A stretch of DNA of 42,989 bases, from IMG/VR virus record IMGVR_UViG_3300042520_002405, positions 1 through 42,989 of that record. The stretch is one strand, 5' to 3'. This document shows, one piece after another, positions 1-42,989 of the stretch. This stretch comes from a virus. A program made the position numbers and the translations under genes. The notes below the pieces were generated by a model that was given only the letters and a program-made list of their open reading frames with translations, ran no database searches and was not told where the DNA came from. Position 1 is the first letter of the stretch; every line of letters begins with the position of its first letter.

Positions 1-1
1 G

Positions 2-853
2 CATAATAAGCTGACTGAACGGTTTGACTTTCTGATGGGTCATAACCGTGCAGCCACTATTGGTGCAGTTAACGCCACTAATGCTCACCCTTTCCATCAT
101 GGCTCAATTACTGGTTGTCATAATGGGACTATTAGCGGAGGGCTACTTGTTCTGCCAACAGGAGAAGCTATCTCTGGTCATACTGATTCTGAAAAGCTAA
201 TTTTTGCGTTAAGCAAAGGTTGGTCTATCAAGAAGATCATGGACACTGTTACTGGTGCAGCGGCAATGACTTGGTGGGATTCTGAAAAGAAAACCTTCAA
301 TATTTACCGCAATAAAGAACGATCGTTATTCTTGACTCACAATGACACTAAAACAGTCTATGCTTATGCTAGTGAAGAGTGGATTCTACGAGTAGCTCTT
401 GTAAAAGGTAAACTCGGTGAACTTGTTAAAAACATTAAAGAGTTTCCAGTAAACGAGCATGTAGAGATTGTTTTAGGTGACAACAAAATCGAGGAGGTAA
501 AAGTAAACTCCGTAGCCCCTTTAGTAGTGAAGCCTACCAACAGTTCTTATGGGGATCGGAGTACGGGCGTTGTAACTACCTTTGCTAACAAGCATGTCAA
601 GTTGTTAAACCATAAAAAGCCTAACTGGGCTAGCGAGGTTAACAAATCAAAAGAACCCTTTCGTCCAGCCTCCGGTTGGTTGGATCGATCATACATCACT
701 AAAGAGGAGTTTGACAAAGATGCTCGAGACGGTTGTGCTATGTGCCAAACAGACTTGGAATACGAAGATCATGTAGAAGGATTTGTAAAGTGGATGGATA
801 GAGAAACACCTATCTGCCTTGCATGTTCTAAAGAATGGAAACACGCTTCCTAA
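2..853 (+). CDS. Class II (Ntn-type) glutamine amidotransferase, 5'-partial, with C-terminal zinc-ribbon-like Cys pairs
   Basis: The reading frame is already open at base 2, so the true start and the catalytic N-terminal Cys expected of this family lie outside the window. The first in-frame ATG is at 35. Visible family motifs are GHNRAATIG, then NAHPF and CHNGTISGG, matching the GH(T/N)R-A-T-G / NAHP / HNG signature of GlmS/PurF-type glutaminase domains, which release ammonia from glutamine. The C-terminus has two Cys pairs, CAMC and CLAC, about 25 residues apart, which look like a zinc ribbon. It is first in a run of closely spaced genes with two amidoligases and an ATP-grasp ligase, and most likely feeds them ammonia or acts as an amide transferase. 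I infer this role from neighbours. The family call is firm; the substrate is unknown. Confidence 0.85.
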   Translation, partial: HNKLTERFDFLMGHNRAATIGAVNATNAHPFHHGSITGCHNGTISGGLLVLPTGEAISGHTDSEKLIFALSKGWSIKKIMDTVTGAAAMTWWDSEKKTFNIYRNKERSLFLTHNDTKTVYAYASEEWILRVALVKGKLGELVKNIKEFPVNEHVEIVLGDNKIEEVKVNSVAPLVVKPTNSSYGDRSTGVVTTFANKHVKLLNHKKPNWASEVNKSKEPFRPASGWLDRSYITKEEFDKDARDGCAMCQTDLEYEDHVEGFVKWMDRETPICLACSKEWKHAS

Positions 854-870
854 CTAGAAGGACTTAGGAA

Positions 871-1713
871 ATGACTATCATCAATAACGTAGAATTCCTT
901 ATTGGCTGTGACCCTGAAGTATTTGTTACTAATGCTAAAGGTGAGTTTGTTAGCGCTCACGGGATGATTCCTGGAACAAAAACAGAACCACTAAAAGTAC
1001 GTAACGGTATGGTTCAGGTAGATGGTATGGCTCTCGAGTTCGGTATCGATCCTGCCACTAATAAAAGGGACTTCATTTATCGTATTAATGATGTGCTAAC
1101 TCAACTAAAAGAAATGCTGCCAGAGGGTCACAGTCTGTCAGTTTCGTCTATTGCTAAGTTCTCCCCAGAGATCATGGCTGCTCAACCTGAAGAAGCTCTT
1201 GAGCTAGGTTGTGATCCTGACTACAACGCTTATACTCTAGACAAGAATCCTCGTCCTAGACTGCCTGATCCTAACATCCGATCAGCAGGTGGTCATGTGC
1301 ATATCGGTTGGGCTGCTGGGCTACCTACTCGAGACCCCAAGCATATCGAGGCTTGTGCTGCTTTAGCCGCGGAAATGGACTACTACATGGGTGCAGCTTC
1401 TCTTGCTTGGGATAAAGATGCTCTTCGTCGTTCTATCTACGGGGCAGCAGGTGCTTTCCGTCCCAAGCCTTATGGTATGGAGTATCGTTCTGGTTCGAAT
1501 CAATGGTTGAAGTCTGACGAGTTAATTGGTTTTGTATATGATACTACTATTCAAGCAATTACAAGCTTGATGGATAAGAAGCAGAGGAAGAGTGCTAATA
1601 ACCAAACCTTCTTCAAAGGAGCTATTAATATCCCTTCACAAGAGATTATTAATAGTAACTGGGCTTATCTTGGTGAAGCTATCTTTAACAACCTAAAGGC
1701 ACAATATGTTTAA
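871..1713 (+). CDS. phiEco32-like COOH-NH2 ligase (glutamine-synthetase-fold amidoligase, type 2)
   Basis: This 280-residue protein starts at an ATG preceded by AGGACTTAGGAA. It resembles the COOH-NH2 ligase type 2 family known from phage phiEco32, a glutamine-synthetase-fold family thought to form amide bonds between a carboxylate and an amine using ATP. Supporting motifs are GCDPEVFV at residues 12-19 (acidic metal-binding strand), GGHVHIGW at 140-147, and EYRSGSNQWL from 204, which carries the conserved arginine. There is no signal peptide, so it acts in the cytoplasm. It starts 17 bases after the amidotransferase and overlaps the next gene by 8 bases, so translation is probably coupled. 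The substrates cannot be read from the sequence. Confidence 0.88.
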   Translation: MTIINNVEFLIGCDPEVFVTNAKGEFVSAHGMIPGTKTEPLKVRNGMVQVDGMALEFGIDPATNKRDFIYRINDVLTQLKEMLPEGHSLSVSSIAKFSPEIMAAQPEEALELGCDPDYNAYTLDKNPRPRLPDPNIRSAGGHVHIGWAAGLPTRDPKHIEACAALAAEMDYYMGAASLAWDKDALRRSIYGAAGAFRPKPYGMEYRSGSNQWLKSDELIGFVYDTTIQAITSLMDKKQRKSANNQTFFKGAINIPSQEIINSNWAYLGEAIFNNLKAQYV

Positions 1714-2311
1714 TAACGATGCAAGCTATGCAAGATCAAGGCTTAACTCTAGTTACATGAAAGGTAAAGAAAAAGGCTTCTATAAGATTGTTGATATCTA
1801 CTCTAAGACTAATGACTTAGATAAGGCTACAATCATTGCTTTTGATGAAGACCGAAACGAAGTTAAGTTGCACATTAAAGACCTAGACTTCTCGATTGGA
1901 AAGCTAGGTTATGTTAATGACGCTTACTCGGGAACAGCTATGTTTATTAGTCGTCTTCCGATTCGCCGAGACTTTCGTCAAGGGTTACGCTCTTCTCAGT
2001 TGTCTCATGTTCGTAATGGGTCTTACAACAACCTCTCTGAAAACTGGCTAGAAAGTAATGCAAAAAGTGTCAACAAGTGTCTGAGGAACAGATACCAAAG
2101 CTTTAACACTGTTATTGAGCTAGCTGAGGAATGTAATGGTGACATTGCTTTTAGCAAGAACTTTGCTCTAAGTAGTAAGTACAAGTTACTCTATAAAGGG
2201 TTTACTGTTGGTGATCTAACAAAAAACGATAAGTTTAAACTGTACACTGCGTTTAACTTTATCGAAGAAGAGTTCACAAAAGAGGTCGGCAATGACAAAC
2301 TTTCTCGCTAA
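1706..2311 (+). CDS. Uncharacterised protein inside the amidoligase cassette
   Basis: This 201-residue protein belongs to no family I can name with confidence. It starts 8 bases before the end of the COOH-NH2 ligase gene and overlaps the downstream amidoligase by 20 bases, so it is translationally embedded in the cassette. The sequence is soluble-looking and basic, with no membrane segment. A central motif, GYVNDAYSGTAMFISRLPIRRDFRQGL, spans about residues 70-97 (shown only for location; key elements are the SRLPIRR and RQGL pieces). I have an impression that similar SR-P-R-RQGL proteins sit beside phage amidoligases elsewhere. It could be an accessory factor, a carrier or the modified target. 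Confidence 0.7.
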   Translation: MFNNDASYARSRLNSSYMKGKEKGFYKIVDIYSKTNDLDKATIIAFDEDRNEVKLHIKDLDFSIGKLGYVNDAYSGTAMFISRLPIRRDFRQGLRSSQLSHVRNGSYNNLSENWLESNAKSVNKCLRNRYQSFNTVIELAEECNGDIAFSKNFALSSKYKLLYKGFTVGDLTKNDKFKLYTAFNFIEEEFTKEVGNDKLSR

Positions 2312-3119
2312 AAAAGTATACGAAGTATTCGGTCATTCTATTAAAGAAGGTGATCTTGGTATCGAGGTTGAAGTAGAGTCAAATCAAAAGTTACCTACTC
2401 AAATTCCAGATAGTTACTGGAAAGTACTGAACGATGGTTCTTTACGTGGTGAAGCCAAAGAGTATGTCTTTTCTAAGCCTCTAGCTAAAGAAGTAGCTTT
2501 TGCAGAAGTCAGAAATCTTTACTTGTATCTAGATGGTAAAGTTAACGACTCTATGCGAGCAGGTGTTCACGTACATGTCAACTGCCAACGACTTACTGTC
2601 AAGCAGTTGTTCACTGTAATGGCGGCTTACTACTGTTTAGAGAATCTGCTAACAGAAGATGCCGGAGAAGAACGACAAGGTAACTTGTTCTGTTTGCGAT
2701 TGTCAGATGCAGACTATGTTAATACAGGTATTATGGGTTGTCTTACGCATCGAGACTTCCTAGCCGATGGTGGTATTTTTTCTAACGAGAATTTGCGCTA
2801 TGGTGCAATGAATCTTGTTAGCGTCTCTAAGTTTGGTTCTCTTGAGTTCCGAGCTTTACGTACTCCACAAACAGCAGACAAGATTATTGAGTGGGCTGAT
2901 CTCTTTTTGACCTTAAAGGAGAATACAGTAAAAGAGTTTTCTAGTCCTGTAGAGTTGTTAAACAGTATGTCTGCAAACGGTGGAGCAGAGGTAGTGAGAA
3001 AACTGCTAGGTGCTCATGCTGAAAAACAAATCAGCAAACCTAACTTCGAAGAATCCTTGTATGAGGGTATTCGTCAAATCCAACACTGGGTATTTCTAAA
3101 TAACTGGGAGACTAAATAA
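2292..3119 (+). CDS. Second amidoligase (putative amidoligase family, glutamine-synthetase fold)
   Basis: This 275-residue protein matches the pattern of the putative amidoligase enzyme family (Amidoligase_2 type). The acidic strand GIEVEVES has Glu at 25, 27 and 29, GVHVHVN lies at 91-97, and LEFRALRTP starts at 184 with Arg187 and Arg190. These are the usual metal- and nucleotide-binding elements of the glutamine-synthetase fold. It starts within the preceding gene after a GAGG ribosome-binding site and ends one base before the ATP-grasp gene. Having two different amidoligases in one operon suggests two sequential amide-forming steps. Family assignment rests on motifs; substrates are unknown. 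Confidence 0.85.
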   Translation: MTNFLAKKVYEVFGHSIKEGDLGIEVEVESNQKLPTQIPDSYWKVLNDGSLRGEAKEYVFSKPLAKEVAFAEVRNLYLYLDGKVNDSMRAGVHVHVNCQRLTVKQLFTVMAAYYCLENLLTEDAGEERQGNLFCLRLSDADYVNTGIMGCLTHRDFLADGGIFSNENLRYGAMNLVSVSKFGSLEFRALRTPQTADKIIEWADLFLTLKENTVKEFSSPVELLNSMSANGGAEVVRKLLGAHAEKQISKPNFEESLYEGIRQIQHWVFLNNWETK

Positions 3120-3120
3120 C

Positions 3121-3918
3121 ATGGCTACTGAAAACTTCGTTTATCCCTATCGTCAAGGGTCTAACAGCGCTATTGCTCTTGCTCAAGGTATTCAAGGCAA
3201 GGTTATTCGTTTGGAGAACTCTAAGTTCAAACCCTCCACTAGAAAAACAGTAGTTAACTGGGGTTCTACAACTATGGAGCCAGATATCCTGCGGCTGACT
3301 AAAGTTATCAACCCACCTAGTTTAGTTAACCGTGCTAGCAACAAGAAGAACTTCTTTGAGTTGGCTAAAGAAGCTGGTGAAGCTGGTCCTAATGTTCCTG
3401 AATTTACATTTAGTAAAGAACAAGCTCGACAATGGCTAACAGAAGATAAGCCTAAGAAACTGTTTGCTCGTACAGTACTAGCAGGGCACTCTGGTGAAGG
3501 TATTGTAAAAGTAAACACAGTAGAAGATTTAGCGCCTATTGCTGAAGGCACTATGTTTGTTGTTTACGTTCCAAAGAAACGTGAGTTTCGTTTCCACGTA
3601 GATCGTAAAGCAGGTGTATTCTGCATTCAAGAAAAGCTGAAAAAGAAAGATGTACCTAATGAGGAAGTGGACTACCAAATCCGAAATCATGCAAATGGTT
3701 TCATCTTTGCTAAACAAGACATTGATGTTCCAGAGGGTTGCAAAGAGCAAGCAGTAAAGGCGCTAGCTGTAACTGGTCTTGACTTTGGTGCAGTCGATGT
3801 TATCTACAATGAAAGGCAAGCAACAGCTTATGCTCTAGAGCTAAACACTGCCCCAGGGCTAGAAGGCTCTACTATCGAAGACTATGTAGCAATGTTTGAC
3901 AGGCTGAAGAATGATTAA
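3121..3918 (+). CDS. ATP-grasp ligase
   Basis: This 265-residue protein has the layout of a short ATP-grasp enzyme, which joins a carboxylate to an amine or thiol through an acyl-phosphate. A flexible Gly-rich loop, AGHSGEG, lies at 121-127 after a substrate-binding region. A middle strand has REFRFHV and CIQEKLKKK. The C-terminal signature is GAVDVIYN followed by ELNTAPGL, with Glu240 and Asn242 as the expected Mg/ATP ligands. The start is one base after the preceding stop, and the end overlaps the next gene by 8 bases. With two amidoligases and an amidotransferase it forms a complete-looking amide or peptide synthesis set, as seen in phiEco32-type phages. The product is not predictable here. 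Confidence 0.87.
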   Translation: MATENFVYPYRQGSNSAIALAQGIQGKVIRLENSKFKPSTRKTVVNWGSTTMEPDILRLTKVINPPSLVNRASNKKNFFELAKEAGEAGPNVPEFTFSKEQARQWLTEDKPKKLFARTVLAGHSGEGIVKVNTVEDLAPIAEGTMFVVYVPKKREFRFHVDRKAGVFCIQEKLKKKDVPNEEVDYQIRNHANGFIFAKQDIDVPEGCKEQAVKALAVTGLDFGAVDVIYNERQATAYALELNTAPGLEGSTIEDYVAMFDRLKND

Positions 3919-4756
3919 TTTCCGGAAAGTATCCAAAGTACTCTACCAGATTCAAAAGGTGTTTGAGCCTGATTATCTAGGATGGAGCTATGAATCTTCA
4001 GAGTTTTGGCTAAAAGTCAGGGCAGACTGGAGAACTCACTACTCAGAAGAAAACAGAAATCTGCTTGCACAAACAATGCTGCATGATTTCAACCTTTACT
4101 TTGCAGGAGGACCAGAACCAAAAGACTTCGGTACTGATTACAAAGAAGATCTTTCTATTTTCAAGTTAGACTTTCTGAGGGTGCTAGAAGAGTATTCTTT
4201 CAAGAACTTTGAAAGGAATCGCTTCTTTAGCTTCAACAGAAAGTTAGTAATCACTGAAAGGATGAACGATCAGTATCTTGCAGCTATCTTCCGAGATCTC
4301 CACTTTGCAGACAAGAAAAGAAAGGTATCTAAAGAAGATCTAGTGCTTATGTTAGAGACTTACTGTTATTGTTTCGAGTATGTTGTTGAACGGTTTAATA
4401 AGCCAGAAGTACATACAGAGAAACTAGTAGCACTAGGGTTACCTGTAGAAGCACCTGCGTTAAGAGAACTTGTACTAAACTGTGAAAGCTTAGGTGAGTT
4501 GTTTCAATGGGGGCTAACTGACTTTCCTTTCAGTTACTGGGCTGAAGACTTCCTAGATCACCCAGTTTACTTCAAGAATAAAGTCTATGGTTATCTTAAT
4601 AGGTTGCATCCTGAGTTGCAGCTTAAAGTAGACAACATGAAAAAAGGAGAAATTAGACTTCAAAAGACAGCTGCAACCTTAGGTGACTGGATACTTGCAG
4701 AACCTGTAGAAGCAGCAGCAGTACGCTATAATAACCTAACACTTAATAATTTTTAA
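3911..4756 (+). CDS. Uncharacterised protein, last gene of the amidoligase cassette
   Basis: This 281-residue protein is not recognised. It overlaps the ATP-grasp gene by 8 bases and is followed after 6 bases by a strong terminator, so it closes the operon. It is rich in aromatic and charged residues (many F, Y, W, E, K), looks largely alpha-helical, and has no membrane span or Cys cluster. The position argues that it works with the ligases, for example as an acceptor, a fourth enzyme or a binding partner. Nothing in the sequence decides between these. Confidence 0.7.
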   Translation: MINFRKVSKVLYQIQKVFEPDYLGWSYESSEFWLKVRADWRTHYSEENRNLLAQTMLHDFNLYFAGGPEPKDFGTDYKEDLSIFKLDFLRVLEEYSFKNFERNRFFSFNRKLVITERMNDQYLAAIFRDLHFADKKRKVSKEDLVLMLETYCYCFEYVVERFNKPEVHTEKLVALGLPVEAPALRELVLNCESLGELFQWGLTDFPFSYWAEDFLDHPVYFKNKVYGYLNRLHPELQLKVDNMKKGEIRLQKTAATLGDWILAEPVEAAAVRYNNLTLNNF

Positions 4757-4762
4757 TAAGAA

Positions 4763-4815
4763 AGCCCCTGTCAGCATTGCGCTGGCGGGGGCTATCCACT
4801 TTTCTTTTTTTTTTG
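4763..4815 (+). terminator. Rho-independent terminator, probably bidirectional, between converging operons
   Basis: The arms at 4763-4775 and 4781-4793 pair over 13 positions (11 Watson-Crick, two G-U in the plus-strand RNA) around the loop ATTGC. A T-rich tail with a run of ten Ts follows. This ends the amidoligase operon. On the minus strand the stem is followed by TTCTTATT, so it may also stop lysis-operon transcripts, although there the two wobble pairs become A-C mismatches. Confidence 0.85.
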
Positions 4816-5064
4816 TTAGTCTATCTTGCTAAAAAAGTAATCATGAAGTTCTTTACGAAGATCCTTCATTTCTTGTTTTAACTCAGCTACTGCTTTACGA
4901 TCTTCTTCTCTACGTTGATCTCTATTTTTGATTTCTAATTGTAGCAACTCAATTTTACGATTGTTAGTTAAAACTGTTCGAACTAACCAAGTAATAGAAG
5001 CAAAGACAGTAGCTATTGCTCCTGCGATAATTTTGTCAACCCACTGGTCCATAGCATCCTGCAT
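4816..5064 (-). CDS. Small membrane protein with coiled coil (possible second holin or XhlA-like lysis accessory)
   Basis: This 82-residue protein has one hydrophobic segment at about residues 12-31 and then a strongly charged heptad-rich C-terminal half, including REEDRKAVAELKQEMKDL, typical of a coiled coil. It is the last gene of the lysis block and overlaps Rz1 by 29 bases. I chose the ATG at 5064, with AGGA four bases upstream, over an in-frame TTG at 5067. Architecture and position resemble XhlA-type holin-associated proteins. No specific family is certain. Confidence 0.7.
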   Translation of the reverse strand: MQDAMDQWVDKIIAGAIATVFASITWLVRTVLTNNRKIELLQLEIKNRDQRREEDRKAVAELKQEMKDLRKELHDYFFSKID

Positions 5065-5257
5065 CAAATCCTATAATTACATCTTCACCAGCAAGGATAG
5101 TTTGTTGACCACCGTCAATCAGAAGAGCGTCATTTAATCGGTCTATCTTGGGTGACAAACCGTCACATAGCCCTTTCTCATTTACTCCTAGATTTCTGCC
5201 TAGCCCGCAACCTGTCAAGAGCATCGTTAACAGAACGGTTATCACTAGTGGCTTCAT
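5036..5257 (-). CDS. Rz1: Outer-membrane spanin lipoprotein (Rz1-like)
   Basis: This 73-residue protein opens with a lipoprotein signal peptide ending in the lipobox LLTGC, so Cys17 would be lipidated and the mature protein of about 57 residues anchored in the outer membrane. A good ribosome-binding site (AGGAGAAGGATCG) precedes the ATG at 5257. It overlaps the Rz-like gene in another frame over 5178-5257. It would pair with Rz to fuse inner and outer membranes at the last step of lysis. The mature part is not Pro-rich like lambda Rz1; instead it has two Cys and a Gly/Asp-rich tail. A lipoprotein overlapping a single-TM coiled-coil protein behind an endolysin is good support. Confidence 0.85.
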   Translation of the reverse strand: MKPLVITVLLTMLLTGCGLGRNLGVNEKGLCDGLSPKIDRLNDALLIDGGQQTILAGEDVIIGFDAGCYGPVG

Positions 5258-5423
5258 CGATCCTTCTCCTAGTTTGAATGTAAGTTTCTTGTTGTTGTAT
5301 GATTACCTCTTGCTCTTTAGCTTTAAAACCTTTGTTGTACAAGTAATAGCTTGCTACACTTGCTAGGCTAAGAAGAAGAATAACCGCTCCTATCATAAGT
5401 TTATTTGTTATTAAGCTCATCAT
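5178..5423 (-). CDS. Rz: Inner-membrane spanin (Rz-like)
   Basis: This 81-residue protein has an N-terminal transmembrane segment at about residues 9-28 followed by a charged helical periplasmic domain containing QEVIIQQQETYIQTRRRIDE and RSVNDALDRLRARQ. This is the inner-membrane spanin architecture (type II signal anchor plus coiled coil). The gene starts inside the end of the holin-like gene (23-base overlap) and its 3' end holds the start of Rz1. Two ATGs are adjacent; the first, at 5423, is used here. It would span the periplasm together with Rz1. Confidence 0.85.
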   Translation of the reverse strand: MMSLITNKLMIGAVILLLSLASVASYYLYNKGFKAKEQEVIIQQQETYIQTRRRIDEATSDNRSVNDALDRLRARQKSRSK

Positions 5424-5610
5424 CTGTGTATTCTCTCTTTCTTGATACTAGGTTAGTTTGTTTACCTGCCCAATCCATACCAAAGGCCGCTCCAACAAAA
5501 AGCATGAAGGGCCAAGCGATAACTTCTAGAGCTTCTACACGACCGTATAGTCCCAAGTAACAAAGATAAAAGATGATTGCTATAGCCGCTTCACGCTTGT
5601 AAGTTTTCAT
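5401..5610 (-). CDS. Probable holin (two transmembrane segments)
   Basis: This 69-residue protein has two hydrophobic segments, about residues 8-24 and 28-48, a basic N-terminus (MKTYKREA) and a charged C-terminal tail. This is the size and shape of a class II holin. It starts on the stop codon of the endolysin gene (TAATG overlap) and runs into Rz, placing it where a holin is expected. The endolysin has no signal peptide, so a membrane pore is needed for export. No sequence family is recognised; the call rests on topology and neighbours. Confidence 0.75.
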   Translation of the reverse strand: MKTYKREAAIAIIFYLCYLGLYGRVEALEVIAWPFMLFVGAAFGMDWAGKQTNLVSRKREYTDDELNNK

Positions 5611-6032
5611 TACACTACTAGCTCGAAATGGGGACTATCTGTTTCGCCTTTTTCACGAGGACGACCATCTTGGTCCCAGTCAGCACCCCAACGAATCGGA
5701 GTACCAAGTTCTTTTGAAGCTTGAAACATTGCATCAGCAATAGCTTCAAACTTTGATAAATCATTCCAGTCAAGAGGATACGGAGCAATATCTACTGCAT
5801 GACCCCAACCATCTGCTTGAACAAAATGTCTTGATTTTAGTGTCCAAGTAACTACTTGGCCTGGTTTAGTACGACCTTGAGCATAAAGCTCTGCTTGACG
5901 TTCAGGAGTACGTAACCCTTCTAATACCATAAAGTCTTGAGAGGATAGCTCAATAGCCTTTTCAATAACTCGCACTAAGTTAGGATGAACACCCTTTAAC
6001 TTGTCTTTAGATTTGTTGCCTAGTTGATACAT
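5610..6032 (-). CDS. Endolysin, M15/VanY-type peptidase (L-Ala-D-Glu or D-Ala carboxypeptidase-like)
   Basis: This 140-residue single-domain enzyme of the zinc peptidase M15 family cuts peptidoglycan stem peptides. Likely metal ligands are His69 (SRHF), Asp81 (GHAVDIAP) and His135 (SPHFEL). The upstream strand FMVLEGLRTPERQAELY is typical of phage members such as the T5 endolysin. The spacing between His69 and Asp81 is longer than the usual SxHxxGxAxD, suggesting a short insertion (VQADG). No signal peptide or cell-wall-binding domain is seen, fitting a holin-dependent globular endolysin of a Gram-negative phage. The size matches the family. Confidence 0.9.
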   Translation of the reverse strand: MYQLGNKSKDKLKGVHPNLVRVIEKAIELSSQDFMVLEGLRTPERQAELYAQGRTKPGQVVTWTLKSRHFVQADGWGHAVDIAPYPLDWNDLSKFEAIADAMFQASKELGTPIRWGADWDQDGRPREKGETDSPHFELVV

Positions 6033-6053
6033 TATGTTTCCTTATTACAAAAG

Positions 6054-6833
6054 TTATATAGCAATATCGTAAAGTACAAAACCTTTAGTATCTTGGCCAT
6101 CTGCGGCAAAGTTATCCCAATTGTTAAAAAGTGTTGTACTTTGTCCACCAGCTGAGGAAAACAAAGGCTGATATTTTGTTTGGATAGTTGTAAGACCTGT
6201 TCTTAGCACTCCTACAACTCCAGAGTATCCTCTTTTAGTAGTTCCATTGTATTGCGAGTCTATTCTTCTGATTCGATTACCACTTAATGCAAACCAGCTA
6301 GACTGCTCAATAGTTACATTGCCTATAGGTTTTTGAATTCGAATAGCAGACCAATTTGTAGACCAAGTCAATTGTCCTGAAGCGTTATATACAGCCGCGC
6401 CATAATTACTAGTTCCAATTCCTAAAGAACTTACAGGTTTTAAAACAGCAATTTGCAAAGTAGGTTGGGTTCTACTAGTAAAGACTCTTTTTTCAGAAGA
6501 ATAATAAAACGCAAAACCGTTAACAGGAATAGAAAAAGCTAAAATAGCTGACTGTGCTGAAGGGTCATTAGTAAAAAAAGAAGCTAAGTCATGCCAGTAA
6601 GCACCTGGGGGAGATCCAAAACTTGCAAGTGGAAATGCAGTAAATTCAGCAGAGAGATAAGCTAATCTTAAAGGATTCGCTGGATCCCAAGGAAAGTAAC
6701 CTGATTGATCAGAATAAGTAAAAAATTTACCAACTCCTGTTGAGGTAATTATCCTTTCAAGAGCAAAAACTGGTAAGTTAGAATCTACAATTTTTTTATT
6801 AAGAGCATCATATGCTTCAAAACCGTATGACAT
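6054..6833 (-). CDS. Putative minor virion/tail-tip protein with MSYG N-terminus
   Basis: This 259-residue protein is of unknown function. Its N-terminus (MSYGFEAYDA) resembles that of the neighbouring 101-residue protein (MSYGIVIPS), with which it overlaps by one base (TAATG). It is rich in Ser, Thr, Tyr, Phe and short beta-like stretches and has no membrane segment. It lies between the tip fibres and the lysis genes, the usual place for fibre or host-contact accessories. A tail-tip decoration is inferred. Confidence 0.7.
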   Translation of the reverse strand: MSYGFEAYDALNKKIVDSNLPVFALERIITSTGVGKFFTYSDQSGYFPWDPANPLRLAYLSAEFTAFPLASFGSPPGAYWHDLASFFTNDPSAQSAILAFSIPVNGFAFYYSSEKRVFTSRTQPTLQIAVLKPVSSLGIGTSNYGAAVYNASGQLTWSTNWSAIRIQKPIGNVTIEQSSWFALSGNRIRRIDSQYNGTTKRGYSGVVGVLRTGLTTIQTKYQPLFSSAGGQSTTLFNNWDNFAADGQDTKGFVLYDIAI

Positions 6834-7138
6834 TAAACCTCGCTTTCAAAGAACAATATATCAAAGTTTCTTGACCAAGTAGTATCCGTAACCGTACCTG
6901 CTCCTCCTACTGACCAAGTAATAATTTTTGTTGTATTGTTCCAAACTAGTTTTTGTACTGCTAAAGCAAACACATTTGTTTTTGCGTAAAAAAATCCTTT
7001 TGTTGAATCAAAATTCGGAACACTAGCACTACCATTATGCGTTCTAACTTCTACAAGACTAACTAGTCTTGCGGATCTAAAGTCAGCAGGAGTAGCGGTT
7101 GAGCTAGTAATGCTAGGTATAACGATTCCATAACTCAT
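6833..7138 (-). CDS. Small putative virion protein with MSYG N-terminus
   Basis: This 101-residue protein starts MSYGIVIPS, similar to the following gene's product. Its remainder is beta-rich (VQKLVWNNTTKIITWSVG) and ends in FFESEV. It sits among tail-tip and fibre genes, so it is probably a small structural or assembly protein. There is no family assignment. Confidence 0.65.
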   Translation of the reverse strand: MSYGIVIPSITSSTATPADFRSARLVSLVEVRTHNGSASVPNFDSTKGFFYAKTNVFALAVQKLVWNNTTKIITWSVGGAGTVTDTTWSRNFDILFFESEV

Positions 7139-7141
7139 TTT

Positions 7142-7360
7142 TTATAGTAAACCAAAAGTTAAGTTATGAGGTAGATAGCCTTTACAGGTTGGACAAAAAC
7201 ACAAAGGTCTCTGATGTTGTTCTGATAAGGACTTATCTAGCCAAAGTTGACCAGTCATCCAATCAGAAGGTACTACTCCATCATTCTTTTCAGTAATTAC
7301 TTCATAATTGCAAATTTCACAATTAATTTTAGTTGTATTTTCAATAATTTTAATTGGCAT
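7142..7360 (-). CDS. Small zinc-finger-like protein
   Basis: This 72-residue protein has two Cys pairs, CEIC near the N-terminus and CPTC near the C-terminus (with an extra Cys before it, LCFC), spaced as in a zinc ribbon. Between them is a Trp-containing segment. It lies between tip fibre and minor virion genes. It may be a metal-stabilised structural or regulatory protein; function unknown. Confidence 0.65.
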   Translation of the reverse strand: MPIKIIENTTKINCEICNYEVITEKNDGVVPSDWMTGQLWLDKSLSEQHQRPLCFCPTCKGYLPHNLTFGLL

Positions 7361-7371
7361 AATATATCCTC

Positions 7372-9114
7372 TTATAATAGATTGCCCATCTTAACTCTAA
7401 TATTTCCGTTAGCATCATAAACAAGAATTTTATCAGAATAAATTTCCATTCTAGCGCCTGAGGTTGATGTTCTTAAAGTTCCAATAGTTGCTGAAATAGC
7501 AGACAATTGTGTTACGTCAATTTTTTCTGCGGTTACAGCATCTGCTTGTAAAGAATCAGTAGAAATTGAATTAGCTGACATAGCAGCAGCAGTTACAGTA
7601 CCTGCTACAAGAAGATTTCCATCTATAAAAGCTGTTTGTGTTACCCAATCCGTACCGTTATAAACAAAAGCTTTAGTGCCACTAACATGCGTTGTAGCAA
7701 TAACGAAACGGTCATCTTTTACAGGGTCAATATCTGGGCTATGAAGAGCTGCCCAAAATACGTTTACTTCTGCAGTTGTGTCTACTCCCGATAGATCTGA
7801 AGCTCCAGCGTTATAGCGCCACCAACCAGCTCCTCTTGTTCCAACTGCTCTAGAAAAATCAAAAGTAGCAGCACTTCCCCCAGTTGCAAGATCAATAGCT
7901 GAACTTGCAGCGTTAGACTTAACTAAAAGAACACCAAACTCATAAAAATATTGAGCAGCAATAGCATTAAAAGTAAAGTTTGAACGTTTAGCTACACTTG
8001 TAATAATGTAGGCAAATTTAACTGTTGTTGCTCCATAGGTAACAGTTGCAGTAACATAGTCTCCAACAGTAACTGTATCTAATTTTTTTTGAACGATATC
8101 GTTAGCATTTGCATAACCAAGATGTAATATGGTAGTAACTGCTAGGTTAGTAGTAGAGGTAACCCCTGAGGAAACTAATCTGTACTCTACGTTAGTGTCT
8201 AGCACTGAAGCGTTAGACTGTAAGTCATTGTAGCCCGAAACAGCATTACCTGTAGCTGGCCAAGCAGATTCACCAGGTAAACCGTTATCTCCATTTCTAG
8301 CTAAAATTACCGGATCTGACCAAGTCAAGGTAGAGTCGATACCCGTTACACCTGGAACAGAAGCTAAAGTGTTAGAAACATAAACAGGATTTGTACCTGT
8401 AGGGATAGTGGCACTCCAACCAGAAGGAACCACTACTGCTTGTGTTCCAAAGTTAAAAGACCCACCTGTAGGTTTTGTAGGAGCTGTAGCAGAGCGTATA
8501 AAAACACTTAGTTGGTAAGTGCTTGTACCATCAGCTCCAGGTGAACCATCTACACCTTGAATACCATTTTCTGCAATTTTAAAAGGTGTTGACCAAGTAC
8601 TAGCATAGTGAACACCAGTGTTTCCAATTACAGAAAATACAAAACGAGTACCGTATACAGGATTTGTGCCAGTAGGGACGTCTAGATACCAGCCAGCAGG
8701 AACTGTAAGCGTGTTAGCCCCAAAATCGAAAGAACCAGTAGTAGGTGCAGCAGGTGCTGTTGCAGAGCGTTGAAACACAATTGCGGTGTAAACAGATCTT
8801 CCGATTACGCCACCTGCTCCGACAATTGCAGCAGCAGACCAGCTTTCAAGGGGGATGCTAGCTGTGTCAGAGGTACTAGTAGCGGTTGCTTGTCTTAACC
8901 AGAGATTTTCTCCATTTGTAATAGTAGGTGCATCTCTAGTCCATCCATTAAGTGTTAAACCTGTAAGCGAGTTTGTACTAAAAGTGTAAGTAGCGGTTCC
9001 TGAAAAGCTTGCTGGTGCAGTAGTTGAAGTGTTTTTATTATAAAGAGTTAATGGTCTGCTGTTAATTCCGTCTCTTACGTCAGTTATAACAACTGTACCT
9101 CTAGCTGTAGGCAT
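7372..9114 (-). CDS. Tail-tip fibre / receptor-binding candidate with collagen-like segments
   Basis: This 580-residue protein has an N-terminus (MPTARGTVVITDVRDG) nearly the same as that of the next protein upstream. The middle has two copies of a module built around F-RSATAP-P-GSF-FG...VP-GW...PTGTNPVY, each followed by a collagen-like Gly-x-y stretch (GVDGSPGADG and GDNGLPGE). The C-terminal part (NSISTDSLQADAVTAEKIDV, then GARMEIYSDKILVYD) resembles the DUF1983-like ends of lambda J/tail-fibre proteins, which trimerise. It follows the J-like tip gene, so it is likely a tip-attached fibre that contacts the host. Confidence 0.8.
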   Translation of the reverse strand: MPTARGTVVITDVRDGINSRPLTLYNKNTSTTAPASFSGTATYTFSTNSLTGLTLNGWTRDAPTITNGENLWLRQATATSTSDTASIPLESWSAAAIVGAGGVIGRSVYTAIVFQRSATAPAAPTTGSFDFGANTLTVPAGWYLDVPTGTNPVYGTRFVFSVIGNTGVHYASTWSTPFKIAENGIQGVDGSPGADGTSTYQLSVFIRSATAPTKPTGGSFNFGTQAVVVPSGWSATIPTGTNPVYVSNTLASVPGVTGIDSTLTWSDPVILARNGDNGLPGESAWPATGNAVSGYNDLQSNASVLDTNVEYRLVSSGVTSTTNLAVTTILHLGYANANDIVQKKLDTVTVGDYVTATVTYGATTVKFAYIITSVAKRSNFTFNAIAAQYFYEFGVLLVKSNAASSAIDLATGGSAATFDFSRAVGTRGAGWWRYNAGASDLSGVDTTAEVNVFWAALHSPDIDPVKDDRFVIATTHVSGTKAFVYNGTDWVTQTAFIDGNLLVAGTVTAAAMSANSISTDSLQADAVTAEKIDVTQLSAISATIGTLRTSTSGARMEIYSDKILVYDANGNIRVKMGNLL

Positions 9115-9132
9115 GATATTGTCCTTTCGCTA

Positions 9133-10209
9133 TTATGGCTTAGTAGCTACAACGTTTAATGTAATAGAACCGTTATCAGGCACATAGCTAGCATCAATAG
9201 TTACAGTCCTACACACTGTAGGATCTACTTCTGTAACCCCTGCTGGTGGAGTAGTAGTTGGACCAGCAATAGCAGTTGCTCCGTTAAACCATTGAAAAGT
9301 CCAACCAGTGTAATCAGATACTTCTGCACTTCCTTGAAATAAGTCTACAGTAACTGTAACTGAGCCACTATTGTTTTTAAGTTGAAGAGAGCCAGAAGTT
9401 ACTCTAGGAACTACAATGTAACTAGCTTCACCTCTATCAATACGAACAACTGACATACGGTCTACTACGCCGCCTTTAGCTACTCTGTAAGTAATGTAGC
9501 TAGCATTCCCAAAAGCTGCTCTTGTCACTGTGTGTGTACTAGTAGTTGCTCCTGCAACTGTAGGGGTTAACGCTGATTCAGCTCCACCGTTAGTGGACTG
9601 GAACCAGCTAATATTACCTGAAGCTGGTCCGTCATACGCGGCAGTAAGTGTAATATCTCCGTTAATAGTGTTATCTGCAATAGGAGCAGAAGAGGTGTAA
9701 TCATTAAACAAGAAGTTTTGTCTAGTACCGTTAATAGTTAAACTAGAAGCAGAACCACCTACTGCTTTAGAAAAAGTTACTTCTACGTTAATAGTTACGT
9801 TTTGATTTAGTCTTCTGACAATAACAGGGACAGAGACTCTAACAGACTGAACAGTAGTAGTATCATTCATTGCTGAGATAGTCATTCTAGCAATATTTAT
9901 AGCACCAGCTCCATCGATTTCAGTTACGCTAGCACTAGTAAAAACAGGAGTAACCCCTGCTGCAGGAGTAACTGTAGGAGTACCTACAGTGTAAGTGTTG
10001 TTAGCAGTAGGAGTAATAGTTACGTAAGCTGCTTGGTCTGCTCCTACAAGAACTAGTATATCGTTTGTAAAGTTATTTCTGTCTGTAGCAGAAACTACCC
10101 CTGCAGAAGTAGCAGGAAAAGTATGGTTTTCGTTTGATTGAATAATAGAGATTGTGGGTAAACCATCAGTAATATCTGTAATAGTTACCACACCACGTGC
10201 TGTAGGCAT
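9133..10209 (-). CDS. Tail-tip associated beta-rich protein, paralogous N-terminus to the adjacent fibre
   Basis: This 358-residue protein begins MPTARGVVTITDITDGLPT, closely matching the fibre at 7372-9114, so both probably dock to the same tip site. The rest is Thr/Val/Ser-rich with several Ig-like or BIG-like repeats (for example PTVAGATTSTHTVTRAAFG and GWTFQWFNG). Such domains are common in tail proteins that touch the cell surface. It is encoded right after the J-like protein. The Ig-like assignment is from pattern only. Confidence 0.75.
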   Translation of the reverse strand: MPTARGVVTITDITDGLPTISIIQSNENHTFPATSAGVVSATDRNNFTNDILVLVGADQAAYVTITPTANNTYTVGTPTVTPAAGVTPVFTSASVTEIDGAGAINIARMTISAMNDTTTVQSVRVSVPVIVRRLNQNVTINVEVTFSKAVGGSASSLTINGTRQNFLFNDYTSSAPIADNTINGDITLTAAYDGPASGNISWFQSTNGGAESALTPTVAGATTSTHTVTRAAFGNASYITYRVAKGGVVDRMSVVRIDRGEASYIVVPRVTSGSLQLKNNSGSVTVTVDLFQGSAEVSDYTGWTFQWFNGATAIAGPTTTPPAGVTEVDPTVCRTVTIDASYVPDNGSITLNVVATKP

Positions 10210-10224
10210 TTTGTTTTCCTTCTT

Positions 10225-12648
10225 TTATAGTATTGTTACGTCACAAATGTACTGTGAGTCAGCTACAACTTCAGAGGCAGAGACAGGTACCCAGCGGCTG
10301 AACCTATTTGATCCAGGTATATTAGATACATAAAGATTTTCTCCTTGAAGCCAAGAATACTGAATTTGATTATAATGAGTGTTTAAAGGTAAGAGTTCAT
10401 CGCCTTGGTAAACAAATGCAACTAAAGCTTTTGTTTCTCCAGTATCATTTCGAAATACTGTTCCAGAGTTAGAAAAAAGCCAAGTTGAAGGGTCAGTAGT
10501 TTGAGGTTCTAAAGCAGAATCCCAAGAAACTCCTGCAGGTTTAGTTCTAACCTCAATTCTAACAGTAACAGTATCATCCGCTATAAACTTAGAAAATGAA
10601 ATATTAGAACGAATAGGCAACTCAGGTAAATCTCCAGAATAAACGTAGTAAGCTACATACTGATTTGAACCTACATCATAACTTTGAGTATTAGTCAAAC
10701 TATTACTTGTACTTCCATAAATAATAGCAACTTGGTCGCTAGTAGCTCTTTGAATTGTGAAAGACTCTAGCAGCTGAGTTGCAGCATCTTTAGCTAAAAC
10801 TCTTTCTGAATACTTATTTAAGTTATTAAAGGAACGAACAGAAAATTTGTAAACCCCATTATTTAGTCCAACTACATCATAGTTGTTAGTTAAGGTAGTT
10901 GATAAAGTTTGCCAAGTAACTCCGTTGTTTGATGAAATTTCTACTAAAAATCCACTTACAGAAACAGTGTTAGGATAAGTCCAAGTTATTTTTCCTGAGC
11001 TAACTCCAAAAACACCATTAGGGTTGTCTGGAGTAAATAAAACATTTGTAGGTCTTACAATAGGGTAGTAATAGTCTGTTTTTGTAGAAGCATAAGGAAT
11101 ATTATCTGGAACATTCCAAGCAAAATTTTCAAAGCTATATTGTCTAGCTTCAATATTTACAGTCAAATCTGCATTAGTTTTAACAGAATCAACTTTCATA
11201 GTTTCGTTAAGCAAATTACTAGTACTGTCTGTAACTTTAATAATATCACCTGGTTCTAATAGTAAACCCTTTTTAGAAGCTGTAAACTTAGCCCTCATTT
11301 CTCTTCTAGAAGTTCTAACGATTTGTTCTGCTTTAGCCAAGGCATGATAAGGGTCAGAAGTACAAGGTAAGTAAATTTCAGTTTTTAAAAGAATTCCACT
11401 ATCGTCAAGTAAATATTGATTATAAGGATCAGAGTAACTAGTTGGCCAAGTAACCGTATCATCTACAAAGTTTTCAAATTCACTCATAAAGCGAGCTACG
11501 CATTGGTTATAACGTGTAGAAGAATCAGGGAACTCTAACTCCATCCCTCCGCGGATAATGTCTTCCTCTGTAAAACTAGCTACGACTAATGCATCTTGCT
11601 CATCTAAATTAATAGGTGCGTCAATCATTAACTTATATTTACCACCTGACCAAATTAACTCTGCTTCTTCCATAGACTCTAATATAATCTCAATATTTTC
11701 TCGTAAAGGTCTTTCTGAGTCAAGAACAACATTACATTCATATAGTTTTATAGAAGTATTAGGTAACTGGGGTTGAGTTGTAATAGTACCATCTTCATTT
11801 TCAATATCAGGTCTACGTCCGTTAATACGCCCATCTTGTATAACGTTAGTAGAAACTACTCTATCACAAATAACTTTTGCTTTGTAAAAAGAGGCTAAAT
11901 CAATAGACGAAATAGATAACCCTTTTCCATAAACGTTGTTTGTCAAATAGTCTAAAAGAATTCTAGCAGGATTTTCTGTAAAACTTTTAGTAGCAGAAAT
12001 AGAATATTCTCCACTGACAAAGTTAATATCATAAACTTTTTGTCCTTCAACAAAGAAAGACACATTAGGCGATCCATTGTAGTTATATTCTTCTCTGTTT
12101 AACTTAAAAACCATAGAAGCGTAAGCAGTATTAGTAAAACGGTTAGTTGAAGGAATTGAGTTAGCTGTTGCCATAGTGTCAGCTACGCCACCGTCCTTAA
12201 ACACATGAATCCTTTGACCATACCTTAAAGTTTCTTCATCCCAATTTTTATCATCAACAGTAATATCAACTACGTTATTAATGCCGCCATAACAAATAGC
12301 TTGTTGAACAAAAAGATATTCATTTTGAGAACCTGTTTGGGTAGAAGATAATCCTCTTGAAAAATTTTGATTAGCATTAACAGAGGTTGGATGAGTATAC
12401 CTATCTTTGAGTTTATGATAAACTTTACCACCTGAAACTTTAGCTTTACCATAAACAATTGGTAAATAAAAAGGCTCACCATCTACAGCTACGTTAACTT
12501 GTTTTCGTTTGTCTAACTCATTTCTAAGCTTTCTCATACGAGATTGCTGATATGCTATTGAAGCTACTGTCAAAGATAAAGAAACAGCGGTAGATAAAGC
12601 AGCTCCTGTAAGTCCTACTGCAGTAAAAAATGCTGTGAAAATTGCCAT
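10225..12648 (-). CDS. Tail tip attachment protein, lambda J-like central fibre
   Basis: This protein of about 807 residues has a hydrophobic, Ala/Gly-rich N-terminus, then VDGEPFYLPIVYGKAKVSG and a large tip-hub region (ITVDDKNWDEETLRYG, NPARILLDYLTNNVYG, KLYECNVVLDSERPLRENIE) typical of gpJ/GP13-type tail proteins. A fibronectin-III-like domain follows (ITWTYPNTVSVSGFLVEIS ... GVYKFSVRSFNN). The ATG at 12648 overlaps the stop of the previous gene (TAATG) and has GGGGAAAAG upstream. An in-frame GTG at 12663 would add five residues. It forms the distal tip hub that carries the fibres and is likely to determine host contact. Confidence 0.85.
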   Translation of the reverse strand: MAIFTAFFTAVGLTGAALSTAVSLSLTVASIAYQQSRMRKLRNELDKRKQVNVAVDGEPFYLPIVYGKAKVSGGKVYHKLKDRYTHPTSVNANQNFSRGLSSTQTGSQNEYLFVQQAICYGGINNVVDITVDDKNWDEETLRYGQRIHVFKDGGVADTMATANSIPSTNRFTNTAYASMVFKLNREEYNYNGSPNVSFFVEGQKVYDINFVSGEYSISATKSFTENPARILLDYLTNNVYGKGLSISSIDLASFYKAKVICDRVVSTNVIQDGRINGRRPDIENEDGTITTQPQLPNTSIKLYECNVVLDSERPLRENIEIILESMEEAELIWSGGKYKLMIDAPINLDEQDALVVASFTEEDIIRGGMELEFPDSSTRYNQCVARFMSEFENFVDDTVTWPTSYSDPYNQYLLDDSGILLKTEIYLPCTSDPYHALAKAEQIVRTSRREMRAKFTASKKGLLLEPGDIIKVTDSTSNLLNETMKVDSVKTNADLTVNIEARQYSFENFAWNVPDNIPYASTKTDYYYPIVRPTNVLFTPDNPNGVFGVSSGKITWTYPNTVSVSGFLVEISSNNGVTWQTLSTTLTNNYDVVGLNNGVYKFSVRSFNNLNKYSERVLAKDAATQLLESFTIQRATSDQVAIIYGSTSNSLTNTQSYDVGSNQYVAYYVYSGDLPELPIRSNISFSKFIADDTVTVRIEVRTKPAGVSWDSALEPQTTDPSTWLFSNSGTVFRNDTGETKALVAFVYQGDELLPLNTHYNQIQYSWLQGENLYVSNIPGSNRFSRWVPVSASEVVADSQYICDVTIL

Positions 12649-13214
12649 TAGTCTTTTCCCCACTTAAGATTAACTGTTTCGCCACCGACATAAACTTCAT
12701 CAAAAGAAGTATCTGTAGAGCTAACTTGATCCATACCATCGCGTGATACAATGTAACCACCAATAGAATCTAAAGTAGCCATTGGCGAAGCTACTGATAT
12801 GATAGCTTGCTTAACTGAACCGTCATTAACTACTTTACCGCTATCAATTAAACCTTCATAAGCGACTAAAACATCATTTACTGAATTAAGTAAGACATTT
12901 GAGCTATTGTAAAAAGCAGCATAGACAGTGACTTTTTTACCAGTAATACCAGTCCTTAATGCTTGCTGAATTGAATTATCGTGATCAAGAAAAATTAACT
13001 CGTATACTTCACGATCAACTGAGCTTGAAATTCTTGGAGGTCCAAAACTAACCAAAGAGCTAGTACTTAAATAAGTTTCGGAGTTAAAAAGATGATTAGA
13101 AGGGCTGCTTGTTACTAAAAGTGTAGTACTGTTTAACACAATTTTTGCAAATAATATGAATTTTGGATTAGGTAAATTTATTGCAGCTAATGCTGCTGCG
13201 CTTAATGTTCTCAT
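12648..13214 (-). CDS. Minor tail protein (distal tail hub component)
   Basis: This 188-residue protein follows the Dit-like gene and precedes the J-like gene, a conserved slot in long-tailed phages. The order of elements (start with AAALAAI, KFILFAKIVL, a YEGLIDSGKV segment, ending GGETVNLKWGKD) resembles a family of siphophage tail proteins that close with a WG-basic motif. It is expected to sit at the tail tip between the tube and the J hub. Family assignment is tentative; the tail role rests on position. Confidence 0.72.
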   Translation of the reverse strand: MRTLSAAALAAINLPNPKFILFAKIVLNSTTLLVTSSPSNHLFNSETYLSTSSLVSFGPPRISSSVDREVYELIFLDHDNSIQQALRTGITGKKVTVYAAFYNSSNVLLNSVNDVLVAYEGLIDSGKVVNDGSVKQAIISVASPMATLDSIGGYIVSRDGMDQVSSTDTSFDEVYVGGETVNLKWGKD

Positions 13215-13215
13215 T

Positions 13216-13821
13216 TTAAAGTGCCTCTATTAATTTAATAGTTCCAGGATTTACAAGTACACCGTCTTCGTAAGTAATACCCTGCAATGTCTCTAAATCT
13301 CTGTAGTATTGTAAAACAGGTTTTGTAGCAGAACCTGGATGGTGAACTACAGTTGAAATAGATACATCTTGTCTTAATTCAGGGTAAATACTTACAGAGA
13401 CAGGGGTTGTTTGAGTAGTTACATTTGCAGTAACCATGTATATCTTAGCGTGATCAGCAAACTTGATAAAAGAGCCTTTAGGTAAAAGTCTCGATGCTTG
13501 GGAAAAGTTAATAAGAACCGTACTAGCTCCCCTTGTAGCAGCGTTAGATGAGCCATTAGTAGTTACAGTTACTTTTTTATCAACTGAAAGCAACTGAGGC
13601 ATAATCATAGTTTTAGCCGTATTAATACCTGTTACCATACTAACAAAATAGTCTTCTTCAATATCTCTTGTTTGAATTTGAAAACTTAGTTCCCAACGCT
13701 GGGCACCTTGCGATGCCCTTTGTTGTCTTAAGTTGACTGTATCTGCAACAAATACAGGTTCGTTAGATTCAATAGTAAGAGGAGCCACAATTGGGCTCCC
13801 CTCAAAATAATAAACTGTCAT
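13216..13821 (-). CDS. Distal tail (Dit-like) / minor tail protein
   Basis: This 201-residue protein starts on the stop codon of the tape measure gene (TAATG overlap), the position normally occupied by the distal tail protein or lambda M/L-like proteins. Beta-rich sequence and QRASQGAQRWELSFQIQ near residue 33 recall the N-terminal barrel of Dit-type proteins, where an R-WE-f pattern is common. It would link the tail tube to the tip hub. The exact family is uncertain. Confidence 0.72.
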   Translation of the reverse strand: MTVYYFEGSPIVAPLTIESNEPVFVADTVNLRQQRASQGAQRWELSFQIQTRDIEEDYFVSMVTGINTAKTMIMPQLLSVDKKVTVTTNGSSNAATRGASTVLINFSQASRLLPKGSFIKFADHAKIYMVTANVTTQTTPVSVSIYPELRQDVSISTVVHHPGSATKPVLQYYRDLETLQGITYEDGVLVNPGTIKLIEAL

Positions 13822-16800
13822 TATCGTGATCCTCTCTCGCGATTAGTCATATTGACCCCAGCAGTGATCTCCGGAATCATACGGGCAATCTCTTTACGAG
13901 TTTGCATGGAGACATCACCTGAAACATTAATGTTGAACACTTGTTGTTTGTCCTTATTGTTATTATTTTCTTGTACAGTTTTGAAGGCACTAGGATTACT
14001 AGGACCAACTAGACCCCCACTAGCAAAAGCTGGTAAACGGCCATCGTTAGCATTTAGCGTTTCAAGGAAAGGCAACCAACGTTTAGTTGTAGCAGCATTT
14101 ACTACGTACTCACCGTTAGAGAGCATAGCCATGATAGAGTCAGAAGTAGCTGTTCCAGCACCTGAGACAAAGCCACCTTCAGCAAAACCGCCAAGGAAAC
14201 TACCACCACCGAACAAACTGAATAGCCCACCAAGGCCACCACTACCAAACAAGCTAGAGAAAATGTTTCCAATACCACCAAACAAGTTTCCAAAGAAACC
14301 TTGGATACCTGAGAAGAGATTACTAAAGAACCCGCCTCCTGCTTGAGCACCAGCACCAGCACTACCAGAACCTGCGCCCATTAGTCCACCTGCTGCTGCA
14401 GAAACATCTTGAACATACATAGGGTTTTGAGCACTGCTGCCTAGTTCACCAAACAGACTACCTAAGCCGCCAGCGGTTGCAGTACCTGCTGAAGAACCCA
14501 GATTGAGAGCACCTGTAAAGAGTGAATTAAACAGCTGGTCTAAACCTAACCCTGAGAATAGAGAGTCAGTGAAACCCTTACTAAACTTTTCAATAATAGT
14601 ATTAGTAAAAGTATCTAATAGACCATCTAAGAACCCTTTAAAGGTTTGTTCGCCTTTAAGGAAGTTAACCATACCTGATTCAAAAGCTTCAGACATAACT
14701 TTAGCACCGGACTGTAGCTCTTCTAGCTTCATCTTCAGATGATCCATAGCGGCTGTAGTAGCTTGTAGCTCTACTGATCCCGCTGCCATAGTCTGAGACT
14801 GAATCCTTAGTAACTCAATTTGTTTTGCAACGCCTTGAGCATACTGCAGTAAAGCAGGCGTTAAGCTGCCAATAAAGCTAGTATCAAGGCCTGCGCCTAG
14901 CGCATCGAACTGAGCGCTAACACCAGCGAAGGTACCGTCATCAAGAGCATCAATAGCTTCTAGACGAGCTAGCCGCATTTGTTCTAGCGAAGCCTTGCGT
15001 AGTTCTACCTCATGTGCTGCAGACTTATTGATAGCGTCTTGTGCTGCTTTAAAACGATCACCAGCAGCAATCATTTCATTAAGGCCATTAGTTGACAGCC
15101 CAGCTAGTAAGTCTTCACTTAATGACAAGCCAAGAGCATCTGTCTTTTCTTTGAAAGATTCCCACCAGGTTTTCTTATCACCACCAGAGTCTGGTGCATC
15201 TGGTACTTCAAAGTCTAGCTCTTTCATAACTCCATCAATTTTGGCTGCAACAGCAGAAACATCACCTAAAATATCAGAGCCAGTAATAGCTCCAAAGATC
15301 TTAATAGCTAACATTTGCAATCTAAGAAGTCTAAGCTTCATAGTTAAGTCACTAATTTTCTTTAGTTTATCTCCAGGAAGTTGTAGTAGCTTATTAAAAT
15401 CAATAGGATTATCTACAATAGAATGAGCATACTCTAGTCTATCAATCATTGTTGTAAACTCATTTTCAGCAGTATACATTGAAGCAACTAGATCATCAAT
15501 AGAGTCTTGCATACCTAAACTTGTTGGGTTAGAGAGATCTGTTTGTAGATTTTGAACAGCTTCTTCAATAGCTTTTAAGCTGTCTTTTGCTTGAGCTTCT
15601 TGTGTAGGACCAATAATAGTTAACGGCAATAAAGCTTCATTACCTACTCCAATAGAAGAGAAAATGTTGTTAATTTTAGAGCCTAAATCTCTACCACTAC
15701 CAAACCAGTCAATAGTTTTAGTTTCAACTGCAGCTGCCTGAAATAAAGCATAAATTTGATCAACAATAGATTGTTTTCTGTCTCTAATTCCATCTTTTAT
15801 AGAAAGAGGTAAAGAAGCATAAGCTTCAGTAGCCATATTCTCATTTATTTGTAACAGCTCTTTTCCAAGAATTGCAATTTGAGTTTGAGTACCTAAACTA
15901 GAAGAAAATATATCTTCCAATGTCATAGAAGTGTCTACAGAGCTTAAAACACTTTCAATTGTGCTTTTGTATTCTAGTAACTCAAATTTTAATTGCTGTT
16001 TTGCATTGTCTAAGTTTTGTTTAGATTCGCTAGTGAACCCTGAAGCTACGTATGCAGCCTCTGCTTCTAAGACTTTTGAAGCTCCTGTTATAAAGGCACC
16101 AATTCTACTTGTATCAAAATTACTGAGGTTTACATCTACTCCAAGTAAGTTTAGAGATTCATTAATTTGATCTACTAATACTCCAGACTCAGAAAGATAA
16201 ATATTTTTAAGAATTTCGAATTCTTTTTCAGCTTTTGATTTTTGAGCTGCTAATTGTTTTGTGTTAAAAAGAGCTGCAGTGCTTTCATCAAAAAGAGGTA
16301 CAGCCGCTCCTTTAAAGTCTACAGTTCTTGAAGCTAAATCGTTTAACTTCTTTTGAAGTAGTAAAGCACCTTCAATAGATAGTCTTTGAGCTTCATCTGT
16401 ATCTAATTGATCAAAGCCTAATTCTCTTTGAAGATTTTGAACAGTAGCAATAGCTTCTTCTTTAGACAATCTATTAGAAGCTAACATTACAGCAGTATCT
16501 AGGTCTTTAACTAGTTGTTTGGCAGCTGATTCTTGCTGTGCTTGAGCTTCTCTTAAAACAGAATTATTTTGCACTCCAATAGTAGCAAGCATGTTAGCCA
16601 TTGTGCCTGTCGTATTTTGGCCAATACGATCAGCTAGCATTTCATTAACATTACGGATAAGCTTAGGGTCTACAGACAATCCTTGTGATAAAGCAAAGTT
16701 AAGTTTGTCAGCTAACTCTGCGGCAATAGGATCAATACCTCTAAGTTCTTCAATATTAATAAAAGCAGAGAGAGGCGCTGTACCTTTTGTAACAGCTTCA

Positions 16801-19800
16801 GTTGCACCTGTAATATCCGAAGTAGAGCTTGTAAACAAGCCTCCTCCTACTTGTGGTAAAGTAGCCACGCCTAGTTTGTCAGCAGCAGAAAGTAAACCTT
16901 CTACACTTTTAGAAATAGACTCACCAGAGCCTATTTCAGGAGCTTCTTTTATCTTATCACGGATACCTCTAAGTAGCTCGTTAGCTTCTCTTCTTTCTCC
17001 TCTTGTTAATTGACCTTCTTCCTCGTAAATGGATTTAAGCTCTTCAAGTCTATTAACAGACTGTTTTAAGCTAGCTCTCATGTCACCTACTTGGCTAGTA
17101 TTCAATCCTGTCAGGTCTACAGAATCTAATGTTTTAAACACACCAGAAAAATCAATATCACCAATAGTACTGCCTTTGAGAGGGTCTAGAATGCTTTCAA
17201 TCGATTTTCTAGCTTCTCTTCCACCTTCTGTAGTATTCGTAAAAAAGTCTGTAACACTATTTTTAAAGTTAGTCCACTTTTCAGATAGAGAGTCTCCTTT
17301 ACCAAAAAGCATCAAACCTAGTAAACCAACGCCAAGAATTACAGCACCTATTTTGCTAAAGATTACAGCAAAAATAGTGCCTACAAAACGTAATAGCATA
17401 ATACCTACTGTTACTAGTCCTGCTTTAAAACCTGCACCTAGTGCAGTTGCTACAGCAGCTTCAATAGCTAAACCAGCAATTAAGGCTCTAAATTGTAGTT
17501 TAACAAAGTTAACAGAAGAAATTACTAGTTTTCTAAAAGATCTAGGGCCCATAGCTCCAAAAAGCATTACCCCTAGCATTCCATACTCTAAAGCTGAAAA
17601 ACCTAAACCAAAACCAGAGCTAGCAGCATCCTCGCTAGCCATAGCAACTGTGGTAAATAACCCCAGAACTACTGCAGCTAACAAAGCAGCTCTACCTATT
17701 TTACCGAAAAGAACACTGCCAATAGTACCTAATGGACCGCCAATAGCTAAGGATCTGTTACGTAAACGACCCATAGACATAGTATACCAAGTAGTAAAAG
17801 AATAAACAGCATTAGCTAATTTTGTACCAAGAACAGTAGCTAAAGATCCGCCACCAATTGCACTATAATATTGGAATCTAAACCAAGCAAACCATGCTGC
17901 AATTCTTGCTTTTAAGCTTAAAGCTCCAGAAGCTGGCCACAAATAACCAGTAAGATTTAGCATTTTACCATTAACTGACATTAGCCCAGACATTAAACCA
18001 ATATAGTTTATAATAGCATCAAAAGTCTTAACTATTCCTTTAAACGTTCCACCTGCACCAAAAAGAAGTACAGAAACTAAACCCCCTACAGAAATAAAAG
18101 TGCTTACAGTGTTACCAATATCATTAAAAATACCAGGTATTAGGTTGAGTACTGCTATGACACCTAGCACAGCTGCAATAACAGTTCTACCTTTTCCTAG
18201 TAATAGAAATTGAAGTATGCCACTAGAACCAACACCACCTATACTCTTGCTTAGTAAAAGTGTTAAACCAGCATTGATTACTGTAGTAATCATTTTAAAC
18301 TTACCGAGAAGAGCTGCAATGCCTGCGCCAAATAAGGCTATTTCAATAATACTACCTATTCCTGGTGTTGCGCTTATAAGCAGACTTATAGATTTACCTA
18401 CAATACCTAATTGATCTAGTAAACCATGTGCAAAGCCTTTAGCTACATCTAGCAACCCTTGAAGTAATAATGGTAAATTGTCAAAAATAGCTTTGATAAT
18501 AGTACCTACAAGTTTACCTGCACTTTGACCGATATTTTCAAAGAAACCTTCATCGATTAAAAGTTCTCCAGAATTCTGTAGGACTTTATTTAAAACATTT
18601 GCTACTAAAGTGCCTAGCAATAATGTTTTTAAAGCTGCAAATAATTTAACCCCAAATAATTCGGCTAATCCAGTAACAATACCTGCTGCTAGTAAATTAG
18701 CAAGAACAGGTGCACTGTTGTTTAGCTCACCCCAAACAGAAAGAATTCCGCTAAGAAGTTTAGAAGCTAAATAAATTTCGGCTTTCTGAACAAAAATGAT
18801 CAGAGAATTTAAAGCTTGCGCTAAGTTGAGCTGAATATCTAAGGAGAAATCAAAACGAGTATTTGTAAGCTCTTTGAATTTATCTGATATTTTAGATTTG
18901 ATATCATCTAGCGCAGATAAGTCTATTTGTTCAAATAGGTTTGATAAGTAATCTTTTAAAAAGTCTAAATTAAGATTTTTAAAATCAAAATCAAGATCAA
19001 GAAGATTTGCTAAAGGGGAGTTAGAAAATAAACTTCTTAAAAATTTCAAAGTCTTAGAAAACTCTGTTTTAATTTTAGCACTAAAAGTGTTAATTATAGG
19101 GAGAGCAGTATCAAGAAGATAATTAGTCCACTTAACTATCCCTTCAATAGTATCTGGCCAAACAGAACCACCTACTAAGTAAATATAAAGATCATAGAAA
19201 GTTTTTCTAATTTTGCTTGAAAATTTAGTTATAATTTTTGTAACTTTAGTTAGACCTGAAGTTGCAAAAGCAGTTATATCATCAAAAGTATTCTTAGCAG
19301 CTTCTAACATTCTACCTAAATAAGCTTCAAAGATAAGAGCGCCAGAAAATAGGCTAACAATTACATTCATTGCTAGAAAGTTTTTAGTAAATTCTACTAG
19401 TAGTTTAGAAGAAAATTCAAGCAAGAAGCCAAAGTCTTCAAAGGTATCAAATCTAAATTCAATTAATTTTTGATCAAGTATGCCTAAATATCTTCCTGTT
19501 TCAACAAGAAAAACATTAGTTTGACGAACAATAGTAGTTGCAAAGTTAAATACGTTAAACCATCTTTTACCATAGTTGTCAATTGCAGAAGCTAAATCAT
19601 CTAAGTTTTGTCTAAGTTCTACTACGCTAGTAGACTGGAATACTTTAGTAAAGGCGCTAGATACACCTCCACCTAAGCTAGCAATCTCTAAAAAGGAAGC
19701 TCTAACAGCTAAAAGAGACCTAGTTACTGCAGCAAAAAATTCTACAGTTGGAATCTTAAATAATGCTAAAGAAAGCTGATCAAAAAGAGTAAGTACTGGA

Positions 19801-20888
19801 ACAATAACTTTAGGAAAAGAACTCCCAATTCTTCCTACGATTGCACCAAGTACGTTAAAGATACCCCCTGCAACTAATTGGATATCTTTGAAAGTTTGTA
19901 CGACATTAAGATCTTTTACACGTTCAGCTACTCTTAAATCAAGATCAACACTTGCTTCATTAAGTGTTCTAGAAAGATTTAAGGTACCTGCTGCAATACT
20001 TTTACTTAGTCCTAAACCCTTATCTACTTGCCCTATGTAGTTAGTTACCGCGTCTAAAAATACTACTGAAGACTTAGTAATAGAAGGAGCAATATTTTTA
20101 AATTCTTTATTAATTGCTGCGCCTTGATTAAGTAAAGCTTTCATTACTACATCAGCAGATAGCCCGCCTTCTTCAGCAATAGCTCTTAATTGTCCAATAC
20201 TAACTCCAAGTTCATCTGCAATTGCTGTAGCAATTCTAGGTGCTTGTTCAAGGACAGAATTAAGTTCTTGACCTCTCAATGCACCAGCACTAAGACCTTG
20301 GCCTAACTGGAAAATAGCAGCAGAAGCAGATTGAGCTGAACCACCAGAAATAGCAATAGCTTTTTGAACATTCTCAGTTACTTCAATAAGTGTTTCTGTT
20401 TCAACTCCAGCATCTCTTAATGCTAAGCCAAAACGATTAAAAGTTTCTACTGATCCTTCTACAGAGGTAAAGGTTTTTGCAGAAACACTAATTAACTTTT
20501 CTTGAGTTAGGATTAGGTTATCTGTTCTACCAGTAACTAACGCAATTCTATTTTCTAGCTCACTAAACTTAGAAGTAACACCTACAAACCCAGCAGTTAA
20601 TGCACCACCAGTTAAAGCTAAGGTTAGATTTCTTGCTAAATTAGAAAAGCCATTACTTAGCCCGTTAACAGAGCTAGCTAGTTCTTTATTTGTTTTTGAT
20701 AAGTCTTGTCTTAAAGACTTTAATTCTTGTGAAATTTGTTTGCTGTCGATGCTTTTGACACCAACGTTTGAAATGTTTTTAGATACTGCTCTAGACTCAA
20801 CTTCAAGAGTCTTAAGTCTAGTTGAGATTTTTTTAAGAGCAGATTCAATACTACTTTCATTAGCTACAATGTCAACTTCAATTGCCAT
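13821..20888 (-). CDS. Tape measure protein
   Basis: At 2355 residues this is the longest gene in the window. Residues 1-80 are coiled coil (LKKISTRLKTLEVESR). Residues 80-260 match the conserved tape-measure N-terminal domain (ALTGGALTAGFVGV, ALRGQELNSVLEQAPRIA, IAEEGGLSADVVMKALL). About 730-1200 is hydrophobic with repeated membrane-like segments. The C-terminus is Gly/Phe-rich and ends with FAEGGFVSG and MLSNGEYVVNAATTKRWLP, a common tape-measure closing motif. By the usual rule of about 0.15 nm per residue, the tail would be near 350 nm. No peptidase or transglycosylase motif was evident. The upstream hairpin may tune its expression. Confidence 0.95.
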   Translation of the reverse strand: MAIEVDIVANESSIESALKKISTRLKTLEVESRAVSKNISNVGVKSIDSKQISQELKSLRQDLSKTNKELASSVNGLSNGFSNLARNLTLALTGGALTAGFVGVTSKFSELENRIALVTGRTDNLILTQEKLISVSAKTFTSVEGSVETFNRFGLALRDAGVETETLIEVTENVQKAIAISGGSAQSASAAIFQLGQGLSAGALRGQELNSVLEQAPRIATAIADELGVSIGQLRAIAEEGGLSADVVMKALLNQGAAINKEFKNIAPSITKSSVVFLDAVTNYIGQVDKGLGLSKSIAAGTLNLSRTLNEASVDLDLRVAERVKDLNVVQTFKDIQLVAGGIFNVLGAIVGRIGSSFPKVIVPVLTLFDQLSLALFKIPTVEFFAAVTRSLLAVRASFLEIASLGGGVSSAFTKVFQSTSVVELRQNLDDLASAIDNYGKRWFNVFNFATTIVRQTNVFLVETGRYLGILDQKLIEFRFDTFEDFGFLLEFSSKLLVEFTKNFLAMNVIVSLFSGALIFEAYLGRMLEAAKNTFDDITAFATSGLTKVTKIITKFSSKIRKTFYDLYIYLVGGSVWPDTIEGIVKWTNYLLDTALPIINTFSAKIKTEFSKTLKFLRSLFSNSPLANLLDLDFDFKNLNLDFLKDYLSNLFEQIDLSALDDIKSKISDKFKELTNTRFDFSLDIQLNLAQALNSLIIFVQKAEIYLASKLLSGILSVWGELNNSAPVLANLLAAGIVTGLAELFGVKLFAALKTLLLGTLVANVLNKVLQNSGELLIDEGFFENIGQSAGKLVGTIIKAIFDNLPLLLQGLLDVAKGFAHGLLDQLGIVGKSISLLISATPGIGSIIEIALFGAGIAALLGKFKMITTVINAGLTLLLSKSIGGVGSSGILQFLLLGKGRTVIAAVLGVIAVLNLIPGIFNDIGNTVSTFISVGGLVSVLLFGAGGTFKGIVKTFDAIINYIGLMSGLMSVNGKMLNLTGYLWPASGALSLKARIAAWFAWFRFQYYSAIGGGSLATVLGTKLANAVYSFTTWYTMSMGRLRNRSLAIGGPLGTIGSVLFGKIGRAALLAAVVLGLFTTVAMASEDAASSGFGLGFSALEYGMLGVMLFGAMGPRSFRKLVISSVNFVKLQFRALIAGLAIEAAVATALGAGFKAGLVTVGIMLLRFVGTIFAVIFSKIGAVILGVGLLGLMLFGKGDSLSEKWTNFKNSVTDFFTNTTEGGREARKSIESILDPLKGSTIGDIDFSGVFKTLDSVDLTGLNTSQVGDMRASLKQSVNRLEELKSIYEEEGQLTRGERREANELLRGIRDKIKEAPEIGSGESISKSVEGLLSAADKLGVATLPQVGGGLFTSSTSDITGATEAVTKGTAPLSAFINIEELRGIDPIAAELADKLNFALSQGLSVDPKLIRNVNEMLADRIGQNTTGTMANMLATIGVQNNSVLREAQAQQESAAKQLVKDLDTAVMLASNRLSKEEAIATVQNLQRELGFDQLDTDEAQRLSIEGALLLQKKLNDLASRTVDFKGAAVPLFDESTAALFNTKQLAAQKSKAEKEFEILKNIYLSESGVLVDQINESLNLLGVDVNLSNFDTSRIGAFITGASKVLEAEAAYVASGFTSESKQNLDNAKQQLKFELLEYKSTIESVLSSVDTSMTLEDIFSSSLGTQTQIAILGKELLQINENMATEAYASLPLSIKDGIRDRKQSIVDQIYALFQAAAVETKTIDWFGSGRDLGSKINNIFSSIGVGNEALLPLTIIGPTQEAQAKDSLKAIEEAVQNLQTDLSNPTSLGMQDSIDDLVASMYTAENEFTTMIDRLEYAHSIVDNPIDFNKLLQLPGDKLKKISDLTMKLRLLRLQMLAIKIFGAITGSDILGDVSAVAAKIDGVMKELDFEVPDAPDSGGDKKTWWESFKEKTDALGLSLSEDLLAGLSTNGLNEMIAAGDRFKAAQDAINKSAAHEVELRKASLEQMRLARLEAIDALDDGTFAGVSAQFDALGAGLDTSFIGSLTPALLQYAQGVAKQIELLRIQSQTMAAGSVELQATTAAMDHLKMKLEELQSGAKVMSEAFESGMVNFLKGEQTFKGFLDGLLDTFTNTIIEKFSKGFTDSLFSGLGLDQLFNSLFTGALNLGSSAGTATAGGLGSLFGELGSSAQNPMYVQDVSAAAGGLMGAGSGSAGAGAQAGGGFFSNLFSGIQGFFGNLFGGIGNIFSSLFGSGGLGGLFSLFGGGSFLGGFAEGGFVSGAGTATSDSIMAMLSNGEYVVNAATTKRWLPFLETLNANDGRLPAFASGGLVGPSNPSAFKTVQENNNNKDKQQVFNINVSGDVSMQTRKEIARMIPEITAGVNMTNRERGSR

Positions 20889-20900
20889 TTTTTAACTCCT

Positions 20901-20936
20901 AAATAAAATAGCCCCACAGTATTTATACTATGAGGC
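20901..20936 (-). terminator. Hairpin terminator/attenuator just upstream of the tape measure gene
   Basis: The arms at 20911-20922 and 20925-20936 form an almost continuous 12-pair stem (two G-U in the minus-strand RNA) followed directly by TATTTTATTT. The tape measure ribosome-binding site (AGGAG) lies just beyond. Intrinsic termination here would cut transcription between the abundant tail and chaperone genes and the tape measure gene, which is needed in few copies. Confidence 0.65.
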
Positions 20937-20945
20937 ACTTTATGA

Positions 20946-21257
20946 CTATTTTTTTGTTGTTATTAGCTCTTTGACTTTGAAGCCATTATTCATCATAGTT
21001 CTTTCTATGAAATAACGAGGAGCTTGTTTTGAACTGCCTTTGTTAAGAATATCGATGTATTCTTGAGAATTTGAAATAGTAGCTGTAGTGCTATCTTTAA
21101 ACTCTAAAGACCAGCTATTTCTAGCTAAGCCTGTATCTACAGGTGTAGCATCTTCTAAATCTTCTAATAATTTTTTAGTTTGTTGTTTAAACTGCTGTTC
21201 TACTTCAGCTTTTATTTTTTTAGAAAAGAGAGTCCTATTAAAAGTAATATTAAGCAT
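20946..21257 (-). CDS. HK97 gp10-like tail/neck component
   Basis: This protein of about 103 residues uses the ATG at 21257, which has GAGGAG ten bases upstream; a frame extension to 21314 lacks such a site and would overlap the chaperone more. It contains LEDATPVDTGLARNSW, a later NSQEYIDILNKGSS, and a QAPRYFIERTM segment. This order (TPVDTG-L--SW, Y---l--Gs, aP--f) is typical of HK97 gp10-type proteins, which help join or complete tails. The location just before the tape measure is unusual, since gp10-like genes more often lie before the major tail gene. Confidence 0.75.
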   Translation of the reverse strand: MLNITFNRTLFSKKIKAEVEQQFKQQTKKLLEDLEDATPVDTGLARNSWSLEFKDSTTATISNSQEYIDILNKGSSKQAPRYFIERTMMNNGFKVKELITTKK

Positions 21258-21576
21258 TAAAAGGAATCTCCTCTGTAAGTTTATGTTTAAATCTTTCGAA
21301 GAATTTTTGGCCAACTGTAGTAGAGTTGTCTACTGCTTTGTTTTCATCTTCTATAACTTTTAAAGAGCTAAATAAATCACTTGGCTTTAGTTTAGATCCG
21401 CCAAAAGACATAGCAATAATTGCTGCTCTATTGTCTTCTCGCCATCCAACTGGTCTTCTCCTAAAGTATTCTGACCAGCCTAGCATTTCTTCATAAGACA
21501 ACTCATTAAGCTCTTGTAAAGTTAATTTTAAATTATAAGCTATCTCGTAGTAATTTAATTCTTCTTCACTGAGTCG
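21250..21576 (-). CDS. Tail assembly chaperone, frameshift-translated C-terminal part (lambda gpT-like)
   Basis: This frame has no credible independent start: the open frame's apparent Met at 21501 is a TTG, with no ATG before 21486. It joins the upstream chaperone without a stop through the slippery heptamer at 21576-21582, so translation is best explained by a -1 frameshift. That yields a fusion of about 209 residues: 101 from the gpG-like gene plus 108 from here, starting RLSEEELNYYEIAYNL. The SYEEMLGWSEYFRRRPVGW and REDNRAAIIA motifs match T-type tail chaperones. The fusion would bind the tape measure while the short form coats it during tail assembly. Confidence 0.87.
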   Translation of the reverse strand, partial: RLSEEELNYYEIAYNLKLTLQELNELSYEEMLGWSEYFRRRPVGWREDNRAAIIAMSFGGSKLKPSDLFSSLKVIEDENKAVDNSTTVGQKFFERFKHKLTEEIPFNA

Positions 21577-21878
21577 TTTCCCTCTGCCGAACGCACGCCT
21601 GCTAGCTCAAGTACTTTTTGAGCGAGATTTACTACTTCGTCTAATGGGAAAGAATCTAGTTCTTCATCTGTAAGATCTTCCGCACCTACAACACCCATAC
21701 GAATTACACTACGTTGGATTTGAAGGCCTGAATCGGTAGAGTCTTTTTCTTTAATAGCATCTAATTGTGATTGAAAGTCCTTTACCTGAGAAACAGTAAG
21801 CTTTTTTACTTCTACAGTTTCACCATCCATAAATTTAACTTTTACTGTTTTTTGTGCTTTACCGACTAGATGTTTCAT
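21555..21878 (-). CDS. Tail assembly chaperone (lambda gpG-like)
   Basis: This 107-residue protein follows the major tail gene and one small gene and precedes the tape measure, the standard slot for gpG-type chaperones. It has the typical N-terminus (VKVKFMDGETVEVKKLTVSQ) and an acidic helical C-terminus (LTDEELDSFPLDEVVNLAQ). Its start overlaps the upstream stop (ATGA). A GGGAAAC slippery site sits in correct phase seven codons before its stop and allows a minority of ribosomes to make the longer fusion. Confidence 0.85.
   Translation of the reverse strand: MKHLVGKAQKTVKVKFMDGETVEVKKLTVSQVKDFQSQLDAIKEKDSTDSGLQIQRSVIRMGVVGAEDLTDEELDSFPLDEVVNLAQKVLELAGVRSAEGNDSVKKN
21576..21582 (-). other. 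-1 programmed frameshift slippery site GGGAAAC
   Basis: On the minus strand the zero-frame codons read GAG GGA AAC GAC, so the heptamer G GGA AAC fits X XXY YYZ exactly. After slipping to GGG AAA the next codon is CGA and the frame stays open for 108 sense codons to 21250. Lambda uses the closely related GGGAAAG for gpG-gpT. Confidence 0.88.
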
Positions 21879-22102
21879 TCTTTATCTCCTAGAATATCTT
21901 CATTATTTTCGCGAATTGACTCAATCATAGAATTAAGTTTACCAAGATTAGCAAGAGTAGTCATTACTTCTTGTACTTTTTCTGGTTGACCTTGAAATTC
22001 AGGTAGCCGTGCGATTGTTTTTTGTGTAGAAATAGCTACACTAGATTGCATATGTTTTAATGTCTCTTTGATGACATAGTTATTTGAAAATGGTTTATTC
22101 AT
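21875..22102 (-). CDS. Small protein between major tail protein and tail chaperone
   Basis: This 75-residue, mostly helical protein (VIKETLKHMQSSVAIST ... NSMIESIRENNEDILGDKE) is of unrecognised family. It starts just past the hairpin downstream of the major tail gene and overlaps the chaperone start by four bases (ATGA), so the two are translationally coupled. A role in tail assembly is likely from position alone. Confidence 0.65.
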   Translation of the reverse strand: MNKPFSNNYVIKETLKHMQSSVAISTQKTIARLPEFQGQPEKVQEVMTTLANLGKLNSMIESIRENNEDILGDKE

Positions 22103-22123
22103 GTATATACCTATGTAAAGGTT

Positions 22124-22153
22124 GGCCCCTCAACTGACGTTAGTCAAGGGGCC
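22124..22153 (-). terminator. Hairpin after the major tail protein gene (possible weak terminator or mRNA stabiliser)
   Basis: The outer arms GGCCCCT (22124-22130) and AGGGGCC (22147-22153) pair perfectly, and on the minus-strand RNA the stem extends to about 12 pairs with two G-U. The following bases (AACCTTTACAT) are a poor U-tract, so partial termination or 3'-end protection of major tail mRNA is more likely than full termination. Confidence 0.5.
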
Positions 22154-22161
22154 TTCCTAAA

Positions 22162-22740
22162 TTAGCTTGTAGCAGTAATAGTGAAAGGACCGAAGAAGTC
22201 GGACTGGATTGAAAGAGCTACAGTAGCAGTTGAAGCGTCATCACGAGCAGGGTTGACAAGTAGTGATTCAACTTTACCTACGAAGTAGATGAGAGCATTT
22301 GGTACAGGAGCAGCAAGAGTACCACCAACGCCAGCAGTTAAAGCAGTAGTTAGCGCTGGGGGCTTAGCGGGAAGTAGTGCGAACTGGAATACCTTTGCAA
22401 CACCATCAGCAACTGCATCACCTAGGGTACCAGTTGAAGCGAAAGAAGCGTTGTTCTTTGCCCACTCTGAAGGGATGTAGTTAATGGTTAGTTCTAGGTC
22501 AGGGGCATCTGACTGAGCACCGATAGACTGGGTCTGAGCCTGGCCATAAACAGGAACTTTAACGATGTTAGCAGGAGTACCAAAGCTAGGCATGTCACGA
22601 ATATTGTCGATTTCGACAAAGTCTGCAGCAGTAGCAAAGTTAGCTTTAAGATTGCTCTCAGTTAGAGAGGTTGGAACTGCATCACGAGAAACAGCAAGAG
22701 CTGAGAACTGTGCAGCTGAAATTGAAGTTGGGAAAGTCAT
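22162..22740 (-). CDS. Major tail protein (tail tube)
   Basis: This 192-residue protein lies between the tail terminator and the chaperones. It begins MTFPTSISAAQFSALAVSRD and contains the tube-protein pattern of a target segment (DMPSFGTPANIVKVPVYG), a Leu-Glu-Leu strand (DAPDLELTINY) and an end region (ESLLVNPARDDASTATVALS then QSDFFGPFTIT). The hairpin immediately downstream and good codon content fit a highly expressed gene. It would polymerise into rings of the non-contractile tube around the tape measure. Confidence 0.87.
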   Translation of the reverse strand: MTFPTSISAAQFSALAVSRDAVPTSLTESNLKANFATAADFVEIDNIRDMPSFGTPANIVKVPVYGQAQTQSIGAQSDAPDLELTINYIPSEWAKNNASFASTGTLGDAVADGVAKVFQFALLPAKPPALTTALTAGVGGTLAAPVPNALIYFVGKVESLLVNPARDDASTATVALSIQSDFFGPFTITATS

Positions 22741-22743
22741 TAG

Positions 22744-23136
22744 TTATTCTCCATAGTAAGAAAAAGGAACAGAGTAATCTGCTCTTGAAAGAGTTGAGTC
22801 ATCGGGATCTGGTCCAATGAATTGTAAGGAGCTTACACTAGTTTGAATACCGTAAGCTAAGAATTGATTTTGGAATACAAGATCTAAGGAGTTAGCAATT
22901 GTAGTAGGTTCTTTTTGTCCACTACCAGCGGGGTAATAAATACTTACAATGACGAGACCAGTAACTAATTTGTTATCTCTATAGGCAAATTGATTTGCTT
23001 TTCCGGTTACAATGTTAAGCTTCAAAAAAGGAACGGCAGAGATTGTTCCTCGGTAATCAGCCGGATAAACGGGCAAATTTGCTAGTAAGTTATTTTGTGG
23101 TAACGAATAAAAAGTGTCTATGATATCTTGAAACAT
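22744..23136 (-). CDS. Tail terminator protein (gpU/DUF4128-like)
   Basis: This 130-residue protein starts at the ATG at 23136 (GGAG six bases before), overlapping the upstream stop as ATGA. An in-frame TTG precedes it. The sequence carries PYLKLNI-like (VPFLKLNIVTG), a strand VTGLVIVSIYYPAGSG and a final SRADYSVPFSYYG, as in phage tail-terminator proteins. It caps the finished tail and joins it to the head connector. Position just before the major tail gene supports this. Confidence 0.8.
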   Translation of the reverse strand: MFQDIIDTFYSLPQNNLLANLPVYPADYRGTISAVPFLKLNIVTGKANQFAYRDNKLVTGLVIVSIYYPAGSGQKEPTTIANSLDLVFQNQFLAYGIQTSVSSLQFIGPDPDDSTLSRADYSVPFSYYGE

Positions 23137-23471
23137 CAAACACTCCTTACTGTTAATTGCGTAATTCCTGGATAAGTCTCAAGTTTTTCAAACCGATAAG
23201 TCTTGTTTCCAAAACTAATAGTTGAATAACGAGAACCATCTAGATCTCTAGTTCTAATAACTAATTCCTTTACGATATTTAAATCTTTGTCTAACACAGA
23301 ACTAACTTCAATAAACTCCACTGAATAAGGTTGTTCATCAGAAATTAAAGTGCCTGTGCCGAAATTAAATCCTGTAGCTGTTTCTTCAAGAAGAACACCT
23401 AACTGTACTAAGTCACCAGCAGCTTGAAAGGCTTGATCAACTGCAGACTCTACTGTTTGTAGTAGGCTCAT
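23136..23471 (-). CDS. Head closure / head-tail connector protein
   Basis: This 111-residue protein uses the ATG at 23471, which overlaps the previous stop (TAATG) and has GGAGG eight bases upstream; an in-frame GTG at 23486 is less likely. It has a helical start (LLQTVESAVDQAFQAAG) and then beta strands (GNKTYRFEKLETYPGITQL). It sits between the adaptor and the tail terminator, the place of head-closure proteins. No firm family match, so the function is inferred from order. Confidence 0.7.
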   Translation of the reverse strand: MSLLQTVESAVDQAFQAAGDLVQLGVLLEETATGFNFGTGTLISDEQPYSVEFIEVSSVLDKDLNIVKELVIRTRDLDGSRYSTISFGNKTYRFEKLETYPGITQLTVRSV

Positions 23472-23971
23472 TAGTTTGACCTCCACCAGCCCCCTGCAGC
23501 AGTGTAACCTTGGCTAAAGATTAAAGGAGCAATAAGCTTATTAATCTCAGCAGGTACTAAAGGAACTTGAGGAGAAGAGCTTCTGCCAGCATCACTGTTA
23601 GCTAAGCTAATAGGACCAATACTGATAGAGTCATAAGTTACCTCATAACCTTTAATTACTGTTGGGTGTTTTACTAAGTGAAGTGCTAGATAAGCCACAG
23701 CTTTTTCTAGGCGAATAGGGATTTCTCCTTGTTCAACAGGAACATGAAGAGAAAGTACAGGATCAAAGAAACTAAGTTTAGCTCTAGGCCAAGCAAGAGA
23801 CTGAGACGACGTTACCGCCGTCCCAATCCATTCATTTTGGTCCAGAATTCGAGTTGCATCAACTAGCGCCTGTTCTTGAGCATCTGTATCTGCAGCTTCC
23901 CAAAAAGGGTTGTCTGCAAGATAATCGTCAGCAGACTCTAAGTAAGAGTTTTCAAATAAAATTAGCGCCAT
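23471..23971 (-). CDS. Head-tail adaptor protein (often misnamed DnaT-like)
   Basis: This 166-residue protein contains ESADDYLADNPFWEAAD, ALVDATRILDQNEWIG, LAWPRAKL and PIRLEKAVAYLALHL. The pattern matches a connector family found after the capsid gene in many siphophages and frequently annotated as a DnaT-like ssDNA-binding protein. Its location after the major capsid gene points to a gp6/gp15-type adaptor that docks below the portal. Confidence 0.8.
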   Translation of the reverse strand: MALILFENSYLESADDYLADNPFWEAADTDAQEQALVDATRILDQNEWIGTAVTSSQSLAWPRAKLSFFDPVLSLHVPVEQGEIPIRLEKAVAYLALHLVKHPTVIKGYEVTYDSISIGPISLANSDAGRSSSPQVPLVPAEINKLIAPLIFSQGYTAAGGWWRSN

Positions 23972-23985
23972 GATGCCTCCTCAAG

Positions 23986-24138
23986 TTAAGGTGCTACAGC
24001 TACACAGCGGCGAGCATAGCGACGTAGATGAGTCATTAGCTGATCATCGTTAGCTTCAAGCTTGAATTTAGTGATGAAAGCTTCTACGTCTACTGATACG
24101 CCAGTAGCGGTTGTTACATAAACTGGTTTTTCAGCCAT
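23986..24138 (-). CDS. Small hypothetical protein after the major capsid gene
   Basis: This 50-residue protein (starts MAEKPVYVTTATGVSV, ends RRYARRCVAVAP) has GGTGG six bases before its ATG and begins 14 bases after the capsid stop. The basic C-terminus (LRRYARRC) suggests binding to nucleic acid or to capsid proteins. It fits tightly between two structural genes, which supports it being real. Function unknown. Confidence 0.7.
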   Translation of the reverse strand: MAEKPVYVTTATGVSVDVEAFITKFKLEANDDQLMTHLRRYARRCVAVAP

Positions 24139-24151
24139 GATACACCACCGA

Positions 24152-25243
24152 TTAAGCGTGTAGAATGGGGAGAATACCTAGGTTTAGTGGATCCATAGTA
24201 CGGGTCCATGAGGCAGCAGCCCCTAGGGTTGAGTTGGTAGCGAAATTGTTGGTTGCGCCAACCCAGTCGTAGCCCATAGGATGAGCAACGAAGCCATAGC
24301 GATACCAGATGTTGGTTGAACCACCACCAGCATAGCTAGCAGGATTACGATCAACTTCGGTAGCGACTGGCATTGGGATTTCGCGGAAAGCAACTGAACC
24401 AGGCTTGACAAGGAAGGTTGTCTTGGTTGACTGGTCATTAACGTTAGCTGAAGCAGCAAGGTTGCCCTGAGCAGCACGAGTTAGGACTAGACGGAACTTA
24501 CCACCGAAGATGGTTTGGAAATCTAGGTTACCGTCACGAACACGGTCTTGGTCGATTAGGTTAGCTGCACGAAGGTCAGCAAGAACTTCAGGTGAAGTTA
24601 CCATGTAAACGAAGTCTGGTTCGTAGTCCTTGTAGAACATACCCATAGCGCGGAATAGACGCTCACCACGAGCAGCACCGATTTCTGAAGAGTCAACTAG
24701 CTTACGAGCATCGCCAGCGCCAGTAGCAGCGGCACCGAAAGCACCAGCAGCGTTAACGTCAACGAAAGCACCAACTGAACCTGAAGGAACAGTGTCGAAG
24801 CCGACAATACCAGCACCAAGAGCAACTTCAGAAGCAGCAACGCCCTTCATGATGTTTAGAACAGCGTTATGCTCGTCCTGAGCACGTGACTGAGCAAAGT
24901 TACGAGCGAAGAAAGCTAGGCCGTCCTGCTGTGAGATAATGCGCTGTAGGTTAACCTGTTCAGCACCGATGGTGCGAGCATTCTTAACATAGTTAGCAAT
25001 GTCGGTTGAGATTGAAGAATAAGTACCATCAGTAGCAGTGGTTAGTGAAGCGTTGTTGATGGTAGCTGATAGTGGTTTGTACCAGCGTAGCTGACCAGCG
25101 AAGCCTTCGCCTGATGGGTCTAGCTCGGTTGAAGCAGCAACCATACCAGTTGAGTTAATACGCTTTTCTTCGGTCCAGCGCTCTTCTGCATAAGCAGAGA
25201 TAGCAACTGCTACGTTCTGAAAGTTTAGATGATTAATAGCCAT
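24152..25243 (-). CDS. Major capsid protein
   Basis: This 363-residue protein follows the scaffold gene. It shows the pattern of the phage major capsid family with RWTEEKRINSTGMVAAS, LRWYKPLSATINN, NIMKGV, DFVYMVTSPEVLADLRAANL, FGGKFRLVLTR, STKTTFLVKPGSVAF and GFVAHPMGYDWVG. The late FVAHPMGYDW motif is characteristic of this group of HK97-fold capsid proteins. There is no protease domain nearby and no sign of an N-terminal delta domain; scaffolding comes from the separate upstream gene. Confidence 0.93.
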   Translation of the reverse strand: MAINHLNFQNVAVAISAYAEERWTEEKRINSTGMVAASTELDPSGEGFAGQLRWYKPLSATINNASLTTATDGTYSSISTDIANYVKNARTIGAEQVNLQRIISQQDGLAFFARNFAQSRAQDEHNAVLNIMKGVAASEVALGAGIVGFDTVPSGSVGAFVDVNAAGAFGAAATGAGDARKLVDSSEIGAARGERLFRAMGMFYKDYEPDFVYMVTSPEVLADLRAANLIDQDRVRDGNLDFQTIFGGKFRLVLTRAAQGNLAASANVNDQSTKTTFLVKPGSVAFREIPMPVATEVDRNPASYAGGGSTNIWYRYGFVAHPMGYDWVGATNNFATNSTLGAAASWTRTMDPLNLGILPILHA

Positions 25244-25274
25244 TTTGTTGTACCTTTTTTAGATTATTTGTGAC

Positions 25275-25955
25275 TTAGAAAGTCACTGTTCCGAGTTTAC
25301 CTGATTCAGCAAGAGCAAGTAGCTCTTCAGTAGTCATGCCAGAGAGAGTCTTTGGACGTGACATTGAAGCAGAGTTCTTGTTCGAGTTTGAGCCAGCACC
25401 TGAGTTTTCTTTAGGTTTAAAGAGAAAATCCTTATTAGGATCTTTAGAAAAAGCCTTGAGATAGTCATTAATACTAGCGCCAGACTTGTGAACCCATGAG
25501 CCGTCCTCGTCTTGGACAAGTTCAGGGAGAATAGTTTTGAAAGCAGTTTCACGTGCGAAGTCGTTACGGAACTCGAGAGAGCCTAAGTGCTTCTCTAGCT
25601 CACGATCTCGAGTAACAGAAGTAAGTTTATCCTGCAGAATTTTCTTTTCTTCTTCTAGTTCAGCAAGTTTAAGTTTTGCAACTTCATAATGCTTGCCTTC
25701 GTCTTCGAGTTGTTTACGTTGCTTATCTTGAGCTTCTGCTTTGAGACGAGCATTTTCACGTGCTAGCTCTTCAGCTTTTTTATAGGCTTTGTCAACATTG
25801 CCCTTCATTTGTTTAAGCTCGTCAGCCACCAATTGTTTTAGTAGAGCTTGATGCTCATCAGCAAGAGAGGCTTTCCGTTGGGAAAGGTCTTGTTGATTGG
25901 TGTCATTATCGTCTTCATTATCATTGACAGTATTATCGTCGTTTTGATCAGCCAT
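25275..25955 (-). CDS. Capsid scaffolding protein
   Basis: This 226-residue protein has an acidic, Asp/Asn-rich start (MADQNDDNTVNDNEDDND), a long coiled coil at about residues 30-115 (rich in K, E, A, L) and a C-terminal domain ending in MSRPKTLSGMTTEELLALAE, a helix that may bind the capsid protein. It is immediately upstream of the major capsid gene, the usual scaffold position. No protease motif is seen. Confidence 0.87.
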   Translation of the reverse strand: MADQNDDNTVNDNEDDNDTNQQDLSQRKASLADEHQALLKQLVADELKQMKGNVDKAYKKAEELARENARLKAEAQDKQRKQLEDEGKHYEVAKLKLAELEEEKKILQDKLTSVTRDRELEKHLGSLEFRNDFARETAFKTILPELVQDEDGSWVHKSGASINDYLKAFSKDPNKDFLFKPKENSGAGSNSNKNSASMSRPKTLSGMTTEELLALAESGKLGTVTF

Positions 25956-26044
25956 AGTTATAGTATTTCCTTTTGCACAGCATTGAATAGAGAACTAAAG
26001 GTACAACAATAGTTCGTTAGTCTATGGTATTCTAGTTATTAGTA

Positions 26045-26218
26045 TTATTCTTTAATCTTTTTCTCAACAGGAGCTTTTTCAACCACTGGTTTAGGAGCTT
26101 CTACTTCTAGAGAGTTGACAATTGTTTGTAGTTTACGCCATTGACCTGAGTTGGGGCCTTCGATAGCGACACCAGCAGCAAAATCAGCAAACCACTCTTT
26201 AAATTCTTTTGTTTTCAT
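26045..26218 (-). CDS. Small hypothetical protein
   Basis: This 57-residue protein (MKTKEFKEWFADFAAGVAIE ...) ends in a Lys/Glu/Pro-rich tail. Its start overlaps the stop of the 52-residue zinc-ribbon gene (ATGA). It is soluble, and the N-terminal half looks like an amphipathic helix. No family recognised; the overlap and codon pattern support coding. Confidence 0.65.
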   Translation of the reverse strand: MKTKEFKEWFADFAAGVAIEGPNSGQWRKLQTIVNSLEVEAPKPVVEKAPVEKKIKE

Positions 26219-26373
26219 TTTTTATACCTATATTGAGGAGGCTGGTATGTAAAATCGCAAGAAGAACAAACAAAAAAGCCTTCTCGATGATTCCATACAG
26301 TTACTTCTTTTATCTTTCCTTCTTTACAGAAAGGACAAAGGCAACCGGGGTACAAGGAGTAATCACGAGTCAT
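26215..26373 (-). CDS. Small zinc-ribbon protein
   Basis: This 52-residue protein has Cys13-x2-Cys16 (CPFC) and Cys36-x2-Cys39 (CSSC) flanking a short beta segment (EVTVWNHREGFFV), a classic zinc ribbon. An extra Cys at 11 is present. GAGGTGACTT precedes the ATG. It overlaps the next gene by four bases. A nucleic-acid or protein-binding role is possible. Confidence 0.7.
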   Translation of the reverse strand: MTRDYSLYPGCLCPFCKEGKIKEVTVWNHREGFFVCSSCDFTYQPPQYRYKK

Positions 26374-26476
26374 AAGTCACCTCAAGAAAAAGAAAGGAAA
26401 GTGAGGGAGGAGCAGAAGCATAAGCTCCCGCCCCCATAAGGTTTTCAACCCCCTCTTCTTTATAGCTAAGAGGTGA

Positions 26477-26713
26477 TTACTCTGCAGCTAGAGCGTTCAA
26501 CTGAGCTAGACCAAGAAGGAAATAGGCTGTTTCACGAGTCATGTTACCTGAGCGAACAAGCATTTCATCGTCTTTAGTTACAGAAATGACAAGTAGTTCT
26601 TCTACAGTATCTTTCATGTCAACTAGTTGAGCGATAACTTCCTCAATCTCAGCACGATCTGTTGTAGTGTTGACGGGTTGCTTATTAAAAATTGATACAA
26701 TCTTATCTGTCAT
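26477..26713 (-). CDS. Small hypothetical protein downstream of the MuF-RNAP gene
   Basis: This 78-residue acidic, helical protein (AEIEEVIAQLVDMKDTVEELL ... ) starts 9 bases after the end of the giant MuF-RNA polymerase gene, so it is probably co-transcribed and possibly coupled with it. No domain recognised. It could be a partner of the fusion protein or a minor head protein; this is inference from position. Confidence 0.65.
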   Translation of the reverse strand: MTDKIVSIFNKQPVNTTTDRAEIEEVIAQLVDMKDTVEELLVISVTKDDEMLVRSGNMTRETAYFLLGLAQLNALAAE

Positions 26714-26722
26714 TATATTTCC

Positions 26723-29700
26723 TTATGGCCCCCAACCGTAGTAGTCATACCCGGTTTTTAAAGGAGCTGTAATTTCTTCTGGTTTAAATTTAGGATCAAA
26801 GTAGCCAAGGTCTTCAGCTTCTTTTAAGTATTTAAAATACAACTCGTCAGGTAACCCTTCTTCACGAAGAGCATCAAGAGTCTTTTTAACTTTTGGATAT
26901 TGAGCAAAACGCTTGTAGATATCTCGAACTTCTGCTAAGAGAGGATCGATTTCATTGATATTTAAAGCAGCAGCGTCATGAATAGTTGAAGTTGGAATAC
27001 CAGTACGACGACCCCAAAGATGTAGCTGTCTAACAACACTAGCATCGTCTGCGTGAGTACCGTTAACACCTAGACCCAGTCGAACATCGCCTACTTGCCC
27101 TTTACCTAATAGCTTACCATCTTCAGCATTCATTTGATAAATGTTGCGAATGTAACGTTTAGATTGAGGATCGTAGAAACGAATTTCTTGTTGGATCTTT
27201 GGTCGATAGTCTTGGTATAGTAGTTTACCATCAAAAGTAACCCAAGGAATACGAACCTTTTTAGTTGATCGTGCGTAATCTTGGCCAACTCTTTTCCAAA
27301 AGTCAATGTAGTTATCAGTAACAGGTGCACGTTCTGAGAGTTTTTCAGACATAATAGCAGCAATTCTTTTGAAGTGGTCAGGACCTACTTGAGGACCTCT
27401 CCTATTTGAGTACTTGTAAATAAAGTCAGAAAGATCTGGGTGAAAATCTGCTGCTTCAGCAAGTAACGCATCGCTAACAGCTTTATCAGGATTGTTAGCA
27501 ATTTCAAGGACTTCTTTCTTTAATGCTAAGAGGTCAGCTTGAGTGTCTGTTGCACCTAAAGACTTAGCTTCTTTAATTTTGACGTCAATTTGTTTAGTCA
27601 AAGCTAAATATTCTGCTCTGGTAGTAACAAGCACATCTTGCTTACGAAGTACTTTTGACAACTCAAGAGCAACTCGAGCTGCTTGTCCTGCTTTACCTGC
27701 ACCATACAGTGAGATCATAACCTGATACTTTGCAGCTTTATTGATATCTTCCCAAGTCAAGTTAAGATTTAATTCTTGCATCAAATCTTGAAAACGAGGA
27801 TCACTAACAGTATCTTGAGCAACAAGGTCATAGATTCTGTTTTTCTTAATAGACTGCAATACATTAGAGGTAATAGCAGCACCACGATCACCTGTAGCAA
27901 GAGCAATCATTTGTAAGCCTGAAGCAGAAGCGTCAGCTTCACCAAGTAGTTTAGACTTATAAGTTTTTAGCTTTGCAGGAGTAAAATCACCACCTGTATG
28001 CTTATGAATACGATAGTACTCAAGACTAAAGCGAGCAATCTTAGCTACTTCAGCAGCATCTGTAGACTGAATTAAAGGATGTTCAAGAAACTCTCTAATA
28101 CGACGTTCTCTTTGAGTTTTTGCGCTAAGTAACTGCCCTACCTCAAGAATAAACTTTTCATTACGCTTGAAGATAGCTAGTCTGCCAGCATCAGTAAGTG
28201 CTTCAGTACCTGGACCTATAACAGCTGCCATTTGAATCCGTAGCTGGTTTAAACCTTGAGGAGTCATTGAAACAGCATGAGCTGTGTTTAAGAAAGGACG
28301 AACTACTTCACCACCAGTAGGTGTTAAATACCCGTTGTAATATACGCGGCCACGACCGTCAATACGGGCATGTACGGTGAAAGTCTTTCCATTGGCCCGA
28401 TAGTACCTGATAGTTTCCATAAGACCATAGCCTTGGTCTCCTCGCCTGATAATTTCTTCACGAAAGCCGTTAATTGAGTCATAGTAAGCTGCTTTACCTC
28501 TCTGGTCTTTAAATCTAACTAAGTCATCCATAAAGCTAGTAAACTCATCGTCTACTTCATAACGGAAAGACATTGTGTGGTTTAACATATCGGCGAAATC
28601 GCCATCAATTTGTTTTTCATCAAACTTAGAAAAAGCTGAACGAGTTACAACAGGAACACCAGTATCACGGCCACGAGCATCTACATAAGTCTTTTTACCG
28701 GGAACGACAAAATACTTGTTTTCAGGACGATCTACACCTAGGCGATTAGACAGTTCAATACGACGATTATAGTCTTGTAGTTTAAGCATTACTGGATCAA
28801 TAACTTGAACTTCTCTTGAAACAGTATCTTTCCAGTTTCCTGAAGCACGACCTGTGTCTAAGTCTGTAGTAGCTCTGCGAGTAACACCACGAGAGTTTAC
28901 TCTGATAAGCCCTTGTTGACGCATTAGTTCTAGAATCTTAGACCCTTGCTCATGGTAGTCTTCAAGAGAAGAACCAAAGATAGGGTAAATAGGATTCCAA
29001 GTAGACTTTAACTCCTTACCTAGGCTAATAGCTAGTGAGTCATAGTCTGTTGTAGTGCCTTCAGCAACTACTGCCATCAGCCTTGACATAGAACGAGTAA
29101 CTTCACCTTCGATAGGCTCAGCTAACTTTTGAACAAACAAACGCTCTAGCGTTAAAGAACGCCTTAGTTTATAAAAGAATTCCAGGTCTACAATAGAACG
29201 ATATTCTTCACGAATAGTTCTTGTAATGAAGTCGGCAAAGCCTTCTTCCTTGATCTCAAGAAACATAGTTAACCAATCAGGAGTAACTTTCTTTTTCAAG
29301 TACTTTTTAACAATTTTAGAGAATTTGTCTGGAGTTTTACCGAAACGAGTATAAAAACCAATAGGATCGTCTTTGTAAAAAGTAGCACGAATAGAACGTT
29401 TAATAAAACTGTCTTTTAGTGTTTCAAACAAACCTTCTGGTTTCTCATTAGGCCCAAAGAAATAAGAAGTCCAAGGTGCTTTACCACGGTAGTAAACACT
29501 GCGAGCTAGCTTGATACCCTCAGTTGAAGCCCAGTCTTTCACATAGCGTTCATATTCTAACTTTTCAGCATGTAGTTTTGAAATAGCTAGTGTTTGACCT
29601 TGAATCATTACTGCAGGTTCGTTAGGATCTCCCTTAAAACCAAGGAACAATTCTGAACGTGCTCTTGAACGACGATCAAGTAACCTTGAAACGTTTATTG

Positions 29701-31246
29701 TAGAGAAATTCATTTCTGCTCGAACGGTAGCTACAAAATTTTCCCAAGGTTCTGGGTTCTTTTGATAGCGTTCAAATAGAACACGAAGGTTTTCTACTAC
29801 TACTGTTTGCTGATTTACAGACACTCGATCTTCAAGGCTGTTAGTAAAGTCTTCGATGAACTGCTTCTGATTACGATCTAGCAACTTTGATTCATTCATG
29901 TAGTCGATACGTTCGCGTAGCAATGTGAAATCAGGATCATAGTAAAGGGTAGAGCGTACTTCTCCTGTGAAAGGATCAAAGGTTTGATTGCGAGGATCAA
30001 ACTCGTTGTTAGCTTGTGAGCGAACACCACGCTTACCACCTAGGCTAGTACCGCGGAAGTCTGTTAGGCTAATTGCTGAGTTACCATTCATAGTGTCTGC
30101 AACAATAAGGTCTGCAAGATCCTTCTGTACTTGTGCTGAACGAACAACTTGGAAAGGCCTAGCTACATTAAGAAATACAGCTTGTGGATCTTTATCACGA
30201 ATAGAAACAGGGCTAAAGAAAGTTAGTAGGTTATCCTTCATCCTAACAGCACTAATGTCAAGAGGACGACCTAGGTTGCTAAAGAAGTCTGTTAGACCAA
30301 GAGCACCTCTTTCAAAGAGAGCTACTCGTTCTTCTGAGCCTAGCTTGTCTACCTTTGTTGCCATAGGTTGACGGATCAACCAGTCACTAAAAGTTTCTTT
30401 AATAGGTAGTGCACCTGAAAGACTGTTATCAGCTACAGCAGCTAGTCGTTCTTTGTTAACTCTATCATTAGTTGAGCGAGAAATTTCTTTCTTAGATTTG
30501 AGAACAGGAACCAGAACAGAACGACAACGCCAGTGCAATGGAGGACGAACTTTTAAGTTGTCTGCTGACTGGAACAAGTTGTCATAGCGAGAACAGATTT
30601 CACTAGTACGAGAGTCGAGAATAGCTGTAAAGACATAGCCAGAATAAACATCTTTGTTTGCTTCAAGAACTTTTTGCTTGACGATGTTGTCTGCTTGAGT
30701 CATGTGAGTAGTAACAAGAGTCTTGGCTTGGTTGTCAGTTAACTTTGTAGTCTGTAGTACCTTCTTAATAATTTCGTCTTCAACTTCACCTGCAGCGATA
30801 CCTCTACGAATTGTAAGATTAATACGTGTTAGTTCTGCACCACCTACATTTTCAAAACTCTTTACCATAGTAGGATGAGACTTAGTCTCGTTAAATAGCT
30901 TGAGAGGCTGGCTAGTGATTTCCCTAGCTAGCTGTCCACGATTAACTGAGTTAACACTGTAAAAGTCACCAACAGAGCGTCTAAGATTGTTAGTCTGAAA
31001 GTCTAGCTCTGCTCCAATAAAGTCTGAAACAGCATTAGAACCTAGTGCGTGAAGCTCTTGGACATACCTTGTAACCTCACGCTCTAGTGCTAACCTATCT
31101 TTTAAGTCTTTTCCAAGAATTTTCTTTAGAAAGCTACGGTGACGGTTAGAAGCTTTATCAATAAGTAAGTTTGCAGCATCTTGATAACGTCTAATTGTGA
31201 GCAAGTGCTCAATTTGTCTATCGAATAATTCTTGGGTTAGACTCAT
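26723..31246 (-). CDS. MuF head domain fused to single-subunit RNA polymerase (candidate virion RNA polymerase)
   Basis: A 1507-residue protein. Residues ~90-250 form a Mu gpF/SPP1 gp7-like domain ending in DSRTSEICSRYDNLF (211-225) and RPPLHWRCRSVLVP (234-247), the motif of portal-associated minor head proteins. Residues ~250-870 are unassigned. The C-terminal third has the four single-subunit RNA polymerase motifs in T7 order: DGRGRVY at 963-969 (T7 DWRGRVY), motif A EADASASGLQ with Asp1105 (T7 Asp537), motif B with Lys1173 and Tyr1181-Gly1182 (the same 8-residue gap as T7 Lys631/Tyr639), and motif C IHDAAALN with His1423-Asp1424 (T7 HD812). Both catalytic Asp are intact. T7 Arg627 aligns with Asn1169. 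It is inferred to be packaged at the portal and injected to transcribe phage DNA. Typical MuF proteins are 300-500 residues. Confidence 0.9.
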   Translation of the reverse strand: MSLTQELFDRQIEHLLTIRRYQDAANLLIDKASNRHRSFLKKILGKDLKDRLALEREVTRYVQELHALGSNAVSDFIGAELDFQTNNLRRSVGDFYSVNSVNRGQLAREITSQPLKLFNETKSHPTMVKSFENVGGAELTRINLTIRRGIAAGEVEDEIIKKVLQTTKLTDNQAKTLVTTHMTQADNIVKQKVLEANKDVYSGYVFTAILDSRTSEICSRYDNLFQSADNLKVRPPLHWRCRSVLVPVLKSKKEISRSTNDRVNKERLAAVADNSLSGALPIKETFSDWLIRQPMATKVDKLGSEERVALFERGALGLTDFFSNLGRPLDISAVRMKDNLLTFFSPVSIRDKDPQAVFLNVARPFQVVRSAQVQKDLADLIVADTMNGNSAISLTDFRGTSLGGKRGVRSQANNEFDPRNQTFDPFTGEVRSTLYYDPDFTLLRERIDYMNESKLLDRNQKQFIEDFTNSLEDRVSVNQQTVVVENLRVLFERYQKNPEPWENFVATVRAEMNFSTINVSRLLDRRSRARSELFLGFKGDPNEPAVMIQGQTLAISKLHAEKLEYERYVKDWASTEGIKLARSVYYRGKAPWTSYFFGPNEKPEGLFETLKDSFIKRSIRATFYKDDPIGFYTRFGKTPDKFSKIVKKYLKKKVTPDWLTMFLEIKEEGFADFITRTIREEYRSIVDLEFFYKLRRSLTLERLFVQKLAEPIEGEVTRSMSRLMAVVAEGTTTDYDSLAISLGKELKSTWNPIYPIFGSSLEDYHEQGSKILELMRQQGLIRVNSRGVTRRATTDLDTGRASGNWKDTVSREVQVIDPVMLKLQDYNRRIELSNRLGVDRPENKYFVVPGKKTYVDARGRDTGVPVVTRSAFSKFDEKQIDGDFADMLNHTMSFRYEVDDEFTSFMDDLVRFKDQRGKAAYYDSINGFREEIIRRGDQGYGLMETIRYYRANGKTFTVHARIDGRGRVYYNGYLTPTGGEVVRPFLNTAHAVSMTPQGLNQLRIQMAAVIGPGTEALTDAGRLAIFKRNEKFILEVGQLLSAKTQRERRIREFLEHPLIQSTDAAEVAKIARFSLEYYRIHKHTGGDFTPAKLKTYKSKLLGEADASASGLQMIALATGDRGAAITSNVLQSIKKNRIYDLVAQDTVSDPRFQDLMQELNLNLTWEDINKAAKYQVMISLYGAGKAGQAARVALELSKVLRKQDVLVTTRAEYLALTKQIDVKIKEAKSLGATDTQADLLALKKEVLEIANNPDKAVSDALLAEAADFHPDLSDFIYKYSNRRGPQVGPDHFKRIAAIMSEKLSERAPVTDNYIDFWKRVGQDYARSTKKVRIPWVTFDGKLLYQDYRPKIQQEIRFYDPQSKRYIRNIYQMNAEDGKLLGKGQVGDVRLGLGVNGTHADDASVVRQLHLWGRRTGIPTSTIHDAAALNINEIDPLLAEVRDIYKRFAQYPKVKKTLDALREEGLPDELYFKYLKEAEDLGYFDPKFKPEEITAPLKTGYDYYGWGP

Positions 31247-31258
31247 AGTAACTCCTGT

Positions 31259-31657
31259 TTATGGTTTTTCTGGCCAAACAATATTATATGGAAAACCAGG
31301 CTGGTTAGTGATATCAAGAAGATCACGACGATATGTTGTCCAAGCTTGTTGTTGCTCAGTAGACAAGTCTGCCCAACGTAGCGGATTACTAACTAATGGA
31401 TCTACTTCTGTTGTCAGTAGATAGTTTCGTTGATTTCGTACGTTTTCTGTTGCAACGGCATCTAGCTCTGCTTGAGTAGGAGGAATGTACTCTGCAGTAT
31501 TTGGATCTGCATCCATTATAGAGTAGAGTTCCGCTACATCAAATAGCGCCCCGGTATCGTTTGGATCACAGGTGAACGGTATCCAACCTAAAGTTTTATG
31601 CTCAATTTCGCAGTCTATGCGGTTATTTGCTAATTTTTTTGCGTTTCTATAATTCAT
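31259..31657 (-). CDS. Tail fibre assembly chaperone (Phage_tail_APC-like)
   Basis: This 132-residue protein follows directly after the large fibre gene (1 base). Its C-terminal half contains RNYLLTTEVDPLVSNPLRW, ADLSTEQQQAWTTYRR and a final GFPYNIVWPEKP, matching the tail assembly chaperone family with EVDP, L-T-EQQ-W-YR and FP--I-WP-P. These small proteins help fold or attach their neighbouring fibre. Gene order supports this. Confidence 0.87.
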   Translation of the reverse strand: MNYRNAKKLANNRIDCEIEHKTLGWIPFTCDPNDTGALFDVAELYSIMDADPNTAEYIPPTQAELDAVATENVRNQRNYLLTTEVDPLVSNPLRWADLSTEQQQAWTTYRRDLLDITNQPGFPYNIVWPEKP

Positions 31658-31658
31658 A

Positions 31659-34600
31659 TTAAGATATCCTTAACCAGACTGATACGTTTGCTATATTGAA
31701 TACATAAGCAGTGCCTCCACCTTGCACTGCGGTATGACCCATGATCCTCCAAGTGCCAGCGGGAGCTGTTGCACCATAGCCGACGAGTGGGTTTGTCGAA
31801 TCTGTAACTGTATTAGCATAACGCAAGGTTGAGCCTGCAACAGTAGTACCTGGAGTTTCTGCGGCAGTAGTATTATGCCAAAGGAGCGCATAAGAACCAA
31901 CATCGCCAACCGCTAAACCAGCCGTGGCTGTACCTACCTCAGCAGTTGTTGGGGCTCCACTTGTCCAAGGGACGTTTACTACCATTTGATTTGCGGCATT
32001 TAGTTGAATACCGTAGGTTCTACTTGCAGTCGCAGTTACAGCATTAGCTGCTACGGTTTGCACTGTATCGCTAAACAGCTCAACAACACCCTTAACAGTT
32101 GATGTTGCAGTTGGTAAAGTAGTCCAGCTAGCTTCACCAGCAGTTCCGCCAGAAGTTAATACTTGCCCAGCGGTACCGTAGTCAGTAACTACACCAACGC
32201 CGATTTGCCCAGCAGCACCAACCCTAAATACAGCCTCATTCGGAGTTTGGGAATAGAACGAAATTGTATTATCTGTTTCTGCATTAATACTCCAGCCATA
32301 GGTAGAAGCGTCTGGATAAAAATTCAGTTGCGCGCCAAAACCAGCGGGTGCATGAATTTGCATAACACCAGCATTGGCGTCGATGTAATCAGCAGCTAGA
32401 GTATAAGCCGTTAAATTTGCATTTGGTGCGTTTACTGCAGATGAGTTGATAGTAAGCCCGCCGTTATCATTAGCACCAATATTGATGTTAGTAGTAGATG
32501 CTCCAGATCCACCAGTACCAATGTTGACAGTTTTGGGTACACCAGATGCTACCACCCCTGTAGAAATGTTGGTGGTACTTTGGGCTGTTCCATCATAACC
32601 TAAGTTAAGAGTTGTTGTTGCACCAAAAGCGTTTACAGTTGTAGCTGTTGTATCAAATAACGCCATTGTTGTGCTAGCAGCGTTAATACCTGTCGTAAAT
32701 GAAGGTGAAGTATCGAATACTAGAGTACCAGTACCGTCTGGAATTGTAATTGTTCTGTTTGTAGTTGGGCTATTTGAAAGTTCTGAGTAAAAAGTACCAG
32801 CCGAATTATAAAGTCTAAAGTTTCCAGCCGAGGTAATCACAGCAGCAGTTTTAGGCGCACCGCCGTTAGCAGCAGTCCAGAATTGAAGATCGCTACCTCC
32901 AGAGGTCCCAACACCAACACCACGAATTAAAGCTAAATCACCAGAGCCGTTTGCGCTAGCATCACGACCACTAAAGGTAATTGCACCATACTCTTGACCA
33001 GCAACAGTTGATGTATCGTTTGTTTCAAGACGAATTCTTGAGCCAATTGCATCAGAGGTGTAAGAAGATACATAAAGATCGGTACCTTGAACTGTAGCAA
33101 CAGGAATAGTTGAGGCGGTAAGAGGAGTTCCCATCTTAACCGTACCAGCAACAGTTTGTGCTCCTGTCGTAATAGTTGCATAAGATACTGAAGTAGTTGT
33201 ACAAGCAGTAACAGTAAAGGTGCCGTTATACCCAGTAGGTGTTACACCAGCAACAATAATCTGTGAACCGACTTCGAAAGGTGCTGCAGCCTGAGCGGCA
33301 AACGTAATTGTTGCAGTGGTCCCAGTACCACTAGCTGCAGTTGTAGCTAGAGTAGTTGATAAAGACGGAACTGTAAGAACATCACCTGTTGTGTACCTAT
33401 GGCCGCCCCAAGTAAGAGTAACTCCAGTTACAACACCAAGTGCAACTGTAACAGTACCAAGCATGTAAGAGCCTGTTCCACCAGTAAATACTTGGTTTGT
33501 ATGAGTACCATTCATAAAGCCGCTACCACCGCCAACAAGTGTGCCAAGAGTAAGGACAGGTCCTGTAACAGCTGAAATATTTTGGCCTAAAGACATGTTA
33601 CCTGGAACAATAACACTACTATTTGCACCTGCCGTTACAGAGCCTAAAGTAATATTAGTGGTAGAACCAGAAGCGCCTCCGGTTCCAATGTTAACTGTTT
33701 TAACTACACCAGAAGTATTAGCACCAACTGAGAGGTTAGTAGTACTAGCTGCAGTACCATCATAACCAAGATTACCGGTAGTAGCTGCACCAAAAGCATG
33801 CACAGTTGTTGCCGTGGTATCAAAAACTGACAAAGTGGCGCTGTCTGTTGCTACACTAGTAGTAAAAGTTGGGCTAGTAGCAAAAGTAAGTTTTCCTGAA
33901 CCAGTTTCGTCAGAGATAACGCCTGCAAGTTGAGCAGAAGTTGTTGCTGCAAACTGAGCTAAAGTATTGCTAGTAAGAGCATTTCCCCCAGAGTTTGTAT
34001 CAACCCAAGGAACGTTAACAACAGCTTGACCTGCAGCGTTAACTTGGACCCCATAAGTTCTTGAAGCGGTAGCTGAAACTGCTTCTGCAGCAACAGTTTG
34101 AACAGTATCTGAAGCTAGCTCAATACCACCAAGTACTGTTGATGTAGCTGCTGGAAGAGTGTAAACAGTATCAGTCCAAGGAACGTTTACTACTAACTGA
34201 GCGTCAGAGTTGGCTTGAACTCCATAAGTTCTACTAGCTGTTTGAGAGGTAGCATTAGCTGCTGTAGTTTGTATTGTATCACTAAATAGCTCAACACCAC
34301 CTCTAGTAGTGGAAGATGCTGCAGGTAAAGTGTAATCTGTACTAGAAATAGTAACTCTTGAATTTGGAGAATCAAAAGCAACATTTGTAGTTCCTGAACC
34401 AACAAATTGTAAACCAGTAGTATCAGTTACAGTTATCTGAGTAACACCCGCTGAGTTCTTAATAGGTAAGCTTGTAGTATTCGTATCAGTCCAAGGAACG
34501 TTAACTACTCCTTGACCAGAACCGTTAGCTTGCAAACCATAAGTTCTGCCAGCTGTAGTTGAAACTGTATTAGCTGCTACGGTTTGTGCAGTATCACTGA

Positions 34601-36629
34601 ATAGTTCAATACCACCAAGAGCAGTTGAGGTAGCTGCTGGTAAAGAGTAGTTGTTAGCGCTAGTTGCAATACCGTCGAGTTTAGTCTTATCAGCGGCACT
34701 CATTGACCCAGCAGCTGAAGTTGTAGCTGCAGTGATTGAAATAGCTGGTGTAGTGCCACCAGAGCTAACAATAGGAGCAGTTCCTGTAACAGCAGTTAGT
34801 GTACCCGTGTTAGAGGTATAACCACTAGGGTTAGTGGCAAGATAGAAAGCAGAAGCGTGATTACCATCTAGTAAGTCAGCATCTAGACCTGAACCTGTTC
34901 CATCGTTGCCTGCATTCCATACAGTATTGCCGTTAGCAGTGATTGCGGCTGGGAAAGCAGCATTACCTAACTCATCTGTGGCATAAAGGTTTCTACGACC
35001 AGAAGGATAACCTCCCCAAAGCTGTGTTTTGTAAATAGCGATAGGATTAGATGGAAAACTTGCATTCCAAGTAGGAGTAAACAACACATAAACTTCATGC
35101 CAGTGAGTACCTAGAGTAGCTGTAGGATTCCAAGGAATTGTGCTAAAAGGTAAATATAAATGGCCAGGCCAACTATTGACTTGAGCAGTAGAGCTAGTGT
35201 GTTGTGTCCAAGCGCCACTATCATGTTTCTTAAACATTTGAACGCCAGTAGTGTGACCTTGTGTAGAAAAGTAAGCATAAAGAGCATTCAGATAAACATA
35301 GTTTACAGCTCTCATCCTAATTCTAAAATAAGGAGTTCCATAAGGAATAGCAACTGAAGAGTTGCTTGAATCCCCACCTACTAGTACTCGTTTATTAGCA
35401 TCACTCCAACCAGCATCTGTCCAAGTAACATTGTCTGTAGAAGTTTCAATCCAAAAGTTTGCAATAGGAAAACGTTCGGTCTTGTTATCAAATTGAGCAT
35501 CAAATAATGCCATTTCAGCTACAGTAGGTGTACCTAAATTAGAAGAAGGAATACCATTCGTGTTCACTACCATGCTACGCATAGGAATGTTGCTAGTCTG
35601 AATTTCTGTTTCAGTGTAATAACGACCGTCTAAGTCAACAGAGGCAAGACCTGTTACATGACCGTAGGTGTCAAGGGTAACATCTTGGATTACTGTACCA
35701 TTAGCGTTGTCTACAGAAGCTTGAGTAGAAGTATCGGCATGAGCAATAATAGCAGCTGTACCTTCTCCGGCAACAGCAGTAATAGTTAAACCACTAGAGC
35801 TTGTTTGCGCACCTGAAGTACCTGCTGCAATAGTAGCAACATAGTTACCTGTAGTATCTGTACCAAGAGCAACAGAGTTCGCTGCAATAGTAGCTGTTAG
35901 AGTGCCTGAAGCAAGGTCTGTAAGAGTAACACTACCTGACAAGTCACCTGCAAGAGTAATGACAGGGTCAGGTTTGTTCTGTACGTTAGCCCAGTCTAAA
36001 TTAGAGTTTTTCCAAAGACCTGTGGAGGTCTCGTAGGCTAGTACTTGTGTGTTAGCAGGGCTAGTAATAAGAACGTCATGTAGCTCATTTAACTCAAAGC
36101 CATTCTGTACATGAGCAAGAATACGGCCTGAGCTAGCGTGAGCTTTGACTACCCAACCAAGAGAAACTAAGTGGGCAGGAGCAACAGGCTTAGTCTGAGT
36201 AATAGAACCTGCTGTAGCACCCAGATAAATAGCTCCACCTTCTGTAAAAGCCGCCGTATTTAAGTTGTAAACTAAACCTTCTGTAGTTACTACACCTTCA
36301 GCTCCATTGAGAATGTCTGCATTTACGAAACCAATAGTCTTGCTAGAAGTAGCTTCACTAGCGTTACTAGCTAAAGCAATACTAGGTCTTTGTCCTTGTG
36401 CTCCATTGATATAAACAGCAGAGCCTTTAGGAATAGTAGCACCAGTACCATTGTAAACAGTTAGCTGCTGTACTTCTACAGAGCCGAACTCGATGATGTT
36501 ACCGTTGCCATCTTTTGAGAAAAGTTTTTTATCGACAAGGTTGATAGCAAGCTCGCCAACTTCAAGATCAGTCGTTAGTGGAACTTTTTCAGCAACACTA
36601 GACTTCTTGTGAATAATTTTAGTCGCCAT
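31659..36629 (-). CDS. Large tail fibre / host-contact protein with repeated modules
   Basis: This 1656-residue protein has an N-terminus (MATKIIHKKSSVAEKVPLTT ... GELAINLVDKKLFSK) shared with the next upstream gene and probably anchoring it in the virion. Residues ~50-190 are a recurrent marine-phage fibre domain (GATIPKGSAVYINGAQG, NGFELNELHDVLI). The shaft is beta-rich and Thr/Ala/Gly-heavy with four copies of a ~55-residue repeat built on GGIELFSDT-QT-AA...RTYGVQ...VVNVPWTDT, and two copies of a longer FDTTATTV-AFGA ... TVNIGTGG unit. The tip (GTWRIMGHTAVQGG ... SVWLRIS) is likely the receptor-binding end. Followed by its chaperone. Confidence 0.87.
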   Translation of the reverse strand: MATKIIHKKSSVAEKVPLTTDLEVGELAINLVDKKLFSKDGNGNIIEFGSVEVQQLTVYNGTGATIPKGSAVYINGAQGQRPSIALASNASEATSSKTIGFVNADILNGAEGVVTTEGLVYNLNTAAFTEGGAIYLGATAGSITQTKPVAPAHLVSLGWVVKAHASSGRILAHVQNGFELNELHDVLITSPANTQVLAYETSTGLWKNSNLDWANVQNKPDPVITLAGDLSGSVTLTDLASGTLTATIAANSVALGTDTTGNYVATIAAGTSGAQTSSSGLTITAVAGEGTAAIIAHADTSTQASVDNANGTVIQDVTLDTYGHVTGLASVDLDGRYYTETEIQTSNIPMRSMVVNTNGIPSSNLGTPTVAEMALFDAQFDNKTERFPIANFWIETSTDNVTWTDAGWSDANKRVLVGGDSSNSSVAIPYGTPYFRIRMRAVNYVYLNALYAYFSTQGHTTGVQMFKKHDSGAWTQHTSSTAQVNSWPGHLYLPFSTIPWNPTATLGTHWHEVYVLFTPTWNASFPSNPIAIYKTQLWGGYPSGRRNLYATDELGNAAFPAAITANGNTVWNAGNDGTGSGLDADLLDGNHASAFYLATNPSGYTSNTGTLTAVTGTAPIVSSGGTTPAISITAATTSAAGSMSAADKTKLDGIATSANNYSLPAATSTALGGIELFSDTAQTVAANTVSTTAGRTYGLQANGSGQGVVNVPWTDTNTTSLPIKNSAGVTQITVTDTTGLQFVGSGTTNVAFDSPNSRVTISSTDYTLPAASSTTRGGVELFSDTIQTTAANATSQTASRTYGVQANSDAQLVVNVPWTDTVYTLPAATSTVLGGIELASDTVQTVAAEAVSATASRTYGVQVNAAGQAVVNVPWVDTNSGGNALTSNTLAQFAATTSAQLAGVISDETGSGKLTFATSPTFTTSVATDSATLSVFDTTATTVHAFGAATTGNLGYDGTAASTTNLSVGANTSGVVKTVNIGTGGASGSTTNITLGSVTAGANSSVIVPGNMSLGQNISAVTGPVLTLGTLVGGGSGFMNGTHTNQVFTGGTGSYMLGTVTVALGVVTGVTLTWGGHRYTTGDVLTVPSLSTTLATTAASGTGTTATITFAAQAAAPFEVGSQIIVAGVTPTGYNGTFTVTACTTTSVSYATITTGAQTVAGTVKMGTPLTASTIPVATVQGTDLYVSSYTSDAIGSRIRLETNDTSTVAGQEYGAITFSGRDASANGSGDLALIRGVGVGTSGGSDLQFWTAANGGAPKTAAVITSAGNFRLYNSAGTFYSELSNSPTTNRTITIPDGTGTLVFDTSPSFTTGINAASTTMALFDTTATTVNAFGATTTLNLGYDGTAQSTTNISTGVVASGVPKTVNIGTGGSGASTTNINIGANDNGGLTINSSAVNAPNANLTAYTLAADYIDANAGVMQIHAPAGFGAQLNFYPDASTYGWSINAETDNTISFYSQTPNEAVFRVGAAGQIGVGVVTDYGTAGQVLTSGGTAGEASWTTLPTATSTVKGVVELFSDTVQTVAANAVTATASRTYGIQLNAANQMVVNVPWTSGAPTTAEVGTATAGLAVGDVGSYALLWHNTTAAETPGTTVAGSTLRYANTVTDSTNPLVGYGATAPAGTWRIMGHTAVQGGGTAYVFNIANVSVWLRIS
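33987..34650 (-). repeat. Tandem coding repeats in the fibre shaft (three copies; a fourth at about 31950-32115)
   Basis: Three ~165-base units (about 34482-34650, 34165-34335 and 33987-34160) encode the GGIELFSDT ... RTYGVQ ... VVNVPWTDT module, with a 50-codon spacer between the first two. A more distant copy lies near the fibre end. The copies differ at many bases, so this is an old duplication and not an assembly artefact. Confidence 0.75.
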
Positions 36630-36651
36630 ATAGATGAGACCTTTCTATGTC

Positions 36652-37746
36652 TTAGTAAGTACCGCCGTCAAGCTTTACGTTTTGTAGTGGATAGTCACCC
36701 ATGTCCCAAGCGTCGTTACCTTCGTTCCAGATAAACTGTACGTTAGCATCAGTACCACGCTCTACTTCAAAACCAGCATTTTGGCTAGCAGCCCCTGTTT
36801 CATCAGAGTTGAGAACAATAATGTTGTCGCCAATGTTAACAGTGTTTGAGTTGACAGTAGTAGTAGTGCCGCTAACAGTTAAGTTACCTGTGATAGTAGT
36901 GTTGCCACCAACGTTGAGGTTACCACCAACACCAACACCACCAGTTACGATCAATGCACCTGTAGTAGTGTTAGATGAAGCTGTAGCGTTAGTAACTGAG
37001 ACAGCAGTTGCAGTAGTTGCACCACGACCTGTTACAGTAGCAAGAGTATCTGCTTCGGCAGTTAGGTAAGAACCAGCTGGTTGAATACCTGCTTCTGCAA
37101 GAGTATTGTTGATCCAAGCAGTGCCATTCCACTTTAAGATTTCACCGCTAGCATTTGATGTGATCGTAACGTTAGAAAGAGAATCTAAAGTGTGGTTGTG
37201 AGCTGCAGTAGCGAGACCAGCTTCTGCTGCTGTTTGGTTAATCCACTTAGAAGTAGCTGAATCCCAAGCTAGTACTTCGTTATCAGAGTTAGAAGTGACA
37301 ACTACGTTAGAAAGTGAGTCAATAGTATGGTTATGCGAAGTGGAAGATTTGCCATCTAACTGAGTTTGAATAGCAGAGGTAACACCATCAACATAGTTTA
37401 GCTCAGTAGTAGTTAGTGTAGCTCCATCAAGGATATTTAACTCTGCAGCACTAGCGTTAACACCAAATTGAGTTAGAGAAGTGTAACCTGCAGCTGCCCA
37501 AGCAGTACCATTATACGCTTTTAGAAGATCGTTAGTAGAATCGTACCAAAGATCGCCTTCAGCAGGAGCAGTAGGAGCAGTAGTGCCAACATACGCAGAG
37601 CCAATAGGAATTACAGTGTTAGAATTATTTTTAGAATAAAGTTTACGATCAGCAAGGTTTAATGCTACTTCACCAATTTCGAGATCGGTTGTTAGCGGCA
37701 CAGCACCTGCTGTACTAGATTTTTTAAGAAGAATTTTAGTTGCCAT
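36652..37746 (-). CDS. Second fibre/structural protein with the shared MATKI...KKSS anchor
   Basis: This 364-residue protein has an N-terminus (MATKILLKKSSTAGAVPLTT ... GEVALNLADRKLYSK) homologous to the large fibre. Next comes TAPAEGDLWYDSTNDLLKAYNG, a common structural motif in cyanophage-type virion proteins. Two repeats of a HNHTIDSLSNVVVTS/HNHTLDSLSNVTITS unit follow, then a Thr/Val/Gly beta-helix-like stretch (GGVGVGGNLNVGGNTTITG) and an end (GDYPLQNVKLDGGTY). It overlaps the 160-residue gene by one base. It may be a short fibre or an adaptor for the large one. Confidence 0.82.
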   Translation of the reverse strand: MATKILLKKSSTAGAVPLTTDLEIGEVALNLADRKLYSKNNSNTVIPIGSAYVGTTAPTAPAEGDLWYDSTNDLLKAYNGTAWAAAGYTSLTQFGVNASAAELNILDGATLTTTELNYVDGVTSAIQTQLDGKSSTSHNHTIDSLSNVVVTSNSDNEVLAWDSATSKWINQTAAEAGLATAAHNHTLDSLSNVTITSNASGEILKWNGTAWINNTLAEAGIQPAGSYLTAEADTLATVTGRGATTATAVSVTNATASSNTTTGALIVTGGVGVGGNLNVGGNTTITGNLTVSGTTTTVNSNTVNIGDNIIVLNSDETGAASQNAGFEVERGTDANVQFIWNEGNDAWDMGDYPLQNVKLDGGTY

Positions 37747-38228
37747 TAGAAGGTTCCCCCAGTAATAATAGTGTTTGGATTGTTAAGTAAGCTTGTTGCA
37801 ACATACTTGTTATCATTTTCTTTAAAAACAAGAAGAGAACCGTCAGTTCTGTCATTGTTGTCTACATCTAACAAACGAGAAGTTGTTAGCTGATAGTTTC
37901 TAAAGACTTGTGTAGTAGAGTCATAAGCAATAATGTCAGCTTCTTGAATATTTGTAATAGTAACATCTTCAAGATGGTTTAAAACAATCTCTGCTTCAAC
38001 ATCGCCTGCATCAAAAGAAGTTACTACCCCTAAAGAGTTAGTTGTTTGAACAATTAAGTGTTGATTAGCATCGACGTAAACATTGCTGATAGTATCGCCT
38101 TTAGTTCCCTGTCCACCTGTTCTTGACAAAGAAACTGCATACTCTAACTTATCAACTTCTGTAACAAGTTTGTTTGTAGTTAAGCTTACTTCTAATTTAT
38201 TTCCTTTAGTAGAAAGTTTGTATGTCAT
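37746..38228 (-). CDS. Virion structural protein of the fibre module
   Basis: This 160-residue, beta-rich protein ends NNPNTIITGGTF, like the GGTY end of the next fibre protein. It contains a short collagen-like GGQGTKGD and the segment LEDVTITNIQEADIIAYDST, which parallels the repeat SLSNVTITSNASGEILKWN in the neighbouring fibre. It is therefore related to the fibre module and is probably a fibre-base or adaptor protein. Overlap by one base with the next gene. Confidence 0.72.
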   Translation of the reverse strand: MTYKLSTKGNKLEVSLTTNKLVTEVDKLEYAVSLSRTGGQGTKGDTISNVYVDANQHLIVQTTNSLGVVTSFDAGDVEAEIVLNHLEDVTITNIQEADIIAYDSTTQVFRNYQLTTSRLLDVDNNDRTDGSLLVFKENDNKYVATSLLNNPNTIITGGTF

Positions 38229-38229
38229 T

Positions 38230-38667
38230 TTAAGCGTCCGTTGGAGAATACAAAATTTCTACTAAACCTCTAATAGGCTTCCAAATTTGCTGTAGAGTAC
38301 CTACTCCAGTATCTTTTACTTCTAATTCTATATATCCATAAACAGGTTTATCAGGTGAGGGCTCTGTTTCCCAACTATCAATCAAATTTTCTGGAAAAAC
38401 AATCTTAAAAGTATTGTCTGTAACAGTAGCATCTAAAATTGGTAACTGATAAATTACACCGCTAGGTTGTACAGCAGTAGGTATTTTACCATCGCCAGTG
38501 TTTAGAGCTTCAATGACGGTAACTTTTATTTGGTAACCTGTAAGGTTAGTTAGCCAATTAAGGGTTACTTCCATTTGAATCTGTTCACCGTCAACAATGC
38601 TTGCTAAGACTGCTCCATTATCAGAGATAAGATCTTGGGAAGCAGATGTAATTCTACTGCGTGCCAT
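38230..38667 (-). CDS. Putative virion protein, first gene of the fibre module
   Basis: This 145-residue protein has AGAGGAGACACACAC before its ATG. Its beta-rich sequence (VTLNWLTNLTGYQIKVTVIEA, KIVFPENLIDSW, VYGYIELEVKD) resembles the N-terminal Ig-like domain of BppU-type baseplate proteins. It ends RGLVEILYSPTDA, ahead of three fibre-related genes. It may be the piece that connects the fibre to the head or neck; function inferred. Confidence 0.65.
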   Translation of the reverse strand: MARSRITSASQDLISDNGAVLASIVDGEQIQMEVTLNWLTNLTGYQIKVTVIEALNTGDGKIPTAVQPSGVIYQLPILDATVTDNTFKIVFPENLIDSWETEPSPDKPVYGYIELEVKDTGVGTLQQIWKPIRGLVEILYSPTDA

Positions 38668-38731
38668 GTGTGTGTCTCCTCTAACCGAGCCTCAGCTGGG
38701 TTGTGTTGTTAAGATCCTTCATTGAGGAGAG

Positions 38732-38878
38732 TTATTTCTTTTTATTTCTTTTCTTTTTAGCCTCTGCAGCTACCGACAATGCGATAGCTACAGACTGTTT
38801 CTGTGAATGACCACGTTTCTTCTCTCTACGAATGTTAGAAGAAATAGTCTTTTGTGAATAACCTTTTTTGAGAGGCAT
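38732..38878 (-). CDS. Small basic conserved phage protein (MPLKKGYS type)
   Basis: This 48-residue, very basic protein (starts [20 protein letters not shown], ends [11 protein letters not shown]) resembles a small family seen beside portal genes in many phages (pattern MPL-KG-S---IS-NI...G...KQ-VAIALS-A). It overlaps the previous stop by one base (TAATG). The high Lys content suggests DNA or capsid interaction. Confidence 0.75.
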
Positions 38879-39072
38879 TACGCAGACTCCCCAGGAAGAA
38901 CAATGCAACCAGTCTTGCTGTAGTAAACTTCAGGACTGTCAAGAAAAGTAGAAGCTTCATCAAGATCTGCTTCACAAGCTTCTTGAGTTACAAAGACCTC
39001 TTCAGTATTGTAAAAGATTTCGCAAGATTGTACTTCAGCTGAAGTGCACACTAGTAGCATTGCTAAAAACAT
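38878..39072 (-). CDS. Small Cys-containing exported or secreted-type protein
   Basis: This 64-residue protein begins with a short hydrophobic segment ([16 protein letters not shown]) that looks like a signal peptide cut after Ala or Ser. The mature part is acidic with three Cys (CEIFYN, EACEAD, TGCIVL). It overlaps the portal stop by one base and the basic 48-residue gene by one base. Similar tiny Cys proteins occur in phage structural operons; a role in envelope interaction is possible but unproven. Confidence 0.65.
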
Positions 39073-40637
39073 TATACACTATCCTCTATGTCTATGCCAG
39101 AGTTGTCTTGAATTAGTGGATCTTGACCGATTTCTTCCATACCTGCTACATCATCATAGTCATTAGGAATAATATCATGTTGTTTAGCTACAGAAAGCCA
39201 TACAGAACGAGGAATCAAACGATTCTGATACCATTCAGTTACTAGACGAGTCCATTCAGAACCAAGAGGTGTTGGGTTAAAGTCTGCTGATAGTTTGAAT
39301 TCTAGCTCTTCTACATCAAGATCTTTACCATAACGCCAACGAAGCATTAGCTTGATAACTTCACCCATAGTAGCAGATAGCTTATTATTAAGTAGACCTA
39401 GCTGTGCTGTTAGGCTTGAGTTACGGATTTCTAGCGCAATACCAGACTGATCGCCTTCAGGCGCAAGGATACGAACACCCATGCGAGCCATTTCAGAAAG
39501 AGAAGCTTCAATAGCCTTTTCCATGTCTGCTAAAGCATCTGTTGGAGTACGGAAAGCATCAATTTTGTCATTAGATCCTAGCTTAATCCAAGAGCCTAAA
39601 CCAGCATTAACTACGCTAGCAAAATCTTCATTACTCATGTCAGAGAAAACAACAGGAGTAAAAGTAGAAGCACCGTACATCAAATGGTTGCGACGAGAGA
39701 CTTTATTGTAGAGCGCAATTTCTTTGTCAATAAGAGGAGTCAGCATAGGAGCTTCAAGAGTAACTTCACCATTCAATGGGAAGATAGGAAGCTGTTTCAT
39801 AGGCTCGCCCCACATCATAGGAGTTAGAGGCTCGCCATCTGCGATCCAGTGATCATTCGAGAACAATTCAGTACCAAAGAGCTGAGTCATCTTTAGATCA
39901 CCGTTAATCAGGTCTACTGTTGCTTCACCCTCTTTTTTGTAGTACTGTACCCTGTAGACACCTGCCTCATCAAGATAGTGGTCTGCAGCAACGATGTCAA
40001 GGTTAGGATGCCACTCAGAGTCTCTATAAGTTCTACCAATGTAGCGGAATACAATACGAGTAAGAGTTGGACGACCTGTAACTTTGTCAATACCAGTTTG
40101 CCAGTTAATAACATCTTCTGCTCTCCAAAGTACTGGATAAGGAGCAATCATTTGTTTTTGTTCAGGGTCTAGATCGGTATAGTTAGGGACCATAGGAAAG
40201 TCTACAGAAACCCAACCGCGGCTAGTTGAAAGTTCCTCCCAAATAGCTGCATCAAGGAAAGCAACCATTGGACGACCGTCCTCAGTAAAGCGATTACGTA
40301 GCCAGTTAAGAGCTTCTTCGGGTACTGTTTCAGGTAGTGTCATTTCAGGAACTTTACGTAGCAAACCACCTGTGAGAATCTTTGCATACTGAGAGGTTAA
40401 CCCAGGTAGTTCTGCTTCAGCTACGTACCAGCGATACTGTTCTGCTGACATACGAGGGCTAAAAGGTACTAATAAGTTAGTATAGTTTACTTGATCGAGA
40501 TAACGGTCATGCTCTTTAGCATAAAGCTCTCCGTTTAGAATAGCGCGGCAACGTTTCCAGATACGAACCATAGATTCATATTCGTAAGTTGGAGTGCCAA
40601 CACTAGACTTCGAAGTAAGAGTTGGTATCTGGGTCAT
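39072..40637 (-). CDS. Portal protein (DUF4055-type)
   Basis: This 521-residue protein matches DUF4055-type portals: YEYESMVRIWKRCRAIL near the start, KILTGGLLRKVPE, WRAEDVINWQTG (the common IINWR-like strand), ADHYLDEAGVYRVQYY, PIFPLNGEV, and a late helix EASLSEMARMGVRIL followed by SGIALEIRNSSLTAQLG, ending with NPTPLGSEWTRLVTEW. It forms the dodecameric DNA gate at one capsid vertex. The MuF-RNA polymerase lies about 8 kb downstream in the same operon, with the fibre module between. Confidence 0.92.
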   Translation of the reverse strand: MTQIPTLTSKSSVGTPTYEYESMVRIWKRCRAILNGELYAKEHDRYLDQVNYTNLLVPFSPRMSAEQYRWYVAEAELPGLTSQYAKILTGGLLRKVPEMTLPETVPEEALNWLRNRFTEDGRPMVAFLDAAIWEELSTSRGWVSVDFPMVPNYTDLDPEQKQMIAPYPVLWRAEDVINWQTGIDKVTGRPTLTRIVFRYIGRTYRDSEWHPNLDIVAADHYLDEAGVYRVQYYKKEGEATVDLINGDLKMTQLFGTELFSNDHWIADGEPLTPMMWGEPMKQLPIFPLNGEVTLEAPMLTPLIDKEIALYNKVSRRNHLMYGASTFTPVVFSDMSNEDFASVVNAGLGSWIKLGSNDKIDAFRTPTDALADMEKAIEASLSEMARMGVRILAPEGDQSGIALEIRNSSLTAQLGLLNNKLSATMGEVIKLMLRWRYGKDLDVEELEFKLSADFNPTPLGSEWTRLVTEWYQNRLIPRSVWLSVAKQHDIIPNDYDDVAGMEEIGQDPLIQDNSGIDIEDSV

Positions 40638-40653
40638 TTAGTTCTCCTTAGAG

Positions 40654-40962
40654 TTATACGCTATCGTCTGATACGACTACTACAACAGCTTCTTTAATTG
40701 CTTTGGCCCAGACACGCTTAGCGCCTGCTACACCTGCACGATAGTCAGTAATGGTACGGTTAATCTCATGATCGTCCCAAGTTGCGAAATGGAGGCCGTA
40801 CTGGTCTGTTGGAGCTGTACCGTTGTCTGTTACACGAACGTAAACACCGTTTAGTTTATCTTCGTTAGTGACGATTTGCCATGTGATCTTAGTTGCATCA
40901 CCGCCAGTTAGTTCAGTCCATACACCAACTGGTACATGCACTGCTTCTTGATTTCTTGCCAT
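40654..40962 (-). CDS. Small virion-type protein upstream of the portal
   Basis: This 102-residue beta-rich protein (VPVGVWTELTGGDATKITWQ ... ) ends in a Val-rich strand. The sequence resembles small capsid-decoration or adaptor proteins with an Ig-like barrel (VYVRVTDNGTAPTD, YGLHFATWDDHE). It precedes the portal by 16 bases. Possible decoration protein; no firm family. Confidence 0.65.
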   Translation of the reverse strand: MARNQEAVHVPVGVWTELTGGDATKITWQIVTNEDKLNGVYVRVTDNGTAPTDQYGLHFATWDDHEINRTITDYRAGVAGAKRVWAKAIKEAVVVVVSDDSV

Positions 40963-41046
40963 AGTTGTTGTCCTTTATTTTTACAGTTTCAGGGTCGATT
41001 CTTTTAGTAAAGTTTTTGGCCTGAAAACAATGGGCGTTAGTGTGTG

Positions 41047-41724
41047 TTAGTTTTTCTCATATTTTACATAGGCTTTCACAAGCTGAGCAACTAGGTCAGA
41101 ACGAACAATGTCATCTAGACCAAACTCAACAACAGGAATCTCTAAGTTAAATTGATTAATAATCTTTTTAAAAGTTGTTAAACCAGAGTCACGAGTATCT
41201 CTTTGCATTGGATCACCCATAAGAATCATCTTAGAGTTCTCACCAATTCTTGTAGTAATTGCCTTCACTTCTTCATAGGTTAAGTTCTGAGATTCGTCAA
41301 CAAGAATAATTGTGTCCTCAAAGCTAGCACCACGAATAGTTTCTAGCGGATGAAACTCGATTTGACCTGAATGACGCTTAGCATCGTAGTCATTTGCACC
41401 AAGTCTCTTCTTAATCTCACTAGTCATAGGAGCTAACCAAGGACCAAGCTTGTCGTATATGTCACCGGGGAAAGAACCAAGAGTTTTTCCTGTAGGGATA
41501 TTAGCACGAACTAGTACAAGTTTCTTCACACGACCTTGCACAAGCAAGTTAACAGCAGCGTTAACAGCACAATAAGTTTTACCAACACCTGCTGGACCAA
41601 TTGTAACTACGAGTTGATTCTGCTCGATAGCTCTAATTAGCCGATCTTGGTTTTGAGTCTTCGGCTGAATGTGAACAGCCTTTTCAACAAGAGGTCGTGG
41701 ACGAGTACGAATTCTTTTTGTCAT
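41047..41724 (-). CDS. phoH: PhoH-like ATPase
   Basis: This 225-residue single-domain protein of the PhoH P-loop family, common in phages, has Walker A GPAGVGKT at 43-50, the PhoH strand LVRANIPTGKTLGSFPGDI at 71-89 and Walker B ILVDESQN at 140-147, plus sensor-type GDPMQRD. It is a predicted RNA/DNA-stimulated ATPase or helicase; its phage role is not settled. It is the first leftward gene after the divergent control region and begins the long structural operon. Confidence 0.93.
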   Translation of the reverse strand: MTKRIRTRPRPLVEKAVHIQPKTQNQDRLIRAIEQNQLVVTIGPAGVGKTYCAVNAAVNLLVQGRVKKLVLVRANIPTGKTLGSFPGDIYDKLGPWLAPMTSEIKKRLGANDYDAKRHSGQIEFHPLETIRGASFEDTIILVDESQNLTYEEVKAITTRIGENSKMILMGDPMQRDTRDSGLTTFKKIINQFNLEIPVVEFGLDDIVRSDLVAQLVKAYVKYEKN

Positions 41725-41749
41725 TTTATTCCTTTTGGTGTGCTAAAAA

Positions 41750-41812
41750 AGTGAGGAAAACTACGTATCTATAATGAGATAATCTCAAGACGAGAAATCT
41801 CTTAACCCCCAA
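41750..41812. promoter_or_regulatory. Divergent control region with facing -10-like boxes and a palindrome
   Basis: This lies between the leftward PhoH gene and the rightward small genes. On the plus strand TATAAT sits at 41770-41775; on the minus strand TATAGA reads from 41773 to 41768, with TTCTCG 17 bases further upstream. Next to them is the palindrome TGAGATAATCTCA (41775-41787), which could be an operator or a hairpin, and GAGAAATCTC (41792-41801). The plus box has no good -35, so a standard sigma-70 promoter is uncertain. Confidence 0.4.
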
Positions 41813-41826
41813 TAATGGAGAGTCAA

Positions 41827-42093
41827 ATGAAAGTCCGTAATGCCGCCCTGTCTGTTGCTCAGTTTGGCGCTGGGTTTGTTGCTGGTACTGTGTCAGTTCC
41901 TTTTGTTTACATTGGTGTTGCAGCCACTGTAGCTAAAGGTGTAGCTGAAGTAGTGCAGACCGTTTCCTTCAAGGCTGTTGGTGAAATTACCGATCAACTG
42001 GTGATTATCGACCGTAAACTGGAAGCGCTAAAAACTAAGGAAGCAGATATTGTGGAATCTCCGATTGGAGACGAAGCAGTAGCTGTTAACTAA
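41827..42093 (+). CDS. Small membrane-associated hypothetical protein
   Basis: This 88-residue protein uses the ATG at 41827, which has GGAG six bases upstream; an ATG at 41815 overlaps that site and is rejected. Residues ~8-37 form an Ala/Gly/Val-rich hydrophobic stretch (SVAQFGAGFVAGTVSVPFVY and more), likely membrane-inserted, followed by a helical charged tail. It is the first gene of a rightward series with standard leaders. Function unknown; perhaps an early host-takeover protein. Confidence 0.7.
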   Translation: MKVRNAALSVAQFGAGFVAGTVSVPFVYIGVAATVAKGVAEVVQTVSFKAVGEITDQLVIIDRKLEALKTKEADIVESPIGDEAVAVN

Positions 42094-42098
42094 CAGAA

Positions 42099-42125
42099 GA
42101 CCTGAGCAGGTCATTAAAAGGCTCA
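42099..42125 (+). repeat. 27-base hairpin repeat, copy 1
   Basis: Six bases after the stop of the 88-residue gene. It contains the palindrome GACCTGAGCAGGTC (42099-42112), then TTAAAAGGCTCA. TGAGC (42103-42107) can also pair with GCTCA (42121-42125), giving an alternative stem. It differs from copy 2 at one base. Confidence 0.85.
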
Positions 42126-42149
42126 CCTTCCCTAAAAGCTAAAATAATA

Positions 42150-42294
42150 CTGCTTTGTTGGCAACTACAGAGGCCAACTCGTTAACTCCGGGAGCATGCG
42201 GAGTTCTTCATAGCGTGGATAAGGATCTATGAAGTATACCCACGACATCACCCAAGCAAGTGAATAAACTGCTTACTTTACTTTTTTTTTTTTT
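42150..42294 (+). ncRNA. Candidate structured RNA: stacked hairpins ending in a T13 terminator
   Basis: No ORF is present between 42094 and 42321. Three consecutive perfect stems are visible: GTTGGC/GCCAAC (42157-42162 with 42173-42178), AACTCCG/CGGAGTT (42184-42190 with 42199-42205) and CTTCATAG/CTATGAAG (42206-42213 with 42227-42234). A fourth stem, with AAGCA and TGCTT outer arms (42254-42274), is followed by 13 Ts at 42282-42294, a typical intrinsic terminator. It is not a tRNA. It may be a small regulatory RNA or a structured 3' UTR/leader. The RNA is inferred from structure only. Confidence 0.5.
42254..42294 (+). terminator. Intrinsic terminator with T13 tract
   Basis: The stem is AAGCA(a)GT against ACTGCTT with a single bulged base, closing a loop of about six bases, followed by ACTTTAC and thirteen Ts. 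It separates the 88-residue gene and the hairpin region from the 63-residue gene, which then needs read-through or its own promoter. Confidence 0.65.
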
Positions 42295-42321
42295 CGACCC
42301 CCTCAGCAAAAGGAGTAAACC

Positions 42322-42513
42322 ATGCTGAAGACACTTCGGAATAACTTGTACTATACCCTAAATGGGAAATATTGGTACAAGATGTATTTGGAGTACTATG
42401 AGGAGTCTAGTCGTCTTTATGATCAAGTTGGTCATTTAGAAGACAGCCTCAGAGCAGCTAACGATTCTATTGAGTCGTTAAAAGCTCAACTTCGTGCTTA
42501 CGAAGTAAAATAG
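42322..42513 (+). CDS. Small coiled-coil hypothetical protein
   Basis: This 63-residue protein has GGAG exactly six bases before its ATG and a CCCCC tract nine bases further up. The first part is aromatic and basic (LYYTLNGKYWYKMYLEYYEE). The second half is a heptad-like coiled coil (YDQVGHLEDSLRAANDSIES). Function unknown; size and leader match the neighbouring small genes. Confidence 0.7.
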   Translation: MLKTLRNNLYYTLNGKYWYKMYLEYYEESSRLYDQVGHLEDSLRAANDSIESLKAQLRAYEVK

Positions 42514-42519
42514 TAAGCC

Positions 42520-42546
42520 GACCTGAGCAGGTCGTTAAAAGGCTCA
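42520..42546 (+). repeat. 27-base hairpin repeat, copy 2
   Basis: Seven bases after the stop of the 63-residue gene. It is identical to copy 1 (42099-42125) except A to G after the palindrome. GACCTGAGCAGGTC lies at 42520-42533 and GGCTCA at 42541-42546. It leads directly into ACCCC and the ribosome-binding site of the next gene. Confidence 0.85.
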
Positions 42547-42570
42547 TTAACCCCAACGATGGAGGCTCAC

Positions 42571-42759
42571 ATGAGAGCGATGCCGTACCTTGTTAAACTG
42601 GCTTTCACCACTGATGATGGTGAGAACGGTTTTATGACAAGTGATTACTTCATGGCAGGTAATAAACAAGAAGCTTTGCAAAAAGCTCTTGATCTGCATG
42701 AAGACGTGACTGAGACTCTTGCAGGGTCTTATGTTTACGAACTGGTGATGGCTCTCTAG
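42571..42759 (+). CDS. Small hypothetical protein
   Basis: This 62-residue protein uses the ATG at 42571 with GGAG six bases upstream; the in-frame ATG at 42559 overlaps that site. The sequence (PYLVKLAFTTDDGENGFMTS ... QEALQKALDLHEDVTETL) looks like a compact alpha/beta fold of small phage proteins. No family recognised. Confidence 0.7.
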   Translation: MRAMPYLVKLAFTTDDGENGFMTSDYFMAGNKQEALQKALDLHEDVTETLAGSYVYELVMAL

Positions 42760-42767
42760 AGTCTTGG

Positions 42768-42791
42768 CCTGAGCAAGCGACTAACTGCTCA
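42768..42791 (+). repeat. Degenerate copy 3 of the hairpin repeat
   Basis: CCTGAGCA at 42768-42775 and TGCTCA at 42786-42791 flank a 10-base loop. The short GACCTG/CAGGTC palindrome is lost, but the outer stem TGAGCA/TGCTCA is kept and is one pair longer than in copies 1 and 2, suggesting that this stem is the conserved one. Confidence 0.6.
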
Positions 42792-42821
42792 ACTATAGCC
42801 CCCCATCAGATGGAGAAGAAA

Positions 42822-42989
42822 ATGTTCGCAATTAACCACGAAGCCAAAGTTGTTTGGGCTGAAACTGGAGCTGTTGTTTCTTATGATGAAACAAAACAGT
42901 TTTCACAAGAACAAGCAAATCGCTATGGACGTCTATGTGTTGAAGCTCTTGATAAAGACTATGAACCCGAAAAGGTTAAATTGCCATGA
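42822..42989 (+). CDS. Small hypothetical protein at the window edge
   Basis: This 55-residue protein (MFAINHEAKVVWAETGAVVS ... YEPEKVKLP) is complete, with the TGA at the last three bases of the window. GGAG lies six bases before the ATG and six Cs at 42799-42804. The final CCATGA may let a next gene start at 42986. Acidic-neutral, soluble; no family recognised. Confidence 0.7.
   Translation: MFAINHEAKVVWAETGAVVSYDETKQFSQEQANRYGRLCVEALDKDYEPEKVKLP

Follow-up and report, generated by a model that had tools for sequence, protein, structure and literature searches.

A phage MuF head protein fused to a T7-type RNA polymerase, a candidate virion RNA polymerase of long-tailed phages

The fusion gene and its neighbours

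The window analysed here, a virus fragment of 42,989 bases from IMG/VR, carries on its minus strand an open reading frame of 1507 amino acids (P0001; 26723-31246) with an ATG start codon preceded by AGGAG. The original prediction, which gave no strand for this interval, held that a single reading frame joins a MuF domain to an RNA polymerase (RNAP), and this proved correct, as both Pfam and PHROG models for the two parts match in the same frame. The N-terminal MuF domain (amino acids 1-335; 30242-31246), a head morphogenesis domain like those of SPP1 gp7 and Mu F, is matched by PF04233 (Phage_Mu_F; amino acids 142-245, 42 bits, 1.8e-10, against a Pfam cut-off of 29.6 bits) and by the head morphogenesis family PHROG_241 (amino acids 3-329, 1.9e-49). 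The single-subunit RNA polymerase region (amino acids 760-1507; 26726-28969) is recognised by PF00940 (RNA_pol; amino acids 1092-1455, 41.9 bits, 8e-11, above the Pfam cut-off), by the RNA polymerase family PHROG_414 (3.4e-20, with the best stretch at amino acids 957-1196) and by the AF2 model and Foldseek comparisons described below. Between the two lies a middle region (amino acids 336-759; 28970-30241) that is conserved in the family and for which no named family was found, neither Pfam nor PHROG giving a match between amino acid 336 and the polymerase.

Several genes for virion assembly lie on the same strand. The portal protein gene (39072-40637; PHROG_145, 3.3e-45) is followed by tail-fibre genes, the fusion, the scaffold protein gene (25275-25955; PHROG_206, 1.9e-11) and the major capsid protein gene (24152-25243; PHROG_247, 1.2e-25), with the tail-fibre genes separating the portal gene from the fusion in the window itself. 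Among the relatives, 74 of the 87 loci with room for a portal gene have one upstream in the same orientation, and scaffold or capsid genes lie downstream of the fusion in 113 of 114 loci. Because a separate gene for a tape measure protein of 2355 amino acids (13821-20888), which matches annotated tape measure proteins of relatives, is located beyond the capsid side, the phage is taken to be long-tailed. Tape measure lengths are unlike in close relatives. The corresponding gene of G002, a near relative with 88-98% DNA identity to the window in the main shared blocks, encodes 1637 amino acids (5396-10309), and the difference suggests that the two phages have tails of different lengths.

At one end of the window (1-4756, plus strand) is an operon that encodes a glutamine amidotransferase, a phiEco32-like COOH-NH2 ligase, an amidoligase_2 protein and a weak ATP-grasp-like protein. 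The operon is almost identical in G002, and its gene content looks like that of a peptide- or wall-modifying cassette.

The polymerase region and its family

The active-site residues named in the original prediction are all at the positions given for them, and they are conserved among 261-274 relatives with a sole exception at Lys1173. The DxxGR motif, read like the other motifs from the minus strand, is DGRGR (amino acids 963-967; 28346-28360; DWRGR in T7), with Asp963, Arg965 and Arg967 invariant in 263 of 263 relatives and position 966 occupied by Gly or Ala in most of them. Motif A (amino acids 1105-1112, DASASGLQ; 27911-27934) provides the catalytic Asp1105 (T7 Asp537), which is present in 273 of 273 relatives. 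Motif B (amino acids 1173-1184; 27695-27730) contains Lys1173 (T7 Lys631; 273 of 274) and Tyr1181-Gly1182 (T7 Tyr639-Gly640; 273 of 273 for each residue), and motif C consists of His1423-Asp1424 (26975-26980; T7 His811-Asp812; 261 of 261 for each). In the full-length set, every one of these residues is kept in 58 of 58 sequences.

HMM comparison and structure prediction against T7 RNAP, both of which had been proposed with the original prediction, point to a right-hand polymerase fold. A first AF2 model of amino acids 341-1507 was mediocre (pLDDT 69) and was replaced by a model of amino acids 715-1507 from a deeper alignment, built on 31 sequences from the window and viral contigs, which had a pLDDT of 85.2 and a pTM of 0.80. 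Foldseek matched this model to T7 RNAP in the PDB (1.7e-19) and also to yeast Rpo41 and human POLRMT, and the best 50 PDB matches listed were all single-subunit RNAPs, with TM scores of up to 0.60. The top match in a library of viral structures was a protein of 1463 amino acids (TM 0.95) whose length and identity agree with those of the DSS3 homologue, followed by free T7-like RNAPs and then by N4-like virion RNAPs, the latter with E values of 3e-14 and weaker. The enzyme had originally been described as 'T7/N4-type'. Kinship at the sequence level holds for T7 RNAP (hhalign 8e-11 over 453 columns) and for N4 RNAPII (1.5e-7), whereas the N4 virion RNAP (vRNAP), with an hhalign E value of 0.49, resembles the fusion at the level of fold only. 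A phmmer search of the PDB with the single fusion sequence gave no significant match, and T7 RNAP was reached only by profile and fold searches. Values of dN/dS are 0.06-0.09 in the polymerase region versus 0.07-0.15 in the MuF region, from which purifying selection on the polymerase is strong and tighter than that on MuF. As judged from sequence and structural model, the C-terminus of the fusion is an intact T7-type single-subunit RNA polymerase that is predicted to be active.

When viral contigs were scanned with the motif A-B and motif C regions, 518-520 stretches coding for relatives of these regions came up. In each of the 168 complete, uninterrupted RNAP reading frames among the examined loci, a MuF part, the middle region and the polymerase occur together, and the C-terminal part belongs to one family across the relatives and is not swapped. 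Reading frames with a closed 5' end that encode RNAP but lack MuF represent the 3' portions of genes that have been interrupted, and a MuF part lies upstream wherever the contig extends that far; the exception is L016, a short 3.5-kb contig with a broken reading frame. The idea of a separate form of the RNAP without MuF was therefore rejected. In the phage collection, the only deposited full-length relatives are those of DSS3_PM1/VP1 (43% identity) and, in split form, EBPR siphovirus 1 (about 30%). No prophage relatives were found in the 84,980 bacterial and archaeal genomes searched, as would be expected if the phage is lytic and carries a polymerase of its own into the cell.

Of the ten interrupted loci tested, nine contain recognisable group I introns, in most cases at motif B, close to it or close to motif C. 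Intron-interrupted MuF-RNAP genes are found in L003 (15179-16039, with an HNH gene), L170, L171 (which carries two group I introns), L181, L186, L237, L241, L251, L287 and L290. In EBPR siphovirus 1, motif B is split by an HNH-encoding element that resembles a group I intron and scores 40.5 bits (E 1.3e-8), below the gathering score of 50. The homologue in L085 (6448-11199) has an insertion of about 130 amino acids at amino acid 265 just past the MuF motif. In DSS3_VP1, the terminase large subunit is annotated as two pieces around a 130-codon reading frame (MN602266.1, 4390-6410), and this split is probably due to another intron or homing insertion.

A second RNA polymerase and two classes of promoter-like elements

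All 19 of the long contigs (65-97 kb) that carry the fusion encode a second T7-like RNAP, which is free of MuF and far more T7-like than the fusion. Members of the window clade with this second enzyme are G002, G005, G006 and G008; the free RNAP of G002 has 726 amino acids, shares 30% identity with T7 RNAP and heads the replication genes. The gene is absent from the 42,989 bases of the window, which is a fragment. In G009, G015, G025, G032, G034, G039 and G041-G044 the gene for the free RNAP appears split, probably by introns or inteins.

Two classes of motif stand out in the intergenic DNA of DSS3_VP1, one of them T7-type and the other associated with the early block. The latter, AAAAAGTGAG-N11-CATCTATAATGA, precedes the early block leading to the free RNAP. 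An early promoter-like element in the window, AAAAAGTGAG-N11-ATCTATAATG (41746-41776, plus strand; the element is also written as AAAAAGTGAG-N11-CATCTATAATG), heads the early genes and is a candidate target of the MuF-RNAP. Directly 3' of it is the inverted repeat TGAGA-TAA-TCTCA (41775-41787, plus strand), and the first small early reading frame past the element is at 41815-42093 on the same strand. The element occurs with equal spacing in the window, DSS3_VP1, G001, G002, G005, G007 and G008 (11 matches in seven genomes), and the reversed pattern gave no match. In the window clade the element ends in a perfect TATAAT, and no TTGACA-like -35 hexamer was found in it. The early region of G002 has no more sigma-70-type sites than shuffled sequences do (30 versus 33.9 +/- 5.4). 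Two small early genes of the window are followed by near-identical repeats, GACCTGAGCAGGTCRTTAAAAGGCTCA, at 42099-42125 and 42520-42546 (plus strand), which are also present in G001 and are not found in G002.

A related element occurs in the distant half of the family. A crude repeat search of three distant genomes showed a clear early element in one only and led to a general pattern. The related element, GCGSAAAWANNGGTATCTTATATGA, is found at 37 sites in 18 of 19 genomes, with none for the reversed control, and all 37 sites share their strand with the gene for the free RNAP. When contigs are taken as circular, the nearest site lies 1.8-7.3 kb upstream of the RNA_pol match of the free RNAP. 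A search of all viral contigs for the DNA of GCGSAAAWANNGGTATCTTATATGA, made without any reference to proteins, gave 103 stretches. These included 23 additional contigs of 40 kb or more, 17 of which encode the fusion and all of which encode either the fusion or the free RNAP; the six that lack the fusion are 40-66 kb in length and may be fragments. With regard to the idea of an N4-like hairpin, inverted repeats after the related early element are five times as frequent as in shuffled sequences, yet they are found at only 22 of 110 sites.

The second class of element is represented in the window by ACCTCTTAGCTATAAAGAAGAG (26453-26474, minus strand), a T7-type promoter-like element that lies between the fusion and the scaffold and capsid genes and is a candidate late promoter of the free RNAP. 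Its 22-bp core is unchanged in close relatives despite diverged flanks, and G002 has several such sites. The T7-type motif of DSS3_VP1, GTTAAAGAGGGGGA, stands in front of late genes as well as replication genes and occurs three times just before the portal gene, which itself precedes the fusion. A promoter-like match within the fusion reading frame (27513, minus strand) was rejected as a promoter and treated as coding sequence, since the variation among relatives is restricted there to apparently silent positions.

A proposed role at entry and its relation to known systems

What role might a polymerase have that is borne by a head protein? The fusion is most likely a MuF-borne virion RNA polymerase that starts the early genes and a second phage RNAP, and we infer its packaging, injection and activity. 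By analogy with the MuF proteins of SPP1 and Mu, the MuF part (amino acids 1-335) would be incorporated at the portal as the head is assembled, which would bring the C-terminal T7-type polymerase into the head and allow it to enter the cell with the DNA. The injected MuF-RNAP may then read the early promoter (41746-41776 in the window and GCGSAAAWANNGGTATCTTATATGA in the distant half), and the early mRNAs would include that of the free T7-like RNAP, which is encoded downstream of such elements. The free RNAP would next read the T7-type middle and late promoters (ACCTCTTAGCTATAAAGAAGAG in the window clade), structural genes included. The order of genes and promoters suggests that new MuF-RNAP would be made late and then packaged.

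A virion RNAP, which the original prediction had put forward as a candidate role, predicts a later second polymerase, a dedicated early promoter class and a late-made fusion. The genomes bear out these expectations in the second RNAP of 19 out of 19 contigs, in the early element near its gene and in the position of the fusion between portal and capsid genes, with packaging again the presumed step. Moreover, the first mRNA of the free RNAP must come from another enzyme, and upstream of its gene is a conserved element of about 25 bp that is not host-like, so a phage polymerase is needed at entry, and by this logic the fusion is the obvious candidate. A point against the proposal is that the whole 170-kDa fusion protein would have to pass through the long tail.

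Since the early element of the window clade contains TATAAT, the main alternative is that host RNAP reads the early genes at this element and that the packaged MuF-RNAP has another early task. One such task could be pulling in the DNA by transcription, as T7 is known to do with its own DNA. The perfect TATAAT at the end of the window-clade element is in keeping with this alternative, but the element of the distant half has neither TATAAT nor TTGACA and differs from host promoters in being a contiguous stretch of about 25 bp built around a common 13-mer. These phages are furthermore tracked by the element throughout the viral collection, and we consider a reading by host RNAP unlikely. It is less likely still that the fusion does not travel in the virion as a polymerase and instead, being made late, transcribes late genes in the same infection, with MuF as a leftover anchor or cleaved off. 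Although the fusion gene does sit among late genes, these phages already have a free T7-like RNAP, T7-type promoters precede the late genes, and the MuF fusion is retained in all observable complete copies. It is highly improbable that the C-terminal part has no catalytic activity and serves as a structural or effector extension, for although MuF proteins carry diverse and often variable C-terminal effectors (PMC5512222), here the catalytic residues are invariant or nearly so in 260-274 sequences, dN/dS is lowest in the polymerase, the C-terminus is one family and is not swapped, and introns have repeatedly invaded in and between motifs B and C.

With the fusion read as a virion RNAP, these phages probably constitute an unrecognised, globally common class of long-tailed phages in which MuF delivers a T7-type RNAP with its own early promoter of about 25 bp and so sets off a cascade of two polymerases that does not require host RNAP for the early genes. 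Virion RNAPs are known from few lineages, namely N4-like phages, crAss-like phages, P23-45 and jumbo phages. The virion RNAP of N4 is made late, packaged and injected; it transcribes from early promoters and switches on a second phage RNAP (PMC4496689). The fusion shares with N4 gp50 and the vRNAPs of the Schitoviridae the single-subunit RNAP fold and a gene among late genes. Unlike the fusion, the N4 vRNAP has 3500 amino acids and no MuF domain, belongs to a short-tailed phage and needs hairpin promoters, which have a 3-nt loop. Significant sequence kinship between the two is absent (hhalign E 0.49) and the likeness is one of fold, and by sequence comparison the fusion is outside the N4 vRNAP family. 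Furthermore, the late genes of N4 use host RNAP, whereas the T7-type late promoters found here suggest use of the free RNAP.

The crAss-like phage phi14:2 is among the established cases of virion RNAPs, according to a citation within PMC10770324. P23-45 has a tape-measure-fused virion RNAP, gp96, and a non-virion RNAP, gp64 (PMC10770324). As proposed for the fusion described here, the virion RNAP is attached to a structural component of a phage with a long tail, and the pre-early genes include a second phage RNAP. The RNAPs of P23-45 are, however, of the two-barrel (cellular) type, with the DxDxD-containing polymerase inside the tail tape measure, whereas the fusion has a T7-type fold on a portal-side head protein and its phage has a separate tape measure. 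The RNAP of T7 and other Autographiviridae belongs to the same polymerase family by HMM and fold, and T7-type promoters are shared with the free RNAP, but T7 RNAP is free and unpackaged, and the early genes of T7 are read by host RNAP.

On the carrier side, SPP1 gp7 and the Mu F proteins have a similar N-terminal MuF domain and are encoded beside the portal gene. Enzymes fused to MuF are predicted to be injected as effectors (PMC5512222). The known fusions include toxins, ARTs, RNases, RelA/SpoT and others, and none was found described with an RNA polymerase; consistent with the original prediction, which knew of no characterised case, the literature searched, whose coverage was partial, yielded no description of a MuF-RNAP fusion. 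Virion RNAPs and MuF effector fusions are already known, and judged by the literature searched the T7-type enzyme on a MuF carrier appears to be new. Full-length homologues from DSS3_VP1 and DSS3_PM1 (Naomviridae, Noahvirus) and from EBPR siphovirus 1 carry the names 'minor head protein-like protein' or 'head protein' in the deposited records, with the polymerase part not annotated. The DSS3 Naomviridae phages were reportedly described in Rihtman 2021, and the fusion would explain the deposited 'minor head proteins' of these cultured phages. The polymerase-promoter pairs may also serve as orthogonal transcription parts. The family would add to the virion RNAPs a large group with a T7-type enzyme, a MuF carrier beside the portal and a testable promoter, and the MuF-RNAP would be the third case in which a polymerase has independently been coupled to the machinery of DNA delivery.
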